This document shows positions 1 through 64,000 of a DNA stretch of 64,000 nucleotides, piece by piece. The DNA lies in NCBI RefSeq assembly GCF_002218025.2, contig NZ_AP018681.1:558001-622000 (forward strand). Reading direction: 5' to 3'. The stretch comes from Vibrio casei (GTDB lineage: Bacteria; Pseudomonadota; Gammaproteobacteria; Enterobacterales; Vibrionaceae). A program made the translations under genes and the position numbers. How positions within the stretch are numbered: the first letter of the stretch is position 1; each line of letters starts with the position of its first letter. Under the pieces are notes generated by a model that saw only the letters and a program-made list of their open reading frames with translations, was not told the DNA's origin and did not search any database.

Positions 1-2
1 TG

Positions 3-347
3 AGAAATCTAGGAAAGTTTTTTGATAATAAACATTTTGCTCGAGGCTTTAATCGCTCAGGAGAATTCACTATTAATGAAGCGCAAGTACTTGAAAACTT
101 CGGACGAACAATGAAAGGTTTGTATGAAGGAAGCCTTACACCTGAGAATTCAGACGAACATGAATTCATTTCTGCATTTCAGGAAGGAGGGGAGTATGTT
201 AAAAGTCAATATGCCAATTGTTGGAAAAAATACTTAAATAAAACTCAAAGAAAAAGAACCTATACACTTTGCAGTACAGTGAAATCTACTGGTTCATCAT
301 ATGACGACGATGATTCGGATAATGATGATATTGTTATTGAAGATTAA
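3..347 (+). CDS. MaoP/YifE-like DUF413 family protein (5' end outside window)
   Basis: The frame is open from the left edge, so the true start lies upstream. The visible 114 residues begin with FFDNKHFARGFNRSGEFT, followed by INEAQVLENFGR. This is the signature of the DUF413 family, whose E. coli member MaoP (YifE) is needed with the maoS site for organisation of the Ori macrodomain. A WKKYL motif near the middle is also family-typical, and the C-terminus is an acidic Asp/Glu tail. It is followed directly by a strong terminator and so ends its transcription unit. Family assignment is good. Whether it does the MaoP job or is a DUF413 paralogue cannot be told here. Confidence 0.8.
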   Translation, partial: RNLGKFFDNKHFARGFNRSGEFTINEAQVLENFGRTMKGLYEGSLTPENSDEHEFISAFQEGGEYVKSQYANCWKKYLNKTQRKRTYTLCSTVKSTGSSYDDDDSDNDDIVIED

Positions 348-365
348 TAACTTCGAATTCAGCTA

Positions 366-395
366 AGCCCGCTAATAAATAGCGGGCTTTTTTTT
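366..395 (+). terminator. Rho-independent terminator after the DUF413 gene
   Basis: A perfect 8-bp stem AGCCCGCT / AGCGGGCT with a 7-nt loop is followed by a run of eight T. It begins 18 bp after the stop codon of the upstream gene. Confidence 0.9.
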
Positions 396-648
396 GTTTA
401 TTATTCACACTAAACATTGCAATGTGAGTTGATCTTCATGGCTTTAATTAAGTATTTGAATTTAAATGCTTATATTTTTTTGTTTAAAATCTCAATGTTT
501 TCACGGCAAACACTTCATACTTACAAACAGGTTATTCACAAAGTGTAAGTAAATTACAAAACTGTATCCTTAATATTTTTGCTGGTTTGAGTGTCTATTC
601 ATCAAGGTGTTAAGTAAGAGTGTTGTCACACTGTCACTTATTGTGGGC
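396..648. other. AT-rich intergenic stretch, no gene seen
   Basis: This lies between two terminators that face each other. I see no open frame with a ribosome binding site and no clear repeat. It separates two convergent genes. Confidence 0.5.
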
Positions 649-679
649 TAAAAAAAGCACAACCGATATGGTTGTGCTT
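649..679 (-). terminator. Rho-independent terminator for the DsbA-family gene
   Basis: On the minus strand a 10-bp stem (AAGCACAACC / GGTTGTGCTT) is followed by a T run (AAAAAA on the plus strand at about 650-655). It sits about 25 bp past the stop codon of the minus-strand gene. Confidence 0.8.
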
Positions 680-703
680 AAGTGTTGCCTTAATTAGCTA
701 TAT

Positions 704-1459
704 TTAATTCATTAAGCTATTAATGGCTTTATTTAAACTAGCGACATCTGCGCCATTAATAATATAAGTATTATCAATTGAAGCACCAGAGGTAGGCATG
801 ACAACTAAAGCTGGTGTTCCTTTAAACCCTAATTGTGAAAATAATTGGAGGTTTTTCTGATAATTTTCTGTCGGTTTAAACTTATTCAAATCAACACCTG
901 CCAACTTTGCATTGGCATCAACCACGTCTTTGGTCAGCTGCCCTTCGTTTAATCCACTGTCATAAATACCATTATGATATTTTTCATATGCAGAGGAACC
1001 TTTCTGTGTAAATGTTTCAAGTCCTATTTGTGCCGCATATTTCGATGGCTCCCATCGGTTACCAAATATAGGAGTTTCTTTAAAAATAAACCTTACATTA
1101 GGATATTTTTTTTGAAGTTTCTCAATAGTCGGAGAGAGACGAGCACAATATATACACTGATAATCAAAGAACTCAACTACGTTTACTTTTGCATCCTTGG
1201 GCCCAGTAAATGGCGTATTTTTATCATTTAACAATGCATCTTTATTAGATAGAACCGCTGATTTTTGAATATCAGCTTGCTGCTCTAATTGTTGTTGCTG
1301 TAATTTTTGGCTAGCTTTAACCAAAAACTCCGGGTTATCAACCAGATACTGGGCTGCAATTTCACCTATCTTAGCCTCTTGTTCAGGGGTAAATGTTGTA
1401 TCTGCGAATGCACTATGTGAACCAAAGGCAATAATAATAGGTAAAGCGAGTTTTTTCAT
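704..1459 (-). CDS. Periplasmic DsbA-family thiol:disulfide protein (Com1/ScsC-like)
   Basis: The chosen start MKKLALPIIIAFG gives a classic signal peptide ending SAFA and has an AGGA ribosome binding site. An upstream in-frame ATG adds ten residues before the charged n-region and is less likely. After a Gln-rich helical N-terminal part (about residues 45-75) comes a thioredoxin fold beginning VNVVEFFDYQCIYC, with active-site CIYC in place of the CPHC of DsbA. The cis-Pro region is GFKGTPALVV. CxYC proteins of the DsbA/DsbG/Com1 type act as disulfide oxidases or isomerases in the periplasm. The substrate is not evident. It is monocistronic with its own terminator. Confidence 0.82.
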   Translation of the reverse strand: MKKLALPIIIAFGSHSAFADTTFTPEQEAKIGEIAAQYLVDNPEFLVKASQKLQQQQLEQQADIQKSAVLSNKDALLNDKNTPFTGPKDAKVNVVEFFDYQCIYCARLSPTIEKLQKKYPNVRFIFKETPIFGNRWEPSKYAAQIGLETFTQKGSSAYEKYHNGIYDSGLNEGQLTKDVVDANAKLAGVDLNKFKPTENYQKNLQLFSQLGFKGTPALVVMPTSGASIDNTYIINGADVASLNKAINSLMN

Positions 1460-1687
1460 ACATATCCTACCAGGTCTTATTTTAAACAATTAAAATAGCT
1501 TAATTAATTATGAGTTACCTCATTTAAATTAGTTCAATTAACTTGCTTACATTGATCGTATATTTTTATGTAGTAATGAAACTTGTAGTATTTATGAGCT
1601 TGACGGATTTATACATTAACTGTGCTCTAGTCCAGCAACATGTTTCATGGGATGTTGATAACAAGATGAAAATTTAAGGTTTACTAC

Positions 1688-2020
1688 ATGAGAACAATGA
1701 TAATTTTACTTTTACTCATAGCTAGCCATTCCGCTTATGCCTATGATGATAGCAAGCGATATAAAGCGGCAAAGTTTTATAAAAATAAAGCGCAATCAGC
1801 AGTAAGTAACTCAAAAGCAAACCTAAAGGGTGAATGCCAACTTATGTTAACGATGCAACACATAGACAGAAAATACGCTCAACTAAAAAGGATTACTCAC
1901 ATAGGAAGCCCAAAGATATGTAAAATTGCGAAAAATAAATTAAAATCGTATTTAAATAAATCAACTCGTTACGATGTCACAGAAAAATACCTTAGGATTG
2001 AAGTTAGTCGCTGGGATTAA
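1688..2020 (+). CDS. Small secreted protein of unknown function
   Basis: This 110-residue protein begins with a clear signal peptide (MRTMIILLLLIASHSAYA) predicted to be cleaved after AYA. The mature part of about 92 residues is Lys-rich and basic and has two cysteines (CQL and CKI) that could form one disulfide. An AAGGTTTACTAC stretch precedes the ATG and gives a weak ribosome binding site. I do not recognise the family. Its neighbours are unrelated (a periplasmic thiol protein and an IS), and no operon partner is present. Confidence 0.6.
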   Translation: MRTMIILLLLIASHSAYAYDDSKRYKAAKFYKNKAQSAVSNSKANLKGECQLMLTMQHIDRKYAQLKRITHIGSPKICKIAKNKLKSYLNKSTRYDVTEKYLRIEVSRWD

Positions 2021-2055
2021 AGACTATACAAAAATAAAAGTATATTGTTCTGCTC

Positions 2056-2350
2056 TTGATTCACTCTAAAGTGAGTGGGAGGGCTTTCGAATGCAGAAAG
2101 ATCAGACTCTTAACTCCTCCAACCGGACAAAGAGCTACACCTCAACAAATTCTAACAGGGCTAGGGCTGTTAGAAATCAATTCAGAAATAGAATTAATGA
2201 CATCCCGTAGGATTTTAAAAATCGCAAGAGCGATCGGTAGGATAAAAACGAGGTGAGACTTTCACCCCGTATTACGATACGGGGTTGTAACAGGTGATAC
2301 TAACAAAGGTTTAATATAAAAAAGCCAGATCTAACGGGATCTGACTTTTT
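2056..2350 (+). ncRNA. Possible structured RNA ending in a terminator
   Basis: The stretch holds consecutive hairpins: ATCGC/GCGAT (2221-2234), GGTGA/TCACC (2252-2266) and CCCCGTAT/ATACGGGG (2265-2284). A terminator-like stem CCAGATC/GATCTG with a T run follows at 2321-2350. The second and third hairpins share bases, so they exclude each other. A 66-codon frame (2056-2256) and a shorter Arg-rich frame from 2091 also exist but have no good ribosome binding site. I cannot assign an RNA family. It may be a small RNA, a structured leader, or a decayed gene. Confidence 0.35.
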
Positions 2351-2540
2351 CGTAATACCTAAGCCGTAAGAATCACCAAACAGCGAACGCTGTTATTCTT
2401 AATTGAATTCAAAATATATAATATTTATAGTTTTTAAATTATTGTAAATTTAATACTCTAGCAAGCTGGATATAACTAAATATTATCTTCAGAATCTAAC
2501 CATGGCGGTAGATTTCAAGGTAGTTGACCAGATTTTCTAA

Positions 2541-3596
2541 TTATGCGGCTCTTTTTTGACCGCCATGTTCATTATTGTCTGCGCTTTTGGGGTTGAGTGT
2601 TACCGAACCAACGGGTGACCAGTCGCGAGTCTCCCTTGCCCAACGTTCAGGATGCTTGGCTTTCGCCTGCTGATACATAGTATGTCGCTTCGCCAGCACT
2701 GTTGTATCTAAGTTTCTGTGTCTTTCTGCTGGAGTGACGAACTTAATCGCGCTGTGGTGATGCTCGTTGTTGTACCAGTTTACAAAATTCAGTATCCATT
2801 CACGTGCGTCTGCCAGCGTTTCGAAGCCATGCTCCGGATAGTTAGGCCGGTACTTAGCTGTACGGAACAATGACTCTGAATAGGCATTGTCATTACTCAC
2901 GCCCGGACGATTGAAGGACGTTCGGATGCCCATTTCATCAAGCTTTGCACGCAAGGTGAGTGACCTCATGGGAGCCCCGTTGTCAGAATGTAAATAATGA
3001 GGCTTCACGAAACAGCGTTCACCGAAGGTGGCTCGCTCAATCAGCTGAGAAGCAAGCGTTCCGCATTCGCAGTCATGGACTTCCCAACCCACAATTTTGC
3101 GACTGTAGATATCAATGACCATATAAAGGTACCAGTACAGACCACGAACCTTCGCGGGCAGATAACTGATATCCCAAGTCCAGATCTCATTGGGCTTTGT
3201 CGCCACATGAGAAGCGGGCTCCGTCGTAGGCTGTGGCGGTTTCGTCCGTCCTCGATGATGCAGTTGGTCGTTATCTTTCAGCACACGATATATGCTTGAC
3301 TCGCTGGCGATATATTCTCCCTGATCGGCCAGTTTTGGCACGATTTGACTGGGGGGTAAGTTGGCATAGTCGGCCTCATTGCAGACATTCAAAATATGCT
3401 GACGCTCTTTCTCTGACAGCTTGTTTTTGGGCTCTGGTCTGATAGCCAGAGGACGAAGATCGGGCAACACATGACCCTGTGACGTACGCCAGCGGCGCAA
3501 GGTTCGCTGTGGAACTTGCATAAGGTCTGCAGCCTTGTACTGAGGCGCGCCATTAGCAACCGCTTCATCAAAAAGCGCCAGCAATGTCTCGCGCAT
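2541..3596 (-). CDS. IS3-type DDE transposase OrfB (copy 1)
   Basis: The 351-residue protein has an N-terminal HTH (about residues 1-45, QVPQRTLRRWR) and an rve integrase core. The three acidic residues sit in IWTWDISYL, LHSDNGAPM and YSESLFR, the D, D and E of the DDE triad. The C-terminal WYNNEHHHSAIKFVTPAERH is typical of IS3-family OrfB. It appears full length and could be active with OrfA. Confidence 0.85.
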   Translation of the reverse strand: MRETLLALFDEAVANGAPQYKAADLMQVPQRTLRRWRTSQGHVLPDLRPLAIRPEPKNKLSEKERQHILNVCNEADYANLPPSQIVPKLADQGEYIASESSIYRVLKDNDQLHHRGRTKPPQPTTEPASHVATKPNEIWTWDISYLPAKVRGLYWYLYMVIDIYSRKIVGWEVHDCECGTLASQLIERATFGERCFVKPHYLHSDNGAPMRSLTLRAKLDEMGIRTSFNRPGVSNDNAYSESLFRTAKYRPNYPEHGFETLADAREWILNFVNWYNNEHHHSAIKFVTPAERHRNLDTTVLAKRHTMYQQAKAKHPERWARETRDWSPVGSVTLNPKSADNNEHGGQKRAA

Positions 3597-3607
3597 ATCG
3601 AGAGGAG

Positions 3608-4108
3608 TCAGTCCTCCTCGCTGTCGCTCCCATACAAGGCCTTGAGCTTTTTTGACAGCACCAATAGCGCCGCCGTTTCTGCCAGGGCTTTGTCTTTACG
3701 ATGCAGCTCTGCTTCCAATTTTCGGATACGCTTTTTATCCGCTCTACGCGCTGTCTGCTCTGCTTTCTTAGATTGCTCAGCTTGACCCGCACCGCTGATA
3801 CAAGCGAGTTTCCACGCTTTAACTTGTTCAGGGTACAAACCTTTCTGGCGACAATACTGGCTAAGCTCAGTTTCTGACAAACTGGCGGTTTCGATGACGG
3901 TGGCGAACTTGGCTTCAGCTGACCAATGTTCAGAATTTTTTTGATTACCTGGCACAGGTTTACCTTCGGAGCGGAGTTTATTACGCCAATTGTATAACGT
4001 TGCTTCGCTGATGTGATCCTCCGCAGCAACTTCTGGAATGGTTTTGTTATGCGGTGGCAGTAGCTTCTTCAAGATGGCAGCTTTTCTTTCTTCGGAATAT
4101 CTCGGCAT
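3608..4108 (-). CDS. IS3-type transposase subunit OrfA (copy 1)
   Basis: This 166-residue protein has an N-terminal helix-turn-helix (MPRYSEERKAAILKKLLPP, then ATLYNWRNKLR) that would bind the IS ends. A long coiled coil rich in Lys, Arg and Glu (about residues 110-165) includes RKDKALAETAALLVLSKK. This is the layout of long OrfA proteins of the IS3 superfamily. The catalytic subunit starts 11 bp downstream in another frame, without an obvious frameshift signal. Confidence 0.8.
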   Translation of the reverse strand: MPRYSEERKAAILKKLLPPHNKTIPEVAAEDHISEATLYNWRNKLRSEGKPVPGNQKNSEHWSAEAKFATVIETASLSETELSQYCRQKGLYPEQVKAWKLACISGAGQAEQSKKAEQTARRADKKRIRKLEAELHRKDKALAETAALLVLSKKLKALYGSDSEED

Positions 4109-4372
4109 AGTGTCCTTCGTTAGCCCTCCATTACTGGATTTTTGGGCGATCTAAGATCTGGACAACTATCCTGACACCGGGGGATGGCGTACCATGCATT
4201 TTGGGGTAACCTTCTAAATAAGTGATTTTTGCATAAGTCTCTTTTCTTATTTCTCTGACAATATCTAAAAATGTTTTCTCCGTCCATTCTTCAGATGTTC
4301 CTACCATCCCTCTCTGTCAGACTAGTTGTCGCGCTTAATATTCAACCATTAAACAGAGGGCGTGGAGTAACA

Positions 4373-4870
4373 ATGAAACATTATTCAGCGCAAAGCAAAG
4401 AGTCGGCTCTTCAGAAGATGATGCCTCCAAATAATATAGCAATAGCCCAATTATCAATCGAGATGGGGATTGGTGAATCAACCTTGTATAATTGGCGAAA
4501 ACAAGCAATTGATAAGGGGCATTTAGTGCCAGGTGATGGAAAGAATGCTGAGCAGTGGTCATCAGCAAATAAATTCTCAGTCGTGTTGGAAACAGCCTCT
4601 TTAAATCAAGCTGAGTTAGCGGAATATTGCCGAGGCAAAGGTCTTTATGTGGAACAAGTATCGGCTTGGCGAAATGCGTGTATAGATGCAAACGCTAACG
4701 TTAAAGAGCAAGAAAAAGCCTTCTCCACCGAAACAAAGAAAGATAAAAAACAGATCAATCAATTAGAAAAGGAGCTACGTCGAAAAGATAAGGCACTCGC
4801 TGAAACCGCAGCACTATTGGTGTTAAGAAAAAAAGCAAATGCGATCTGGGGGGAAGCCGAGGACGAATGA
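4373..4870 (+). CDS. IS3-type transposase subunit OrfA (copy 2)
   Basis: This 165-residue protein starts at MKHYSAQSKESALQKMM. An upstream in-frame ATG lies outside the IS and is rejected as a start. The HTH segment STLYNWRKQA is followed by a C-terminal coiled coil with RRKDKALAETAALLVLRKK, nearly the same as in copy 1. Its stop overlaps the ATG of OrfB by 4 bp (ATGA), indicating translational coupling. Confidence 0.78.
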   Translation: MKHYSAQSKESALQKMMPPNNIAIAQLSIEMGIGESTLYNWRKQAIDKGHLVPGDGKNAEQWSSANKFSVVLETASLNQAELAEYCRGKGLYVEQVSAWRNACIDANANVKEQEKAFSTETKKDKKQINQLEKELRRKDKALAETAALLVLRKKANAIWGEAEDE

Positions 4871-5916
4871 TCCTCGACTCAGCTCGCATTCAAGCAGTTA
4901 AACTAGTTAATGAAGCTGTGAGTTCTGGTGCGCCAAAGTTTAAAGCTTGCCGTGAACTTGGGATCAGTGTCCGGACGTATCAACGTTGGACTGTTGACGG
5001 GAACATAAAAACAGATGGTAGACCAATATCTCAGCGCCCTGAGCCAAAAAATAAGCTATCAAAAGCAGAGAGAGATAACATATTAGCCATCGTTAATAGC
5101 GATGATTTTAAGAGCTTACCACCAAGCCAAATCGTCCCTACATTAGCAGATGAGGGTATTTATCTTGCTTCTGAATCAACATATTATCGTGTTCTTCATG
5201 AAGAAAAACAGCAAAACGCTCGCGGACGTAGTCAGATAAAAGAGAGAAAAGTACCGACGACACACTGTGCTACAGGGCCAAACCAAGTGTGGTGTTGGGA
5301 TATTACTTGGTTACCAGGCCCCGCTAAAGGGCTGCATTTTTATTTATATTTGATACTCGATATATTTAGTCGAAAGATTGTTGGATGGGAAATTCATGAT
5401 GACGAATCAGCAGAAAATGCATCAATATTAATTAAGAAAGCTCATTTAAAAGAAGGAGTTAAAGATAATCCTCTGGTACTGCATTCGGATAATGGAAGCC
5501 CAATGAAAGGCTCATCAATGCTTGAAACACTTTATAGTTTAGGTGTCGTGTCGTCTTTTAATCGTCCTAGGGTGAGCAATGATAATGCTTATGCTGAGTC
5601 GATATTTAAAACGTGTAAATATCGCCCTGACTATCCGTATAAAGGGTTTTCAACAATTGATGAGGCGCGTAGTTGGGTGTTGAAATTTAGCCACTGGTAT
5701 AATTTTAACCACAAACATAGTGGCATCAAATACGTCAGCCCACATCAAAGGCATTCAGGATTAGCGGGTGACATATTGGCTAATAGAAAAGAAGTTTATC
5801 AAGGTGCTAAAGATGCTCACCCTGAGCGCTGGAGCGGTAATATCCGTAATTGGGATTTACCAAAAGAAGTGTACTTAAACCCTGAACAAAATAGTGTCAA
5901 GGCTGAGAGTGCATAA
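4867..5916 (+). CDS. IS3-type DDE transposase OrfB (copy 2)
   Basis: This 349-residue protein is related to OrfB of copy 1 along its whole length. The catalytic residues lie in WCWDITWLP, LHSDNGSPM and AYAESIFKT. The C-terminal WYNFNHKHSGIKYVSPHQRH matches the IS3-type signature. The element looks intact by frame, although one terminal repeat of its neighbour has decayed. Confidence 0.82.
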   Translation: MILDSARIQAVKLVNEAVSSGAPKFKACRELGISVRTYQRWTVDGNIKTDGRPISQRPEPKNKLSKAERDNILAIVNSDDFKSLPPSQIVPTLADEGIYLASESTYYRVLHEEKQQNARGRSQIKERKVPTTHCATGPNQVWCWDITWLPGPAKGLHFYLYLILDIFSRKIVGWEIHDDESAENASILIKKAHLKEGVKDNPLVLHSDNGSPMKGSSMLETLYSLGVVSSFNRPRVSNDNAYAESIFKTCKYRPDYPYKGFSTIDEARSWVLKFSHWYNFNHKHSGIKYVSPHQRHSGLAGDILANRKEVYQGAKDAHPERWSGNIRNWDLPKEVYLNPEQNSVKAESA

Positions 5917-6552
5917 CGTAGTGATCGCGACAACTAGTTTGACAAACACCGCCATCGCATCAGACATGCTTCGACTAATTTGCATTATTCCACCCGTCTT
6001 TTTATTAAACGATGCATAAACATCTAAATGATATCCATTTTCATATTGCCATAAGCAAGAAGTTAACTTTAATGTACTACTATCTTGAATCTCACGAATA
6101 GCCTGAGCAACCCAAACTGCACCATCACATGTGGCTACTTTTAAAGACACACCGTTTGCTGCGGCTAAAGAGGCCATATTAGAGCCTGCAAAGGGATTTA
6201 CTAAAAGAAACCGACCAGATTGCTTTGGAGGAGTTGAAAAATTAGGGATTGGTGTCGATTCATTTGCAGAGTTAATATTTTGTCCAAGACCATTGCTTGC
6301 AGCATTTATTACTGTAGCTCTATCACTATCAGTTTGGATGTCAAAAATTCTATAGTATTCCACCGTTTTGCTTTTTTCGGCAAGAGTATTATTTAATGAT
6401 CCACAGCCATTAAGTGTACCTGCAAAAATTAAAGCTAACCCTATTAACTTAAATTTGTTCAAAATTAATCCCTTTGTCAATATTAATGAACAGGAATTAT
6501 ACATAATAATCATTAATAACAAAGTGTTATCAATAACATGAATAAAAGTGTG

Positions 6553-7083
6553 TCATAAAACTGTCGTTCTAATCACTATTCTTAATTCTCGCTGTGTCTT
6601 TTCCATCTTATCAGAGCGAAATAAAGAGCCTAAATAGGGAAGTCCATCAACACAGGAACGCCCTACACGGTTATTTCACCATTAATCACATGCGGTACGA
6701 CTTCAAGCGAGACGCCCCGACATCTTGACGTTCTATTTGTTGGATAACATTGCCGCCGTCGGTCACTTCGGTTGAGGTTAAAAAGGGCACGTTTTGACCG
6801 ACCGTAATGTAACCGCGCTCCCTGTCCATGATTAACATGTTCGGGCGTGATAACAGCTCAGTATTTTGGTCAGTGGTCACCGCTTTAACTAATGCGTTAA
6901 AATCCCCACCCGTAAAAATAGCGGCGTTGTCGGTCAGTAAGTCTACGACCGTAGTGTTGGTGACAAAACCTGCTTTATCCAATGCAAGACTTAGGTTGAT
7001 GACAATTTCGTAACGGCTTGGTATTATCAGTAATTTCAATGAGTTGAGGAATAGTTGCGGTGCTATTTTCAAGCCATGCGGAT
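6553..7083 (-). pseudogene. Decayed secretin (GspD/phage pIV-like) C-terminal fragment
   Basis: Three minus-strand frames must be joined to read the end of a secretin. The first is WLENSTATIPQLIEITDNT near 7075-7020. The second runs from YEIVINLSLALDKAGF through TELLSRPNMLIMDRERGY to TVGQNVPFLTS (about 7010-6710). The third ends CVDGLPYLGSLFRSDKMEK then TQRELRIVIRTTVL and a stop at 6553. These are the conserved secretin-domain motifs of outer-membrane channels used by type II secretion and by filamentous phages. At least two frameshifts and probably a small internal deletion have killed it. The phage-like sequences beside it favour a filamentous-phage origin. Confidence 0.75.
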
Positions 7084-7105
7084 GCTACCCTTGCGCACGT
7101 TACCA

Positions 7106-7213
7106 AGTGCGCATTATGTATATGGCATTATGTTTAAGGCGTGCCCGTCAGTACCATTGCGCAGCACTGGCGGGTTGCGTAGCAACGTTTAATATAATTC
7201 CCATAATGCGAAC
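7106..7213. other. Folded attP-like structure: two inverted dif-like sites
   Basis: A dif-like sequence (XerC-arm AGTGCGCATTA, then an 11-bp spacer, then TTATGTTTAAG) at 7106-7138 faces a second one on the minus strand (AGTTCGCATTA, TGGGAA, TTATATTAAAC) at 7213-7186. The intervening DNA has its own small hairpin (CCCGTCAGT / ACTGGCGGG). Folded as single-stranded DNA, the two arms pair with an internal bulge. That is the known architecture of the CTX-phage attP used by host XerC/XerD. Assignment is by pattern only. Confidence 0.6.
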
Positions 7214-7397
7214 TAAGGTTTGATTTATCCGCGCCTCTGAATTCTAAAGCTACTGCATATACACATGACTTTCATAGTGTGCATGTGGACATCCGCCACT
7301 TATCGCACCAAAGCGGGGTATGTTAAAAAAATGACATACCAGTTAGATGAAAAATCCTTCATCCTCTAGAATGCTTTTCTTCTTTTAGCTATTGCAG

Positions 7398-7469
7398 CTC
7401 ACGGGGATGGGGGGAGGCAAGCGGAGCGCCCCCCATTTTCGTGAGTACACTATCTTTAATAGTGTACTC
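7398..7469. other. Hairpin cluster resembling a filamentous-phage replication/packaging origin
   Basis: There are two adjacent stems. The first is CTCACG...ATGGGGGG pairing with CCCCCCAT...CGTGAG (7398-7445). The second is a perfect 11-bp stem GAGTACACTAT / ATAGTGTACTC with a 5-nt loop (7443-7469). The stems share three bases, so they compete. Dense GC-rich hairpins in an otherwise AT-rich non-coding region between phage-type genes are typical of filamentous-phage intergenic regions, which hold the plus origin and packaging signal. The function is inferred. Confidence 0.45.
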
Positions 7470-7640
7470 TTGTGTAAATATGACACAAGCCGATATTTTT
7501 TTATTTGTTATTAGTAACTTACGGAAGTGTGAAAAAGCTCAAAATTATAGTTTGCAATTACATTGAGATTACATTGTAATCGCATTTATTGGTTGCTATT
7601 CTTATTTGTAATCGCAATGTACACACAAATAGGTTTTAAT

Positions 7641-7859
7641 ATGACAGATTTAGTTCAATTTTTGGATAAAGCAGTAGAGCTCAGAAAGGCGAGAATGAGC
7701 AGGGAGTTTTCGGATGAATTGGATACTAATTTCAATTTTAGATGTAACTCTGAGCTTAAAGAGGAATTCAAGAGACTTTGTAAAGCTTCACAAACTTCAC
7801 CTAGTTCAGTTTTGAAAGTTTACATGCTGAACTGTATCAGAGCGCAGAAAATAGTTTAG
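7641..7859 (+). CDS. Small ribbon-helix-helix-like DNA-binding protein
   Basis: The 72-residue protein starts at MTDLVQFLDKAV with AGG upstream. Its second half (FNFRCNSELKEEFKRLC, then SPSSVLKVYMLNCI) fits a ribbon-helix-helix fold: one beta strand and two helices, as in CopG/Arc repressors. It lies within the phage remnant downstream of the origin-like hairpins, so a phage repressor or copy-control role is plausible but inferred. A hairpin with a 12-bp stem follows it. Confidence 0.5.
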   Translation: MTDLVQFLDKAVELRKARMSREFSDELDTNFNFRCNSELKEEFKRLCKASQTSPSSVLKVYMLNCIRAQKIV

Positions 7860-7873
7860 GTGCTCTTAAAACG

Positions 7874-7903
7874 CATCTAGGGACGCGCCAACGTCCCTAG
7901 ATG
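7874..7903. repeat. Perfect 12-bp inverted repeat
   Basis: CATCTAGGGACG and CGTCCCTAGATG are separated by 6 bp. It lies 14 bp after the small DNA-binding gene and has no T run. It may be an attenuator, a transcript-stabilising hairpin or part of the phage intergenic region. Confidence 0.5.
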
Positions 7904-7941
7904 ATGATAAACCCCAACCGTTAAAAATAGGAATTAATCAT

Positions 7942-8238
7942 ATGAATACAAGTATCGTAAATACCGCTCAAGATAACAATATCACACATGCATTCATGAC
8001 ACGTTCGGATAAGAATAAATCATGTGAGAATTATTATAGCTTGGAGAATGCAGAATCGTTAGCTGATGATATTTCTAACATAGGCTTGTTAGTGAACTCT
8101 GGTTCAGTTAAGAATGCTCAGTTATTCGAGGCTTTAACTTCTGAGTTACTTGATAAGGTTGAAGAGCTTCAGACCGTCTTAACGTATATTCGAGTATCTC
8201 CAATGTTTGACCAGGAACAGCAGAAACTCGCCCAATAA
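7942..8238 (+). CDS. Hypothetical 98-residue protein of the phage remnant
   Basis: The frame starts at MNTSIVNTAQDNN with AGGAATTAATCAT upstream. It has no signal peptide, membrane segment or motif I recognise. The C-terminal half (ALTSELLDKVEELQTVLTYI) is predicted helical. It ends 12 bp before the dif site, so it is the last gene of the integrated element or a host gene at its edge. A function cannot be given. Confidence 0.45.
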   Translation: MNTSIVNTAQDNNITHAFMTRSDKNKSCENYYSLENAESLADDISNIGLLVNSGSVKNAQLFEALTSELLDKVEELQTVLTYIRVSPMFDQEQQKLAQ

Positions 8239-8250
8239 TAACGCTCCAAT

Positions 8251-8278
8251 AGTTCGCATTATGTATCTTATGTTAAAT
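8251..8278 (+). other. dif: dif site (XerC/XerD chromosome dimer resolution site)
   Basis: The 28-bp site reads XerC arm AGTTCGCATTA, centre TGTATC, XerD arm TTATGTTAAAT. From memory, it matches the E. coli dif at 24 of 28 positions and V. cholerae dif1 at 26 of 28, with the XerD arm identical. The spacing (11-6-11) is canonical. The adjoining filamentous-phage remnant supports the call, since such phages integrate at dif. It implies that this window spans the replication terminus. Confidence 0.88.
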
Positions 8279-8314
8279 CATTGTAACTTGAAGTTATATA
8301 AAAACAAAAGAAAC

Positions 8315-8366
8315 TCATCAGCACTAGCCTCCATTTATTTACCTAATTATCGTCTAGTGCTGATGA
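8315..8366. repeat. 13-bp perfect inverted repeat next to dif
   Basis: TCATCAGCACTAG and CTAGTGCTGATGA enclose a 26-bp loop. It is 37 bp from dif and 17 bp past the stop of the minus-strand lipoprotein. It could end that transcript, although the downstream T run is weak. Confidence 0.5.
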
Positions 8367-8382
8367 TCTAATTAATTATAAA

Positions 8383-8781
8383 TTATGGATTACATTCATC
8401 GACTAAAATTTGAGGCTGAACACTTACCAACTTGTACTCACCCTTTAAATTTCTAAATACGATTGTGGAATATGCATCTCCATCTTCAATCGTAAAATTA
8501 ACTTTGTAGTTCATACCGGCGACAACTTGTTGCTGAACACTCTGGATTTCTTTCAATGAATATCCTCCTTCCATACTTGCTGTAGCAAGAACTGCTGCTT
8601 GTTTAGCTTCTGGAGTAATATCTGCTTGTTGCCAACTACCAGGCATTGCTTTGACGGGCTCGCATACAGCTTCTTGTGTTGATGCCGTACTTGTTTCTGC
8701 CGTATTTTTTGTTTCAGGTGAAGAGCTGCATGCCATAAGTGCCAATGCTCCAGTAGTAATTACAAAAAGTTTTTTATACAT
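8383..8781 (-). CDS. Cystatin-like lipoprotein
   Basis: The start MYKKLFVITTGALALMAC gives a lipobox (ALMAC) and a mature protein of about 115 residues beginning CSSSPETKN. An ATG four codons upstream is less likely. A low-complexity Thr/Ser/Glu linker precedes a cystatin-like fold. SMEGGYSLKEIQSVQQQVVAG contains the Q-x-V-x-G hallmark (QQVVAG), followed by a strand with MNYKVNFTIEDGD. Cystatins inhibit papain-type cysteine proteases. In bacteria the periplasmic target is usually unknown. It sits beside dif and a truncated efflux gene. Confidence 0.65.
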   Translation of the reverse strand: MYKKLFVITTGALALMACSSSPETKNTAETSTASTQEAVCEPVKAMPGSWQQADITPEAKQAAVLATASMEGGYSLKEIQSVQQQVVAGMNYKVNFTIEDGDAYSTIVFRNLKGEYKLVSVQPQILVDECNP

Positions 8782-8829
8782 ATCCAATTCCATTTAATTT
8801 ATTCAAAGTTCAATACTATTAACACAGCA

Positions 8830-9789
8830 TTAAGTATAATCTGATGCTCTTTCAATATTTTTTGCTCCTATATTTTGACCAACTAATGTAGAAACAGCCA
8901 TGGCTAATCCCATAGCCGGAATCGTTATTACTTGAAGCACTGTTGATCCAACACCATAAGATGCAATAGTTACCGTTCCAAAACTAGCCACTAAAAAAGA
9001 CATTATCATCAAACCTAAAGCTCTTGCCGATAATTCTACAGAGCCAGGAGCGCCTAAGAAAAAAGCACGTTTTATGTATAAGAAATCAGGCTTAAAACTA
9101 GATAAATCTAGCTGAATACCATGTCGACCTCGAATGAAAACCCAGAGTCCTATACAGGCTGCTATTCCCTGTGTAACTAAGGTTGCCAATGCAGCCCCCA
9201 TTACACCTAAACCATCAAATCTTCCAAATCCAAAAATAAATAATGGATCTAAACCAAAATTAAGAATAACGGTGCATAAAACAATATAAAGCGGTACTTT
9301 TACTTGTCCAATACCACGCATGATGGATTGAAATATTGCATATATAAAAACAAAAATAACCCCTATAAAAGAAACATGCATATACTTCAATGCGTCGTTA
9401 TAAACTGTGCTATCAACACCTAATAGAGTCAAAAAATAAGGTGATAGAACATAGCCAGTTAAACCTAATACGATAGCGCTAATAATAACCATCACCATGG
9501 TTTGTGCTGCCACATGGTTAACCATTTTTTGATTACCCGCTCCCATGTACTGAGCTGAAAGCGTGGCCCCTGCCATTGCCAACCCGGCACCTAATGCAAT
9601 AACTAAAAACGTAACTGGCGCACTAACAGATACCGCTGCAACTTGCGCTGCACCTAATCGTCCAACCCAAAATGCATCAGTAAGTTGGTAAGCTGATTGT
9701 AATATTTGTGCTAATACAATCGGGAATGCTATCTTTAACAAGACCTTACTGATAGAACCTTCAAAAATAGCACTATTTCTTTCTTTCAT
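8830..9789 (-). pseudogene. MATE-family efflux transporter, C-terminally truncated
   Basis: The first 319 residues are a typical MATE antiporter, beginning with a short cytosolic N-terminus and FPIVLAQILQSAYQLTD and containing about nine membrane segments. Family members are about 450 residues with 12 segments. This one stops just after VGQNIGAKNIERASDYT, where the normal protein continues into helices 10-12. The next gene begins shortly after the stop, so the 3' third has been deleted. It is probably non-functional. Its upstream partner yciH has its own terminator between them. Confidence 0.8.
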
Positions 9790-9804
9790 TGTTCACTCAC
9801 AAAC

Positions 9805-9834
9805 GAAAAAGACGCCGAGGTAAATTCCTCGGCT
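9805..9834 (-). terminator. Terminator after yciH
   Basis: On the minus strand the stem GCCGAGG / CCTCGGC is followed by GTCTTTTTC. It lies between yciH and the truncated MATE gene. Confidence 0.8.
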
Positions 9835-9855
9835 TCTCAATATTATAATTAATGA

Positions 9856-10167
9856 TCAACCACCGGCTAACTTAACTTTATAATTTTTCTTTTCAAGGTG
9901 AGCTTTTATTTTATCTCTATTGTCACCTTGAATTTCTATTTTACCATCTTTAACACTACCACCACATCCACATATCTTTTTCAATTCAGCGGCCACAAGT
10001 TTCAATTCTGAATCATTCAAATCAAACCCAGATACAAGGCAGACACCTTTACCTTTACGACCTTTTGTCTCTCGTTGAATTCTCACAATACCATCGCCTT
10101 TAGGGCGCTGTTCTTCTGGTTTATCTTTTTTAATGCGACCAACATCAGTGGAGTATACAAGTGACAT
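9856..10167 (-). CDS. yciH: YciH/SUI1-family translation initiation-like protein
   Basis: The 103-residue protein has the SUI1 fold of eukaryotic eIF1 and bacterial YciH. Signature stretches are RETKGRKGKGVCLVSGFDL, ELKKICGCGGSVKDG and IEIQGDNRDKI. Its length matches the family. YciH can influence start-codon discrimination on the 30S subunit, but its physiological role is uncertain. It is transcribed divergently from the recombinase gene next to it and has its own terminator. Confidence 0.9.
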   Translation of the reverse strand: MSLVYSTDVGRIKKDKPEEQRPKGDGIVRIQRETKGRKGKGVCLVSGFDLNDSELKLVAAELKKICGCGGSVKDGKIEIQGDNRDKIKAHLEKKNYKVKLAGG

Positions 10168-10299
10168 ATAAAACCTTTATTAATATTTTAAAAGTAAAAC
10201 GTTTTAGCCTATCTAAGATAGTTTAATAGTAAATGTATTTGGTTAAGGTTCAAGTATTTGCTATAATTTATTTAGTTATAGTGCGTTGATGAGAGTTAA

Positions 10300-11265
10300 A
10301 TGAAAAAATTAATTACCATTGAGTCGGATCAATGTAAATTAAAACTAAGTCAGGAATTATTTTCTGACTTAGTTACTTACGACAATCTCAATGATTTAAC
10401 ACACCATCAGTATGCGCATAATTCATTACTTTCAATGGTTAATGATTGGAATTTATTTGTTTCTTTTTGCCAGAAAAAAAATGTGAGCCCACTACCGGCA
10501 TCGATTACAGCAATACGACTGTTCTTAGAAAAAGAAAGCCAACAAAGAAAGTACGCTACATTAAGGCGATACAGCTTAACTATTGGTCTCCTGCATCGTT
10601 TACATCGCCTAGCTGATCCTACTAACCACCGGCAAATACATTTCACTCTTTCAGCACTAAGAAATATGAAAAAAGGTGATGCATCTCAAGCCAGCCCTTT
10701 TACATCTAAACATTTATCAGCATTAAACGAACGCTTTAACTCTTCTGAATCGATTAAAGATTTACGAGATCTGATTATTTATCACTTAATGTTTGAGTGT
10801 CTGTTAAAACGCGGTCAGCTTAGAACGTTATTAATTAGCCATTTAGACATCACCTTAAATGACACTATACGCTTAAATATTGGTGATAATACCTATGAAC
10901 TTTCTGAACAATTATGTCAGTTATTGGATCAGTGGCTATTGGTGCTAGCTCGCCATGATGGCTTTTTACTGTGTAAAATTGATAAACATGGAAATATTGG
11001 CTCTGAAGCATTAAATGATTCTTCAATTTATCGTATTTTTCGTAGGGCAAGTGATACATTAAATTTGCCTCAACACCTTAGCTTTTCAGGGCAATCCACA
11101 CGTGTAGGTGCTACTCAGGAACTCTATAAACAAGGATATGATCTGAGGCAAATACAAGAGTTTGGACGTTGGTTCAGCCCAGTGATGCCGGCTCAATATC
11201 TTGGTAAGCATCAATTTTCAGAATCCGAGCAACTTGTATTTAAGAAAATAAAAAATTGGGATTAA
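10300..11265 (+). CDS. Xer/integrase-like tyrosine recombinase with substituted catalytic His
   Basis: This 321-residue protein has a SAM-like core-binding domain (about residues 20-110, including LFVSFCQKKNVSPLPAS) and a catalytic domain from about 130. The first Arg is in LLKRGQLRTLL. The usual H-x-x-R box appears as FSGQSTRVGAT, with Gln for His. Next come the conserved GRW (FGRWFSPVMPAQYLGK) and the likely nucleophile Tyr in QYLG. The Gln substitution may weaken catalysis. It is encoded 2 kb from dif but is not XerC or XerD by length or sequence. There is no adjacent integrated element, so it may be a domesticated or relict integrase. Confidence 0.75.
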   Translation: MKKLITIESDQCKLKLSQELFSDLVTYDNLNDLTHHQYAHNSLLSMVNDWNLFVSFCQKKNVSPLPASITAIRLFLEKESQQRKYATLRRYSLTIGLLHRLHRLADPTNHRQIHFTLSALRNMKKGDASQASPFTSKHLSALNERFNSSESIKDLRDLIIYHLMFECLLKRGQLRTLLISHLDITLNDTIRLNIGDNTYELSEQLCQLLDQWLLVLARHDGFLLCKIDKHGNIGSEALNDSSIYRIFRRASDTLNLPQHLSFSGQSTRVGATQELYKQGYDLRQIQEFGRWFSPVMPAQYLGKHQFSESEQLVFKKIKNWD

Positions 11266-11283
11266 CTAATTAATCCCAATTTT
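11252..11283. terminator. Bidirectional terminator between recombinase and ddl
   Basis: A perfect 14-bp inverted repeat (AAATTGGGATTAA type arms, 4-bp loop CTAA) has A and T runs at both ends. The recombinase stop codon lies inside the left arm. The two flanking genes converge on it. Confidence 0.85.
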
Positions 11284-11296
11284 AACGCAATGATTT

Positions 11297-12295
11297 CTAG
11301 CTCAAGCTTTGACGAATTGTTTGCTCTAAAAACACATGGAATTTATCCCCATTATATTCCATCAATTTAGGAAACATTGAAATAGGTGTCATTCCAGGAA
11401 AGGTATTCACTTCATTTAAATAAAGATGCCCCTCATCGGTTAAAAAGAAATCAATTCTAGATAAATTTTTCAAATTCATATGTGTGAATACTTTTCGAGA
11501 GTATTGCTCGATCTGCTTCAACTGATTATCCGACAAATTTCCAGCTTCTAATACCGTCGATGAATGACTATCCGAACTATACTTTTCATCGTAAGTATAG
11601 AAAACACCTTCTGGTGCGATAACCTCCCCTGGCTTAGTTATTTTCAGCTCATCATTTAGTACATAAGCAGCCACTTCTAACTCTCGAGGCTTAACAGACA
11701 TCTCAATTAGAACCTGATCAGAGAACTGAAAAGCATTATGAATGGCTTCTTTTACTGCCACCCTTTCAGTGACACTGTAACAGCCAACTGATGAACCCTG
11801 CCTGGCTGCTTTAACGAAGATTGCCCCCCACAAATCAAAAGCTTGAAGAGCCAGACTTAGGGACTTCTCACTATTTTCAGTCAAAAAACGATAAGGTGTA
11901 TTTGGTATGCCTAGTGCGTCATACCAAAGCTTCGATGTTATTTTATTAAAACTGTTTGAACTAGCTTCAGGACCACAGCCTAAATAAGGAATACCTGCCA
12001 TTTCTAATAAAGATTGAATATCACCTGTTTCACCAGGAAACCCATGGATACAAGGAACTACATAATCAATAGGTATTGTTTCTATTTGCTTACCTTTTAA
12101 ACTTGAATGAGCGATATCTAATTCAACTTTCAGCCCATTGGAGTCAAGCCAAGCTTGTGGTGTTATTTCTACTTTAATAACATTAAAATCAGCCGTTACA
12201 TTTAATTGCTGTTCTAAGTATTTAGCTGATACTAATGATACTTCATGCTCAGAAGAACCACCGCCACATAAGAGTAAAATATTTTTCATCTTCAA
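11297..12295 (-). CDS. ddl: D-alanine--D-alanine ligase
   Basis: The 332-residue ATP-grasp enzyme joins two D-Ala for peptidoglycan precursors in the cytoplasm. Visible motifs are the N-terminal GGGSSEHEVSLVSA, the ATP-binding VKAARQGSSVGCYSV, and the C-terminal LNEVNTFPGMTPISMFPKL that binds Mg and substrate. It is full length. It lies outside a division/cell-wall cluster, as expected of the second Ddl (DdlA-type) in vibrios. Confidence 0.92.
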   Translation of the reverse strand: MKMKNILLLCGGGSSEHEVSLVSAKYLEQQLNVTADFNVIKVEITPQAWLDSNGLKVELDIAHSSLKGKQIETIPIDYVVPCIHGFPGETGDIQSLLEMAGIPYLGCGPEASSNSFNKITSKLWYDALGIPNTPYRFLTENSEKSLSLALQAFDLWGAIFVKAARQGSSVGCYSVTERVAVKEAIHNAFQFSDQVLIEMSVKPRELEVAAYVLNDELKITKPGEVIAPEGVFYTYDEKYSSDSHSSTVLEAGNLSDNQLKQIEQYSRKVFTHMNLKNLSRIDFFLTDEGHLYLNEVNTFPGMTPISMFPKLMEYNGDKFHVFLEQTIRQSLS

Positions 12296-12460
12296 TTCAA
12301 CGCTTTAATTATTACGGAAACTTAAAAGTGATGAGGTAATGATAGTGCTTTATGATTCAGTATTCAGCATAAATTATTGGTCTACACATTCATTACATTC
12401 CATGTTGGAATAACCCTCTAAAAGAACATAACTTCACGTCGTTTTAAAGGGCAGTACTAA

Positions 12461-13111
12461 TTAAGGCAATTTTTTCAATTCTGGATATTGAGATGATTTA
12501 ATCGACTTCACGCTTTTAACAAACGGACCCATTGCTTGATAAGATGCTGGTAATTGGAGTATCGCATCTTTAGCCTCTTTAACTGTCTCAAAATTGCCAA
12601 ACAATAAGCTGTGCCAATTTTTATTATTTATTGTTTTAACATTTTCCCATTTTGGTTGATTACTTGGTAAATCAGCCGCCGTTGATAACAAATGTTTCTC
12701 ATTTGCCAATGCAGCCACTTGAACTAAATAATGATCAGTATCCGGCTGAGTCATTTTATTGTCACTTGGATAAAAAACACGAACTGAAGCCTCACTTGTA
12801 TTGGCTTGATCTAATGTCATATCTTCTTTAGGGCTCAACTTAACCACTTTCTTACTTTTAGGCGCAGTAGTATCTGACGAATTAGAGGGTTCAATCATTG
12901 AAGGCTGACCAGCCTTTGTTGAAGCCACCGTAGATAATGGCTGTACATCTTCTTCCATTGGAGCTGCAGTAGATGTAGTGATTGGCTGTGGCACTTCATC
13001 TGACTTATAGTTTTCTTGATATGTTTCTGTTGACACTTCGCTATCGTAATTTGATGATGAACATGCAGCTAAAAACAACACGGAAAGAGATATAATTGCT
13101 ATTTTTTTCAT
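12461..13111 (-). CDS. SPOR-domain lipoprotein
   Basis: The 216-residue protein begins MKKIAIISLSVLFLAAC with lipobox LAAC. A long Ser/Thr/Pro-rich linker (residues about 20-120) leads to a C-terminal SPOR-type domain starting DHYLVQVAALANEKHLLS and including WHSLLFGNFETVKEAKDAI. SPOR domains bind denuded peptidoglycan strands, often at the septum. This would be an outer-membrane-anchored, wall-binding protein. No division genes are adjacent, and a specific name is not justified. Confidence 0.78.
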   Translation of the reverse strand: MKKIAIISLSVLFLAACSSSNYDSEVSTETYQENYKSDEVPQPITTSTAAPMEEDVQPLSTVASTKAGQPSMIEPSNSSDTTAPKSKKVVKLSPKEDMTLDQANTSEASVRVFYPSDNKMTQPDTDHYLVQVAALANEKHLLSTAADLPSNQPKWENVKTINNKNWHSLLFGNFETVKEAKDAILQLPASYQAMGPFVKSVKSIKSSQYPELKKLP

Positions 13112-13379
13112 AAAAAGACCAAAGTGTTATAAACATTTATGCATCATGCCCCTGCCACTAATGAATATCAAGGTGCATACCAACATCTCAGTAAAATGTC
13201 TGTCAATTTATTGAATATTGCCGGTTAAATATCCATATTATTAACGACAAAAATTACAGTTAGAATAATTATCGTGGTGGATCACAGACAGACACGCCTT
13301 TCACACTTTTATCTAGGAATGAGATTATTATATTTACACCACTCGCCTTGCTACCAATCTATTGTTTAACGAGGGATAA

Positions 13380-16055
13380 ATGCAAAATCTAGACAAGTTA
13401 TTAAAACCAAGTTCCATTGCTGTGATTGGTGCTTCCCAACGTCCTTTTCGTGCTGGCTCTATAGTAATGCATAACTTACTGCATGGTGGGTTTCAAGGGG
13501 TAATTATGCCAGTCACGCCTAAATATAGATCAGTAAATGGTGTCTTAGCTTACTCAAGTATTAGCCATCTGCCTTTAATTCCCGACCTCGCCATGATTTG
13601 TACCAATGCAAAATATAACAAACTAATTTTCCAACAACTTACCAAGCTTGGGGTTGGCGCAGTAATAGTAATATCGTCAGATATGCACCAAACGATTCAT
13701 TCGGATGAAACACTTGATGACGAATGTTTAGCAATAGCAAGAGATGCCAATATGCGGATATTAGGCTCAAATAGTTTAGGTATTATTCTTCCTTGGCTAA
13801 ACCTTAATGCTTCCCTTTCACCTGTGACAGCGTCACAAGGAAGCATTGCTTTTATTTCTCAATCAGCAGCAGTATGTACAACTATTTTGGATTGGGCTAA
13901 TGATAAAAGCATCGGGTTTTCCGCCTTTATTTCCCTAGGTAATGCTATTGATATTGATTTTTCAGAGCTGCTTGATACGTTATCAATTGATAGCAAAACG
14001 TCTGCTATTTTGCTCTATGTTGATTCAATAAAAGATGCAAGAACCTTTATGTCTGCAGCAAGAAGTGCTTCACGAAATCGACGAATCCTTGTATTAAAAA
14101 GTGGCCGGAGTACTGAAGGTCAAAAAGCTGCGTCCATTCACACTCGTGGTAGCCAAAGTTTAGATATCATTTATGATTCAGCCATTAAACGCTCAGGGAT
14201 GCTTCGAGTAAATAATACTCATGAACTATTTGCTGCTCTAGAAACCCTTACTCATGCTGTACCTCTGCGCGGTGAACGCTTAGCGATAATAACAAATGGA
14301 GGTGGGCCCGCGATTATGGCTGTCGATGCTTTAATTGACCGAGGGGGAAAACTTGCTAGTTTATCTGACCAGGCTATTGACCAATTAAGTTTATTCTTGC
14401 CACCAGCTTGGTCACATAACAATCCAATAGATCTTGTTGGCGATGCAGATAGCCAACGCTATGCAAAAACACTAAACGTATTATTAGACAGCGAATCTAT
14501 TGATGCCATTTTAGTTATGCACAGCCCTTCCGCGATATCTCATCCGACACAAACTGCGCAGGCTATAATTGATATCATTAAATCTCATAAAAAAAGTAAA
14601 CAATTTAATATTTTAACTAATTGGTCTGGTGAGGAAACCGCAAAAGAAGCTCGCTTGCTCTTCACTAAAGCAGGCATTCCAACCTATAGGACTCCAGAAG
14701 GTGCCGTTGGTGCTTATATGCATCTTGTGGAGTATCGACGTAACCAAAGACAATTAATGGAAACACCATCATCTGTAGAATTAAGAAATGCAACTCAGCT
14801 TCAACAAGCCAAACAATGGATTAGTAGCCATGTTAAAGAAAGTGAAACCAACTATGCCTCTCACCAAATTAGTAAATTACTTGATAGTTATAACATATCG
14901 GTTTTACCAACTTGGTTAGCTGCTGATCCAAGTGAAGCGGTACATATTAGTGAAAGTATTGGCTACCCTGTCGCGGTTAAGCTTCGTTCATCCGACATTC
15001 TGCATAAATCGGAAGTTCAAGGAGTTATGCTTAATTTACGAAATGCTAATGAAGTTGCCAGCGCAGCACAAGCGATATTAGATAGAACCGCTTTATCTTA
15101 TCCTTCCGCGTTGATACAAGGACTTTCAGTTCAATGTATGGCAAGTCGTGCCGGTGCTCAAGAGCTTCGAATAAGAATAGAAAGTGATCCCATCTTCGGT
15201 CCGGTCATCATGCTAGGACAAAGTGGAATGGAGTGGGATATGAACCAAGACGCCTCTGTTGCCTTATTACCTCTAAATATGGCCCTCGCTCGATATTTAG
15301 TTATTCGTTCGATGCGAGTGGGAAAGTTACACTTGGAACAATTACCTAATCCTGTTGATACCATCGCTTTATGTGAACTATTAGTTCGTCTTTCACAAAT
15401 GGTCATTGATAGCCCTGAGATAATAAGCCTAGATCTACATCCTCTTCTGGCCAGTGGAAACGAGTTTACCGTTATTGATGCAAGCTTAAAGCTTCAAGCT
15501 AAAAATGGTGTGCCACGGCAACGACTAGCAATTAAACCTTACCCGGTTGAACTCGAACAGTTACTTGAATTAAAAAATAGCCAACAATGTTTATTTAGAC
15601 CAGTTCTCCCCGAAGATGAACAAAAAATGGCAGATTTCATCACCCAAGTGTCACGAGAAGACCTTTATAAGCGCTTCTTCTCTGATGTTGGTGAATTTAA
15701 TCACGAAGCATTGGCAAATTTGACGCAAATAGATTACGACCGTGAAATGGCTTTCGTGGCAACTAAAATAGAAAATGGACGAGAGATACTATTGGGCGTC
15801 GCTCGCGTTGTGGCAGATTCACATAATTATGATGCAGAGTTTTCCATTTTAGTTCGTTCAGATCTAAAAGGTATTGGTTTAGGCAAACTATTGATGCAAA
15901 AACTCATCGATTACAGCAAAACTAAAGGAACAGTTAGGTTAAGTGGTATCACTATGCCCTCCAATAAAGGTATGGTGTCTTTAGCTAAAAAGTTAAATTT
16001 TAAAACAGACATCCATTTTGAAGACAACACTGTTGATATGCTACTGATACTTTAA
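13380..16055 (+). CDS. Pat/YfiQ-type protein lysine acetyltransferase (NDP-forming acyl-CoA synthetase fused to GNAT)
   Basis: This 891-residue four-domain protein has a CoA-binding domain (residues about 5-130, SIAVIGASQRPFRAGS) and a succinyl-CoA ligase-like flavodoxin domain (150-290). A second ligase part with ITNGGGPAIMAVDAL follows, then an ATP-grasp domain (about 480-700, GYPVAVKLRSSDILHKSEV) and a C-terminal GNAT acetyltransferase (about 725-890, with GIGLGKLLMQKLIDY). The ligase His loop appears to be replaced (SIHTRGSQSLD). This agrees with a regulatory rather than a synthetic enzyme. Homologues acetylate lysines in acetyl-CoA synthetase and other metabolic enzymes. It is monocistronic. 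Confidence 0.88.
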   Translation: MQNLDKLLKPSSIAVIGASQRPFRAGSIVMHNLLHGGFQGVIMPVTPKYRSVNGVLAYSSISHLPLIPDLAMICTNAKYNKLIFQQLTKLGVGAVIVISSDMHQTIHSDETLDDECLAIARDANMRILGSNSLGIILPWLNLNASLSPVTASQGSIAFISQSAAVCTTILDWANDKSIGFSAFISLGNAIDIDFSELLDTLSIDSKTSAILLYVDSIKDARTFMSAARSASRNRRILVLKSGRSTEGQKAASIHTRGSQSLDIIYDSAIKRSGMLRVNNTHELFAALETLTHAVPLRGERLAIITNGGGPAIMAVDALIDRGGKLASLSDQAIDQLSLFLPPAWSHNNPIDLVGDADSQRYAKTLNVLLDSESIDAILVMHSPSAISHPTQTAQAIIDIIKSHKKSKQFNILTNWSGEETAKEARLLFTKAGIPTYRTPEGAVGAYMHLVEYRRNQRQLMETPSSVELRNATQLQQAKQWISSHVKESETNYASHQISKLLDSYNISVLPTWLAADPSEAVHISESIGYPVAVKLRSSDILHKSEVQGVMLNLRNANEVASAAQAILDRTALSYPSALIQGLSVQCMASRAGAQELRIRIESDPIFGPVIMLGQSGMEWDMNQDASVALLPLNMALARYLVIRSMRVGKLHLEQLPNPVDTIALCELLVRLSQMVIDSPEIISLDLHPLLASGNEFTVIDASLKLQAKNGVPRQRLAIKPYPVELEQLLELKNSQQCLFRPVLPEDEQKMADFITQVSREDLYKRFFSDVGEFNHEALANLTQIDYDREMAFVATKIENGREILLGVARVVADSHNYDAEFSILVRSDLKGIGLGKLLMQKLIDYSKTKGTVRLSGITMPSNKGMVSLAKKLNFKTDIHFEDNTVDMLLIL

Positions 16056-16132
16056 TTTATTGGATATTATTTCTTACTGTGGGTACAGATACTTTATTTT
16101 GTGGCCTGCAGCAAGATAAACAAACTTCAATT

Positions 16133-17058
16133 TTAATTAAAATCACTGATTTTCCAATACTTTTTCAAATATTGAATACACCAAGATTTTGCTTTCCCCA
16201 TTTTGTTACGTCGCCAAGCAATCACCATTTCAAAAGATAGGACCTCACTTCCTTCAATTATAGCTAGCTTTTTTTGTTCTATCAGTGGATTAGCTACATA
16301 ACGAGGCAAAGTGCCAATACCTAGTCCTGCACATAGTGACTCTATTTTTACAGGAAAATTACTCACCGTTAATCGCGGCTGATCATCAACTAAATTTCTA
16401 CTGAGCCTAGGAGCCGTTCTAGCAGAATCAGCAATAGCGATGGCGCGATATTTTTTTCTTGTTTGATGGCCAAAATCAGAGGTTCTTTTATGTACAATGT
16501 GCTTAGGTGCCGCAACCCACACCATGTCTAAGTTTCCCAATGTCTCAATTTTCACATCAATAGGAATATGTTCTGGTTTAGGACAAATCAGTATATCAGC
16601 CCGGTCATAAGATAATGCTTCCCAACTACCCGCCAATACTTCTTCTTGCAATTTAACCCTCGATTTAGATACGGAAGATAGGTCATGCACGAGTGGAAAA
16701 AAAATTGAATGGGTAATAAATCGTAGGCAATGGAAATCTCAAGTTCCCATCCGTGGGCAAGTATATTGGCATCTTCAACTAAGTCATTAGCGGCTGACAG
16801 TAATATCCTTCCTCTATTTAAGAGTAACTGTCCCGCTTCAGTAAATACCGCTTTATGCCCTGAACGGTCAAAGATAACAAGGTCAAGATCTTGCTCTAAT
16901 TTTTGAACTTGATAACTCAGTGATGATGGCGCACGATTCAATTCCTGCGCCGCAGCAGCAAAACTTCCCCGCCGAGCTATCGCATCAAGCACTTGTAGTG
17001 CTTCTAATGTCAGGCTACTACTCAAAATAAATGCTCCCACACAGTACAAATGTGACAT
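16133..17058 (-). pseudogene. LysR-family regulator with a one-base frameshift in a poly-A tract
   Basis: The 5' part encodes an HTH_LysR domain (SLTLEALQVLDAIARRGSFA, ELNRAPSSLSYQVQKLEQ). The 3' part, in another frame, encodes the effector domain (DILICPKPEHIPIDVKIE to CAGLGIGTLPRYV). The break lies in an 8-bp A run (16697-16704, T8 on the coding strand). One added T restores LPIQFFFPLVHDLSSVSK and a normal ~300-residue protein. It is divergently placed from the TonB-dependent receptor. It could be a true pseudogene, a phase-variable gene or a sequencing error. Confidence 0.85.
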
Positions 17059-17183
17059 ATATCACGAAATGGATATTAAATCCGAGTTGGTTAAATGTGC
17101 ACATACAAATTAACTAATTGAAATTTAATAACAATAAAAACATCAATGTCTCTTACTTATAAAAATACCAACCAAATGCAATT

Positions 17184-17202
17184 ACAAATGATAGTCATTA
17201 TC
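17184..17202 (+). promoter_or_regulatory. Fur box upstream of the TonB-dependent receptor
   Basis: The sequence ACAAATGATAGTCATTATC matches 15 of 19 positions of the Fur consensus and is followed by ATT that extends the palindrome. It lies about 55-75 bp upstream of the receptor start. Iron-dependent repression is the expected effect. Confidence 0.75.
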
Positions 17203-17257
17203 ATTACAGTTAAGTAGAATGCGAAACCAAATATTAACATAGTGAATGGAAAACTAT

Positions 17258-19405
17258 ATGTATACCCCCAAGTTTAAACCAACCTTATTGGCAACATCTA
17301 TTACTTTCTCCTTGTTTACAAGCGCTGTATCCGCCGAGCAAACTGAATTACAAGAAGTGGTCGTTTCTGCGACTCGTACAGAACAAGACATTAAAGATGT
17401 CTCGGCCTCAATCGAAACGGTTTCCTCAAATGATATAAACCAAGAAATGGCAACCGACCCTAAACAAGCTTTGAAATATACACCAGGAGTAGAGGCTCAA
17501 GGTACAGGAAGGTTTGGTATCTCAGGTTACAATATACGAGGAATGGAAGACAGTCGTATAAAAGTGATGGTGGATGGTGTAGAACAGCCAACACCATACA
17601 ATCCTGGTTCAAATGAACAGCGTTCTTACCCAAATAATATCGAAATAGATACTTTATCTGCAATTGAAATTAATAAAGGACCCTCTTCTACATTATACGG
17701 TTCTGATGCTTTAGGTGGCGCCGTACTTTTCAAAACAAAGGATCCATCAGATGTACTTGTTACTGATGGTGATGAAAATCGTTTTGGTATTAAATCTGGG
17801 TATACGTCTGCCGATGAAACGTTTAAAAATACGCTGACCTGGGCTCTACGCCATGGCGATCTAGAAACCTTATTAATGCTCACTTACGCCAACGGACATG
17901 AAACAGAAACTCATGGTGATGGTGCTGATAGCAGTGGGCCAGATAGAGGTGCGGCTGATCCAGCAGATAAAGATATTAGTAATATACTGGCAAAAATCTA
18001 TTATCAAGTTAATGAAACGAATCGTATCGGCCTCGCCGTTGAATATAACCAAAGAAATTATGATGAAACCGAGCTATCTTATGAAGGTTATCAGATTTTC
18101 CCAGGTTTTGTTTATACCGATAATTATAATGACGATGAAACAAAAAGATTACGAGTCAGTTTGCTTCATGATTGGCAAATGAATACCGTGCTGGCCGATA
18201 ATTTATCGTGGTCATTAACCTATCAGGGTACCGATTCACTGTCCAAAAACTATGATACAACCCCTTCTAATGGACGACGTGAACGTGAACGTGACGCCAA
18301 AGATACTAGTATTCAATTCGATGCCCAGTTTGATAAGTTAGTTGAATTAAGTGACAGTTATCACCAATTAACCTATGGCATCACGTTTATCAATGATAAA
18401 TTTGAACTTGAAAATACCGATTACAAGTTTGACTTTGGTACCGTAACCCCCGGCAGTACTGGGATGCCTGACTCAACAGTTCAAAAATGGGGAGTCTACC
18501 TTCAAGACCAAGCGTTTTTCTTGCAAGAACGCTTAATTCTAACTGCTGGTTTACGGTATGACTCCTTTAGCACTTCTCCTGAAACTGATGATGGATTCAC
18601 TACTCAATACCCTGATAGCGATAGTGATGCATTTACAGGTAAAATTGGTAGCGTGTATCACTTTAGTGATAGCTTTAGTGGTTTTGCTCAAATCAGCCAA
18701 GGATTTAAAGCACCTACGGTTTATGATTTATACTATTTCTACAATCAAGGTGCCGTTGTTGAACCAAATCCCGATTTAAAACCAGAGAAAAGCACTTCAT
18801 ACGAAGCCGGTTTCAGAGGCAGAAATGACAGTACTCGATTCGAAATTGTTGCTTTCTATAATGATTACAATGATTTCATTAATGATTCTAGCTTAGGCAC
18901 TATTGATGGAAAAGATGCTTATACGAAAGAAAACATCAGTAAAGCTGAAATTTATGGTGCAGAATTTTCATCGACAACGATGTTAGACCAAGCATTTGGT
19001 GCGCCAAAAGGTTTATATAGTAAGTTAAGCGTTGCTTATGCAGAAGGTAGAGATAAAGAGACTGGCGATCATTTAGACTCAGTGGCTCCACTAACGGGTA
19101 ATATTGGACTAGGCTACGATAGTACTAATTTTGTATATGGCGGCTTACTTAATATTTCAATGGCAGCCAGTAAAGATGATTGGTCAACGAGCGATAATTT
19201 CGTAGCTCCTGGTTATTCATTAGTTGATTTAACTACCTATTATCGTCCAATAGAAGATCTAACACTGCGTGCTGGATTGTTTAACGCATTCGATAAGAAA
19301 TACTGGCTATTTTCTGATGTAAATGGACGAACTCAAGGTGATAATCAAGATTTCCGTACTCAATCAGGGAGAAACTGGGGCGTAAGTTTAGATTACCAAT
19401 TCTAA
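17258..19405 (+). CDS. TonB-dependent outer-membrane receptor of the haem/haemoglobin type
   Basis: The start MYTPKFKPTLLATS is chosen because a GGAAA site precedes it. The ATG four codons upstream is poorer. A signal peptide ends SAVSA. The TonB box region is ELQEVVVSATRTEQD. The plug (about residues 40-150) has IRGMEDSRIKVMVDGVEQP and GPSSTLYGSDALGGAV. The barrel carries FKAPTVYDLYYF and PNPDLKPEKS (near residues 485-510), equivalents of the FRAP and NPNL motifs of haem receptors. It ends WGVSLDYQF with C-terminal Phe, as outer-membrane barrels do. Length (715) fits HutA-like proteins. A Fur box precedes it. Haem versus siderophore specificity is inferred. Confidence 0.82.
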   Translation: MYTPKFKPTLLATSITFSLFTSAVSAEQTELQEVVVSATRTEQDIKDVSASIETVSSNDINQEMATDPKQALKYTPGVEAQGTGRFGISGYNIRGMEDSRIKVMVDGVEQPTPYNPGSNEQRSYPNNIEIDTLSAIEINKGPSSTLYGSDALGGAVLFKTKDPSDVLVTDGDENRFGIKSGYTSADETFKNTLTWALRHGDLETLLMLTYANGHETETHGDGADSSGPDRGAADPADKDISNILAKIYYQVNETNRIGLAVEYNQRNYDETELSYEGYQIFPGFVYTDNYNDDETKRLRVSLLHDWQMNTVLADNLSWSLTYQGTDSLSKNYDTTPSNGRRERERDAKDTSIQFDAQFDKLVELSDSYHQLTYGITFINDKFELENTDYKFDFGTVTPGSTGMPDSTVQKWGVYLQDQAFFLQERLILTAGLRYDSFSTSPETDDGFTTQYPDSDSDAFTGKIGSVYHFSDSFSGFAQISQGFKAPTVYDLYYFYNQGAVVEPNPDLKPEKSTSYEAGFRGRNDSTRFEIVAFYNDYNDFINDSSLGTIDGKDAYTKENISKAEIYGAEFSSTTMLDQAFGAPKGLYSKLSVAYAEGRDKETGDHLDSVAPLTGNIGLGYDSTNFVYGGLLNISMAASKDDWSTSDNFVAPGYSLVDLTTYYRPIEDLTLRAGLFNAFDKKYWLFSDVNGRTQGDNQDFRTQSGRNWGVSLDYQF

Positions 19406-19492
19406 TCTAGCAGTAAAAATTGAATCCCCCAATGTCTAGCTTGTACATAAACTAGGCATTGGGGTTATCTGCTACCTAAAGTATTAAAAACA

Positions 19493-19518
19493 AAAATAGC
19501 CAGATAACTGGCTATTTT
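19493..19518 (+). terminator. Terminator downstream of the receptor gene
   Basis: The stem AAATAGCCAG / CTGGCTATTT with a 4-bp loop is followed by TTC. A second GC-rich inverted repeat (CCCCCAATG / CATTGGGG) lies nearer the stop codon. Confidence 0.7.
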
Positions 19519-19563
19519 CTTACATTGGAAAATGGGAAGCTATAAAGCGACTATTAAAAATTT

Positions 19564-19668
19564 TTAGCTTCTCTTTGTATCCAGATTAGATTTTTTAGAC
19601 ATTTCATGCTTAATCATCACTGCAGCAGCAATAATAAACACAAGAATCAATCCTAACGATAATGACAT
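19564..19668 (-). CDS. Small single-pass membrane protein (34 residues)
   Basis: The ATG is preceded by GGGGAAAAGTC. The peptide begins MSLSLGLILVFIIAAAVMIK, one transmembrane helix, then a basic tail EMSKKSNLDTKRS. This N-out/C-in or leaderless layout resembles many small inner-membrane proteins. I do not recognise a family. It ends close to the receptor terminator and is transcribed toward it. Confidence 0.45.
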   Translation of the reverse strand: MSLSLGLILVFIIAAAVMIKHEMSKKSNLDTKRS

Positions 19669-19898
19669 GACTTTTCCCCAAAAGTTTATCGAAATAATAT
19701 GGCCCATCGACCCTAAATAAAATCGAACGCATTATAACCAATTTTGTTATTCAAATGTACAAAAAATCAAAATTTGCGATATAATTTGCATTTTAAACTA
19801 ATACTTATTATTCATATGGTTAACTGGAAAATAAAAAGATAACGCTATATTTAGGTATTATATTACTAAAACATCACTTTTAATTATCAACAAATACA

Positions 19899-20915
19899 TT
19901 ATTGTTCAGGATAACCTTGCGGATTATTTGACTGCCAGCGCCATGTATCCTCTGTCATTTGCTCTAACGATCGGGTTGCTTTCCATTTCAAATCCGCTTC
20001 TGCTTTTGCTGGGTTAGCCCAACATTCAGCAATATCACCCGCTCGACGAGCGACTAACTTGTAAGGCACTTTTTTACCCGATGCTTTTTCAAACGCCGTC
20101 ACCATTTCCAAAACACTATTACCACAACCGGTACCAAGGTTATAAACATGCAGACCTTTTTTATTACCAACATGATTAAGCGCAGCAAGATGACCGTCAG
20201 CTAAATCCATAACATGAATATAGTCACGAACTCCTGTTCCATCTTTGGTTGGATAATCACTTCCAAAGACCGATAAATACTCTCTTCTTCCAACCGCAAC
20301 TTGAGCAACGAACGGCATTAAATTATTTGGGATCCCTTGAGGATCCTCTCCTAACTCACCTGATGGGTGAGAACCTACTGGATTGAAGTAGCGTAATAGA
20401 GTAACACTCCAATCAGGGTTAGCGGCTTGAAAATCAGTTAAACACTCTTCAACAATCAGTTTGCTGCGGCCATATGGATTAGTCGCACTGGTCGGGAAAT
20501 TTTCTAGAATTGGCACCGAAGCAGGATCACCATAAACTGTTGCTGACGAACTAAACACCAATGACTTCACGCCTGCATCTCGCATAGCATCAACTAAAAC
20601 AAGCGTACCATGGACATTAGTATCATAATACTCAAGCGGTTTTTCAACAGACTCACCCACTGCTTTTAATCCAGCAAAATGAATAACTGACTCGATATTG
20701 TATTGATTTAAAACAGACAGTAACTGAGTTTTATTACGAATATCCCCTTCAACGAAGATAGGACGAACACCTGAGATTTTTTCTATACGATCTAAAACAG
20801 TAGGTTTACTATTATACAAATTATCAAAAATAATAGGTGTCATACCGGCATCAATCATTTGAATACATGTATGGCTGCCGATATACCCCATTCCACCGGT
20901 AATAAGAACAAACAT
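19899..20915 (-). CDS. galE: UDP-glucose 4-epimerase
   Basis: The 338-residue extended SDR enzyme interconverts UDP-glucose and UDP-galactose in the cytoplasm. The NAD-binding GGMGYIGSHTCIQMI is at the N-terminus, the catalytic Ser in SSSATVYGDP, and Tyr-x-x-x-Lys in NPYGRSKLIVEE. RYFNPVGSHPSG and GVRDYIHVMDLADGH are GalE signatures. It is not in a gal operon here, so it likely serves surface polysaccharide synthesis or is expressed alone. Confidence 0.95.
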   Translation of the reverse strand: MFVLITGGMGYIGSHTCIQMIDAGMTPIIFDNLYNSKPTVLDRIEKISGVRPIFVEGDIRNKTQLLSVLNQYNIESVIHFAGLKAVGESVEKPLEYYDTNVHGTLVLVDAMRDAGVKSLVFSSSATVYGDPASVPILENFPTSATNPYGRSKLIVEECLTDFQAANPDWSVTLLRYFNPVGSHPSGELGEDPQGIPNNLMPFVAQVAVGRREYLSVFGSDYPTKDGTGVRDYIHVMDLADGHLAALNHVGNKKGLHVYNLGTGCGNSVLEMVTAFEKASGKKVPYKLVARRAGDIAECWANPAKAEADLKWKATRSLEQMTEDTWRWQSNNPQGYPEQ

Positions 20916-21044
20916 AAGACCCTCTATTTAATAAATTTTCGTCATTATAGACACCTTACAACAATGTTTCTTGATGATACAGCTTTTGAGTGTCAATATT
21001 ATTTTATCTAACTCAATGATTTCGTTCTGTCTCAAAGGGCTATT

Positions 21045-21794
21045 ATGACTCTCGAAATTGCTAAACTTAAATTAAATTGTGATATGGGTGAAAGCTTTGG
21101 TCAATGGAATATGGGCCAAGATGAGCATATAATGCCTTATGTTCACATGGCGAATATTGCATGTGGATTTCATGCTTCAGATCCCGACATGATGGCGAAA
21201 ACGATTCAACTGGCGCAACAACACAATGTTAGCATTGGAGCACATCCCTCATACCAAGATCTATTAGGCTTTGGTCGTCGTTCTATTACTCATACACCGG
21301 AACAAATTTCACATTTGGTGTGCTATCAAGTTGGCGCTCTACAAAATCTCGCCTCGTTTTATGACGCTCAAATAGATTACATCAAGCCTCACGGGGCTTT
21401 ATATAATGATATGATGGATAATCTTGAGATTTTTGAAGCGATTGTTCAAGCAGCAATGCCGACAGGCCTTCCTTTAATGGTCCTTGCCAAAGCCGATAAC
21501 ACCGAATATTTGGATATAGCGGACGAATATAACGTCCCCCTATTATTCGAGGCATTTGCAGACAGAAGTTATAAAGATGACGGTTCTCTCGTCTCTCGTC
21601 AAAGCCCAAATGCACTTCACCGAAAGAGTGAAGACATTTTCTATCAAGCTATGCAATTAGCTAACTTTGGTACCGTAACCACTGTTAAGGGCAACACGAT
21701 TGAAATTCAAGCCGATACGCTTTGTGTGCACGGCGATAATGAAGAGTCGATTGCCACGATAAAGCGTATTTTTACGGCTCTAAACAATAAATAG
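21045..21794 (+). CDS. pxpA: 5-oxoprolinase subunit A (LamB/YcsF family)
   Basis: The 249-residue protein begins LKLNCDMGESFGQWNMGQDE. It contains ANIACGFHASDPDMM, SIGAHPSYQDLLGFGRR and IKPHGALYNDM, the metal-site signatures of the LamB/YcsF family. PxpA acts with PxpB and PxpC to cleave ATP-dependently 5-oxoproline (pyroglutamate) to glutamate. The partner genes pxpB/pxpC, usually adjacent, are not next to it here. Confidence 0.9.
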   Translation: MTLEIAKLKLNCDMGESFGQWNMGQDEHIMPYVHMANIACGFHASDPDMMAKTIQLAQQHNVSIGAHPSYQDLLGFGRRSITHTPEQISHLVCYQVGALQNLASFYDAQIDYIKPHGALYNDMMDNLEIFEAIVQAAMPTGLPLMVLAKADNTEYLDIADEYNVPLLFEAFADRSYKDDGSLVSRQSPNALHRKSEDIFYQAMQLANFGTVTTVKGNTIEIQADTLCVHGDNEESIATIKRIFTALNNK

Positions 21795-21802
21795 TGATAA
21801 AT

Positions 21803-22048
21803 TTAATGCTCAGAAGTACGTAATAGCACATCTAGTTGATCAACCACTTCAACCCAATCAGCATCCTCTTTTTTGGCTTCTTTTAAAAAAGCGGACTGTG
21901 AATCATTCCAAAATGACGCTCGGTGTATGGGTAATGTCTGATCGAGCAAAGGAGAGTTCTTCTGAATAAAGGATTCAATATCTTTAGCGGTATGAGGTAA
22001 ACCGAGTTGTTCAAATAACGATTCTAACGAATGTCTGTGCATTTCCAT
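21803..22048 (-). CDS. DUF2789 family protein
   Basis: The 81-residue protein starts at MEMHRHSLESLFEQLGLP, where GGGG sits 7 nt upstream. A further ATG four codons earlier lacks a site. SLESLFEQLGLP and the closing DWVEVVDQLDVLLR are typical of DUF2789, an uncharacterised family of small soluble gammaproteobacterial proteins. It converges on pxpA. Confidence 0.75.
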   Translation of the reverse strand: MEMHRHSLESLFEQLGLPHTAKDIESFIQKNSPLLDQTLPIHRASFWNDSQSAFLKEAKKEDADWVEVVDQLDVLLRTSEH

Positions 22049-22100
22049 ATCAATCCCCATATAAAATAAATCACATTTACCTACTTAAAGAATAGGACAA

Positions 22101-22526
22101 TTATACGATTTTGTGTTGGAATTTTTGAACGATAACCATGCCTATTATCATTGCCACAATAAAACCTAATAAGTCTATGTTCAATATTGAAATTGACGCT
22201 AACACCGGTCCAGGACAAATACCTACGATTCCCCAACCCAAGCCAAACAAACTCGCACCTAGGATCAATTTCCAATCAATCGTTTTTTTATTACTCAAAC
22301 AAAATGTTGATTGGTCTAACGGTTTCTGCCTTGGTTTGATGACAAAATGATACATAGGAGTAAAAACGAATAAAGCTCCTCCCATTACAAAAGCGAGATC
22401 AATCTTCCAATCACCGAAAACATCAAGAAAGGCGGTTACTTTACTCGAATCAACCATACCAGATACAACCATCCCAACGCCAAACAACAAACCTGAAACC
22501 AACGAGATAAATGAATAGTTTTTCAT
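22101..22526 (-). CDS. YeeE/YedE-type sulfur transporter, second half protein
   Basis: The 141-residue membrane protein starts at MKNYSFISLVSGLLFGVGM. A longer frame upstream overlaps the partner and is not used. Four to five hydrophobic segments include GWGIVGICPGPVLASISIL, whose conserved Cys is the YeeE/YedE (TsuA-like) thiosulfate-handling motif. With the next gene it makes a full split transporter. The two genes are 11 bp apart and surely cotranscribed. Confidence 0.82.
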   Translation of the reverse strand: MKNYSFISLVSGLLFGVGMVVSGMVDSSKVTAFLDVFGDWKIDLAFVMGGALFVFTPMYHFVIKPRQKPLDQSTFCLSNKKTIDWKLILGASLFGLGWGIVGICPGPVLASISILNIDLLGFIVAMIIGMVIVQKFQHKIV

Positions 22527-22537
22527 TTTAGTGGGCC

Positions 22538-22960
22538 TTATAAAACATGTAATCGGATGAAAACGACCACGGCTGCAACAAACATAAAAATTACCGTTGC
22601 GACAACAGATCGTAATGAAAATCGTGCCACTCCACAGATACCATGTCCACTTGTACAACCATTACCTAACTTAGTTCCCAGTCCCACAAGTAATCCTGCA
22701 ATCATCATCTCTACCATGCTGCTCGAATACATTTGAGGTATCGCAACGCTATCTAAACCCATCATGATATTTGCGATAAAGCCACCAGCAATTAATCCAA
22801 GAATAAATAGGACACGCCAACCCTTATCAGAGGATTCACGAGCCAGCACTCCGCCTAAAATACCACTGATACCAACAACCTTTCCCTTAAATAACATAAG
22901 TAACGTTGCAGAGACACCGAGTAGTGCCCCACCAAACAATGCATTCCATGGAATACTCAT
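22538..22960 (-). CDS. YeeE/YedE-type sulfur transporter, first half protein
   Basis: The 140-residue membrane protein has about five helices. LGTKLGNGCTSGHGICGVAR carries the conserved GNGCTSGHGICG cysteine motif of YeeE/YedE proteins. It is the promoter-proximal gene of the pair. Such split transporters often import thiosulfate or other reduced sulfur. No sulfurtransferase or ArsR-type regulator is adjacent. Confidence 0.82.
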   Translation of the reverse strand: MSIPWNALFGGALLGVSATLLMLFKGKVVGISGILGGVLARESSDKGWRVLFILGLIAGGFIANIMMGLDSVAIPQMYSSSMVEMMIAGLLVGLGTKLGNGCTSGHGICGVARFSLRSVVATVIFMFVAAVVVFIRLHVL

Positions 22961-23133
22961 AACAACCTCTTATAATTAATATTCTTTATTTGTGACGGTA
23001 TGATCATAAAACAAAAGGAAAACATTAAGATCAGTCTTTGAAATAAAAAGCACATTGCAGGATTTACATAAACCTAAAGGTTACATTGTAATCAGTTTGA
23101 TTTTGATAGGTAAGAGCAATAGATAAGATAATA

Positions 23134-23180
23134 AAAAATCATCATAAAGCGTCCACTAAACCAAACAAGCTTAATGGACG
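23134..23180 (-). terminator. Probable terminator after fabH2
   Basis: On the minus strand the stem CGTCCA / TGGACG has a 19-nt loop. A T6 run (plus-strand AAAAAA at 23134-23139) follows a few bases on. The stem is short. Confidence 0.5.
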
Positions 23181-23193
23181 TTTAGAACATTTA

Positions 23194-24285
23194 TTATTTT
23201 TGGTAAGACTTACAATGCTGAATAGCTTCTTCTAGCAATTGAAGAGCAGTCTTATCGCAATCTTCAAGCTTAGCCGTTTGCGCTTCAACTGGAGTAATAC
23301 GGTCGCCCCACTTAATCATACCGGCCCCCCAAGTAAGTCCAGCACCAAATGCCGCAACCAAAATATTCATGTTTGGTTTAACAAAACGTTGTTCTACGGC
23401 TTCACACAACGCAATAGGCACAGTGGCTGCTGATGTATTACCGTATTTTTGAATATTTACAAATGCTTTTTCTTGCGGGATACCCGCAAAATCACATAAA
23501 GTTTGAATAATTCGAATATTGGCTTGATGAGGGATAACACAATCAACCTCATCTTTCTTTAAACCAGAACGTTCCAATACGGATTGAGTTGCAGCATTCA
23601 TGCCTTTTACTGCACGTTTAAAGATATCTTTACCGACAAAATCAAAGTTCCAGTTACCACTGTCCTCTGCAAAACGATCCATACTTGTTCCAAATTTAGG
23701 AATAGCAAGAATATCTCGCCCTTCTGAATCACAACCTAATGCGGCTTCTTGTAAACCAACAGGCTGATCTTGCTCTCGACGACTTAGCACTACAGCGCCA
23801 GCACCATCACCAAATAAAACAGCCGTATCACGCTGTGTCCAGTTAAGGTAATAAGAAAGATGCTCAGCACCAATCACAACTGCATTACGGTAATTCCCCG
23901 CTTGAATTAAACGCGTAGCCGTTTCAAGCCCATATAAAAACCCCGTACAAGCGGCATTCAAATCAAATGCCGCAGCGGCTTTAATACCAAGATTATTTTG
24001 AACTTTAGAAGCGATATTAGGAATCAGTGTATCAGGCGAGCATGTAGCCACAATAATACAATCAATGTCATCTGCAGTAACACCGGCAGCTTGCATCGCA
24101 TTTTTAGCGGCAACAGTGGCTAAATCGGAAGTTTCAACATGTGAAATTCTACGACTTTCAATACCAGTTCGAGAACGAATCCATTCATCGGATGTCTCTA
24201 AAAAAGTACTTAAATCATCATTGGTCAAAACAGCGGGTGGAAGACATTTGCCCCAACCTGTAATTTCTGCATAAATATTGGCCAT
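23194..24285 (-). CDS. Beta-ketoacyl-ACP synthase III paralogue (FabH-like)
   Basis: The start [16 protein letters not shown] is preferred over a non-optimal start three codons upstream. The 363-residue thiolase-fold enzyme has the catalytic Cys in [13 protein letters not shown], His in [11 protein letters not shown] and Asn in [14 protein letters not shown]. It condenses an acyl-CoA with malonyl-ACP. Length is greater than canonical FabH (about 317), as is usual for the second vibrio FabH. It stands apart from the fab operon and next to trxC, an arrangement known from V. cholerae. Substrate is unknown. Confidence 0.88.
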
Positions 24286-24453
24286 AAAAAACACCTTCGA
24301 ATTTTATTGTTTTATTTTTAATTATTTTAAACTTCTCAACATTATACGATAATTGCTAAAAAACTGATACGACACCTTTCCTTATTTACAATATTATAAA
24401 TAAGGAAAGGTGTTCTTTATAACTTATTATGAATCTATACTCATGAGGCTCTA

Positions 24454-24888
24454 ATGACAACTTTCAAAACAGAATGTCCACACTGCCACGGTAAAAATAA
24501 CGTACCGGTCGAACGATTATCTGACCAAGCCAATTGCGGTCGTTGTAAACTTCCTCTTTTTGATGGAACCCCTATTACAGGTACTTCAGAAAACATCAAT
24601 CATCTTCTTAAAAGCAATGTTCCTGTCGTCATCGATTTTTGGGCTCCATGGTGTAACCCATGTGTTGGCTTTGCGCCTGTTTTTGAAGATACAGCCAATG
24701 AAATGTCCGGAAAAATAAGGTTTATAAAAATTGATACCGAAAGTGAGCAAAACATTGCTGCTTTATATCAAATCAGAAGTATTCCAACCATTATGGTATT
24801 CAAAGATGGAAAACGAGTAGATATCATTAATGGTGCACTGAATAAAACTCAATTTTCTCAATGGCTAACGCAAGCAATCGCTAAATAA
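24454..24888 (+). CDS. trxC: Thioredoxin 2 (TrxC) with WCNPC active site
   Basis: The 144-residue protein has the N-terminal zinc site typical of TrxC (CPHCHG at residues 8-13 and CGRCKL near 29). A thioredoxin fold with DFWAPWCNPCVGF follows. The usual motif is WCGPC. Here Gly is replaced by Asn, which should shift the redox potential. The cis-Pro is in IRSIPTIMVF. TrxC reduces disulfides in the cytoplasm under oxidative stress. It is divergent from the FabH-like gene. Confidence 0.92.
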   Translation: MTTFKTECPHCHGKNNVPVERLSDQANCGRCKLPLFDGTPITGTSENINHLLKSNVPVVIDFWAPWCNPCVGFAPVFEDTANEMSGKIRFIKIDTESEQNIAALYQIRSIPTIMVFKDGKRVDIINGALNKTQFSQWLTQAIAK

Positions 24889-25089
24889 AGAACACATTAA
24901 AACCTTCAAAAAACCTAGCCTAATATGATGGTATTTAGGCTAGAAACTTATGGAAATTTACACTTCACCAATCAATTAATTTCTTTCATCGTTAAGTAAA
25001 AAAAAAATCATTTTACTTAATACATCATAAACCCCATATTCGCCGCGAAAACCTTATCTATTTCATTAATTTTTAAACCAAAGCGGAGT

Positions 25090-26256
25090 ATGGCGGTGAA
25101 AGACGTATCTTTACCTTCATCAAAACAATCCCTCACAGTACCTGTGATCGCCCTTTCTTTGTATGCGATCGCTTCTGGCTATTTGATGAGTCTGATTCCT
25201 TTGATGCTTGATCAATATGGTTTAAGTACGGATACTGCTAGCTGGTTAGCTAGTGCCTTTTATGCAGGGTTGCTTTTAGGTGCCATGTTTATAGAGCCTA
25301 TCGTTGCAAAGATTGGCCACAAATATTCATTTATTTTATTCTTAATTCTATTTTCGCTAACTATTGCGGTTATGCCTTTAATTCCAACCCAATCTATGTG
25401 GTTGTTTGCTCGTTTTATTGCAGGTATGGCTGTAGCTGGAATTTTTGTTGTGGTTGAATCCTGGTTATTAATTGGTGATGAACAAAGCCGTACGAAACGA
25501 TTAGGCTTGTACATGGCTTCACTTTATGGCGGATCAACCTTAGGTCAACTTGGTATTGGTGTCCTAGGCAATGAGGGTAATGCTCCATTCATGAGCATTC
25601 TCGTCATTCTTCTACTAGCAACGTCTATTTTAGTCTTTGGACGTAGCCAGCAGCCAGAAACACAGCAACATTTAAGTTTAAGCTTGCGCAAAATTTTAAA
25701 ATTAGATAAAGCGGCGATCATTGGATGTGCGGTTTCTGGTTTATTACTAGGTTCTGTTTATGGCTTAATGCCTTTAGAACTAAAAGCGCGTCATGTAGAC
25801 ACTGACCATATAGGTATTTTAATGGCTTTATTGGTACTGGGGGGAATGGCAGTACAACCTTTAGTTTCATGGGCAAGTAACCGCATGAGCAAAAGTTTAT
25901 TAATGGGTCTATTTTGCTTACTAGGTGTATTTTCCATTGGAATTACAACACTAAATGGCAGCTACTCTATATTAGCGATCTGTTTAGTATTATTAGGAAT
26001 GTCTACATTTTCTTTGTACCCAATCGCCATTACTCTAGGCTGTCATCAGCTTGAAGAAGCTTACATTGTATCGGCAACACAAGTCATGCTATTAAGTTAT
26101 AGCATTGGTTCAGTATTCGGCCCGTTAGTCGCGCATAATTTTATGCGTAACCCAGAAGGGTTAATGGGTTACTTGTTTGTTATTTTATTAGCAACTGCGC
26201 TTTATATGTTTGCAGCAAGCTTAAAAGGTAAACAACGCATCGTCGCTGGAGATTAG
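25090..26256 (+). CDS. MFS transporter (YcaD-like)
   Basis: The 388-residue protein has about 12 hydrophobic segments. The loop between segments 2 and 3 reads MFIEPIVAKIGHKYS, a weak form of the MFS motif. FARFIAGMAVAGIFVVVESWLL and SLYGGSTLGQLGIG resemble the YcaD family. A GGAGT site precedes the ATG. The substrate is not known for this family. It is monocistronic and followed by a bidirectional terminator. Confidence 0.82.
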   Translation: MAVKDVSLPSSKQSLTVPVIALSLYAIASGYLMSLIPLMLDQYGLSTDTASWLASAFYAGLLLGAMFIEPIVAKIGHKYSFILFLILFSLTIAVMPLIPTQSMWLFARFIAGMAVAGIFVVVESWLLIGDEQSRTKRLGLYMASLYGGSTLGQLGIGVLGNEGNAPFMSILVILLLATSILVFGRSQQPETQQHLSLSLRKILKLDKAAIIGCAVSGLLLGSVYGLMPLELKARHVDTDHIGILMALLVLGGMAVQPLVSWASNRMSKSLLMGLFCLLGVFSIGITTLNGSYSILAICLVLLGMSTFSLYPIAITLGCHQLEEAYIVSATQVMLLSYSIGSVFGPLVAHNFMRNPEGLMGYLFVILLATALYMFAASLKGKQRIVAGD

Positions 26257-26281
26257 TAAGTAATTCACGTTACCACACATT

Positions 26282-26320
26282 AAAAAGGCCTTGGATCCAA
26301 TAGATTCCAGGGCCTTTTTT
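26282..26320. terminator. Bidirectional terminator between the MFS gene and queE
   Basis: AAAAAGGCC and GGCCTTTTTT form the base of an extended imperfect stem with A and T runs at either end. The neighbouring genes converge here. Confidence 0.88.
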
Positions 26321-26336
26321 ATCTTCATGCTTTACA

Positions 26337-27005
26337 TTAAGCAATATTAAGATACTTATGCGTTTGAATGGATAATCTCCAATTACGCTGAATGCATATC
26401 TCCATGCATAATTCTGTTGCTCTCGCTTTCTGGCTAATAGGCTGCAAAGCAATATGTCCTTTTGACTCACAATTTGCTTTTTTCAGTAAAGAATCCAAAT
26501 GATCAATATCTTTTTGTGTTCCTACTGGGTGTTTAATTTCATTGGCACGTTGGACCGCAGAATCTAACACGTCAAGCTTGCCTTTCATGGCAATTTTTGG
26601 TGACACTGTCACCCATGTATTGCTTGAGCATAACACTTCTGACGTACCACTGGTTTCAATTTGGCAACGACAACCAATGGATTCAAACGCTTCCGTCAAC
26701 GACGTTAAGTCGTAAATACAAGGCTCACCACCAGTAATCACTATATGTTTAGCGGTATAACCTTTCATCACATATTGCTGAATGATCTCTTCTGCCGTCG
26801 CATAACTCCACGTTGGACTATCACTCTGCTTAAGCATAATATCGCCAAGCGTCGTTTCATCTTGAGCCTCAGCAGTCCATGTTTGTTTAGTGTCACACCA
26901 GGCACAACCTACTGGGCAAACTTGTAATCGCACAAAGACCGACGGCACACCAGTAAAGTAACCTTCACCTTGAATTGTTTGAAATATCTCATTAATTTTA
27001 TACAA
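26337..27005 (-). CDS. queE: 7-carboxy-7-deazaguanine synthase
   Basis: The 222-residue radical SAM enzyme forms 7-carboxy-7-deazaguanine in the queuosine pathway. The N-terminal NEIFQTIQGEGYFTGVPSVF is a QueE signature. The iron-sulfur motif is CPVGCAWCDTKQTW (Cx3Cx2C). ITGGEPCIYDL is the GGE SAM-binding motif. It lies 14 bp downstream of queD, so the two form an operon for the consecutive steps. Confidence 0.94.
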   Translation of the reverse strand: MYKINEIFQTIQGEGYFTGVPSVFVRLQVCPVGCAWCDTKQTWTAEAQDETTLGDIMLKQSDSPTWSYATAEEIIQQYVMKGYTAKHIVITGGEPCIYDLTSLTEAFESIGCRCQIETSGTSEVLCSSNTWVTVSPKIAMKGKLDVLDSAVQRANEIKHPVGTQKDIDHLDSLLKKANCESKGHIALQPISQKARATELCMEICIQRNWRLSIQTHKYLNIA

Positions 27006-27019
27006 GTATCACCTACAAC

Positions 27020-27382
27020 TTATTGACCAACGTAAATACAACCAGCTGTACATGTTTCTTTAATTTCAACTTTGCTTAGTTCTGGTAATAATGGCTTTAC
27101 TTGTTCCCATATCCATTTAGCGATCACTTCACTTGTTGGATTCTCAAGCCCAGGGATATCATTTAAATAATAATGATCTAGGCGATCATAGATAGGTGAA
27201 AATATCTTTTTAACATCACCAAAATCGATTATCCAGCCAGTGGTGGCATCTACTTCACCTTGGATATACAAGCGAACAAAAAAAGAGTGTCCATGTAAAC
27301 GACCACATTTATGGCCTTCAGGAACGTTGGGTAAATGGTGGGCAGCTTCAAAAATAAAGTCTTTATATATTTCGCAAGTCAT
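27020..27382 (-). CDS. queD: 6-carboxytetrahydropterin synthase
   Basis: The 120-residue enzyme converts dihydroneopterin triphosphate to 6-carboxytetrahydropterin. The zinc ligands lie in FEAAHHLPN and [17 protein letters not shown] at the end and the catalytic ETCTAGC region are family-typical. It is the first gene of the queD-queE pair. Confidence 0.94.
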
Positions 27383-27609
27383 CGTTACTGTATCTCATCT
27401 TAAATTTGCGCTAAGAATATAGAACTCAATCCAGAAATGAAAGTGAATGATAAACTTTGCTTAACATTCCGCACTCAAGAGTATTCTAGAGCGCAAAGAG
27501 GCGACACATAAGGCTATATTGCTACTTTACCGATATAGGGAATGGAAATGCTTATCCGCTATTTAGATAGTCTGGTATGATGTCGCACCATTTTTATGAG
27601 AATTAGGCC

Positions 27610-27792
27610 ATGAACCGTAAGAAAAAAATAAATTCTATTTTGAAAAAGCGTCTTAAGCAACAAAACGCTAAGCTTCACAGCACCAATAAGCCTAAATATA
27701 TCTCAAAGGCTGATCGCGCTAAAATGGAAGAAGATCTGGCACAGCAAGCTTCAGAAGTCACTAAATCCGACGAATCTATAGTGCAAGGATAA
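27610..27792 (+). CDS. DUF2986 family small basic protein
   Basis: The 60-residue protein begins MNRKKKINSILKKRLKQQNA and is very Lys-rich, with KPKYISKADRAKMEE in the middle. This matches DUF2986, short uncharacterised proteins of vibrios and relatives. It has a GAGAATTAGGCC leader with a weak ribosome binding site. Confidence 0.75.
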   Translation: MNRKKKINSILKKRLKQQNAKLHSTNKPKYISKADRAKMEEDLAQQASEVTKSDESIVQG

Positions 27793-27819
27793 ATTCGTTT
27801 TAATCTTAATGGCTGACTT

Positions 27820-28293
27820 CTATAAAAGTAACGATGCTTCTATCGCCTGATAACGGTCGGCGGCTTCAATCAGAGAATTCGCCGTCAATCCTGGAACACC
27901 ATAAACTTCTACTGTTTTTCCATAGCGTTGCTGAATACGTTTAACCAGTAAATCAAAGTCTCCATCGCCTGAAGCAATAACAATAACATCGGATGTTTCA
28001 GCTAATTCGATCGCATCTAAGGCAATTCCAACATCCCAGTCCCCTTTCGCCGATCCATCTTGCCTTTGAATAAATGGTTTCAACTTCACATCAAAGCCAA
28101 TTCCTCGCAAAATATTATGAAACTGTTTCTGCTTATCGTCACTGCGTGCAATAGCATAAGCATTCGCTTGAACCAAAGTTCGATCCTTCATAACTTCCGC
28201 CCAAAAGGCATTATAGTCAAAGTGACGCTGATATTTATCGCGGGTGGTGTAATAGATATTTTGTACATCAACTAAGATTGAAACTGTCTGCAT
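27820..28293 (-). CDS. NYN-domain (LabA/DUF88-like) putative ribonuclease
   Basis: The ATG start (MQTVSILVDVQNIYYTTR) is chosen over a TTG three codons upstream. The 157-residue protein has the PIN-like NYN fold, with acidic residues in VDVQNIYY, KGDWDVGIALDAI and IASGDGDFDLLV. These would bind metal. NYN proteins are predicted nucleases acting on RNA. The substrate is unknown. Confidence 0.85.
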   Translation of the reverse strand: MQTVSILVDVQNIYYTTRDKYQRHFDYNAFWAEVMKDRTLVQANAYAIARSDDKQKQFHNILRGIGFDVKLKPFIQRQDGSAKGDWDVGIALDAIELAETSDVIVIASGDGDFDLLVKRIQQRYGKTVEVYGVPGLTANSLIEAADRYQAIEASLLL

Positions 28294-28333
28294 GCTGTCC
28301 AACTACTGTTTGTATTAAAAATAAAAATCGGTA

Positions 28334-28657
28334 TTACTTGCTGTTTTTTTGTATCCACTGTAAGTATTCATGAAACCCTGTTTCAATGGGCAACATGATC
28401 ACCTGCGGTATTTGATAATTGTGGTGTGCCAAAATAAGTCGTTCAACATCTTTATAATGACGGTGTAATATTTTAATAATCATCAATGATTCTTGATCGC
28501 AGTTAACCTCACCATGCCATTGGTAATAACTGCTAATTGGCACGACTTGAATACAAGCTGCCAATTTTTCGCTTAAAAGTGATTCAATTATAGCCTGTCG
28601 GCTCTCTTCATCATTAGTCGTTGATAAAACAATGGCGTAACCGTCTTGACTCTCCAT
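28334..28657 (-). CDS. cutA: Divalent-cation tolerance protein CutA
   Basis: The 107-residue protein has family motifs VLSTTNDEESRQAIIESLLS, KLAACIQVVPISSYYQW and the copper-binding Cys in AACIQ. It closes with the QVIMLPIETGFHEYLQWI segment. CutA forms very stable trimers. Its metal role is uncertain. It is 50 bp downstream of sgrR on the same strand. Confidence 0.9.
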   Translation of the reverse strand: MESQDGYAIVLSTTNDEESRQAIIESLLSEKLAACIQVVPISSYYQWHGEVNCDQESLMIIKILHRHYKDVERLILAHHNYQIPQVIMLPIETGFHEYLQWIQKNSK

Positions 28658-28707
28658 ATTCTATCTCCTTCACTACAATATTTTACTCATTAGCTTTGGT
28701 GACACCT

Positions 28708-30402
28708 TTAGTCAGGCTTAACCCATACTTGGCTAAAATCAAACCATCCCAGTGCATTACAAGTCGCATTTTGTAACGATCCACACTGCTCTTGACTCAC
28801 ACCAAGCCAACAGTGAAACATAGGAATAAGTTGTTTCGTCTCTACCAGTTGTTTTGCTAACTCTTTGGCTGGAAACTCATTGTTAGCCGTTTCTCGCCAT
28901 TGCGAAACTAATTCTTTCCATGTATTAAAGTTTTCATTTGTACTCATAGAACTAATATCACTGTAGCCTAATAACCAGCCGATCAATGCATCTTTACGAT
29001 TATTCGCCAATCCCATTGGTTTTAGCCAAATATCAACAGCATCTGGGTTTTCGACCGTTAAATCGTATTTAATGGTTTTTAGTTGGATACCATCTTCTTT
29101 TAATAAGACTTTCATGGACTGAACGACATAAGGGAATAACGGGTGTTTCGCATGGTAGGCGACGGTAATATCCACCTTTTCATCTATCAATTTTGGTGGC
29201 ATCGGGTTAGGATCCAATACACCACTATGATGCCAACCCGGCTTTAAACCATGAGCATGTAGTAAACCTAATTCAATGACTTTTTGATCTGGTATTTGTC
29301 TAAGTAGACTAAAAGGATTCAGCTTATGTGATAAGTAATCTGCCCATTGATTATTTTTGGCTATACCAGATAAACGATTCAACAGTAAATAAGTACAACC
29401 CGGATCAAGCTCAACATCGGTAAACTGACCTTCACGAGAAATATTCGGATGGGTCAAGCTTGGATAAACCATAGAAGAATGTGCTTGATCAATCACCCAA
29501 ACTTCAACACGTTCGATTAATGGTCGATACCCAAAATAATGTTCAAAAGCTTCCAATACTAGTCGAGCATTATCATTTCTCGTTACTCTATAAGGCCCCG
29601 TGCCATTTGGTATTAAATCAAAATTTTCATTGTGACCTATTTGACTTTGTACAATTTTAGCCTGAGTCTCCGTTAATAAAAGCGGTAAGTAGTGATCATC
29701 GGAATGCAGGTGAATATCAATAATATTACTTGAAGGTGAATCCACACTCTGAATATGTTCAAAAAGAGGAAACGAGGCTAGTCGCTGAATACTTTCAATA
29801 ACATCATTCATCGTCAGGCGATCACCATTATGAAAACGAATCCCTGAGCGTAAATAAAACCGCCAATGACTCGCGCTTATCATTTCCCAATGATGAGCAA
29901 GATCAGATTGAACCTCTCCCTCCTCATCTAGTTTAATTAAACCACTAAAGATTTGCCGTATGATATGTTGCTCTGAACGACGCGTTGGTTTAAGCGGATT
30001 TAACGTCGCGATCTGGCGATAATAAGGCAAGCGAATAACTTGCTGACCTTCTAAATGACTGACCCCTAAATAACCTTGGAATACCTGTGTTAAGCGAGCA
30101 GGATCATTATCTAACACTGCTAAGGCATGCTCTATTCTACCTTCTTCTAAATAACGCTTTGCTAGGTTATCGCTCACATCATATTTGTTGCGTTTAAAAA
30201 CAAGCTGAGACTGCTTTCCTCGCCCTGCTGCGGGTATCCACTCAATCCAACCTTCTTCTGCTAATTTATTTAAAACAATACGCGTATTACGACGAGTGCA
30301 ACACAATATATCGGTAAGTTCATCAAGCTGAATGACTGCATCTTCACCTTGAAAATGCTCAAATAAACGTTCAAATTGGGTTCGTAAGCGCGGGCTACTC
30401 AT
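28708..30402 (-). CDS. sgrR: SgrR-type transcriptional regulator (HTH fused to solute-binding domain)
   Basis: The 564-residue protein has an N-terminal winged helix (residues about 1-115, QLDELTDILCCTRRNTRIVL) and a solute-binding family 5 domain (about 160-450, including LAHHWEMISASHWRFYLRSG and FHNGDRLTMNDVIESI). This is the SgrR layout, known in enterics for control of sugar-phosphate stress through SgrS. The 146 bp upstream could hold a small RNA with a terminator-like stem at 30511-30545, but no SgrS pairing region is recognised. Confidence 0.82.
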   Translation of the reverse strand: MSSPRLRTQFERLFEHFQGEDAVIQLDELTDILCCTRRNTRIVLNKLAEEGWIEWIPAAGRGKQSQLVFKRNKYDVSDNLAKRYLEEGRIEHALAVLDNDPARLTQVFQGYLGVSHLEGQQVIRLPYYRQIATLNPLKPTRRSEQHIIRQIFSGLIKLDEEGEVQSDLAHHWEMISASHWRFYLRSGIRFHNGDRLTMNDVIESIQRLASFPLFEHIQSVDSPSSNIIDIHLHSDDHYLPLLLTETQAKIVQSQIGHNENFDLIPNGTGPYRVTRNDNARLVLEAFEHYFGYRPLIERVEVWVIDQAHSSMVYPSLTHPNISREGQFTDVELDPGCTYLLLNRLSGIAKNNQWADYLSHKLNPFSLLRQIPDQKVIELGLLHAHGLKPGWHHSGVLDPNPMPPKLIDEKVDITVAYHAKHPLFPYVVQSMKVLLKEDGIQLKTIKYDLTVENPDAVDIWLKPMGLANNRKDALIGWLLGYSDISSMSTNENFNTWKELVSQWRETANNEFPAKELAKQLVETKQLIPMFHCWLGVSQEQCGSLQNATCNALGWFDFSQVWVKPD

Positions 30403-30548
30403 AAAGGGGAAACTCTACTTTTAAACGATACTATATAATTTCCCACTTTAGCAGGTAAAAACTAACAAATCATGATTAAAATATTGAATCAGACTTAAAA
30501 GCTAAGCAATGATAGGAACCACTTGAGTTCGATGTTTCCTCTTTTATT

Positions 30549-30785
30549 TTATTCATGAATTGGCAGGCATAAAAACTCAGCCAGTTGCTCAAGCTGAGTG
30601 TGGTCATCAAGCTTCATAGACCATTGACATCCCGCATCATGGGCAGTAATCACATTCGCACCACGCCCAATTAATGTTAATGATTCAACTTGTGCTTGTA
30701 AGCTAGAGTGAGGAATCGACATTAACTTAATCACAATTTCGTGTTGATTGGCGATAATTTTTCCATGAACAAATTCAATGATCAT
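30549..30785 (-). CDS. DUF3389 family protein
   Basis: The 78-residue protein begins MIIEFVHGKIIANQHEIVIK and contains LIGRGANVITAHDAG, matching DUF3389, an uncharacterised vibrio family. Its start overlaps the stop of the thioesterase gene by 4 bp, so the two are translationally coupled. Confidence 0.7.
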   Translation of the reverse strand: MIIEFVHGKIIANQHEIVIKLMSIPHSSLQAQVESLTLIGRGANVITAHDAGCQWSMKLDDHTQLEQLAEFLCLPIHE

Positions 30786-31201
30786 TTTTTACGCTTTACT
30801 GCCATGGTAATTCTGCTGGTACACAATAGTCTTTGTTCCTCATCAACTATTTCAATTTGCCACACTTGAGTTGATACACCAAGATGAATAGGCCAAGTTT
30901 TCCCTGTCGCAACACCATTACGCTTTGCTCGTATATGGTTTGCATTAATATCAAGCCCTACACAATAAGCATCATCACCAACACACATATTAGCCGCGAG
31001 TGAACCAAGAGTTTCAGCCAGTACAACAGATGCCCCACCATGTAATAACCCCATCGGCTGATGAGTAATGCTCGTTACTGGCATCGTTGCCGAAATACTA
31101 TTATCGGTAATCTCGACATATTCGATGTTTAAATGTTCCATTAAGGTATTTTTTGACGTTGAATTCAACAATTCTAAACTGACGTCTTTCTTCCAAATCA
31201 T
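30782..31201 (-). CDS. menI: Hotdog-fold thioesterase (MenI/YdiI-like)
   Basis: The ATG start MIWKKDVSLELLNS is taken. A TTG six codons upstream also keeps the frame. The 139-residue protein contains HQPMGLLHGGASVVLAETL, with the catalytic Glu of the YdiI group, and GLDINANHIRAKRNGV. MenI hydrolyses 1,4-dihydroxy-2-naphthoyl-CoA in menaquinone synthesis, although such enzymes are promiscuous. It heads the pair with DUF3389. Confidence 0.82.
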   Translation of the reverse strand: MIWKKDVSLELLNSTSKNTLMEHLNIEYVEITDNSISATMPVTSITHQPMGLLHGGASVVLAETLGSLAANMCVGDDAYCVGLDINANHIRAKRNGVATGKTWPIHLGVSTQVWQIEIVDEEQRLLCTSRITMAVKRKK

Positions 31202-31479
31202 ACTTAACCTATGTGACAAATGAAAATGATGCGATTAAGATATTCTTATCATTAGATAAATTCAATAGTGCTTATTGCACCATGAGATCTTGGTAAATAA
31301 TTTTAATAAATTCAGTCATACTTTTTCAAATTATTCATTTCAAACTATTGGCATTTAAATTGGATAGATAGCCAAAAATTGCACCACGTTAAAACCTGAT
31401 TTACAATTTAATTATCATTAATACATAAGGTGGCAAGGATTTTGCTATTTTTTTGCGTATTTTGGATTAAGGAATAGAT

Positions 31480-31767
31480 ATGCACTGTTCTTCATATTAT
31501 CTCAAACCAGCTGCACTCAGTTATCTGCTATTGGCAGTATTAACAGCTTGTTCTTCCTCGCCAACAGGACGTAACCAAGTTATTTTGTTCTCTGATAGTG
31601 AAATGTCTCAATTGGGATCTCAATCTTTTGAGCAACTAAAGAAAACCGAAACGGTAAGCCATGATCCTAAAATAAACACTTATGTAAAATGTGTTGCTGA
31701 TGCCATCACTAAACAAGTTCCTCAGCAAGAAAGTTTCACATCATGGGAGGTTGTGGTTTTTGATTCC
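31480..31767 (+). pseudogene. M48 lipoprotein metalloprotease, 5' part (split by the 22.7-kb element)
   Basis: The first 96 codons encode a lipoprotein (SYLLLAVLTACSSSPTGRNQ) and the start of an M48 peptidase of the LoiP/YcaL/BepA-like group (LFSDSEMSQLGSQSFEQLKK, WEVVVFDS). The frame then runs into element DNA and stops at 31773. The matching 3' part, with the HEVAH zinc motif, is at 54477-54992. Rejoined, the sequence reads WEVVVFDSPQVNAFALPGGK, as expected of an intact enzyme. In this strain the product would have no catalytic domain. Confidence 0.85.
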
Positions 31768-31776
31768 GCATAAGTC
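31764..31776. other. Left attachment junction (attL) of the integrated element
   Basis: Here the M48 reading frame leaves its family sequence (GATTCC|GCATAAGT). Compared in register with the right junction (54473-54485, ATCTCTCCACAAGT), the shared bases are only TC, CA and AAGT. The crossover core is therefore 2-4 bp, as usual for serine recombinases, and cannot be fixed exactly. Confidence 0.65.
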
Positions 31777-31827
31777 ATATTAAACTTTTCATGTTATATT
31801 GTAATAATACAGCATGAGGGGCTAATT

Positions 31828-33174
31828 ATGTCACAACCAAAAATTTATATTTACAGGCGTGTAAGTTCAGAAAGACAAACTAAAAAATCAGGACTTGAGA
31901 TACAAGTAAGTGATAAAACACTATCAGATTTACAAGAAAAGTATCCCGATTATTCTCTTGTAGAGCTTGCTAATGACGCAGGTTTAAGCGCCTATCATGG
32001 AAAACATCTTGAAGCTACTACCGCATTAACTGAATTTATACAGGCTTGCAAATCAGGGAAAATCCCCAAAGGCTCAATACTTGCGGTGTACTCTCTCGAC
32101 CGTCTGAGTCGCTTAAAGCTAGGTGCAGCGTACGAACAAGTTTTTATCCCGATTGTCGAAAATGGTGTGAAAATTTATAGTGAAACTGAAGCTAGGATTT
32201 ATCAGAACGATGATACAGATTACATACTAGCTACTGTTTTATTTAGTCGTGCGCATAATGAAAGTAAAACTAAAGCAAAGCGGAATAGAGACGCAATTAT
32301 AAACGCAGTTAAGAAGTGGCAAGATGAAAAAACATTCACAGCTAACTTAACTAGCGCACCCTTTTGGATCGACAATTCCACAGGGAAACTTAATTCACTA
32401 TCTGAATCCGCCTTGTTTATTGTTGATAGTCTCATAAGAGGCATAGGCTATAAGACAATATCAGAGCAACTACAAGACAAGTATCCCCTACCGCCTCAAC
32501 GAAATACTAGCAAAGCAGGCACATTTTGGACGATAGAAACTATCTACAAGCTAAGAAGCAACAAGGCTTTATTAGGCAATAAGCAAGTAACAATAAAAGA
32601 TGAAAATGGGAAACAGCAAGATTTTACTTTAGACGATTATTACCAACCCTTGATCACTTGGGATACATGGCAACAACTCCAAAAAACCAAAGCTAATAAA
32701 AAGAGAACTTACACAGATAATATTTATCTTTTAAGTGATTTAAAAAGTGTCTTAGTGTGTGGTGAATGTGGTTATTCAATGGCTGCAACTGCTAATAAAT
32801 CTAGTAGTAATAAACGAGCTAAATATTTTTGTTGTGGTGCATCTTCCAAGAAATCTAACCATTTATTGTGGAAGCTAGACGTTGAAACATTAGAGAGAAT
32901 AGTCTTGTTATTGATAAATGAAGGTCTAGAAGATGGTGTAAAACGTATTACTTCCCCTGATTACTTGCGACAAGTGGAAGAACATAATGCTAAATTAGAA
33001 CAAGCGGAAACGACTTTAGAAGATATCAAGACAAGATGGAACTCTACGCAATCGCCAACAATGTTGGATCTGATGTTACAACAAGAAATTAAAATAAAAG
33101 AATTACAGCAAAAAGTAGATGAACATAAAGCATTGACAGATACAGTAAAAAACACTGATAGCTTAAACGACTAT
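31828..33174 (+). CDS. Large serine recombinase (integrase of the element), 3' end cut by an IS
   Basis: The protein reaches residue 449, where the stop codon is supplied by the inserted IS3-type copy. Domains in order: catalytic resolvase (residues 1-150, nucleophile Ser in IYRRVSSERQTKKSG, then SLDRLSRLKLG), recombinase domain (about 170-285), a zinc ribbon (VCGECGYSMAA then CCGASS, about 310-340) and a C-terminal coiled coil (385-445). GAGGGG precedes the start. It lies 60 bp inside the left junction and presumably integrated the element into the M48 gene. The last few residues are probably lost, and activity is uncertain. Confidence 0.85.
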
Positions 33175-33204
33175 TGATCTGCTCCAGCCAGACTGGACAC
33201 TTCA

Positions 33205-34056
33205 TTAAGCGACATTTTGCTGTTCAAAGTTAACAGGGCTTAGATACCCAAGAGCACTGTGCCTTCTTGTCCGATTATAATCAACCTCTATGTACTCGAA
33301 GATCGTTTGACGCATCTGGTCTCTCGTCATAATCGGCTCATATTGGATCGCTTCAACTTTCATCGAATGGAAGAAGCTCTCAACACAAGCATTGTCCCAG
33401 CAGTTTCCTTTCCTACTCATACTTTGCTTTAGATTATAAACAGTTATGAGGTCTCGATAATCTTTTGAGCAGTACTGACTACCTCGATCACTATGAACGA
33501 TAACCTGCTCAGGAAATTCGCGACGGAACAAAGCCATTGATAGAGCATCACAGACCAGCGTAGCCGTCATTCTGGTATCCATAGACCATCCGATTACTTG
33601 TCTTGAGTAAAGGTCAATAATTACTGCCAAGTACAACCAGCCTTCGCTTGTCGCAACATAGGTGATGTCTCCCGCCCATTTTTCATTCGGAGCCGCTGCG
33701 TTAAAGTTCTGAGCCAGCAAGTTTGGAGCAACTGGCATTTGATGCTTGCTGTCTGTCGTGCACTTAAATTTACGTGCCGCTTTCGGCGTTAAATCTTGAC
33801 GCTTCATACTGGCCGCAATGGTTTTCACATTGTGGTTATCACCGCTCTCAGACAGTTCTTTTTGGATTCGCCTTGAGCCATCTCGGCCTTTGCTGTTATC
33901 AAAAGCTTCTTTGACCTTTGTATCAAGCTCTTGGCGAACTGCCTCGCGTTGGCTAGCCTTATGGCGATGTTTAACCCAGTAATAAAACCCACTTCGGGAT
34001 ACCCCGAATACCTTAGCCATACGTACAATATTGAAGTACATCAGGTGTTCGAGCAT
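33205..34056 (-). CDS. IS3-family OrfB DDE transposase (copy A)
   Basis: The 283-residue protein has an HTH_21-like start (VFGVSRSGFYYWVKHR) and an rve core. DDE residues are in WAGDITYVATSEGW, VIVHSDRGSQYC and DNACVESFFHSMK. The protein is identical to copies B, C and E, which indicates recent spread. Confidence 0.9.
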   Translation of the reverse strand: MLEHLMYFNIVRMAKVFGVSRSGFYYWVKHRHKASQREAVRQELDTKVKEAFDNSKGRDGSRRIQKELSESGDNHNVKTIAASMKRQDLTPKAARKFKCTTDSKHQMPVAPNLLAQNFNAAAPNEKWAGDITYVATSEGWLYLAVIIDLYSRQVIGWSMDTRMTATLVCDALSMALFRREFPEQVIVHSDRGSQYCSKDYRDLITVYNLKQSMSRKGNCWDNACVESFFHSMKVEAIQYEPIMTRDQMRQTIFEYIEVDYNRTRRHSALGYLSPVNFEQQNVA

Positions 34057-34070
34057 AAATTCGTAGCAAT

Positions 34071-34355
34071 TTACTTTAGATTTTTCGCGAAGTAGGTGGC
34101 GGCCTTTTTTACAATTTCTAGCTCTTCTGCTTGCTCAGCCAACTGCCTTTTGAGCTTGGCAACCTCTGCGGCTAGCTCTTGTTCTCGCTGACTAGTATTG
34201 GTGTCTTTCTTCGAGTTCTTCCGCCACCCGTAGATTTGAGATTCATGTAAAGAAAGCTGCCTTGCAGCCGCAGCTACTCCCACTCTCTCTGCTAGTTTTA
34301 GGGCTTCTGCTTTAAATTCAGGGGAATGTTTAATTCTAGTTTTCTTAGTTGTCAT
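34071..34355 (-). CDS. IS3-family OrfA (copy A)
   Basis: The 94-residue HTH protein (FKAEALKLAERVGVAAAARQ, QIYGWRKNSKK) ends in a leucine-zipper-like coil. Near its end is the slippery A6G tract (34110-34104, coding sense). A -1 shift there leads through REKSKVNCYEF into OrfB and makes the OrfAB transposase. Confidence 0.88.
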   Translation of the reverse strand: MTTKKTRIKHSPEFKAEALKLAERVGVAAAARQLSLHESQIYGWRKNSKKDTNTSQREQELAAEVAKLKRQLAEQAEELEIVKKAATYFAKNLK

Positions 34356-34529
34356 TGTTCACCTCGTTAGTGATTGTACTCACTTAACTCAGTGTCCAAA
34401 ACAGCTGGAGCGGATCATCCACCATCATTCCGTACTTAGCATTGATCTTCTTGAGTACCTTATTCTTTTCGATAATGGCTTTATTTGTTGGATCAGAAGT
34501 GATCTGCTCCAGCCAGACTGGACACTTCA

Positions 34530-35381
34530 TTAAGCGACATTTTGCTGTTCAAAGTTAACAGGGCTTAGATACCCAAGAGCACTGTGCCTTCTTGTCCGAT
34601 TATAATCAACCTCTATGTACTCGAAGATCGTTTGACGCATCTGGTCTCTCGTCATAATCGGCTCATATTGGATCGCTTCAACTTTCATCGAATGGAAGAA
34701 GCTCTCAACACAAGCATTGTCCCAGCAGTTTCCTTTCCTACTCATACTTTGCTTTAGATTATAAACAGTTATGAGGTCTCGATAATCTTTTGAGCAGTAC
34801 TGACTACCTCGATCACTATGAACGATAACCTGCTCAGGAAATTCGCGACGGAACAAAGCCATTGATAGAGCATCACAGACCAGCGTAGCCGTCATTCTGG
34901 TATCCATAGACCATCCGATTACTTGTCTTGAGTAAAGGTCAATAATTACTGCCAAGTACAACCAGCCTTCGCTTGTCGCAACATAGGTGATGTCTCCCGC
35001 CCATTTTTCATTCGGAGCCGCTGCGTTAAAGTTCTGAGCCAGCAAGTTTGGAGCAACTGGCATTTGATGCTTGCTGTCTGTCGTGCACTTAAATTTACGT
35101 GCCGCTTTCGGCGTTAAATCTTGACGCTTCATACTGGCCGCAATGGTTTTCACATTGTGGTTATCACCGCTCTCAGACAGTTCTTTTTGGATTCGCCTTG
35201 AGCCATCTCGGCCTTTGCTGTTATCAAAAGCTTCTTTGACCTTTGTATCAAGCTCTTGGCGAACTGCCTCGCGTTGGCTAGCCTTATGGCGATGTTTAAC
35301 CCAGTAATAAAACCCACTTCGGGATACCCCGAATACCTTAGCCATACGTACAATATTGAAGTACATCAGGTGTTCGAGCAT
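34530..35381 (-). CDS. IS3-family OrfB DDE transposase (copy B)
   Basis: This 283-residue catalytic subunit has the complete DDE triad and is identical to copy A. No damage is visible, so this copy may be the active source. Confidence 0.9.
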   Translation of the reverse strand: MLEHLMYFNIVRMAKVFGVSRSGFYYWVKHRHKASQREAVRQELDTKVKEAFDNSKGRDGSRRIQKELSESGDNHNVKTIAASMKRQDLTPKAARKFKCTTDSKHQMPVAPNLLAQNFNAAAPNEKWAGDITYVATSEGWLYLAVIIDLYSRQVIGWSMDTRMTATLVCDALSMALFRREFPEQVIVHSDRGSQYCSKDYRDLITVYNLKQSMSRKGNCWDNACVESFFHSMKVEAIQYEPIMTRDQMRQTIFEYIEVDYNRTRRHSALGYLSPVNFEQQNVA

Positions 35382-35395
35382 AAATTCGTAGCAAT

Positions 35396-35680
35396 TTACT
35401 TTAGATTTTTCGCGAAGTAGGTGGCGGCCTTTTTTACAATTTCTAGCTCTTCTGCTTGCTCAGCCAACTGCCTTTTGAGCTTGGCAACCTCTGCGGCTAG
35501 CTCTTGTTCTCGCTGACTAGTATTGGTGTCTTTCTTCGAGTTCTTCCGCCACCCGTAGATTTGAGATTCATGTAAAGAAAGCTGCCTTGCAGCCGCAGCT
35601 ACTCCCACTCTCTCTGCTAGTTTTAGGGCTTCTGCTTTAAATTCAGGGGAATGTTTAATTCTAGTTTTCTTAGTTGTCAT
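35396..35680 (-). CDS. IS3-family OrfA (copy B)
   Basis: This 94-residue HTH subunit is identical in protein sequence to copy A. Its programmed -1 frameshift tract lies at 35435-35429 in coding sense. Confidence 0.88.
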   Translation of the reverse strand: MTTKKTRIKHSPEFKAEALKLAERVGVAAAARQLSLHESQIYGWRKNSKKDTNTSQREQELAAEVAKLKRQLAEQAEELEIVKKAATYFAKNLK

Positions 35681-35832
35681 TGTTCACCTCGTTAGTGATT
35701 GTACTCACTTAACTCAGTGTCCAAAACAGCTGGAGCGGATCAAAGTATCTACACGGTTGTTAATACGGTCTTGAATTGGGAAAGGAATTTGTTTTGTATC
35801 GTATGCGTTCTTGGTCATTTTATAGTCTCTTA

Positions 35833-36114
35833 TTAGATTAGATGATGTTTTTTATATTCGGCTGTAGCGTAATTACTACAACAATCGATCACTTCTCGAT
35901 AGCGGTAGGCATAGCGTTTTATTGTGTCGGGCTTTAAGTTAAAACCTGTGTGCTCAATCACTTGGTCATAGCTTTGATTGATGGATAGTAAAGCGATCAC
36001 TTGCTTTGTTTGCTCGCTCATTCGTGTGTAATCACTACACAAAAAGTAAGCCAATTTCATGGTTTCATCTTGAATATGTATAGCGATCTTGTTTAGTTGG
36101 TCTTGTTCGATCAT
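35833..36114 (-). CDS. Putative small HTH protein of the element
   Basis: The start MIEQDQLNKIAIHIQDE gives 93 residues. A start seven codons upstream has no better site. The central part (QVIALLSINQSYDQVIEHTG, then LKPDTIKRYAYRYREVI) looks like a helix-turn-helix of the sigma-region-4/homeodomain-like type. It precedes the minus-strand remnant by 15 bp, so the two form a leftward operon. It may regulate the element, by inference only. Confidence 0.5.
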   Translation of the reverse strand: MIEQDQLNKIAIHIQDETMKLAYFLCSDYTRMSEQTKQVIALLSINQSYDQVIEHTGFNLKPDTIKRYAYRYREVIDCCSNYATAEYKKHHLI

Positions 36115-36135
36115 GGATACAAATTTATACCTCAT

Positions 36136-37513
36136 TATTGTGTTATAAAGTGACCTCTTAACCCCCTGTTATCCAACTGTCAACTTGTTATTAATCAATA
36201 GGTTACAAGAACACAGGTAACACCTTAAAATCATAAATTCTAAGGTGAAATTGGTATTGAATGGGGAAAGTAAAAGGATCTTGGGGTGTTGAGAGTTTGA
36301 CGCCTACCCCTGTTATCGCTAAAAAGGTAGATTTAAGAGATAAGGCTCTTAATCTTAATGCGTCTTATTATCAATTGTACCATGAATGACAGTTAAATTC
36401 AATAAATTTCAGATTATCTATTGACAGTTATTTATTATTGTGAGCTGTATTGTTGAATATCTAAAATATGGATGTAAGACAATTGTTCTAATACCCATAA
36501 AGGCTAACCCCCAATATCTGAGAATTTACTAAAAATTTTAAAATCAGAGTGAAATTTCGGGGTAACAATGATCATTTTGTGGGGGAAAATATCTGTAGTG
36601 AGGATGTGGGAATTTGGGGGAAATTTAGATTGACTGGCTTAGCTTACCCATATTAGCCCACCCTGTACCCCATAGAACCTCAAAATATCTACTCACCAAA
36701 ACTACATAATCATTCATCATAATATGCACCCTTTAGGGCGATGCCCTCACCTTTCCACACTTCCCCATAAGTTCCTTTTTGTACAAAGTTTTAGCATAAG
36801 CGCACTTGGTATAATCATAGCAAACCCTTATGTATCAATGGTTACAGGCGAATTAGCTAGTGCGTATTATGGTTACTACTACGCATTACACCCATTATGT
36901 AAAATTCGAAAACCGTCTTATCAATAAATCTTACTGAAGTCTGCATATTGTGGGGTAAATGTTGGTGTTTTGTGGGTAAATTTGAATTTGAATTATGTTA
37001 ATAAAACGCACCAAAATGATGCACTGTAAAAACAAGATGATTTCTGGGGAAATGGTGTATTGTTGCTGTAATTTACAATCATTAATTTTATTCATGTTTA
37101 ATGAGTTTATTATTACTTTTGTACATAATCATATCTAGAGTGAAATTTTATTCATATATGGTAAATCGTATATACCCTGTAATGTTATATTATAACAATT
37201 GTATCTTGTGGTGTATAAATCCTTTCTATATGCCACCTTGTAGGCGTTTATGGTGTATATGGCTATAACTACACTAATATATACTTAAAACACTGTATAG
37301 AGGCTATCAGGGGCTTATAGAAAGGATTTATTGTGTTGGAGTATGCCTATTTGGTGTAGGTTTTATTGTAATCCTAGGTTGGTGTACTAGCTAGATAGTA
37401 CAAAGGTGTTGTAATGTTACACTTTTTTGACTTATGAGTCAGGTTTTTAGCGGTAATGTGCAAGTGAATGTTGTTAAATCACTGTTCATCCATACAGTAC
37501 ACTTCACACCCTC
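36136..37513. other. Non-coding AT-rich zone with iteron-like G-rich motifs
   Basis: There is no convincing gene in this 1.4 kb. On the plus strand six copies of a TGGGG(T/A)AAAT-like motif occur at 36559, 36578, 36616, 36951, 36972 and 37045. Two ACCCC(C)TGTTATC boxes lie at about 36162-36175 and 36305-36316. A 67-codon frame at 36724 lacks a ribosome binding site and is not accepted. Iteron-like repeats and high AT content suit a replication origin or a regulatory zone. Confidence 0.45.
37215..37331. repeat. 16-bp perfect inverted repeat with 85-bp spacer
   Basis: ATAAATCCTTTCTATA (37215-37230) is matched by its exact reverse complement at 37316-37331. The spacer holds further short repeats around GTGTATAT and TATAG. 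It could be a replication-protein or recombinase site, or the stem of a long RNA hairpin. Confidence 0.7.
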
Positions 37514-37891
37514 TTATTTACCTATTGCCTTCTTAACCACTGAGAATAAATTATTATCTGGATGTACTGCATTACCATCAATAAACAACATGCCTTCTTT
37601 AAAATCAACTTGAGAAAGGTTTAATTTATTAATGAACTTATAATCCTTATCAAGTTGCCCATTCAAAGTAAGGTTGGTTTTAATACTAGTAAACTGTTCT
37701 TTATTCATATCATATACAAGGGTGATTACATCTAGAGTACCTTCCCAATCATGCTTAGTATAAATTTTTTCAACTTCAAGTAGTCCTCTCTCTTTATCGA
37801 ACTCACAAGACCAACCACACATTTTAAAATAAGAGTACATTTCTTCCAGTTCTTCATACACATTTGACATCAACCTATCTCCTACAATCAA
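37514..37891 (-). CDS. Hypothetical 125-residue protein of the element
   Basis: The frame begins MIVGDRLMSNVYEELEEMYS. MSNVYEELEEM, seven codons in (37870), with GGAGATAGG upstream, is the more likely start. The protein is acidic and mixed alpha/beta in appearance (GWSCEFDKERGLLEVEKIYT, LDVITLVYDMNKEQFTSIK). No motif is recognised. It is the last leftward gene before the divergent rightward genes. Confidence 0.5.
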   Translation of the reverse strand: MIVGDRLMSNVYEELEEMYSYFKMCGWSCEFDKERGLLEVEKIYTKHDWEGTLDVITLVYDMNKEQFTSIKTNLTLNGQLDKDYKFINKLNLSQVDFKEGMLFIDGNAVHPDNNLFSVVKKAIGK

Positions 37892-37952
37892 TCAAACTCT
37901 CACAATACCACCCCAAGCATGACAACAATGTGACCATGTTCTAGCATCATTA

Positions 37953-38034
37953 AATTGTTTTTAGGGGTTAAGTTGCTTATAAAGCCTTATGCAATGGTGC
38001 TTTGTGTTAGCATATTACCTTAATTGATATAATA
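37953..38034 (+). repeat. Two-armed repeat unit 1
   Basis: AATTGTTTTTAGGGGTTA opens the unit, and the closing arm ATTACCTTAATTGATATAAT is the most diverged of the four. It ends 39 bp before the ATG of the small secreted protein at 38074, and its right arm provides a TATAAT box. It may therefore be the promoter of that gene. Confidence 0.6.
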
Positions 38035-38073
38035 GCTGTATGTGGAAGAAAGAATATTGAATAAGGAACTACT

Positions 38074-38259
38074 ATGATCAAACTCACTCTATCTACAATC
38101 TTATTGCTAATGTCTCCTTTAGCCAATGCCTCTCAATGGAAGCTATCCCACGAAATCAACACTAGCGAGACACGGAAGGTTTGTGTATATGAAGATTCTG
38201 ATGGTAATACTAAGCAAGTGGAGCAATCACAAGGGCAATATTGCAGAACGTATTTGTAA
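38074..38259 (+). CDS. Small secreted protein (61 residues) of the element
   Basis: The signal peptide MIKLTLSTILLLMSPLANA is followed by about 42 mature residues with two cysteines in KVCVYEDSDGNTK and GQYCRTYL. AAGGAACTACT precedes the ATG. Small periplasmic proteins with a VCVYE...YC pattern occur in several phages and islands, but I cannot name a function. It lies directly downstream of repeat unit 1. Confidence 0.6.
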   Translation: MIKLTLSTILLLMSPLANASQWKLSHEINTSETRKVCVYEDSDGNTKQVEQSQGQYCRTYL

Positions 38260-38441
38260 ACCTTGTTACTTATAACTTAACCTCGGGACGGGAATCCCGT
38301 CTCAATGAAATCAATAACTTACATAACTTGTTGCTAAGCTATTGATTTTTGAGTAAAACGCAATATTGCAAGTTGTACAATCCTAAATTGGATTCTCTAA
38401 ATTGCGCACATCCTTGATATACCTCATCCGCATAATTTCGG

Positions 38442-38493
38442 AGCAGTCCCAAAAATTGGGTTGTCTAATGTTCACTGCTAACTTTTGAGCAGT
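38442..38493 (+). promoter_or_regulatory. Mutually exclusive hairpins (switch-like)
   Basis: AGCAGT (38442-38447), ACTGCT (38474-38479) and AGCAGT (38488-38493) let the middle segment pair with either outer one. The first option encloses a CCCAA/TTGGG stem. Such three-segment arrangements are typical of attenuators and riboswitch-like leaders. No ligand class is recognised. Confidence 0.4.
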
Positions 38494-38850
38494 CAATCAT
38501 ACACTTACCGTAATTCACCGATAAGGCTTGTATGTCCCTCACGGGCGTTTTAGTATCATAAAAATGCAATTGTATAGGTGAACTATAAAGCGTCTGTATG
38601 TCCCCTCTGGGGATGAACGAAGTTCACCGCTAAAGTGGCTTGTGGGTGTGATTTAGAAAGGGGAGGTAATATAAGAGGGATAGTATCAAGGGTTAATATC
38701 TAAGAGAGTAAATACTACACTAAATCAACCTCGTGTTTTATACAAAACCTCTTGGAAGCATTGGTATATAAAGGTTTGTTGGTATTTATTGTCCTACATA
38801 CTCCCCTACTCTCCCTCTTCCCTCCAATCCTCCTTACCCCTAACTGATTA

Positions 38851-38929
38851 AATTGTTTTTAGGGGTTATAATTATTGCATCCCTTGTAAACAGTAGTGTT
38901 GTGGGTAGGTATTACCCCTATTGATAATA
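38851..38929 (+). repeat. Two-armed repeat unit 2
   Basis: The left arm AATTGTTTTTAGGGGTTAT and the right arm ATTACCCCTATTGATAAT are separated by a non-conserved centre of about 40 bp. TAGGGGT and ACCCCTA are reverse complements, so the arms form a wide inverted repeat. Confidence 0.75.
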
Positions 38930-39016
38930 TAGGAAGAATAATAGAATATATAAGATAGAATTAGATACAGATCCTATTAATCCTTTCCTATATATCAACC
39001 TTTTTCAAAGTGTCTT

Positions 39017-39096
39017 AATTGTTTTTAAGGGTTATAACTTCCACAAACTACCATTGTATAAAGGTTCTAGGGTGATCATTACCCCTATTGATAATA
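39017..39096 (+). repeat. Two-armed repeat unit 3
   Basis: The left arm is AATTGTTTTTAAGGGTTAT and the right arm is ATTACCCCTATTGATAAT, with an unrelated centre of nearly the same length as unit 2. A long GA-rich tract follows immediately. Confidence 0.75.
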
Positions 39097-39200
39097 GAAA
39101 GAGAGAGAGAGAGAAAGAGATAGAAAGAGAGAGTAATATATAATAAGAAGAAGAAGAATATAGAATAGATTGAATAATAGTGTATTTGCTAATCTAACAT

Positions 39201-39279
39201 AATTGTTTTTAAGGGTTATAATGTTGAAGAACCTTTATAGAATGGGGCTTGTAGTGTAATGATTACCCCTATTGATAAG
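39201..39279 (+). repeat. Two-armed repeat unit 4
   Basis: The arms are AATTGTTTTTAAGGGTTAT and ATTACCCCTATTGATAAG. The centre differs from the other units but keeps the arm spacing. A short GAGAGAGA tract follows. Confidence 0.75.
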
Positions 39280-39707
39280 ATAGCGATAATAGAGAGAGAT
39301 ATAAGTATATAGTGTGTTACCACCTATAACCAAACCCGACATTATCAACCATTCTAACCACCATTACAACATTTATTTTAAAAATATTCACCTAAACCCC
39401 TCGATTCTAGTTTATGATATGCTACCAATCAGAATTATTAAGGCGCATATACTACAAATACAATGATATCATCAATCTTATAATGATATTATCCACCATA
39501 AACCAATATACAGTACAAAACTCTAAAATTTGATTTTAAAACAGTTTTATTATATAATACCCTTATAGAGTGAAAAAGTTATTAGTAAATAGCTTTACCT
39601 CCCCTCCGCATTATTAAACATTACCAACCACAACCAGAATTATATTACCTACCCAAGGGTTCTTGCGGTAGTTTTTGTCGTGTCTGCAATTTAGAAAAGG
39701 AATAAAA

Positions 39708-39926
39708 ATGAAACTACCCGATAGTTTAAATATTAATACACTACCTTATATAACCGCTTATCAGTTAACACGCTTAATAGAAGGTAAGCAAAAGCTAGTT
39801 AATTTAACGCAACTTAAAGCTAAACGTAATAAAGCAGGACTTGACGAGGAAGCATTTCAGTTAGGGCTTGCATATTCAATCTTTCGAGAAATCCAGAAGT
39901 ACAATAATAAAGAGGATAACGAATGA
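39708..39926 (+). CDS. Hypothetical 72-residue protein, first gene of the replication-type operon
   Basis: The start MKLPDSLNINTLPYITAYQ has AAAGGAAT upstream and is preferred to the in-frame ATG 11 codons earlier. The protein is helical (TAYQLTRLIEGKQKLVNLTQ). It shares a 4-bp ATGA overlap with the next gene. The family is unknown. Tight spacing with the following genes indicates one operon leading to the polymerase-like gene. Confidence 0.6.
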   Translation: MKLPDSLNINTLPYITAYQLTRLIEGKQKLVNLTQLKAKRNKAGLDEEAFQLGLAYSIFREIQKYNNKEDNE

Positions 39927-40072
39927 ATAAAAAAGACGCTAAACGATTCCAGTTTTTACTATTAAAGTTTTATGATTTTGGATTAACACTAGATGAACAA
40001 TATGAATACGGTTATTTATCCACTGGTAATCCAAACTTTCCAAGCACACCAGAAACTTATTTAAGTTATTAA
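39923..40072 (+). CDS. Hypothetical 49-residue protein
   Basis: The peptide begins MNKKDAKRFQFLLLKFYDFG and ends PSTPETYLSY. Its ATG overlaps the preceding stop, and AGAGGATAACG supplies the ribosome binding site. No family is recognised. Translational coupling supports it as a real gene. Confidence 0.5.
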   Translation: MNKKDAKRFQFLLLKFYDFGLTLDEQYEYGYLSTGNPNFPSTPETYLSY

Positions 40073-40081
40073 GGTAACAAA

Positions 40082-40270
40082 ATGAAAATAAATTTCCCTG
40101 AGCAAGTATGGGCAAAAGTCATGGACTTAACCCAAGAAAACAATATAAGCCCTGTAAAAGTTTTATACATGGCTATCGAATTATTACATAAACAACAAAT
40201 AAAAGGTCAAGCGAATGATGACAGTGCAACACAAGAAAGTAACAGAACAGCCCCAACAATGGTTAAATAG
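40082..40270 (+). CDS. Small protein with a ribbon-helix-helix-like pattern
   Basis: The 62-residue protein begins MKINFPEQVWAKVMDLTQEN, then ISPVKVLYMAIELLHKQQI. A beta strand and two helices fit a ribbon-helix-helix fold, but this is a weak inference. Its 3' end overlaps the start of the polymerase-like gene by 56 bp in a different frame, which suggests coupled expression. Confidence 0.5.
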   Translation: MKINFPEQVWAKVMDLTQENNISPVKVLYMAIELLHKQQIKGQANDDSATQESNRTAPTMVK

Positions 40271-41774
40271 CGTATATTATCCGGCAACAGTAAACAAATT
40301 AAATATAGCCTTTAACGGTGGTAAAAATTACAAACTACATAAACAATACAACAATATTATAAACCTCCTCTTGAGTCACCCTGAAGCCACAGAAAACCAC
40401 AAGACAGCCTGTAAAGTATTTGCTTTCCATTGTGTATTACATGCTAAAAATGGAAATAGCTTTATTATTCCACGCAGAAAAGTAATGTTGGATAACAAGC
40501 ACGAAGAAACCCAAGGACGCACACCAACAGCTTACCAATGGCTACAAGTACAGGATATTGCAGTTCAAAAAGGATTAGGCGAAGTATTTGTAGGTGGTGA
40601 AGATTTCAACGGAAGTTTTTTACCTTCTATTTTTGTTATGTCTCCCATGTTGCTTGATATTATTAAAACAAAAAATGTAGATAAAGCCCCGAGCAAACCT
40701 AAGCAATCACCCAAGGAAAGTATAATTGTATGGGATAGCAACGATAAAAAAACACGCCAACAAATTAAAATTGCAGGATCACGAGAAATCCAAAACAATT
40801 TAAATGTACTCAACAATTTTTTATTAACCAATACATTTAAAACGGATAAAGGGCAAATCATTGATCCAACGATGAAGCGCAGTTTTATTAAAAGTTTTGA
40901 TAACTACGGCAGGTTTTCGCATAGCTATCAAAGCACACCACAGCATATCCGCCAACACATTACTATTAATGGTGAAGCTGTTTGCGAAGGTGATTATTCA
41001 TCTAACCACGCTAGGATTGCTTACGAGCTGGAAAATGTACGAAAGGATGAGGATTTTAAACCTTATTATTTAAGCAAAGAAGATTGTCCTCTTGTTGGTT
41101 CTTCACAAGGTAAACGTGCTATATACAAGCTTGCTATGATGATGCTTTTTAACAGTGGCAACCCTACGCAAAGCTTGTTTAATGACATGGAACAAAAGTA
41201 CAACACTATTGAAAAAAAGAAAAATGATATTCCTGAAAAACTTAAAGTTTATACCACGGTTAACCGCCCTACTATAAAAGATTGTTCAATCATTGTTCAG
41301 GGGTTAAAGAAAGTAAATAGCGAAATCGGGGAATATTTCAAAGGGTGTCAAGCAGGTTACTTACAAAACTTGGATGCAAAGATTGCAGAAAGAATCATGT
41401 TGGACTTAACAGCCCAAGGCATACCATTTCTATGCTTTCACGACAGCTTTATTGTACCTCAGAGCAAAGCATTGCAACTACAGCAAGCTATGCACAAAGC
41501 ATGGGCGGATGTACTTGGATCACAAGATAACTGCATTGTTGATTTTAAATATGGTCACAACCCAGAGCAAGAAACAGAGCAACAGCAAGCGATTGAAGAT
41601 TTGGAACAGCAACACGATTTTGAATATTCAGAAGCCGATCAAGAACTCGAATCATGGGGTTTTGTCAGTGCTGATACATTCCACGAATACGGCTCATGCC
41701 CGACTTGCAATAGTGCATTGAATCAGTGGAGTGATTGCGAGAACGTAGATTGTGATAACTGGCTACCTTTCTAA
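40215..41774 (+). CDS. Single-subunit polymerase-like protein (PolA/T7-RNAP superfamily, HDSF motif)
   Basis: The 519-residue protein carries three active-site motifs in order. Motif A is AVCEGDYSSNHARIAYE (catalytic Asp about 260). The O-helix-like motif B is GKRAIYKLAMMMLFNSG (Arg301 and Lys305 with RxxxK spacing). Motif C is IPFLCFHDSFIVP (His409-Asp410-Ser411-Phe412). HDSF is the form found in phage T7-type RNA polymerases; DNA polymerase I has VHDE. T7 RNA polymerase is about 880 residues, so this is a compact relative lacking the usual N-terminal domain. A zinc-ribbon-like C-terminus (Cys495, 498, 508, 513) is present. It could be a replication polymerase, primase or transcriptase of the element. 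Confidence 0.7.
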   Translation: MMTVQHKKVTEQPQQWLNSVYYPATVNKLNIAFNGGKNYKLHKQYNNIINLLLSHPEATENHKTACKVFAFHCVLHAKNGNSFIIPRRKVMLDNKHEETQGRTPTAYQWLQVQDIAVQKGLGEVFVGGEDFNGSFLPSIFVMSPMLLDIIKTKNVDKAPSKPKQSPKESIIVWDSNDKKTRQQIKIAGSREIQNNLNVLNNFLLTNTFKTDKGQIIDPTMKRSFIKSFDNYGRFSHSYQSTPQHIRQHITINGEAVCEGDYSSNHARIAYELENVRKDEDFKPYYLSKEDCPLVGSSQGKRAIYKLAMMMLFNSGNPTQSLFNDMEQKYNTIEKKKNDIPEKLKVYTTVNRPTIKDCSIIVQGLKKVNSEIGEYFKGCQAGYLQNLDAKIAERIMLDLTAQGIPFLCFHDSFIVPQSKALQLQQAMHKAWADVLGSQDNCIVDFKYGHNPEQETEQQQAIEDLEQQHDFEYSEADQELESWGFVSADTFHEYGSCPTCNSALNQWSDCENVDCDNWLPF

Positions 41775-41844
41775 AACGCATCTAAATAGCTCATATAAGC
41801 GTTTTAACAAATAACAATACTAATACACCTTAATGCACGTAAAT

Positions 41845-41881
41845 AGCCGTGTGGGGCTTCCTACACCCTAGAATCACGGCT
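41845..41881 (+). promoter_or_regulatory. Stem-loop before the next gene
   Basis: AGCCGTG / CACGGCT enclose a second small hairpin (GTGTGGG / CCTACAC). It lies between the polymerase-like gene and the 81-residue gene and could be a processing site, attenuator or weak terminator. Confidence 0.5.
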
Positions 41882-41902
41882 TAATTAAAATAAGAGGATA
41901 CA

Positions 41903-42148
41903 ATGAAACGACAACTAATATTAAATCCAAATAATACTAGATCATTAAATACAATCATTATTAATGATCTTGAATATGTACTCGACAAGTTTGAACTTAA
42001 AAAATATAACCAATATAAAATTGAAGGCAACCCAACAAAGGAAGAGATGTTTCTTATTTGGTTAGAAAATTATCAGACTTTGAAATACAGCATTTATATT
42101 AACTCAAGCCCTAATCACTTACCTTCTAAAATAAAATCTGTAGCGTGA
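41903..42148 (+). CDS. Hypothetical 81-residue protein
   Basis: The frame begins MKRQLILNPNNTRSLNTIII with AAGAGGATACA upstream. It contains EEMFLIWLENYQTLKYSIYI, a helix followed by a strand. No family is recognised. It lies downstream of the stem-loop and upstream of an internal promoter. Confidence 0.55.
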   Translation: MKRQLILNPNNTRSLNTIIINDLEYVLDKFELKKYNQYKIEGNPTKEEMFLIWLENYQTLKYSIYINSSPNHLPSKIKSVA

Positions 42149-42219
42149 ATTATTTGGGTTAAATAACAATCAAACAGAACTTACATAGCAGGTTTTTTAT
42201 ATTAATGCAAGTAAAAGTA

Positions 42220-42248
42220 TTGCATTTTAATCAATTTAATGTTATAAT
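42220..42248 (+). promoter_or_regulatory. Strong sigma-70-type promoter inside the element
   Basis: A -35 box TTGCAT and a -10 box TATAAT are separated by exactly 17 bp, near consensus. Transcription would begin about 42255 and reach the terminator at 42404. Confidence 0.7.
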
Positions 42249-42254
42249 ATACAT

Positions 42255-42404
42255 ATAAGTTAAACATTTTATGTTGTTGCTAGCTTATATTCTGGTAGTA
42301 GTTTGCCTCCCAAAACGTTATTAAAATCTTTACCTCTCTAAAAACTTTGATAACAGTTTATTAAACCCCTGATTTCTCCTTTTTAATCTTGGGGTTTATT
42401 TTTT
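42255..42404 (+). ncRNA. Candidate small RNA (~150 nt) with possible tiny hydrophobic peptide
   Basis: A consensus promoter and a terminator bound about 150 nt without a normal gene. Within it a 17-codon frame (42271-42324) reads MLLLAYILVVVCLPKRY, a hydrophobic peptide with a basic end, but without a clear ribosome binding site. It could be a regulatory RNA, a type I toxin-like peptide or a leader for the genes that follow. Confidence 0.45.
42363..42404 (+). terminator. Rho-independent terminator
   Basis: AAACCCC / GGGGTTT form a stem with a 21-nt pyrimidine-rich loop. It is followed by ATTTTTT. Confidence 0.75.
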
Positions 42405-42547
42405 ACTACTATCTGCAAGATTTTACTTAGCACTAACCTATTTCCCCTTTTTATCTCCTAATTTCTAAAATCTATCTGTAGCTTTGACGTTGGTTTTCTT
42501 CTCCTTGTCCAATGCCAAGGCTACACCCTTTTTTCAAGGAAACACAT

Positions 42548-42757
42548 ATGACACAAAGCCACAAAAGGCGCAAAGTGTACAAGTCAGTAGATCAAGTTTT
42601 AAGTTTACTCCTGAACAATAAGATCAAACTCTCGACTTTATATACCCACCGCCATCGATGCTTGTTTATTTACGGAGACCCCAAACAAGCTGAATTAATA
42701 CAAGAAGCGATTAAATTATATAATAGTTACAATAATATTAAGCACATTAAAATTTAA
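42548..42757 (+). CDS. Hypothetical 69-residue basic protein
   Basis: The start MTQSHKRRKVYKSVDQVLS has CAAGGAAAC upstream. An in-frame ATG 12 codons earlier has no site. The protein is small and basic, with two predicted helices and LFIYGDPKQAELIQEAI. The family is unknown. It is 36 bp from the next gene. Confidence 0.5.
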   Translation: MTQSHKRRKVYKSVDQVLSLLLNNKIKLSTLYTHRHRCLFIYGDPKQAELIQEAIKLYNSYNNIKHIKI

Positions 42758-42793
42758 AAAAAAAACTACCACCAGAAAATAAGAGGTCAGCAA

Positions 42794-43285
42794 ATGACAC
42801 TAGATCAACAACTACAAGAGCAATATCCACATTTCAAAAATCACATTAAAAAAATCCGTGGTGTTTTAGGAAGTATGAAATACCGATGCGGTAAGCATAA
42901 AAGCTACTTGTTTGTTAAATGCGAATTCATCGACATTTGGCAATTCATGGAATTTCTAGAAATTGAACGACAAAGGGGAAGAGATTACACAAAAATAGAG
43001 AATCCTCAAATCGCACGTATTTTTGACGATGGAAATTACACTTTTAATAATTGTCGTGTGATTAGTAAATCCGAAAATATCAAGGAAGCACATAATAAGA
43101 CGATTATTATTTTCGACAGCCTAAATGGTAAAACCTCAATTTTCCGACATGGGATTAAAAACTTTTACAATATTAATAATCATGTTCTCGGTTTTAGTCT
43201 AAATACTCTTTACCGAAAAATCAGAGCAAATAAACCTATTCCAATCGGTGACAAAGGTCACTTTATTAAAGTTTCATTTTTATAA
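42794..43285 (+). CDS. HNH-endonuclease-like/DNA-binding phage protein
   Basis: The 163-residue protein contains GSMKYRCGKHKSYLFVKCEF and, near the middle, IARIFDDGNYTFNNCRVIS followed by KSENIKEAHN. The pattern (R-I-x-D-x-G-N-Y-T-x-x-N-C-R) is the conserved part of phage HNH homing-type proteins. The HNH ligands themselves are not obvious, so it may be a DNA-binding relative without cleavage activity. It lies 13 bp before the capsid-type protease gene. Confidence 0.55.
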   Translation: MTLDQQLQEQYPHFKNHIKKIRGVLGSMKYRCGKHKSYLFVKCEFIDIWQFMEFLEIERQRGRDYTKIENPQIARIFDDGNYTFNNCRVISKSENIKEAHNKTIIIFDSLNGKTSIFRHGIKNFYNINNHVLGFSLNTLYRKIRANKPIPIGDKGHFIKVSFL

Positions 43286-43297
43286 ATAAGGTAAATA

Positions 43298-44335
43298 ATG
43301 ATTACATTACAACAACAAAAAATCAGCAATACCCCACTTCTCGCAACACCCAGTCTCCTTAGCAATGTTAATTCTGTTCTACAAAATCACACTATTGCGA
43401 CCGCCCAACAGAAGCTTGAGGCTGAACAAGAGCGCACCGCAAAGTATAAATCACTTAAAGCTAACCTTCCCGCTAATACTGGCTTGATTCAAATTTCAGG
43501 TATTTTGGTGGCTGGTAGTATGGGAAATCTAGAAGCCTTGTGTGGTATGACAAGCTATCAGTCAATTTTGAATCAAATGTTTGCTTATACACAAAACACT
43601 TCAATTAAGCGTGTACTTCTTCATATCAGCTCGGGAGGCGGTGAAGCGTATAAAGTATTTAGTAGTTGTAAAGAAGTGAAAGACTTAGCACAAAAACACG
43701 GTATTGAACTTGTAGCTTATGCAGACGGAACTTGTGCTTCAGCAGCTTATGCTTGGGCTTCTATTGCAGATCAAATCATTTCACACCCTGAAAGTAATAA
43801 CATCGGGTCAATCGGAGTCGTAATGCAGTTGGTTAACGATAGCAAAGCCCTTGAGCAAAAAGGCTTGGATCGAACTTTCGTGTTCTCCGGTAATTCGAAA
43901 ATACCATTCGATCAAAATGGTGCATTCCGAGCTGACTTCATTAGCGATTTGCAAGCGAAGATTGATGAAACGTACAACACCTTTGTTAATCACGTAAGCA
44001 CTAACCGCAAGATGACCAAGCAAGATGTGATTAAAACTGAAGCTAAAACTTTTACAGCCAAGAAGGCGATGTCCTTGAAACTGATCGATCTTCTGATGAC
44101 TGAATCAGAGTTGTTTGAATACCTAGGTAAGCCGATCATTGGAAGTAAACAGCCAGTATCAGCCCCAACTTCTACCCCTTCAGCTTCAAAAGTCGAGGTT
44201 AAATCGGACATCAAAACAGAACAAGCTACGGAAAAGTTGAGGGATTTACAAAGCATAGTTAAAAAGCGTCTTAATCGGTCTGAAGATGATATCAAGCAGC
44301 AAGCCATTGCCAAACTAAAACAAAATAACTTATAA
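43298..44335 (+). CDS. S49-family serine protease (SppA/phage capsid protease type)
   Basis: The 345-residue protein has the SppA fold. RVLLHISSGGGEAYKVFSSC is the oxyanion-region motif, and YADGTCASAAYAWASIADQI holds the nucleophile Ser. SNNIGSIGVVMQLVND follows, with the Lys base further on (about EQKGLDRTFVFSG or FTAKKAMSLKLID). An N-terminal helical region replaces any signal peptide, so it acts in the cytoplasm. In phages such S49 enzymes mature the procapsid. Its C-terminal Lys/Gln-rich tail could act as a scaffold. Confidence 0.82.
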   Translation: MITLQQQKISNTPLLATPSLLSNVNSVLQNHTIATAQQKLEAEQERTAKYKSLKANLPANTGLIQISGILVAGSMGNLEALCGMTSYQSILNQMFAYTQNTSIKRVLLHISSGGGEAYKVFSSCKEVKDLAQKHGIELVAYADGTCASAAYAWASIADQIISHPESNNIGSIGVVMQLVNDSKALEQKGLDRTFVFSGNSKIPFDQNGAFRADFISDLQAKIDETYNTFVNHVSTNRKMTKQDVIKTEAKTFTAKKAMSLKLIDLLMTESELFEYLGKPIIGSKQPVSAPTSTPSASKVEVKSDIKTEQATEKLRDLQSIVKKRLNRSEDDIKQQAIAKLKQNNL

Positions 44336-44881
44336 AATAAAAGGAATAAAAATGAAATCGTTAAATGACTTTTTGAACGAATACTACAACACCTTAGAAT
44401 TAGAAACTGTAAATCAAGCCGAACTTGATAAGCGCATTAGTAATTATGTTAGTCGCTATGACATTGGTGTGGGTATTGCTAATACAAACCCTACACCAAG
44501 CTTTAGCGAGTTGTGCCTAGATCGCTTTGTATCGGTACAACTACACCAAATGTTAGATCGTGACAAGTTTATTACTTTTTCAAATTACTTGATTGAGAAT
44601 CCTACACACAAAGTTTCTGATGACAATCACCACTTGCATTTTTTTAAACATAATTGGTTGATTTTTGAAAAGTCTGAAGCTGAGCAAGAAGCAGATAAAA
44701 AAGTAATCATCGAACATGTGAAGAAAACTTATCAAGCAGAAGTTGACCAAGCAAACGCTGATTTGTTGGCAGATGAGGAGAAAGCTCTAAGTTCTGCACG
44801 TAAATCACTAGCCAAGTATTGATCCGCTCCAGCTGTTTTGGACACTGAGTTAAGTGAGTACAATCACTAACGAGGTGAACA

Positions 44882-45166
44882 ATGACAACTAAGAAAACTA
44901 GAATTAAACATTCCCCTGAATTTAAAGCAGAAGCCCTAAAACTAGCAGAGAGAGTGGGAGTAGCTGCGGCTGCAAGGCAGCTTTCTTTACATGAATCTCA
45001 AATCTACGGGTGGCGGAAGAACTCGAAGAAAGACACCAATACTAGTCAGCGAGAACAAGAGCTAGCCGCAGAGGTTGCCAAGCTCAAAAGGCAGTTGGCT
45101 GAGCAAGCAGAAGAGCTAGAAATTGTAAAAAAGGCCGCCACCTACTTCGCGAAAAATCTAAAGTAA
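44882..45166 (+). CDS. IS3-family OrfA (copy C)
   Basis: This 94-residue HTH subunit is identical to that of copies A, B and E. The A6G slippery tract at 45127-45133 allows the -1 shift into OrfB. Confidence 0.9.
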   Translation: MTTKKTRIKHSPEFKAEALKLAERVGVAAAARQLSLHESQIYGWRKNSKKDTNTSQREQELAAEVAKLKRQLAEQAEELEIVKKAATYFAKNLK

Positions 45167-45180
45167 ATTGCTACGAATTT

Positions 45181-46032
45181 ATGCTCGAACACCTGATGTA
45201 CTTCAATATTGTACGTATGGCTAAGGTATTCGGGGTATCCCGAAGTGGGTTTTATTACTGGGTTAAACATCGCCATAAGGCTAGCCAACGCGAGGCAGTT
45301 CGCCAAGAGCTTGATACAAAGGTCAAAGAAGCTTTTGATAACAGCAAAGGCCGAGATGGCTCAAGGCGAATCCAAAAAGAACTGTCTGAGAGCGGTGATA
45401 ACCACAATGTGAAAACCATTGCGGCCAGTATGAAGCGTCAAGATTTAACGCCGAAAGCGGCACGTAAATTTAAGTGCACGACAGACAGCAAGCATCAAAT
45501 GCCAGTTGCTCCAAACTTGCTGGCTCAGAACTTTAACGCAGCGGCTCCGAATGAAAAATGGGCGGGAGACATCACCTATGTTGCGACAAGCGAAGGCTGG
45601 TTGTACTTGGCAGTAATTATTGACCTTTACTCAAGACAAGTAATCGGATGGTCTATGGATACCAGAATGACGGCTACGCTGGTCTGTGATGCTCTATCAA
45701 TGGCTTTGTTCCGTCGCGAATTTCCTGAGCAGGTTATCGTTCATAGTGATCGAGGTAGTCAGTACTGCTCAAAAGATTATCGAGACCTCATAACTGTTTA
45801 TAATCTAAAGCAAAGTATGAGTAGGAAAGGAAACTGCTGGGACAATGCTTGTGTTGAGAGCTTCTTCCATTCGATGAAAGTTGAAGCGATCCAATATGAG
45901 CCGATTATGACGAGAGACCAGATGCGTCAAACGATCTTCGAGTACATAGAGGTTGATTATAATCGGACAAGAAGGCACAGTGCTCTTGGGTATCTAAGCC
46001 CTGTTAACTTTGAACAGCAAAATGTCGCTTAA
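45181..46032 (+). CDS. IS3-family OrfB DDE transposase (copy C)
   Basis: This 283-residue catalytic subunit has an intact DDE triad and the C-terminal YNRTRRHSALGYLSPVNFE signature of IS3-family enzymes. Its start codon lies 15 bp after the OrfA stop. Confidence 0.92.
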   Translation: MLEHLMYFNIVRMAKVFGVSRSGFYYWVKHRHKASQREAVRQELDTKVKEAFDNSKGRDGSRRIQKELSESGDNHNVKTIAASMKRQDLTPKAARKFKCTTDSKHQMPVAPNLLAQNFNAAAPNEKWAGDITYVATSEGWLYLAVIIDLYSRQVIGWSMDTRMTATLVCDALSMALFRREFPEQVIVHSDRGSQYCSKDYRDLITVYNLKQSMSRKGNCWDNACVESFFHSMKVEAIQYEPIMTRDQMRQTIFEYIEVDYNRTRRHSALGYLSPVNFEQQNVA

Positions 46033-46423
46033 TGAAGTGTCCAGTCTGGCTGGAGCAGATCATATGAAGCCGATCTTGTTAAAGCTAATAAACCAAACTT
46101 AGAGCAATTTAAGCAACTGGCTACTGTTAAAGCTGAGCTTAGTACCCTTTTGGATGGTATAGCCGAATTTAGCTACGAGGATATTAAAGCTCAATGTTCA
46201 GTGAAAGATAACTCTCTTTTAGTGTCCGCAATGGAAAGCTTGGGTTATTCCAAAGTCAAAAAAGGCACTAAAAACGTATGGGTAAAGGAGGGTGTATGAT
46301 TATTGATTACAACATCGCTCGACAACTCGCCCAAGCAGAACTTCTAAAGACACTCACTCCCTGATCCGCACCAGCAGTTTTGGACACCGAGTTAAGTGAG
46401 TACAATCACTAACGAGGTGAACC

Positions 46424-46708
46424 ATGACAAGCAAGAAAAAACGTATTATCCATTCCCCTGAATTTAAAGCAGAAGCCCTGAAGCTAGCAGAGAAAGTGGG
46501 AGTAGCTGCGGCAGCGAGACAACTGTCGTTACACGAATCCCAGATCTATGGTTGGCGTAAGTCAGCTAAGAGCGACACCAGCACCAGTCAGCGGGAAAAA
46601 GATCTAGCCGCTGAAGTTGCCAAACTCAAACGACAATTGGCTGAGCAAGCTGAAGAGCTAGATATAGTAAAAAAGGCCGCCACCTACTTCGCGAAAAACC
46701 TAAAGTAG
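46424..46708 (+). CDS. IS3-family OrfA (copy D)
   Basis: This 94-residue HTH subunit differs from the other copies at roughly a dozen residues by eye (for example KKKRIIHS and KSAKSDTSTS). The frameshift tract A6G is conserved at 46669-46675. Confidence 0.9.
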   Translation: MTSKKKRIIHSPEFKAEALKLAEKVGVAAAARQLSLHESQIYGWRKSAKSDTSTSQREKDLAAEVAKLKRQLAEQAEELDIVKKAATYFAKNLK

Positions 46709-46722
46709 ATTGCTACGAATTT

Positions 46723-47574
46723 ATGCTCGAACACCTGCTTTGCTTCAGAGTTGCCCGCATGGCTAAGGTGTTCGGTGTTTCACGAAGTGGGTTTTATTAC
46801 TGGATTAAGCATCGCCACAAGGCCATCCAGCGCGAGGTAACTCGCCAAGAGCTTGATACGAAGGTCAAAGAGGCTTTTGATAATAGCAAAGGTCGTGATG
46901 GCTCAAGGCGCATCCAGAAAGAGCTGGCTGAGAACGGTGATAGCCGTAATGTTAAAACCATTGCCGCCAGTATGAAGCGGCAGGATTTAACGCCGAAAGC
47001 GGCACGTAAGTTTAAGTGTACGACGGACAGCAAACATAAAATGCCAGTTGCTCCGAACCTGCTGGCTCAGGATTTTAAGGCAGAGGCTCCGAATCAAAAG
47101 TGGGCGGGAGACATCACCTATGTTGCGACAAGCGAAGGCTGGCTGTATTTGGCGGTAATCATTGACCTTTATTCCAGGCAAGTAGTCGGTTGGTCTATGG
47201 ATACCAGAATGACGGCAACTCTGGTTTGCGATGCGTTATCAATGGCCTTGTTCCGTCGAGGGTTCCCTGAGCAGGTTATCGTTCATAGTGACCGAGGTAG
47301 TCAGTACTGCTCAAAAGATTATCGAGACATCATAACTGCTTATAATCTAAAGCAAAGTATGAGTAGGAAAGGAAACTGCTGGGATAATGCTTGTGTTGAG
47401 AGCTTCTTCCATTCATTGAAAGTTGAAGCGATCCAGTATGAGCCGATCATGACGCGAGACGAGATGCGCCAAACGATCTTTGAATACATAGAGGTTGATT
47501 ATAATCGGACAAGAAGGCACAGTGCTCTTGGGTATCTAAGCCCAGTTAACTTTGAAAATCAAAATGTCGCTTAA
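46723..47574 (+). CDS. IS3-family OrfB DDE transposase (copy D)
   Basis: This 283-residue subunit has the DDE triad (WAGDITYV, VHSDRGSQYC, DNACVESFFHS) intact. Substitutions against the other copies are spread along the protein, which indicates divergence under selection, not decay. Confidence 0.92.
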   Translation: MLEHLLCFRVARMAKVFGVSRSGFYYWIKHRHKAIQREVTRQELDTKVKEAFDNSKGRDGSRRIQKELAENGDSRNVKTIAASMKRQDLTPKAARKFKCTTDSKHKMPVAPNLLAQDFKAEAPNQKWAGDITYVATSEGWLYLAVIIDLYSRQVVGWSMDTRMTATLVCDALSMALFRRGFPEQVIVHSDRGSQYCSKDYRDIITAYNLKQSMSRKGNCWDNACVESFFHSLKVEAIQYEPIMTRDEMRQTIFEYIEVDYNRTRRHSALGYLSPVNFENQNVA

Positions 47575-47714
47575 TGAAGTGTCCAGTCTGGCTGGAGCAG
47601 ATCACCCAGCTCCAAACAATACCTTTTTGAGATGGATATTTATCAAAAGTTGGTAAGTGGCGAGATTAAAGACACAGACACAATTAAACATTACACAGAA
47701 GAGGCATAATAAAA

Positions 47715-47978
47715 ATGATTACTACAGAATATAAGCTAAGCCAAATCAATCAACTCCGTTCTACTATCTTGAAAAATCAACGTGAACTTACGAAATTCGA
47801 AGATAAACAGGTTTTTAGCGACCAAATTGTTTATGACTGGCACAACAACCGATTCGCTCAGCTTAAACCACTAGAAGAACATTACGAGTATTGGCTAAAT
47901 TGGCGAGATGAGTACCTTGAGTGCTTACGAGGTAATATTGTTGCAGATCAAGCAATTTTGGAGGGTATGCTTAAATGA
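47715..47978 (+). CDS. Hypothetical 87-residue element protein
   Basis: The frame begins MITTEYKLSQINQLRSTILK and is rich in aromatic and charged residues (EEHYEYWLNWRDEYLECLRG), consistent with a helical bundle. Its stop overlaps the next ATG by 4 bp. The family is unknown. It lies in the morphogenesis-type operon. Confidence 0.6.
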   Translation: MITTEYKLSQINQLRSTILKNQRELTKFEDKQVFSDQIVYDWHNNRFAQLKPLEEHYEYWLNWRDEYLECLRGNIVADQAILEGMLK

Positions 47979-48421
47979 AATTAATCAAAAAAGAATTTGA
48001 TGATGTTGTTCTTCAAGCTTCAAAGCTGAAACAATCTACTGTAAACATTGAGTTATTCAAACTTAGTAAAATCCTTGTTCCGTGTGTGGGCATCTTGTCT
48101 GATCAAAAAGACAGCCCCGATTTGTACACTATCTTATTTAGTATTGTAGCGCAAAAGTCTTCCGTCGAGCATTTCGAATCATTGCAAACTTTATTGTTAA
48201 GCACTCTAGTGAATGATGATTTAGAGCATATCCAAGATATTGACCAGTATCTTGAAGATAAGGGCATTAATTCTCTTGATGTATTCATGTGGCTGTTCCA
48301 AGCTCAACTAATCCAACCACTGCAATCAACACAAACTTTTAAAGTGTTACAGAGTCACTTTGATGACATCAAGGAAACGTTTTTCCCAAGCTTAGGTATT
48401 ACCCCTACCCCAACGGAGTGA
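47975..48421 (+). CDS. Hypothetical 148-residue element protein
   Basis: The protein begins MKLIKKEFDDVVLQASKLKQ and continues with helical segments such as FSIVAQKSSVEHFESLQTLL and LQSHFDDIKETFFPSLG. It is probably all-alpha. It is in an operon with the genes before and after it (7 bp gap downstream). By position ahead of the tape-measure gene it may be a minor tail or assembly protein, but this is only context. Confidence 0.6.
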   Translation: MKLIKKEFDDVVLQASKLKQSTVNIELFKLSKILVPCVGILSDQKDSPDLYTILFSIVAQKSSVEHFESLQTLLLSTLVNDDLEHIQDIDQYLEDKGINSLDVFMWLFQAQLIQPLQSTQTFKVLQSHFDDIKETFFPSLGITPTPTE

Positions 48422-48705
48422 TATTAAAATGACTACTAATCAATCAGGGGGCTTATCGCCCCCTTTTTTACGGGTGAAGCATCTCCCCACTGTCTACAAA
48501 ATCTTGAATGAAATTGAAGGTAAACCGCTTACAGACATAACCCCAGAGACATATCGAAGCATTCTTGAATTTTTGGAATCGGTACAAATTGAAGGTGGAG
48601 TGTTTGAGAATATCAGTTTATTTTTCGAGTTTATTAAGCCTCTTTATGAGTGCCAATTGTTACCCGATCTACAAACGGATATTAATACTAAGAGATTGAA
48701 TAATC

Positions 48706-50249
48706 GTAACTATTCACCCAGGAGCTATTGACAGCAAATTTATGTGACTGAGTTAACTTGATCCCACATTCAACTTGAGTGATCTTTTTGTGGTGGCAAT
48801 CTGGAGGTATGAATAAGAAAACATTACCTCCACCGCCAGATTTCGATTCGCCTGAAGAGGCGAAAGATATCATCCACTTTTTATGGAATAAGTTGGCTGA
48901 GCTTGAAGATAGGCTAAACCAAAATAGTCGCAACTCTTCTGTGCCATCATCTCAACAACCCCTGCATAATAAAGCTAAAAATACTTCGCCGAATCGGAAG
49001 AAATCTGGAAAAAAGCAAGGAGCTCAACCAGGTCATAAAGGCCATCGCCGACTGCTTCATCCTATTGAAGAGAGCGCCTCGGTTGAGCAATATTTACCGA
49101 ATAAGATATGCCACTGCGGTGGGTGTGTTATTCCAAATCGAAAACCTTATAAACGACACCAAATCTTTGACTTGCCAGATATCTCATACACGCTTGTTGA
49201 ACATCAAATTTTTAAAGGCGAGTGCTCATGGTGTGGTGATAAGCATCAAGCGGAGCTTCCAGAGTCTGTGCCCGATGTTCAAATGGGGTCAAATCTACAT
49301 AGCTTTATCGCAATCCAGGCGACGCAGCACCACCAAAGCATAGGTAAAATACAATCTATGTTGAAAGACGTCTTCCAGCTTAACTTCTCAACAGGTGCAA
49401 TATCAGCGGCGCAAGGACGAGTCACTGAATACTTAGCCGATACTCATACTCAAATTCATGAAACAGTCAAAGCATCTAAACTGATTATGGCTGATGAGAC
49501 TTCGCATCAGCGCAATAATGATAAACGCTGGATGTGGGCCGCACTCAGCAATAACGTAGCCTTTTTCCAAATTAACAGTGGAAGAAACCAACATGCTGCC
49601 AAACGACTACTTGGTGAAGCGGTTTCACACCTTTTAGTGACTGACCAATATTCTGCCTACAAATATATCGACGAATCTAAGCGCCAATTATGCTGGGCTC
49701 ACATATTAAGGAACGTCATCGCTATCGAGGAAAGCGTTTGTCCTGAAAACCAAAAAATCGGAGAAAAACTCGCTTTAATCGCTCATAGCGTATTCAGGTG
49801 TCATCACCGATATATCGAAGAAAAAATTACCGAAAGCCAATATTACCGCCGACTCAGGCGATTACGAAAGAGCTGGCTTCATTGGCTCAAATTGGGTAGT
49901 TATCAATGCTCAAAACGATATCGAGGTAGATGTCGAAACCTCATCGCTGATGATGCCATGGTCTGGCGGTTTATGGACGACTCCGAGTGCCCGTTAACAA
50001 ACAACGCAGCGGAGCGAGTTCTCCGTAATTACATACTGATGAGGAAGTGTTGTTACGTGACTCGCTCATATCGAGGCGACCAGTTCCGCGAACGAATGTT
50101 CTCGCTGATAGAAACAGCCAAACTTCAGCAGGTCTCTGCTTATAAATGGCTGCGTGAAATCGTCGAACATCACATGTTGAGAGTTGATTATCAGGCGCCA
50201 GTATTTTTTAGCGTAAACCGTCGTCAATAGCTCGTGGGTGAATAGTTAC
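48706..50249 (+). mobile_element. IS66-family element (single-gene type)
   Basis: The 1544-bp element has inverted repeats GTAACTATTCACCCA(G/C)GAGC at both ends. The 8-bp target duplication GAATAATC (48698-48705 and 50250-50257) is the size expected for IS66. It carries one transposase gene and lacks the small tnpA and tnpB genes. Confidence 0.93.
48779..50230 (+). CDS. IS66-family transposase (TnpC type)
   Basis: The 483-residue protein has an N-terminal coiled coil (KDIIHFLWNKLAELEDRLNQ), then NSRNSSVPSSQQP and GAQPGHKGHRR. A zinc-binding region (CHCGGCVIPNRK, CSWCGDKHQAELPE) and an IS66 catalytic core follow. The core has MADETSHQRNNDKRWMWAAL, LLVTDQYSAYKYI and NNAAERVLRNYILMRK, which hold the likely acidic residues. 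The start at 48779 gives a short upstream extension. MNKKTLPPPPDFDSPEEAKD at 48809 is the more likely start. Confidence 0.9.
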   Translation: MIFLWWQSGGMNKKTLPPPPDFDSPEEAKDIIHFLWNKLAELEDRLNQNSRNSSVPSSQQPLHNKAKNTSPNRKKSGKKQGAQPGHKGHRRLLHPIEESASVEQYLPNKICHCGGCVIPNRKPYKRHQIFDLPDISYTLVEHQIFKGECSWCGDKHQAELPESVPDVQMGSNLHSFIAIQATQHHQSIGKIQSMLKDVFQLNFSTGAISAAQGRVTEYLADTHTQIHETVKASKLIMADETSHQRNNDKRWMWAALSNNVAFFQINSGRNQHAAKRLLGEAVSHLLVTDQYSAYKYIDESKRQLCWAHILRNVIAIEESVCPENQKIGEKLALIAHSVFRCHHRYIEEKITESQYYRRLRRLRKSWLHWLKLGSYQCSKRYRGRCRNLIADDAMVWRFMDDSECPLTNNAAERVLRNYILMRKCCYVTRSYRGDQFRERMFSLIETAKLQQVSAYKWLREIVEHHMLRVDYQAPVFFSVNRRQ

Positions 50250-50620
50250 GAATAATCTACGTGCTCAACTAGCTGAAGAAACGGATAAAGATAAACGATT
50301 AGAAATCAAGAATGCGATCAATAGTGCTAAGAATGCCAACCGCCCAAGCGACTTAATTCAACAACAAACAGACGCCCTAACCGCCTTATATGGCGAAGAA
50401 TACGCTTCCGTAATACAGTGGGTTATCTCCTCCCAGATACCTCTAGAACGTGCTTTAAACCTCTCATTTAAGCAGTTTGTGGATGAATACAACATCAGTG
50501 TACTAAAAAACAACATAGAGTACAGCCACCACTTGGAAGAGAAGAACAAGGAAGCACAACAAGAGGCAATCCGACAAGCTCAAGGTAGACGATAACCAAT
50601 TAACAGACAAAGGATTTTTT

Positions 50621-50764
50621 ATGATTAAACATTTACAACTTTTCGCAGTAGCAACCTTTTGGAACTTATTAGGGCTAGTGCTAGGAATCGATACACCAGT
50701 TATTATTTTAAACTTTATCATTTTATTGTGTGCCTATAAATACGGACTAGAGGAGGGTAAATAA
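50621..50764 (+). CDS. Small membrane protein (47 residues)
   Basis: The peptide begins MIKHLQLFAVATFWNLLGLV and continues LGIDTPVIILNFIILLCAYK. It has two hydrophobic segments with a short loop, then a charged end. AAAGGA precedes the ATG, and its stop abuts the next start (TAAATG). A holin-like or membrane-anchoring role is possible but not shown. Confidence 0.55.
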   Translation: MIKHLQLFAVATFWNLLGLVLGIDTPVIILNFIILLCAYKYGLEEGK

Positions 50765-51136
50765 ATGGATGTAATCACTAATGCGCTGAATTATTCATTA
50801 GGGGCGCAATCACGCTTATATGAGCTATCTAAGCCCCTTCCTGAGCTTGTTATGCAAAGAGTAACTGTAGAGGGTGAAGATATTGAACTTATGAAGGTAA
50901 TCCGCCCTTTCAACAATGACTTGAAAGAGCTAATCGAGTGGAAAGCGTTTCTTGAATTAGCACAACTTGATGAGCTTGAAGATGTTTTCATCAGCGACAG
51001 ATATAAGAAAGATATCATTAAGCTTTACCACGAATTCCCACAAGATCCCGAGGTTCAAGACCTTTACCTTGACTTGGTTGTAATGGGAATTATCGATCCT
51101 GAGATTGAACAGAATAATAATAAAAATGAGGGTTAG
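50765..51136 (+). CDS. Possible tail-assembly chaperone-like protein
   Basis: The 123-residue acidic protein begins MDVITNALNYSLGAQSRLYE and contains NDLKELIEWKAFLELAQLDE. It lies 2 bp upstream of the tape-measure gene, where tail-assembly chaperones are encoded in tailed phages. No slippery sequence for a chaperone frameshift is obvious. Function is inferred from position only. Confidence 0.5.
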   Translation: MDVITNALNYSLGAQSRLYELSKPLPELVMQRVTVEGEDIELMKVIRPFNNDLKELIEWKAFLELAQLDELEDVFISDRYKKDIIKLYHEFPQDPEVQDLYLDLVVMGIIDPEIEQNNNKNEG

Positions 51137-51916
51137 GCATGGATAATGTAGCAGAGTATGGAATTAGTATAGAATTTGAGAACAAACGTAGGCTGTTCAG
51201 GGAGCTTCAAGAGTTCGAAAAGAAATTTAATCGTATCAATGAATCGGCTCACCGAAAAGAAATGAAGCGACAAAAGGAATTACTCGCTTTACACAAAAAG
51301 AACAATGATAAGAAGCTCAAAGATGATAAGCGAACTAACGCACAAGAAGAGCGAGAGACTAAGAAAACGTTAGCAACAGAAAAACGTGCACATGAGAAGG
51401 CACAGAGGGAAGAACAGCGAAGACTTCAAAAGCAACGTGTACAACAGGCCAAGTTCAACGATTGGAAGCTTAGACAATTCCGCTCGGCAAGTTACGCACG
51501 ATTAACACTTGAGCAAAAGATGAATATCAAATCTGTTTTAAATAGTAAGAAGACAGAAGAAGAAATTCGAGATGAGTATTCCCGTACAACCTCCCATTAC
51601 GCTAGAGAGCTAAAGCAACGCAGTGCATACGAACGTAAACAACAAGCCAAGAATCGTGCTAAAAATGACGGTGGTGGTAAAGGTAGTAAGGACGTTAAAA
51701 GCGGAACTATGTTACCTATTGCGCTTAATCCCGCGCTAATGGCAGGTGCAGGTATAGCCTTGGGGGGCATGGCAGTCAAACAGGGGTTAACTTCAGGTCA
51801 GCAACGCTATGAACGACTTCAACAAGGTTCTGATCAGACTGGAATTTCGGTAGATGATCCGCTCCAGCTGTTTTGGACACTGAGTTAAGTGAGTACAATC
51901 ACTAACGAGGTGAACA

Positions 51917-52201
51917 ATGACAACTAAGAAAACTAGAATTAAACATTCCCCTGAATTTAAAGCAGAAGCCCTAAAACTAGCAGAGAGAGTGGGAGTAGCT
52001 GCGGCTGCAAGGCAGCTTTCTTTACATGAATCTCAAATCTACGGGTGGCGGAAGAACTCGAAGAAAGACACCAATACTAGTCAGCGAGAACAAGAGCTAG
52101 CCGCAGAGGTTGCCAAGCTCAAAAGGCAGTTGGCTGAGCAAGCAGAAGAGCTAGAAATTGTAAAAAAGGCCGCCACCTACTTCGCGAAAAATCTAAAGTA
52201 A
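51917..52201 (+). CDS. IS3-family OrfA (copy E)
   Basis: This 94-residue HTH subunit is identical to copies A-C, with the slippery tract at 52162-52168. It is inserted in the same direction as the host gene, so read-through transcription is likely. Confidence 0.9.
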   Translation: MTTKKTRIKHSPEFKAEALKLAERVGVAAAARQLSLHESQIYGWRKNSKKDTNTSQREQELAAEVAKLKRQLAEQAEELEIVKKAATYFAKNLK

Positions 52202-52215
52202 ATTGCTACGAATTT

Positions 52216-53067
52216 ATGCTCGAACACCTGATGTACTTCAATATTGTACGTATGGCTAAGGTATTCGGGGTATCCCGAAGTGGGTTTTATTACTGGGTTA
52301 AACATCGCCATAAGGCTAGCCAACGCGAGGCAGTTCGCCAAGAGCTTGATACAAAGGTCAAAGAAGCTTTTGATAACAGCAAAGGCCGAGATGGCTCAAG
52401 GCGAATCCAAAAAGAACTGTCTGAGAGCGGTGATAACCACAATGTGAAAACCATTGCGGCCAGTATGAAGCGTCAAGATTTAACGCCGAAAGCGGCACGT
52501 AAATTTAAGTGCACGACAGACAGCAAGCATCAAATGCCAGTTGCTCCAAACTTGCTGGCTCAGAACTTTAACGCAGCGGCTCCGAATGAAAAATGGGCGG
52601 GAGACATCACCTATGTTGCGACAAGCGAAGGCTGGTTGTACTTGGCAGTAATTATTGACCTTTACTCAAGACAAGTAATCGGATGGTCTATGGATACCAG
52701 AATGACGGCTACGCTGGTCTGTGATGCTCTATCAATGGCTTTGTTCCGTCGCGAATTTCCTGAGCAGGTTATCGTTCATAGTGATCGAGGTAGTCAGTAC
52801 TGCTCAAAAGATTATCGAGACCTCATAACTGTTTATAATCTAAAGCAAAGTATGAGTAGGAAAGGAAACTGCTGGGACAATGCTTGTGTTGAGAGCTTCT
52901 TCCATTCGATGAAAGTTGAAGCGATCCAATATGAGCCGATTATGACGAGAGACCAGATGCGTCAAACGATCTTCGAGTACATAGAGGTTGATTATAATCG
53001 GACAAGAAGGCACAGTGCTCTTGGGTATCTAAGCCCTGTTAACTTTGAACAGCAAAATGTCGCTTAA
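52216..53067 (+). CDS. IS3-family OrfB DDE transposase (copy E)
   Basis: This 283-residue catalytic subunit is intact and identical in protein sequence to copies A-C. Four identical proteins across 20 kb show that expansion is too recent for divergence. Confidence 0.92.
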   Translation: MLEHLMYFNIVRMAKVFGVSRSGFYYWVKHRHKASQREAVRQELDTKVKEAFDNSKGRDGSRRIQKELSESGDNHNVKTIAASMKRQDLTPKAARKFKCTTDSKHQMPVAPNLLAQNFNAAAPNEKWAGDITYVATSEGWLYLAVIIDLYSRQVIGWSMDTRMTATLVCDALSMALFRREFPEQVIVHSDRGSQYCSKDYRDLITVYNLKQSMSRKGNCWDNACVESFFHSMKVEAIQYEPIMTRDQMRQTIFEYIEVDYNRTRRHSALGYLSPVNFEQQNVA

Positions 53068-54417
53068 TGAAGTGTCCAGTCTGGCTGGAGCAGATCAAGA
53101 TGATTTGCAACGGCGTGCTTACATTTCACAGGGGGTAAGTGAAGAGTTTAATCTCGATAAGCAAATCGACATGCTCAGCGATACACAGGAGAAAATCGGG
53201 GAAGCATTATCTGAAGGTAGCTTTAATAAAGAAGGTGAATTTACTGGAGGTGGCGGTGCAGGCGATCTGATCAATGCACTTGTACGCAGTGGAGCATTAG
53301 AAGCCAATAAACAGAGTGTTGAAGCCTATTTTGCTGATGCAGATAAAAACATGGGTGTAATGATTGACCGTATTTTTGCAGATGTTAACAAGAATATTCA
53401 TGATCAAGGCAAGCGTAGATTTGTACTTGAATCATTGGCTAGTGATTTAGGCAAGTTAAACAATGCAATGAATCAAAACAGAGAAAAAGTAAACCAACTT
53501 ACTAAGTCATACGAGGAAAACAACATTGGCTTAACTGATGAAGATATCACACGCTTACAAAAAGTTGACTCGATGTTTGCAACCATTTCCACAAGTATGA
53601 GTAACTTCTCCTTAAAATTTTATAATGGTTTTACTAAAGCTTTTGGTGAAGATACCCAAGGTAAGTTAAGTGAGTTTTTCGATACATTAATGAAGTTAGC
53701 CGAACCGTTAGGCTATATGTTAGGGCTTGCAATCCAACCTTTTTTAAATCGCTTAATATTACTCACTAAAGCATTAAGCGCAATTGTTGATGGTGTGAAG
53801 TGGGCTATTGAAGCATTTAATACTGTTAGTAATAAAATTAGAGAATTTGGTGCTAATGTGTTGAATATGTTTAGTAATTTAGCAGATAAAATCAAGGGGG
53901 CATTGGTGGGCATGCTTCCAAGTTGGATGCAATCTGATGATAAGAAACAATCAAATGATAGTGATTCAAATGATGTAAACAATACTAATAATATTAACAA
54001 CTCAAATTCAACTCATAACATTGATAATTCAAACACTGATAAGAGTGTCATCAATAACAAATCTGAGTCTATAGAAAATTATTATAATCCATATGCACAG
54101 ACGGCAGTTGGTAGTTATAAGATGAATCTAGGGACATTCCCGACAATCCCAGCCCCTAGTGTGCCTACAGTTCCTACAGTGCCAACGATGCCAAAAGTAG
54201 TACCACCTCAGCCAACGGCAGCAAGCACCCAACAGATGAACAATGTTAACAATAACAATGTCACTGTTAATCCTGTGGTTAACACGACTGTAGAACTAGA
54301 TGGTGAGACTATCGCAAACGCTATTGGTCGAACATCAGGCTTTCAAAATAATGTACTGTCTACTATGCATCCTTTGATGATTGGTGGGCTGTAAAGTAAA
54401 AGTAGTTAGATAATCTA

Positions 54418-54450
54418 AGCCCCTAGCCTTGATTGGTTGGGGGCTTTTTC
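54418..54450 (+). terminator. Terminator at the right end of the element
   Basis: AAGCCCC / GGGGGCTTTTTC form a stem with a 12-nt loop region and a T run. It lies 24 bp after the tape-measure stop and 25 bp before the right junction, so the element's rightward transcription ends here. Confidence 0.88.
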
Positions 54451-54472
54451 AAAGGTATTATATGACTTGTAT

Positions 54473-54485
54473 CTCTCCACAAGTT
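54473..54485. other. Right attachment junction (attR) of the integrated element
   Basis: The M48 reading frame resumes here at CCACAAGTTAATGC. In-frame comparison with the left junction leaves TC, CA or AAGT as possible crossover cores. The empty site would read about GATTCTCCACAAGTT. Confidence 0.65.
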
Positions 54486-54992
54486 AATGCTTTTGCTCTA
54501 CCAGGCGGTAAGATTGGCGTTTATACGGGCCTACTTAATGTTGCCACCAATCAAGATCAACTCGCCACAGTATTGGGCCATGAAGTGGCACACGTATTAG
54601 CTAACCATGGTAATGAACGCATGTCTCGCAGCCAAATTACCAATACAGGCCTACAAATTTCTGATGTTGCGCTTTCTAGCTCTGGATATGGTAAATATAG
54701 AGATCTCACCATGGGTGCACTGGGCCTAGGCGTTCAATACGGTATTACACTGCCTTATGGACGAACACAAGAATCTGAAGCCGATATTATGGGTATCGAT
54801 TTAATGGCAAAAGCGGGCTTCGACCCCAACCAAAGTATTCAATTGTGGAAAAATATGGCGAAGGCGTCAGGTGGAAACCAGCCACCTGAATTGTTGTCGA
54901 CTCACCCATCTCACAGTACGAGAATCAATGATTTATCAACAGAAATAAAGCAATTACCCAAATATAATACCAAGACAACACAGTGCCAATAA
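54477..54992 (+). pseudogene. M48 lipoprotein metalloprotease, 3' part
   Basis: The frame resumes with PQVNAFALPGGKIGVYTGLL. It contains the zinc motif HEVAH in VLGHEVAHVLANHGNERMS and the third ligand region RTQESEADIMGIDLMAKAG. It ends PPELLSTHPSHSTRINDLS then a short tail. This is the complete catalytic domain of a LoiP/BepA-like periplasmic protease. It is separated from its signal peptide and lacks its own ribosome binding site in the right frame. A possible start at 54462 (MTC...) would lack a signal peptide. Confidence 0.85.
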
Positions 54993-55109
54993 GCTTACTT
55001 CATCCCAAATAATGCATTTCATATCAGTATAGATTACAAGGGGAAAGCCACCAGACTTCCCCCTTTTTCCCTGAAATTCAAATACTCTAGATACAACTAA
55101 ATTAGAATA

Positions 55110-55640
55110 TTATTCATTTACGATTTTTTTATGACCTTGATCTAGGTGAACCACATCCACTAGGTCATCACCTGAAACTTGAAATGCTTGACCAAATCCC
55201 TTAACAAAAAGCCCTTTTTCCGGTTTTAAACAAAATAATTTGAAATCGTCTAACTTACTCAAGCCTTGAATTATGTCTCCAAAACGTTGCTCCATTTCTG
55301 GGATTACGCGTCCCCAGACCTCACTACCACGCTCCACTATGCTGGCCGAGGCATCAAAAGTCAGTCTCTTGCGAGCATAAAGTTGAGTCGCTTGTGCTTC
55401 ATCTTCAATAATCATTAATGAGACCAGAGGATTAATAGCCAAGTTTCTCGCATGACGTGCAATTTCAGAAATGAGGACAAAATAGCCATCTTGGTTACAT
55501 ACAAAAGGAGCGTAACTTACGTTTGGTTTGCCATCTTGATCGACAGTTGCAAGTTGTATTGTTTTTCTTTCTATTCTGAACTCTTGAATCTCTGGCCCTA
55601 AACGATTTTGAAGACGTTCTTGTTTGGTTGTACTATCCAT
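55110..55640 (-). CDS. hutZ: Haem-utilisation protein HutZ
   Basis: The 176-residue protein has the split-barrel (pyridoxamine-phosphate-oxidase-like) fold. EFRIERKTIQLATVDQDGKP and SYAPFVCNQDGYFVLISEIA are HutZ/HugZ motifs. The C-terminal VVHLDQGHKKIVNE carries the haem-ligand His. HutZ degrades haem to release iron in the cytoplasm. It lies 10 bp after hutX on the same strand, divergent from tonB. Confidence 0.92.
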   Translation of the reverse strand: MDSTTKQERLQNRLGPEIQEFRIERKTIQLATVDQDGKPNVSYAPFVCNQDGYFVLISEIARHARNLAINPLVSLMIIEDEAQATQLYARKRLTFDASASIVERGSEVWGRVIPEMEQRFGDIIQGLSKLDDFKLFCLKPEKGLFVKGFGQAFQVSGDDLVDVVHLDQGHKKIVNE

Positions 55641-55650
55641 TTATTAATCC

Positions 55651-56160
55651 CTATCGAGTAAAAGCTAATTGTAATGATTTAAATTTTTCCACTTGGTCAC
55701 TAAGTAATACACGCTTGTTATCACGACCTAAGTAGATTTTGAATACACTATTCCCTTTTGCATCAAAGAAACCGAAGTAGTAGCTTTCCTTTCCCCTAAA
55801 TGGTTTAGAAACCAATGCTAACTTATCCATTAAACTCAGATTTAAGTGACCGTGTAACTCTGAATTTTTTCCCATTAAATTATAATAACCATGAGCTACT
55901 TTACCTTTAGGAAAAGGAGCTTTAACTTCAAAGATTGAACCGAACGAATGGATAATCGAGGTGACAGGTCCCCATTCTGGTAATTGTTCTAAAATACTTT
56001 GTATATGTTCACCACCAACCACCACGACCATATCTGGTGGCAATAAAGAGATAACCTCTCCTTCGCTAATTTTCAACTTATCAGCCAAAACAGCCGGTAA
56101 CATACTTGGATCTCGAGATATCTCATCGATAACCATTTGGTTTATATTGTTATTTTCCAT
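55651..56160 (-). CDS. hutX: Haem-utilisation carrier HutX
   Basis: The start MENNNINQMVIDEISRDPSM is chosen, with AAGGGC upstream; an in-frame start eight codons earlier is less likely. The 169-residue protein contains VVVVGGEHIQSILEQLPEWG, IIHSFGSIFEVKAPFPKG and SYYFGFFDAKGNSVFKIYLG, the HutX/ChuX signatures. It passes haem to HutZ. It is the first gene of the hutXZ operon. Confidence 0.92.
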   Translation of the reverse strand: MENNNINQMVIDEISRDPSMLPAVLADKLKISEGEVISLLPPDMVVVVGGEHIQSILEQLPEWGPVTSIIHSFGSIFEVKAPFPKGKVAHGYYNLMGKNSELHGHLNLSLMDKLALVSKPFRGKESYYFGFFDAKGNSVFKIYLGRDNKRVLLSDQVEKFKSLQLAFTR

Positions 56161-56241
56161 TTTAAAATAGCCCTTATTGACCAATCTTTCATTTTTAGAA
56201 TGGTATTATTTAGTCAGGTTTTTTGAAATGATAATACACAC

Positions 56242-56280
56242 AAATGATAATGCAATTGATAATTGATATTATTCGCATCA
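56242..56280. promoter_or_regulatory. Likely Fur-binding sites in the hutX-tonB divergent promoter
   Basis: AATGATAATGCAATTGATAA followed by TTGATATTATTCGCAT gives overlapping GATAAT-type hexamers in both orientations, as in Fur sites. It lies between the two divergent iron-uptake operons. Match to the 19-bp consensus is partial. Confidence 0.5.
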
Positions 56281-56334
56281 TGATCAATAATCTAAAAATA
56301 ATGACATGTGGAATATGGGAAAAGGAAATTTTTT

Positions 56335-57099
56335 GTGAATTTAAAAAGGTATACATTTGCTGCGCTTATTTCTATTAGTGCCCATACCGCAATTGTCACG
56401 CTATTAAATGAACAAAAAGCATTTGCCATGCCAACAGGAACGAATAGTTCTTCTGTTTCAATCAATCTTGTCTCAGCAGTAAAGAGCCAACCACTGCCTT
56501 CTTCTCACCAAAGCACAACAGAAACCGCCACAAAACAGCACAAAGACAACACGGACTCACCAACAGAAAAAAACTTGCCGAAGGCTACTCCCCCTAAAAA
56601 ATCAGAAATCAATCCCGAAAAAAAACCGGCTTATAAAGAAGTTGCGGCTAAACAAAGGGTAGCCACTAAACCCAAACAAGCTAAATCCCAAGCACAAACA
56701 AGGAAAACACCAATACAACAACCTAAAAAAAACGTAACGAAACCACAGCAAACCGAACCTAACCCTCAACAACAAAATTCACAGGCAACGGCAGCAAAAC
56801 AAGGCGTAACACAGAAGCCATTAATGGTTGAAAAACCGAGTTTCTTATCTCCTCCGAGTAAACCTCGCTACCCACGTCTCGCGCAACGTAAAGGTATTGA
56901 AGGCACAGCCACCTATGAAATTTGGCTAGATGCCAATGGAAATCAACTTAAACAAAGTCTTATTTCCTCATCAGGAGCAGACATGTTGGATAAAGCCGCA
57001 TTAGATGCCATTAAAAAATGGAAGTTTTCACCGCAAAAAATTAATGGCATTTCTATTGCCCATCGCGTTCAAGTCCCTATTCGTTTTCAATTGGATTAA
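56335..57099 (+). CDS. tonB: Energy-transducing protein TonB (TonB1)
   Basis: A GTG start is preferred (MNLKRYTFAALISISAHTAI) because AAAAGGA lies 8 nt upstream. An ATG nine codons earlier has no site. The 254-residue protein has one N-terminal membrane anchor, a long Lys/Pro/Gln/Thr-rich periplasmic linker (about residues 60-160) and a C-terminal TonB domain with KPRYPRLAQRKGIEGTATYE and LDAIKKWKFSPQKI. It transmits proton-motive force to outer-membrane receptors. It is the first gene of the six-gene hut operon. Confidence 0.92.
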   Translation: MNLKRYTFAALISISAHTAIVTLLNEQKAFAMPTGTNSSSVSINLVSAVKSQPLPSSHQSTTETATKQHKDNTDSPTEKNLPKATPPKKSEINPEKKPAYKEVAAKQRVATKPKQAKSQAQTRKTPIQQPKKNVTKPQQTEPNPQQQNSQATAAKQGVTQKPLMVEKPSFLSPPSKPRYPRLAQRKGIEGTATYEIWLDANGNQLKQSLISSSGADMLDKAALDAIKKWKFSPQKINGISIAHRVQVPIRFQLD

Positions 57100-57101
57100 T
57101 C

Positions 57102-57800
57102 ATGGAATTTATCAATCAAATACAACAGCACTTCGGCTTAATGGCTTGGCCTTTAATGATCTGTTCATTATTAACACTCGTTATTATCACTGAGCGGTTT
57201 ATCCATGTAATTTCTAGCGTTCACTCTGGACGAAAGAAAATTGGATATTTATTAGGCAATGCCGATCCCTCTAGCCCTGAGGATATATATAAAATTATAG
57301 GTGTTTTATCACAAAAAAAATCATTAGCCTTTCAAGGCACCAGCCTTCTTTTAAGTCAATTCCATGTTGAAAAAAGCTTAAGAGAAGATCTATTAGAAAT
57401 TTGGTTACAAGAAAAAAGACACCAGCTTCAAAGCGGTTTGAGGGTTCTGAGCCTCATAGGTGTGATTAGTCCATTACTCGGTTTGTTGGGGACGGTTTTA
57501 GGCTTAATTGAAATGTTTAAAGGCGTGGCAATGAGCTCTGGAAATATTACACCAAACGATTTAGCCGATGGTTTAGGCTTAGCGATGAAAACTACTGCTG
57601 CAGGGTTAATTATAGCCTTACCAGCCATTGTGGGGGCTCAGCTATTTACTTTGTGGTCAGAGCGTCTATTAGCAAAATTAGAACACAGCCTGAATCGCAC
57701 TAACCTTTGGTTATCCGGTGTTAAGAGTATAAATAGTGTCGATAGTAAAAGCGAAAAACCAAAAAATAAAACGACATTAAACAAACAGGCTTTTGAATGA
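57102..57800 (+). CDS. exbB: Biopolymer transport protein ExbB
   Basis: The 232-residue MotA/TolQ/ExbB protein has three membrane segments. The conserved RVLSLIGVISPLLGLLGTVL and DLADGLGLAMKTTAAGLIIA hold the family residues. It forms the proton-conducting complex with ExbD. It overlaps exbD by 4 bp. Confidence 0.93.
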   Translation: MEFINQIQQHFGLMAWPLMICSLLTLVIITERFIHVISSVHSGRKKIGYLLGNADPSSPEDIYKIIGVLSQKKSLAFQGTSLLLSQFHVEKSLREDLLEIWLQEKRHQLQSGLRVLSLIGVISPLLGLLGTVLGLIEMFKGVAMSSGNITPNDLADGLGLAMKTTAAGLIIALPAIVGAQLFTLWSERLLAKLEHSLNRTNLWLSGVKSINSVDSKSEKPKNKTTLNKQAFE

Positions 57801-58213
57801 TACGCTCAAACAATCCAAAACAAATCAATACGATAACGCCTGATCTTACTCCGTTATTAGATATTATTTTTATTGTGATGGTTTTTCTACTTTTAACGGC
57901 ATCGGTAAAACTTTCCTCATTAGAAGTCGAACTTCCTTCAAATAACACCAGTCAATCTAAGTCGGTTGATGCGCAATCAATCACATTAAATATACTAAAA
58001 GCTGCTCCTTATTGGGCAATTGATGGAAAACCTTATTCAACTTGGGAGCAATTCCAAGACGCCTTACTCACCCTAGTTACATCGGCACCGAAAAAAAATA
58101 TTGTCATTGCTGCCGATAAAAGTGCAGAGATCCAACACATGGTTAAATTATTCACGTTTTTACAAGAACAAAAAATATCCGCGACTCAAATCCTAATGGA
58201 GGATAACCTTTAA
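57797..58213 (+). CDS. exbD: Biopolymer transport protein ExbD
   Basis: The 138-residue protein has a single N-terminal membrane segment with TPDLTPLLDIIFIVMVFLLL, whose Asp in PLLDIIF is the essential proton-path residue. A periplasmic domain with IVIAADKSAEIQHMVKLFTF follows. It is directly followed by hutB. Confidence 0.93.
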   Translation: MIRSNNPKQINTITPDLTPLLDIIFIVMVFLLLTASVKLSSLEVELPSNNTSQSKSVDAQSITLNILKAAPYWAIDGKPYSTWEQFQDALLTLVTSAPKKNIVIAADKSAEIQHMVKLFTFLQEQKISATQILMEDNL

Positions 58214-59083
58214 ATGAAATTTTCAATATCGCTCATATTCACACAACTACGAACGGTATCTTTGTTCACCGGTGCTGCCATACTATTATCCACACCACTT
58301 TTCGTCACCGCACAAGAAAGAATCATTAGTGCAGGTGCTTCTGTCACTGAAACCATAGAAGTCTTAAAGGCAACTAAGAATGTCATCGCCATTGACGCCA
58401 CAAGTGTTCAACCCACAGGAGAAAACTTGCCCAATATTGGGTACCACCGACAATTGTCTGCGGAAGGCTTAATTGCGTTAAAACCAACAATGATAATTGG
58501 ATCTGATGAAATGGGCCCAGATACGACCTTAAATCTTTTAAAACAAAGTAATATTAAAGTCGCTATCGTCAACTCCGAACCTACGGTCGATGGCCTTAAA
58601 GTTCGTATTGACCAAATCGCTCAACTTACGAATAGCGAATCTCAATCACATAGCCTAAAGTTGTTAGTCGATAAGCAAGTTGCAGATTTACAAAGCCATG
58701 CTATTTCTAAAAAGAAAAAAGTGCTTTTCTTACTTATTCACTCTGGGCGCCCTGCTAATGTCGCGGGAAGTGGTACGACACCAAATACCATTATTAATTT
58801 AATTGGCGGCATCAATCCGGCGGCAGCTCAATTAAACTCATACAAGCCTATTTCTGTTGAATCAATGATCGAGATGCAGCCAGATGTCATTCTTGTTAGC
58901 GGTCGTAGTTACGATGAAATTGGCGGCCCTGATGCTGTCATCAAAAAGCTGCCTATGTTGGCATCCACGCCAGCAGGTAAAACCAAATCAATCGTTACAA
59001 TTGATGGGCATGCCTTAGTCGGTGGCTTAGGTATGAAAAGTTTAGCTGAAGCTCTGCGAATTCAAGCACTGATATACCCTTAA
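58214..59083 (+). CDS. hutB: Periplasmic haem-binding protein HutB
   Basis: The 289-residue protein has a signal peptide ending TPLFVTAQ. A class III solute-binding fold follows (ERIISAGASVTETIEVLKAT, then NLPNIGYHRQLSAEGLIALK). The haem-binding Tyr is likely in the conserved GYHRQLSAEG region. It delivers haem to HutCD. Its ATG immediately follows the exbD stop. Confidence 0.92.
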   Translation: MKFSISLIFTQLRTVSLFTGAAILLSTPLFVTAQERIISAGASVTETIEVLKATKNVIAIDATSVQPTGENLPNIGYHRQLSAEGLIALKPTMIIGSDEMGPDTTLNLLKQSNIKVAIVNSEPTVDGLKVRIDQIAQLTNSESQSHSLKLLVDKQVADLQSHAISKKKKVLFLLIHSGRPANVAGSGTTPNTIINLIGGINPAAAQLNSYKPISVESMIEMQPDVILVSGRSYDEIGGPDAVIKKLPMLASTPAGKTKSIVTIDGHALVGGLGMKSLAEALRIQALIYP

Positions 59084-59105
59084 CGGATTAAATCGAGAAC
59101 CGAGC

Positions 59106-60140
59106 ATGTTACGTCAAATTTCACTTACCTATCTACTGCTGTTTTTTACATTGTTACTTGTCACCACAGCCGTATTTTCAATTACTGTTGGGCCAATGAA
59201 AATCACGCTCATGCATAGTTTACAAGGCTTATTTCCAACATCTAAACCTTTGCCCGAATATGTTTCTTTGATTATTAATCAAGTTAGACTACCAAGGACT
59301 TTATTATGTATGTTAATAGGAGGTACGTTAGGTTTATGCGGCGCAGTAATGCAAGGTTTATTCCGTAATCCATTAGCCGAACCCGGTATTATTGGTGTCT
59401 CATCTGGTGCAGCCTTAGGAGCGGCAATAGCAATTGTATTATTTTCTGATTTTAGTGAAAGATATCCAATCGTTATGAATCTTGCTGCTATTCCTATCTT
59501 TGCTTTTATTGGAGGCGCTTTAACAACTATCATTGTTTACAAACTTGGTACCAGCGCCCTAGGTACGTCCGTGACGATTATGCTTCTCGCTGGTGTGGCG
59601 ATAAGTGCCCTTTCCGGTGCGGCTATCGGCTATCTTAACTTTATTGCTGACGATCAAACCCTGCGTGACTTAACGTTATGGTCTATGGGGTCACTGGCTG
59701 GCGCAACTTGGCCAGGCATAACGTTAGCCTCTTTATCCTTGGTATTACTCACTTTTCTTTTCATGAAACAAGCCATGCCTTTAAATGCCTTATTACTTGG
59801 CGAGCCAGAGGCTAAACACATGGGTGTTCCTGTTCAATCTTTAAAACGTAAATTAATTTTACTCACCGCGATTGGGGTAGGTATGACCGTCAGTTTAAGT
59901 GGCGTAATAGGATTCGTAGGGTTAGTAATCCCACACCTAGGCAGAATGCTTGTTGGCCCTGATCATCGAGTTTTATTACCAGTATCCATACTACTAGGCG
60001 CTCTTCTTTTAACGATTGCAGATATGTTTGCACGTGTTGCAGTTACACCAGCAGAGCTTCCGGTTGGAATTGTCACCGCGATTGTCGGTGCTCCATTTTT
60101 CCTTTACTTACTATTCCAACAAAAAGGAAAGTTTGCATAA
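59106..60140 (+). CDS. hutC: Haem ABC transporter permease HutC
   Basis: The 344-residue FecCD-family permease has about nine to ten membrane segments. RLPRTLLCMLIGGTLGLCGA and MQGLFRNPLAEPGIIGVSSG are signatures, and GFVGLVIPHLGRMLVGPDHR is the ATPase-coupling loop. It overlaps hutD by one base. Confidence 0.94.
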   Translation: MLRQISLTYLLLFFTLLLVTTAVFSITVGPMKITLMHSLQGLFPTSKPLPEYVSLIINQVRLPRTLLCMLIGGTLGLCGAVMQGLFRNPLAEPGIIGVSSGAALGAAIAIVLFSDFSERYPIVMNLAAIPIFAFIGGALTTIIVYKLGTSALGTSVTIMLLAGVAISALSGAAIGYLNFIADDQTLRDLTLWSMGSLAGATWPGITLASLSLVLLTFLFMKQAMPLNALLLGEPEAKHMGVPVQSLKRKLILLTAIGVGMTVSLSGVIGFVGLVIPHLGRMLVGPDHRVLLPVSILLGALLLTIADMFARVAVTPAELPVGIVTAIVGAPFFLYLLFQQKGKFA

Positions 60141-60988
60141 TGATCTTTCCTACAAAGAACAAACTTACGAATCCAAGCAAACAAATCAACAGAACGGTTA
60201 ATGCTATTACAGCGTCTAATCTGAACCTAAAATATGGCTCCAAAGTCATTCTCAATAATATCAATATTGAAATAAAAGCGGGACAAGTAACGGCATTATT
60301 AGGCCCAAATGGAGCAGGAAAAAGCAGTTTACTGAAAATATTATGCGGAGAACATGAGTTAAATAATCCTCAAAGTCTCAATCCCCCTGCCATTCAATAT
60401 TTTGGGAAACCAAGTACTGAATGGAACAAAAGTATACTTGCAAAGCATTTAGGTATGTTACCCCAGCACAGCACACTTTCATTTCCTTTTCTGGTTAAAG
60501 AAGTAGTCAAACTTGGTGGATTACCTCTGACTATTTCTAACGTTGAACTTCAAAATACATCAGAAGAATTCATGCTAAATGTCGGCATAGATCATCTTAA
60601 AAATCGCCTTTACCCTTCGTTATCTGGTGGCGAAAAACAAAGAGTTCACCTTGCAAGAGTACTAACGCAATTGAGCCAATCGAATGAAAATAAAATCTTC
60701 ATGCTCGATGAACCGACTTCCGCCTTAGACTTATCGCACCAACATAATACTTTAATGCTGGCAAGAAAAATGGCAAAGTCAGGAGCCACAATTGTGGTAG
60801 TTCTGCATGATCTTAACCTCGCTTCACAATACGCCGACAGAATTCTATTACTTAATGAAGGAAAAATTGTCGCTGATGGGTCACCGTGGCAAACGTTAAC
60901 ATCTGAAAATATAGAAAATGTATACCAACAAAAAACAATGATAATGACACATCCTCAATATAATATTCCGGTTATCATTCCAATTTAA
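60140..60988 (+). CDS. hutD: Haem ABC transporter ATP-binding protein HutD
   Basis: The 282-residue ATPase has Walker A GPNGAGKSSLLK, the signature LSGGEKQRVHLARVL, and Walker B IFMLDEPTSALD. The switch His is in VVVLHDLNLA. It powers haem import through HutC. The N-terminal 25 residues before ITASNLNLKYGSKVI are longer than usual for the family, so a later start remains possible. Confidence 0.93.
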   Translation: MIFPTKNKLTNPSKQINRTVNAITASNLNLKYGSKVILNNINIEIKAGQVTALLGPNGAGKSSLLKILCGEHELNNPQSLNPPAIQYFGKPSTEWNKSILAKHLGMLPQHSTLSFPFLVKEVVKLGGLPLTISNVELQNTSEEFMLNVGIDHLKNRLYPSLSGGEKQRVHLARVLTQLSQSNENKIFMLDEPTSALDLSHQHNTLMLARKMAKSGATIVVVLHDLNLASQYADRILLLNEGKIVADGSPWQTLTSENIENVYQQKTMIMTHPQYNIPVIIPI

Positions 60989-61076
60989 CCAATCCTGAAG
61001 AAACATTGTTCTTGCTCAAGGTATCTGGCTCGTTTTAACCTAAAATAAGATATAAAGTTCAGAAGAGGATTATGGC

Positions 61077-61382
61077 ATGACAACTGAAGTAGAAACCACA
61101 GAAAACGAAGTTTGTGAAGCATGTGGTTGCAGCGCAGAAATGGGATTTATTATTAAAGAAGGTGACGATATCGCAGAAGTCACCATTTTTGCCCAAGGAA
61201 AAGAAATTTTACTTGCTCAGCTTGAACCTTATTTAAAATTAGCAGAGCGCGTTAATCCAAACTACGAACACCAGATTGATGATCTTTCAGAAGATGAAAA
61301 TAAACTGACGGCTAAAATTAAATTTGAATGTAGTGCCGAAAAGTTAATATTTGAATTGCAAAGTCGCTCATTAAACTGCTAA
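61077..61382 (+). CDS. YfcZ/YiiS family (DUF406) protein
   Basis: The 101-residue acidic protein has the motif VCEACGCSAEMGFIIKEGDD and later AKIKFECSAEKLIFELQSRS, typical of DUF406. The function of the family is unknown. An AGAGGATT site precedes it. It converges on ackA, with a shared terminator. Confidence 0.85.
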   Translation: MTTEVETTENEVCEACGCSAEMGFIIKEGDDIAEVTIFAQGKEILLAQLEPYLKLAERVNPNYEHQIDDLSEDENKLTAKIKFECSAEKLIFELQSRSLNC

Positions 61383-61413
61383 TCATTACTTTTTAAGCGA
61401 TTTATTAAAACAA

Positions 61414-61436
61414 AAAGCCACTTTTAAGGTGGCTTT
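61414..61436. terminator. Bidirectional terminator between the DUF406 gene and ackA
   Basis: AAAGCCAC / GTGGCTTT with a 7-nt loop has A and T runs at the flanks and lies between two convergent genes. Confidence 0.85.
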
Positions 61437-61456
61437 CTATTCTAATTCGAATCAAA

Positions 61457-62647
61457 TTACAGCATTAAAGATACTGACTCTTGTGCAATCACAAATTCTT
61501 CATTGGTTGGAATAACCATAGCAACAGGTGAATCGGCTGTTGTAATAATCCCTTCTTCGCCAAAGCGCGCATCCGCATCCGCTTGTTCATTTTCTTTATA
61601 ACCAAAGATTTTCAGGTATTTTAAAATTTCACGACGGATTGGAAGCGCATTTTCACCAATGCCACCGGTAAAGATAATCCCATCTAAATGATCGAGCGCT
61701 ACCATGTAAGATCCAATATATTTAGCCACGCGATAAGTAAACACTTCAAAAGCTAATTTTGCACCTTCATGCCCTTCTTCCATTGCCTCTAAAATCCCAC
61801 GAGCATCGCTGGTTAATCCCGATACACCAAGAAAACCCGATTTTTTATTCAAGGTTTCGAACACTTGCTCTTGGGTCCAACCTTTGTTCATTAAGAACTC
61901 AATGATACCTGGATCAAGATCACCACAACGTGTGCCCATCATAAGGCCTGAAAGTGGTGTGAAGCCCATACTGGTGTCAACACTTTTACCATTTTTAATC
62001 GCACAAACTGATGCGCCGTTACCAAGATGCACAGAGATAAAACTCGAATCATCTATTGGTTTATTCAGCATTTTTGCCGCTTCACGACTCACATAATAAT
62101 GGCTAGTACCATGAAAACCATAACGACGAATACCAAAATCTTCATACAAGGTTTTATCTATTGCTCCAGTATAAGCTTTAGCCGGCATGGTTTGATGGAA
62201 AGCGGTATCAAAAACAGCAAACTGAGGAAGATCAGGAAAAGCCTTTAAGGCAGCTTTAATACCGATAACATTCGCAGGGGCATGTAATGGTGCTAATTCT
62301 TTTACCGCTTCAATATCATTAAGAACTTGTTCATTTATTTTAACGGTTTTCGTAAATTTTTCTCCGCCATGGACAATACGGTGCCCAACAGCAATCACAG
62401 CATCTGTTAAAGCGTATTCACTGACAATACCAACCAATTTACTGATAGCTAATTGATGATGATTCTCTTCACCAACAATAGACGTTTGTTGCTTGTTGCC
62501 TTGATACTTCCAACTCATGCGAGAGTCTTCTAATCCAAAGCACTCTCCTAGCCCAGTTAAAACGGCCTCTCCAGTTTTTGAATTAATGACGGCAAATTTA
62601 AGCGATGAACTACCAGAGTTAATAACTAATACATATTGATTTGACAT
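61457..62647 (-). CDS. ackA: Acetate kinase
   Basis: The start MSNQYVLVINSGSSSLKFAV is chosen; the longer frame upstream is not conserved in the family. The 396-residue enzyme interconverts acetate and acetyl phosphate. VGHRIVHGGEKFT, FDTAFHQTMP, GFHGTSHYYVS and IFTGGIGENALPIRR are signature motifs. No pta gene is adjacent, so this is probably a second acetate kinase gene (AckA2-type). Confidence 0.93.
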   Translation of the reverse strand: MSNQYVLVINSGSSSLKFAVINSKTGEAVLTGLGECFGLEDSRMSWKYQGNKQQTSIVGEENHHQLAISKLVGIVSEYALTDAVIAVGHRIVHGGEKFTKTVKINEQVLNDIEAVKELAPLHAPANVIGIKAALKAFPDLPQFAVFDTAFHQTMPAKAYTGAIDKTLYEDFGIRRYGFHGTSHYYVSREAAKMLNKPIDDSSFISVHLGNGASVCAIKNGKSVDTSMGFTPLSGLMMGTRCGDLDPGIIEFLMNKGWTQEQVFETLNKKSGFLGVSGLTSDARGILEAMEEGHEGAKLAFEVFTYRVAKYIGSYMVALDHLDGIIFTGGIGENALPIRREILKYLKIFGYKENEQADADARFGEEGIITTADSPVAMVIPTNEEFVIAQESVSLML

Positions 62648-62882
62648 GAACTTTCTCTGTGCTGTGATGGTTGAGAGACGAATTCCATTTCGTGACAATG
62701 AAATTATTGTACCATTATTCAATAATTTTTTAATCTTTCAACTTTTTTTATTAACAAAGTGTATTTTGTATCGAATGACTTGATCTAAAGCAAAAGATGA
62801 TTTCTTTTGAAATTAAAATAAATTCGAATCAATCCGTTTGTTTATGACATGAATCTTATTTAGAACGAGACCTAAGCAGAAA

Positions 62883-62916
62883 AAAAGCCGAGACACTTAA
62901 CGTATCTCGGCTTTTT
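62883..62916 (-). terminator. Terminator after the DEAD-box helicase gene
   Basis: AAAAAGCCGAGA pairs with TCTCGGCTTTTT around an 11-nt loop, with A and T runs on both sides. It ends the minus-strand helicase transcript about 30 bp past its stop. Confidence 0.88.
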
Positions 62917-62945
62917 ATAAATTAATCAAAAACTGATTAAATTAT

Positions 62946-64000
62946 TTATACATCACGACTTGGACGAGCGGCTGGCTTGCCAGCTTTAGGGCCACGGTTA
63001 CGATCAAAGCGACGCTCACCATTACCCGTACCACTGCCACCCTCACGACGACCACGATGACCTTCACCACCACGACCACGTGGAGCACCACCATCACGGC
63101 GTGGAGCTCCGCCAGTACGAGGACCACGAGATTCGCGGAAATCATCAAAATCACATACAACTGCGCTTACTTCTTTTTGACGAATGCGCAGCTTCTTAAG
63201 CTTACCAGCAACTTCAGAAGTCATTGCTTTTGGAAGCTGAACAAACGTATGACCTTGAGCCAGTTTAATTGCACCAATTGAATGTTTTGTTAAACCAAGT
63301 TCATTTGCCAATGCACCAACGATATCTTTAACTTGGACACCACTATCACGGCCAACTTGCAATTGGTAAGTATCCCAATCTTGCTTAGTGCCACCAAATG
63401 AACGACCGCCATCACGTCCACTAGGACCTGCATCACGAGGATTATCACGACGTTCTTTACGACGCTTACTATCACGCTCAATGGCTTCGATCATAGGATC
63501 TGCGCCAGTGTAGAACAATGGACGTTTACCTTGTTGGCGTTGCAATAAAATAGCAGCTAATGTTGCGGCATCAACTTCTAATGACACTTGAAGCTTTTCA
63601 ATTAATTCAGCAAATTTCTCAATAGTGTTGCTAGTTTTTTCTGCTTCTAATTCTGCACTTAACTTAATAAGACGAGCTTCTGCCACTTTATCGCGGTTAG
63701 GAAGTTGAATTTCTTCCATGCTTGATTTAGTAACACGCTCAATCGTGCGAAGCATACGAATTTGGTTAGTACGAACCAACAATACGGCTTTACCAGTACG
63801 TCCAGCACGGCCAGTACGACCAATACGGTGGATGTATGATTCAGTATCGAATGGAATATCGTAGTTAAATACGTGAGTAATACGAGGTACATCAAGTCCA
63901 CGAGCCACAACGTCAGTTGCAACAAGGATATCAATTACGCCACGTTTGATGTTATCAACAGTGCGTTCACGTTGCGCTTGAGGAATATCACCGTGTAATG
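62946..64000 (-). CDS. deaD: DeaD/CsdA-type DEAD-box RNA helicase (5' part outside window)
   Basis: The frame runs to the window edge, so only the C-terminal 351 residues are seen. They include helicase motifs V and VI ([40 protein letters not shown]). A DbpA-type RNA-binding domain follows (about 165 residues before the end, [20 protein letters not shown]). An Arg/Gly-rich tail ([17 protein letters not shown]) closes it. DeaD unwinds RNA in ribosome assembly and cold adaptation. The domain order is diagnostic, but a closely related paralogue cannot be excluded. Confidence 0.88.

What the first reader, a model, noticed from the sequence alone, without database searches (positions are those of the whole stretch)
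40215..41774. Compact polymerase with T7-RNAP-like HDSF motif on a mobile element
The protein has a motif A Asp (GDYSSNHARIAYE), an O-helix RxxxK (KRAIYKLAMMMLFN) and motif C HDSF in the right order and spacing for the PolA/T7-RNAP superfamily. At 519 residues it is far smaller than T7 RNA polymerase and has a C-terminal zinc-ribbon-like cluster. Whether it makes DNA, RNA or primers is unknown. It may be a poorly described replication or transcription enzyme of mobile elements.
Basis: partly seen in the sequence, partly recalled or inferred. Interest (0 to 1): 0.85.

Follow-up and report, generated by a model that had tools for sequence, protein, structure and literature searches.

The report
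Minimal polymerase with DNA-binding partner gene
A small, stripped-down relative of DNA polymerase I and T7 RNA polymerase sits on a satellite-like mobile element and is overlapped by a tiny gene for a likely DNA-binding protein, a pairing that recurs in large marine phages and may show what this unexplained polymerase family does.

Summary

New here: (1) a 62-aa ribbon-helix-helix-like gene overlaps the polymerase start by 56 nt; like genes lie at the polymerase 5' end in 17 of 30 loci examined, 14 overlapping it, including phage ICP1 ORF99-ORF100. (2) Residues that discriminate sugars in Pol I are changed: the Glu710 position is His in 44 of 48 sequences, the Phe762 position is never Phe, HDE is HDS in 41 of 48. 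(3) Empty sites in two relatives bound a satellite-like element with no unassigned ORF of 300 aa or more. (4) A colinear second copy in the same genome carries a 25%-identical polymerase, swapped in place.

Best reading: an RHH-guided polymerase that makes short, possibly RNA, strands to start element replication (confidence 0.42). Transcription and repair remain open.

The parts
40215..41774 (+). Polymerase gene, 519 aa, PHROG 4756 / divPolA2 family
   Evidence: ORF; phrog_4756 E 1.9e-57; fold
40341..40733 (+). N-terminal domain, residues 43-173; predicted helix/strand order resembles a winged helix (guess; sequence test inconclusive)
   Evidence: secondary structure; inconclusive
40782..41555 (+). 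Palm/fingers core, about residues 190-447
   Evidence: VIA-align model ranges, mostly starting near 160 and ending 443-449, against DNA and RNA polymerases
40986..41024 (+). Motif A, residues 258-270: Asp260; His265 aligned to Glu480 of T7 DNA polymerase
41103..41153 (+). O helix, residues 297-313: R301, K305, M309, N313
41430..41459 (+). Motif C, residues 406-415: H409-D410-S411-F412
41697..41753 (+). C-terminal CxxC-x9-CxxxxC cluster, residues 495-513, in a tail shared with the second copy
   Evidence: pLDDT low there
40082..40270 (+). 62-aa ribbon-helix-helix-like partner gene, overlapping the polymerase start by 56 nt
39675..39926 (+). 83-aa small ORF of the swapped segment, unknown
39923..40072 (+). 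49-aa small ORF directly before the partner gene (mechanical ORF)
38842..41631 (+). Swapped segment: no blastn similarity (E 1e-5) to the colinear second copy; similarity resumes inside polymerase codon 473
41903..42148 (+). 81-aa conserved ORF after the polymerase (86% identical in copy 2)
42512..42757 (+). 81-aa conserved ORF (79% identical in copy 2)
42794..43285 (+). HNH endonuclease-like gene
   Evidence: phrog_2081 E 1.6e-6
43298..44335 (+). S49 head maturation protease-like gene
   Evidence: PF01343 4.4e-24, phrog_53 5.8e-71
31828..33177 (+). Large serine recombinase, element integrase
31778..54480 (.). Whole element (copy 1), ends set by comparison with empty sites in two relatives; interrupted by IS copies
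47975..48421 (+). Tail assembly chaperone-like gene (weak)
   Evidence: phrog_29715 7.9e-4
53045..54394 (+). Tape-measure-like gene, 3' part; 5' part at 51139-51888, split by an IS
   Evidence: phrog_2854 3.4e-10; copy-2 homologue of 562 aa

Best explanation
The protein is a member of the divPolA2 family of family A nucleic-acid polymerases, a palm/fingers core behind an unrelated N-terminal domain. Proposed way of working: the overlapping 62-aa ribbon-helix-helix protein dimerises, binds a site on the element's DNA and recruits the co-translated polymerase there; the polymerase then makes short strands (primers, possibly from ribonucleotides) by two-metal catalysis at Asp260/Asp410, so that the element's DNA can be copied. 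Shown here: family, fold of the model, conserved catalytic residues, a recurrent partner gene in part of the family, loss of the residues that reject ribonucleotides in Pol I, place on a mobile element. Inferred: dimer, complex, site-specific delivery, primer synthesis, use of NTPs.
For: Family: phrog_4756 for this protein and for AUR84708, the published divPolA2 representative; against viral models the first 11 hits (E 5.8e-28 to 2.6e-16) are set off from the twelfth (1.5e-6), and the three of them that carry a name are proteins of Aeromonas phages 2L372X and 4L372D and Rheinheimera phage Barba31A. Catalysis: R233, R246, D260, D410 in 48 of 48, R301 and K305 in 47 of 48. Partner: RHH-like ORF in 17 of 30 loci, 14 overlapping the polymerase start by 26-59 nt, against 14 of 146 other ORFs, in 25 of those loci, with any such overlap; a profile built without it ranks the window ORF first of 729, E 2.1e-4; profile matches to AvtR 2e-4, HmvA 3e-4, CopG 0.055. 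Sugar selection: His at the Glu710 position in 44 of 48, no Phe at the Phe762 position, Ser for the Glu of HDE in 41 of 48, whereas CCPol, which primed only with dNTPs in its assays, keeps both residues (PMC7581432 passages). Context: integrated elements with an integrase; copy 2 also has a replication-initiator-like gene (phrog_270 4.5e-10) and no unassigned ORF of 300 aa or more. Precedent: CCPol-MP, an A-family polymerase with a small partner, primes DNA (PMC7581432 passages; PMC10061031 abstract and introduction).
Against: 13 of 30 loci lack a recognisable RHH ORF, among them AUR84708 itself, so the partner is not universal. AUR84708, the published representative, keeps Glu at the His265 position and has FDE for HDS, as a DNA polymerase would. 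4 of 11 groups of the small ORFs fail the leave-group-out test. Pfam gives the window ORF no match, one of the 14 a weak FitA-like RHH match (0.011) and others weak unrelated ones; Foldseek gives its single-sequence model no match below E 0.5. ICP1 already has a helicase-primase Gp57 and Pol I Gp58 (PMC9040626 passages), so it should not need a second primase. No helicase gene was recognised in the element. Asn at the Tyr766/Tyr639 position (37 of 48) and Gln384 fit neither a DNA nor an RNA polymerase. All 50 PDB chains listed by Foldseek are DNA polymerases. No binding site was tested.
Confidence: 0.42

Rival explanations
1. It is a very small single-subunit RNA polymerase for transcription: the RHH protein is its promoter-recognition subunit and the pair reads a set of phage or element genes.
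Against: No Pfam match to the RNA polymerase family; no counterpart of Tyr639 or His784 of T7 RNAP (numbering recalled); the first 10 PDB chains by Foldseek E-value are all apicoplast DNA polymerase and all 50 listed are DNA polymerases; Shewanella phage KASIA carries an annotated RNA polymerase as well as this gene. Promoter-like sites were not looked for.
Confidence: 0.25
2. It is an accessory DNA polymerase for repair or gap filling, and the RHH protein only represses its own operon.
For: Phages that hold it have a main DNA polymerase (barbaviruses, PMC11348598; ICP1 Gp58); RHH proteins are commonly repressors (recalled); some records hold two copies; Yutin et al. name repair as one option; the published representative keeps DNA-polymerase-like residues in motifs A and C; all 50 PDB chains listed by Foldseek are DNA polymerases.
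Against: Glu710 and Phe762 counterparts are lost in nearly all members; no other polymerase-sized ORF on the element, where host repair is at hand; only 9 nt between a 49-aa ORF and the RHH gene, so no operator directly before it in the window.
Confidence: 0.2
3. It has lost processive synthesis and serves as a replication-incompatibility or anti-competitor factor, which is why it is swapped between sister elements.
For: In-place swap between two colinear elements of one genome, as Yutin et al. describe for phage DNA polymerases, with avoidance of defence or replicon incompatibility as proposed drivers (PMC11348598 abstract).
Against: Both catalytic aspartates are invariant in 48 of 48 sequences, which an inert factor would not need.
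Confidence: 0.08

Closest known systems
divPolA2 (Yutin et al. 2024, PMC11348598), representative AUR84708 of Vibrio phage 1.063.O
   Same: Same PHROG (4756), family A core with both Asp, described there as lacking exonuclease and a known thumb, phages of gammaproteobacteria
   Different: AUR84708 has no overlapping RHH ORF, has Glu at the His265 position and FDE for HDS; our copy lies on an integrated satellite-like element and has a cysteine tail
TV-Pol family (Iyer et al. 2008, PMC2579912, Results read)
   Same: Compact family A core, hairpin Arg, two Asp, RxxxK, mobile elements, some with serine recombinases
   Different: No D5-type helicase recognised next to it; no sequence link to a TV-Pol was obtained; thumb coiled coil not recognised
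CCPol-MP / PolA-SSB primases (PMC7581432, PMC10061031)
   Same: Family A polymerase plus a small partner encoded next to it on an integrated element with a serine recombinase
   Different: Partner is RHH-like, not OB-fold; CCPol keeps E710 and F762, here His and Met; no helicase recognised
Single-subunit RNA polymerases (T7, mitochondrial)
   Same: HDS-type motif C (T7), non-Phe in the O helix, equal structural similarity
   Different: 519 aa against 883; no Pfam RNA polymerase match; Asn for the O-helix Tyr
Phage satellites (PLE, PICI and the like; recalled)
   Same: Integrase at one end, discrete integrated unit of about 17.5 kb (copy 2), no capsid or packaging genes recognised, a few morphogenesis-related genes
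   Different: Carries a polymerase, a head-protease-like and a tape-measure-like gene; helper unknown

Membership tests
divPolA2 | Same sequence family as published representative AUR84708 | tested here: met
   phrog_4756 1.9e-57 and 2.3e-91; direct BLASTP 20% over 265 columns, E 8e-6 for the single comparison
divPolA2 | Active-site palm residues kept | tested here: met
   D260, D410 48 of 48
divPolA2 | N-terminal globular domain in place of thumb, no 3' exonuclease | tested here: inconclusive
   Model has a separate N-terminal part; thumb and exonuclease were not tested as separate models
divPolA2 | Accompanies a main DNA polymerase in the same phage | tested here: not met
   The element has no other polymerase-sized unassigned ORF; the host's own PolA is on C1. 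This is a trait of the published phages rather than of the protein
TV-Pol | Hairpin Arg, two Asp, RxxxK in family A core | tested here: met
   R233 in strand 227-235, D260, D410, R301/K305
TV-Pol | Linkage to a D5-like helicase | tested here: not met
   The only ORFs of 300 aa or more in copy 2 are tape-measure-like, S49, polymerase and integrase; part of the published TV-Pols also lack the helicase
TV-Pol | Detectable sequence relation to a known TV-Pol | tested here: inconclusive
   Profile A3 found nothing in Microcystis phage Ma-LMM01; that empty answer proves nothing
PolA-SSB primase (CCPol-MP) | Small OB-fold ssDNA-binding partner | tested here: not met
   Partner profile matches RHH proteins; its model is two helices after an extended N-terminus
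PolA-SSB primase (CCPol-MP) | Template-dependent, primer-independent synthesis | not testable with these tools
   needs purified protein
Single-subunit RNA polymerase | Sequence match to the RNA polymerase family | tested here: not met
   No Pfam RNA polymerase match at E up to 1
Single-subunit RNA polymerase | Fold of the catalytic core | tested here: met
Ribbon-helix-helix proteins (partner ORF) | Strand-helix-helix of about 45 residues related to CopG/Arc | tested here: met
   Profile of 14 ORFs: AvtR 2e-4, HmvA 3e-4, ORF56 0.024, CopG 0.055, Arc 0.8; helices 7-20 and 24-41. Against: a designed protein k-cTRP5 also scored 0.0023, Foldseek E 0.5 at best
Phage satellite | Discrete integrated element with own integrase and no terminase, portal or capsid genes | tested here: met
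   Empty sites; ORF list and PHROG scan of ten copy-2 proteins; decay of a larger prophage is not fully excluded
Phage satellite | Mobilised by a helper phage | not testable with these tools
   needs infection experiments

The most novel reading that the evidence does not exclude
RHH-divPolA2 is a two-gene, DNA-site-guided RNA-synthesising enzyme: an unusually small single-subunit RNA polymerase or RNA primase with a separate RHH promoter/origin-recognition subunit, shared by large marine phages (ICP1 ORF99-ORF100 among them, a phage not predicted to have an RNA polymerase) and by satellite-like elements that exchange it as a cassette.
Probability: 0.27. Interest if true: 0.86.

Novelty: new variant of a known kind. 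Interest (0 to 1): 0.62.

Why it matters
divPolA2 was reported in 2024 as a polymerase without a known role. A recurrent overlapping partner gene, a changed sugar-selection site and a home on compact elements that have little else turn 'what does it do' into a two-protein biochemical test. If it makes RNA at chosen sites, it would be a minimal, guided polymerase, and well-studied phages such as ICP1 would have an unrecognised transcription or priming enzyme. The in-place swap between sister elements of one genome is also a clean natural example of polymerase exchange outside lytic phages.

Tried and rejected
Filing it as T7-like RNA polymerase on the HDSF motif alone: rejected, because Pfam does not support it and the structural scores do not separate RNA from DNA polymerases. 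Profile-profile comparison with small T7-type RNAP and PolA/T7 DNAP sets: the best stretch was motif C for RNAP (E 0.088) and motif A for DNAP (E 0.091), both weak, so it decides nothing; in that script P0017-P0019 were read as gapped alignment rows by mistake, corrected. Winged helix in the N-terminal domain: suggested by the helix/strand order, but the profile of 18 slices (of 24 printed, of 48 rows) has no PDB match below E 0.068 and only scattered weak matches in Pfam, HTH_36 and HTH_34 among them, so left as a guess. Sequence search of P0001 against the PDB: none at E up to 10; profile A1: four chance-level matches. Scans of viral contigs and genome contigs for relatives of the polymerase: none confirmed. 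Homologues of the 62-aa ORF in the protein collection: only a near-identical entry, probably the window's own. Iterons in 35736-38841: none convincing. Rfam in 31000-56000: nothing at the gathering scores. Neighbours in G117 and G211: no match to the element apart from the polymerase; the other matches to G211 lie outside the element. Paper searches: 'divPolA2' only in the paper and its preprint; phrog_4756 none; ICP1 with gp100 one paper on another phage; ribbon-helix-helix with polymerase, phage, primase and overlapping: 9 papers hold the terms, 8 listed, none on this pair by title or start of abstract; satellites with tape measure and related terms: 10, 0 and 2 papers, none on this element by title or start of abstract. 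The claim that the RHH pairing is unreported rests on these searches and on section 13 of PMC11348598; its supplements were not read.

Full report
What is there. ORF 40215-41774 on the + strand encodes 519 aa. At E up to 1 the only Pfam match is Rhodanese_C at E 0.14 (12.9 bits, under its cut-off of 26.9) and NCBIfam gives none; the PDB sequence search at E up to 10 gives none; in PHROGs it matches phrog_4756, unknown function, at 1.9e-57 over residues 39-443. A protein search gives 16 proteins including itself, the nearest at 56% identity; a profile search adds three. Those named by a source come from Vibrio alginolyticus, V. cholerae, V. vulnificus, Brevundimonas and an unassigned gammaproteobacterium. 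In phage records tblastn finds relatives in 86 of 50,697 records, of Vibrio, Aeromonas, Pseudoalteromonas, Pseudaeromonas and Shewanella phages, none covering 80% of the query; with the distant members P0013 and P0012 as query, 159 and 281 records, the latter including 113 Rheinheimera records.

Known family. Yutin et al. 2024 (PMC11348598; abstract, section 13 and passages seen) described divPolA2 in barbaviruses and other phages, with AUR84708 as modelled representative. AUR84708 matches phrog_4756 at 2.3e-91. So this protein is a divPolA2; the authors proposed a repair DNA polymerase or an RNA polymerase.

Partner gene. The ORF 40082-40270 (62 aa) ends 56 nt inside the polymerase gene. I looked at the 5' end of the polymerase in 30 loci (L029, a truncated gene beside an IS21, was in the first look and was dropped; the phage loci were chosen by me from the hit lists for spread). 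17 of 30 have a small ORF there that I judged by eye to be ribbon-helix-helix-like; 14 overlap the polymerase by 26-59 nt, three end 33-117 nt before it. The mechanical overlap test finds 14 of 30 polymerase genes, and 14 of 146 other ORFs of 120 aa or more in 25 of these loci. A profile built without the window ORF ranks it first of 729 sequences, E 2.1e-4, best decoy 0.071; in 7 of 11 groups a left-out member ranks first, while the L032/L035/L039/L041 group, L025, L042 and L040 fail. A profile of 14 of the 17 ORFs (L035, L042, L046 left out) matches AvtR 2e-4, HmvA 3e-4, ORF56 0.024, CopG 0.055, CdbA 0.25, Arc 0.8 in the PDB, all RHH proteins as I recall, and also designed proteins, the best at 0.0023. 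PHROGs gives the window ORF a weak 'transcriptional regulator' (0.022). The single-sequence model has helices 7-20 and 24-41, mean pLDDT 74; its nearest folds include MatP, ORF56, Arc and CopG, none below E 0.5. On a tree of 48 polymerases the RHH label needs 4 changes against a shuffled mean of 14.2, 0 of 500 as low; the 18 database proteins have no known context and count there as unlabelled. Among rows with context: 12 of 14 in the half of the tree with the window, 5 of 5 in the ICP1 group, 0 of 11 elsewhere. ICP1 ORF99-ORF100 is one such pair. The ICP1 review says that ICP1 has Pol I Gp58 and helicase-primase Gp57 and is not predicted to encode an RNA polymerase (passages).

Element. The genome (unnamed; probably Vibrio by its relatives' hits, inferred) holds a second, colinear copy on the same contig. 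The colinear proteins are 65-99% identical, but the polymerases only 25% (466 columns, E 8e-26). Nucleotide similarity stops at window 38841 and resumes at 41632, inside codon 473, so small ORFs, the RHH gene and the polymerase core were exchanged, the cysteine tail was not. Two relatives, G245 and G030, have both sites empty: copy 2 is about 17.5 kb, its two flanks sharing 20 nt in the empty sites; copy 1 is window 31778-54480, its flanks sharing 7 nt. Copy 1 has a large serine recombinase, copy 2 an integrase of other PHROG families and a replication-initiator-like gene. Copy 2 has four ORFs of 300 aa or more: integrase, polymerase, S49 protease, tape-measure-like; ten of its proteins were scanned with PHROGs. 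I take it for a satellite-like element; no helper or mobilisation was tested, and shared decay of a larger prophage is less likely but not excluded. Copy 1 is broken by IS elements in three backbone genes; the polymerase and RHH frames are open. The family is rare in bacterial genomes: 2 of 227 genomes of the genus and 5 of 369 of the class with phrog_4756, 3 of 296 of the family with profile A1, own genome counted each time.

Judgement. Family and fold are secure (about 0.95). That the RHH-like gene is a recurrent partner in part of the family is well supported (about 0.85). What the pair makes is open: I favour short-strand synthesis for replication, with transcription next.

Noticed in passing
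window 35736-37521: 1.8 kb with few ORFs is 95% identical to the second copy, more than most of the coding backbone (77-88%, but 96% at 53098-54145); no Rfam match and no convincing iterons; perhaps an origin or a recent conversion.
   Followed up: partly
L013:18144 to L014 about 15519 (own genome C2 about 498,028-515,519): Second copy of the element, without the IS insertions of copy 1, with a different integrase at a different site; both integrase and polymerase are swapped on a common backbone.
   Followed up: yes
window 43298-44335 and 51139-54394: A satellite-like element with its own head-protease-like and tape-measure-like genes might re-size a helper's capsid and tail. The best protease matches include Pseudomonas phage M1, Acinetobacter phages and Vibrio phage S4-7, and 115 Rheinheimera records match; M1 and S4-7 also hold the polymerase.
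   Followed up: partly
L036, L038, L043 upstream of the polymerase; window 42512-42757: 57-63 aa helical ORFs before the polymerase in RHH-less loci look, by eye only, like the 81-aa ORF after the polymerase in the window.
   Followed up: no
L027:1-6666 (Shewanella phage KASIA): An annotated primase, a separate RNA polymerase, an AAA ATPase and the divPolA2 gene lie close together.
   Followed up: no
G697:C1:376948-377538 (L066): A second, 449-aa PolA-like open frame (DNA_pol_A 57 bits) in a relative of the order, apart from its main PolA.
   Followed up: no
window 42794-43285: HNH-like gene close to the swap boundary; a paper on nuclease genes at boundaries of phage gene exchange (PMC10448857, listing only) would fit.
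   Followed up: no
window 33205-35680, 44882-46032, 46424-47574, 48779-50230, 51917-53067: IS3-like ORF pairs (by eye, not scanned) and an IS66 transposase crowd copy 1 and split three of its genes.
   Followed up: partly
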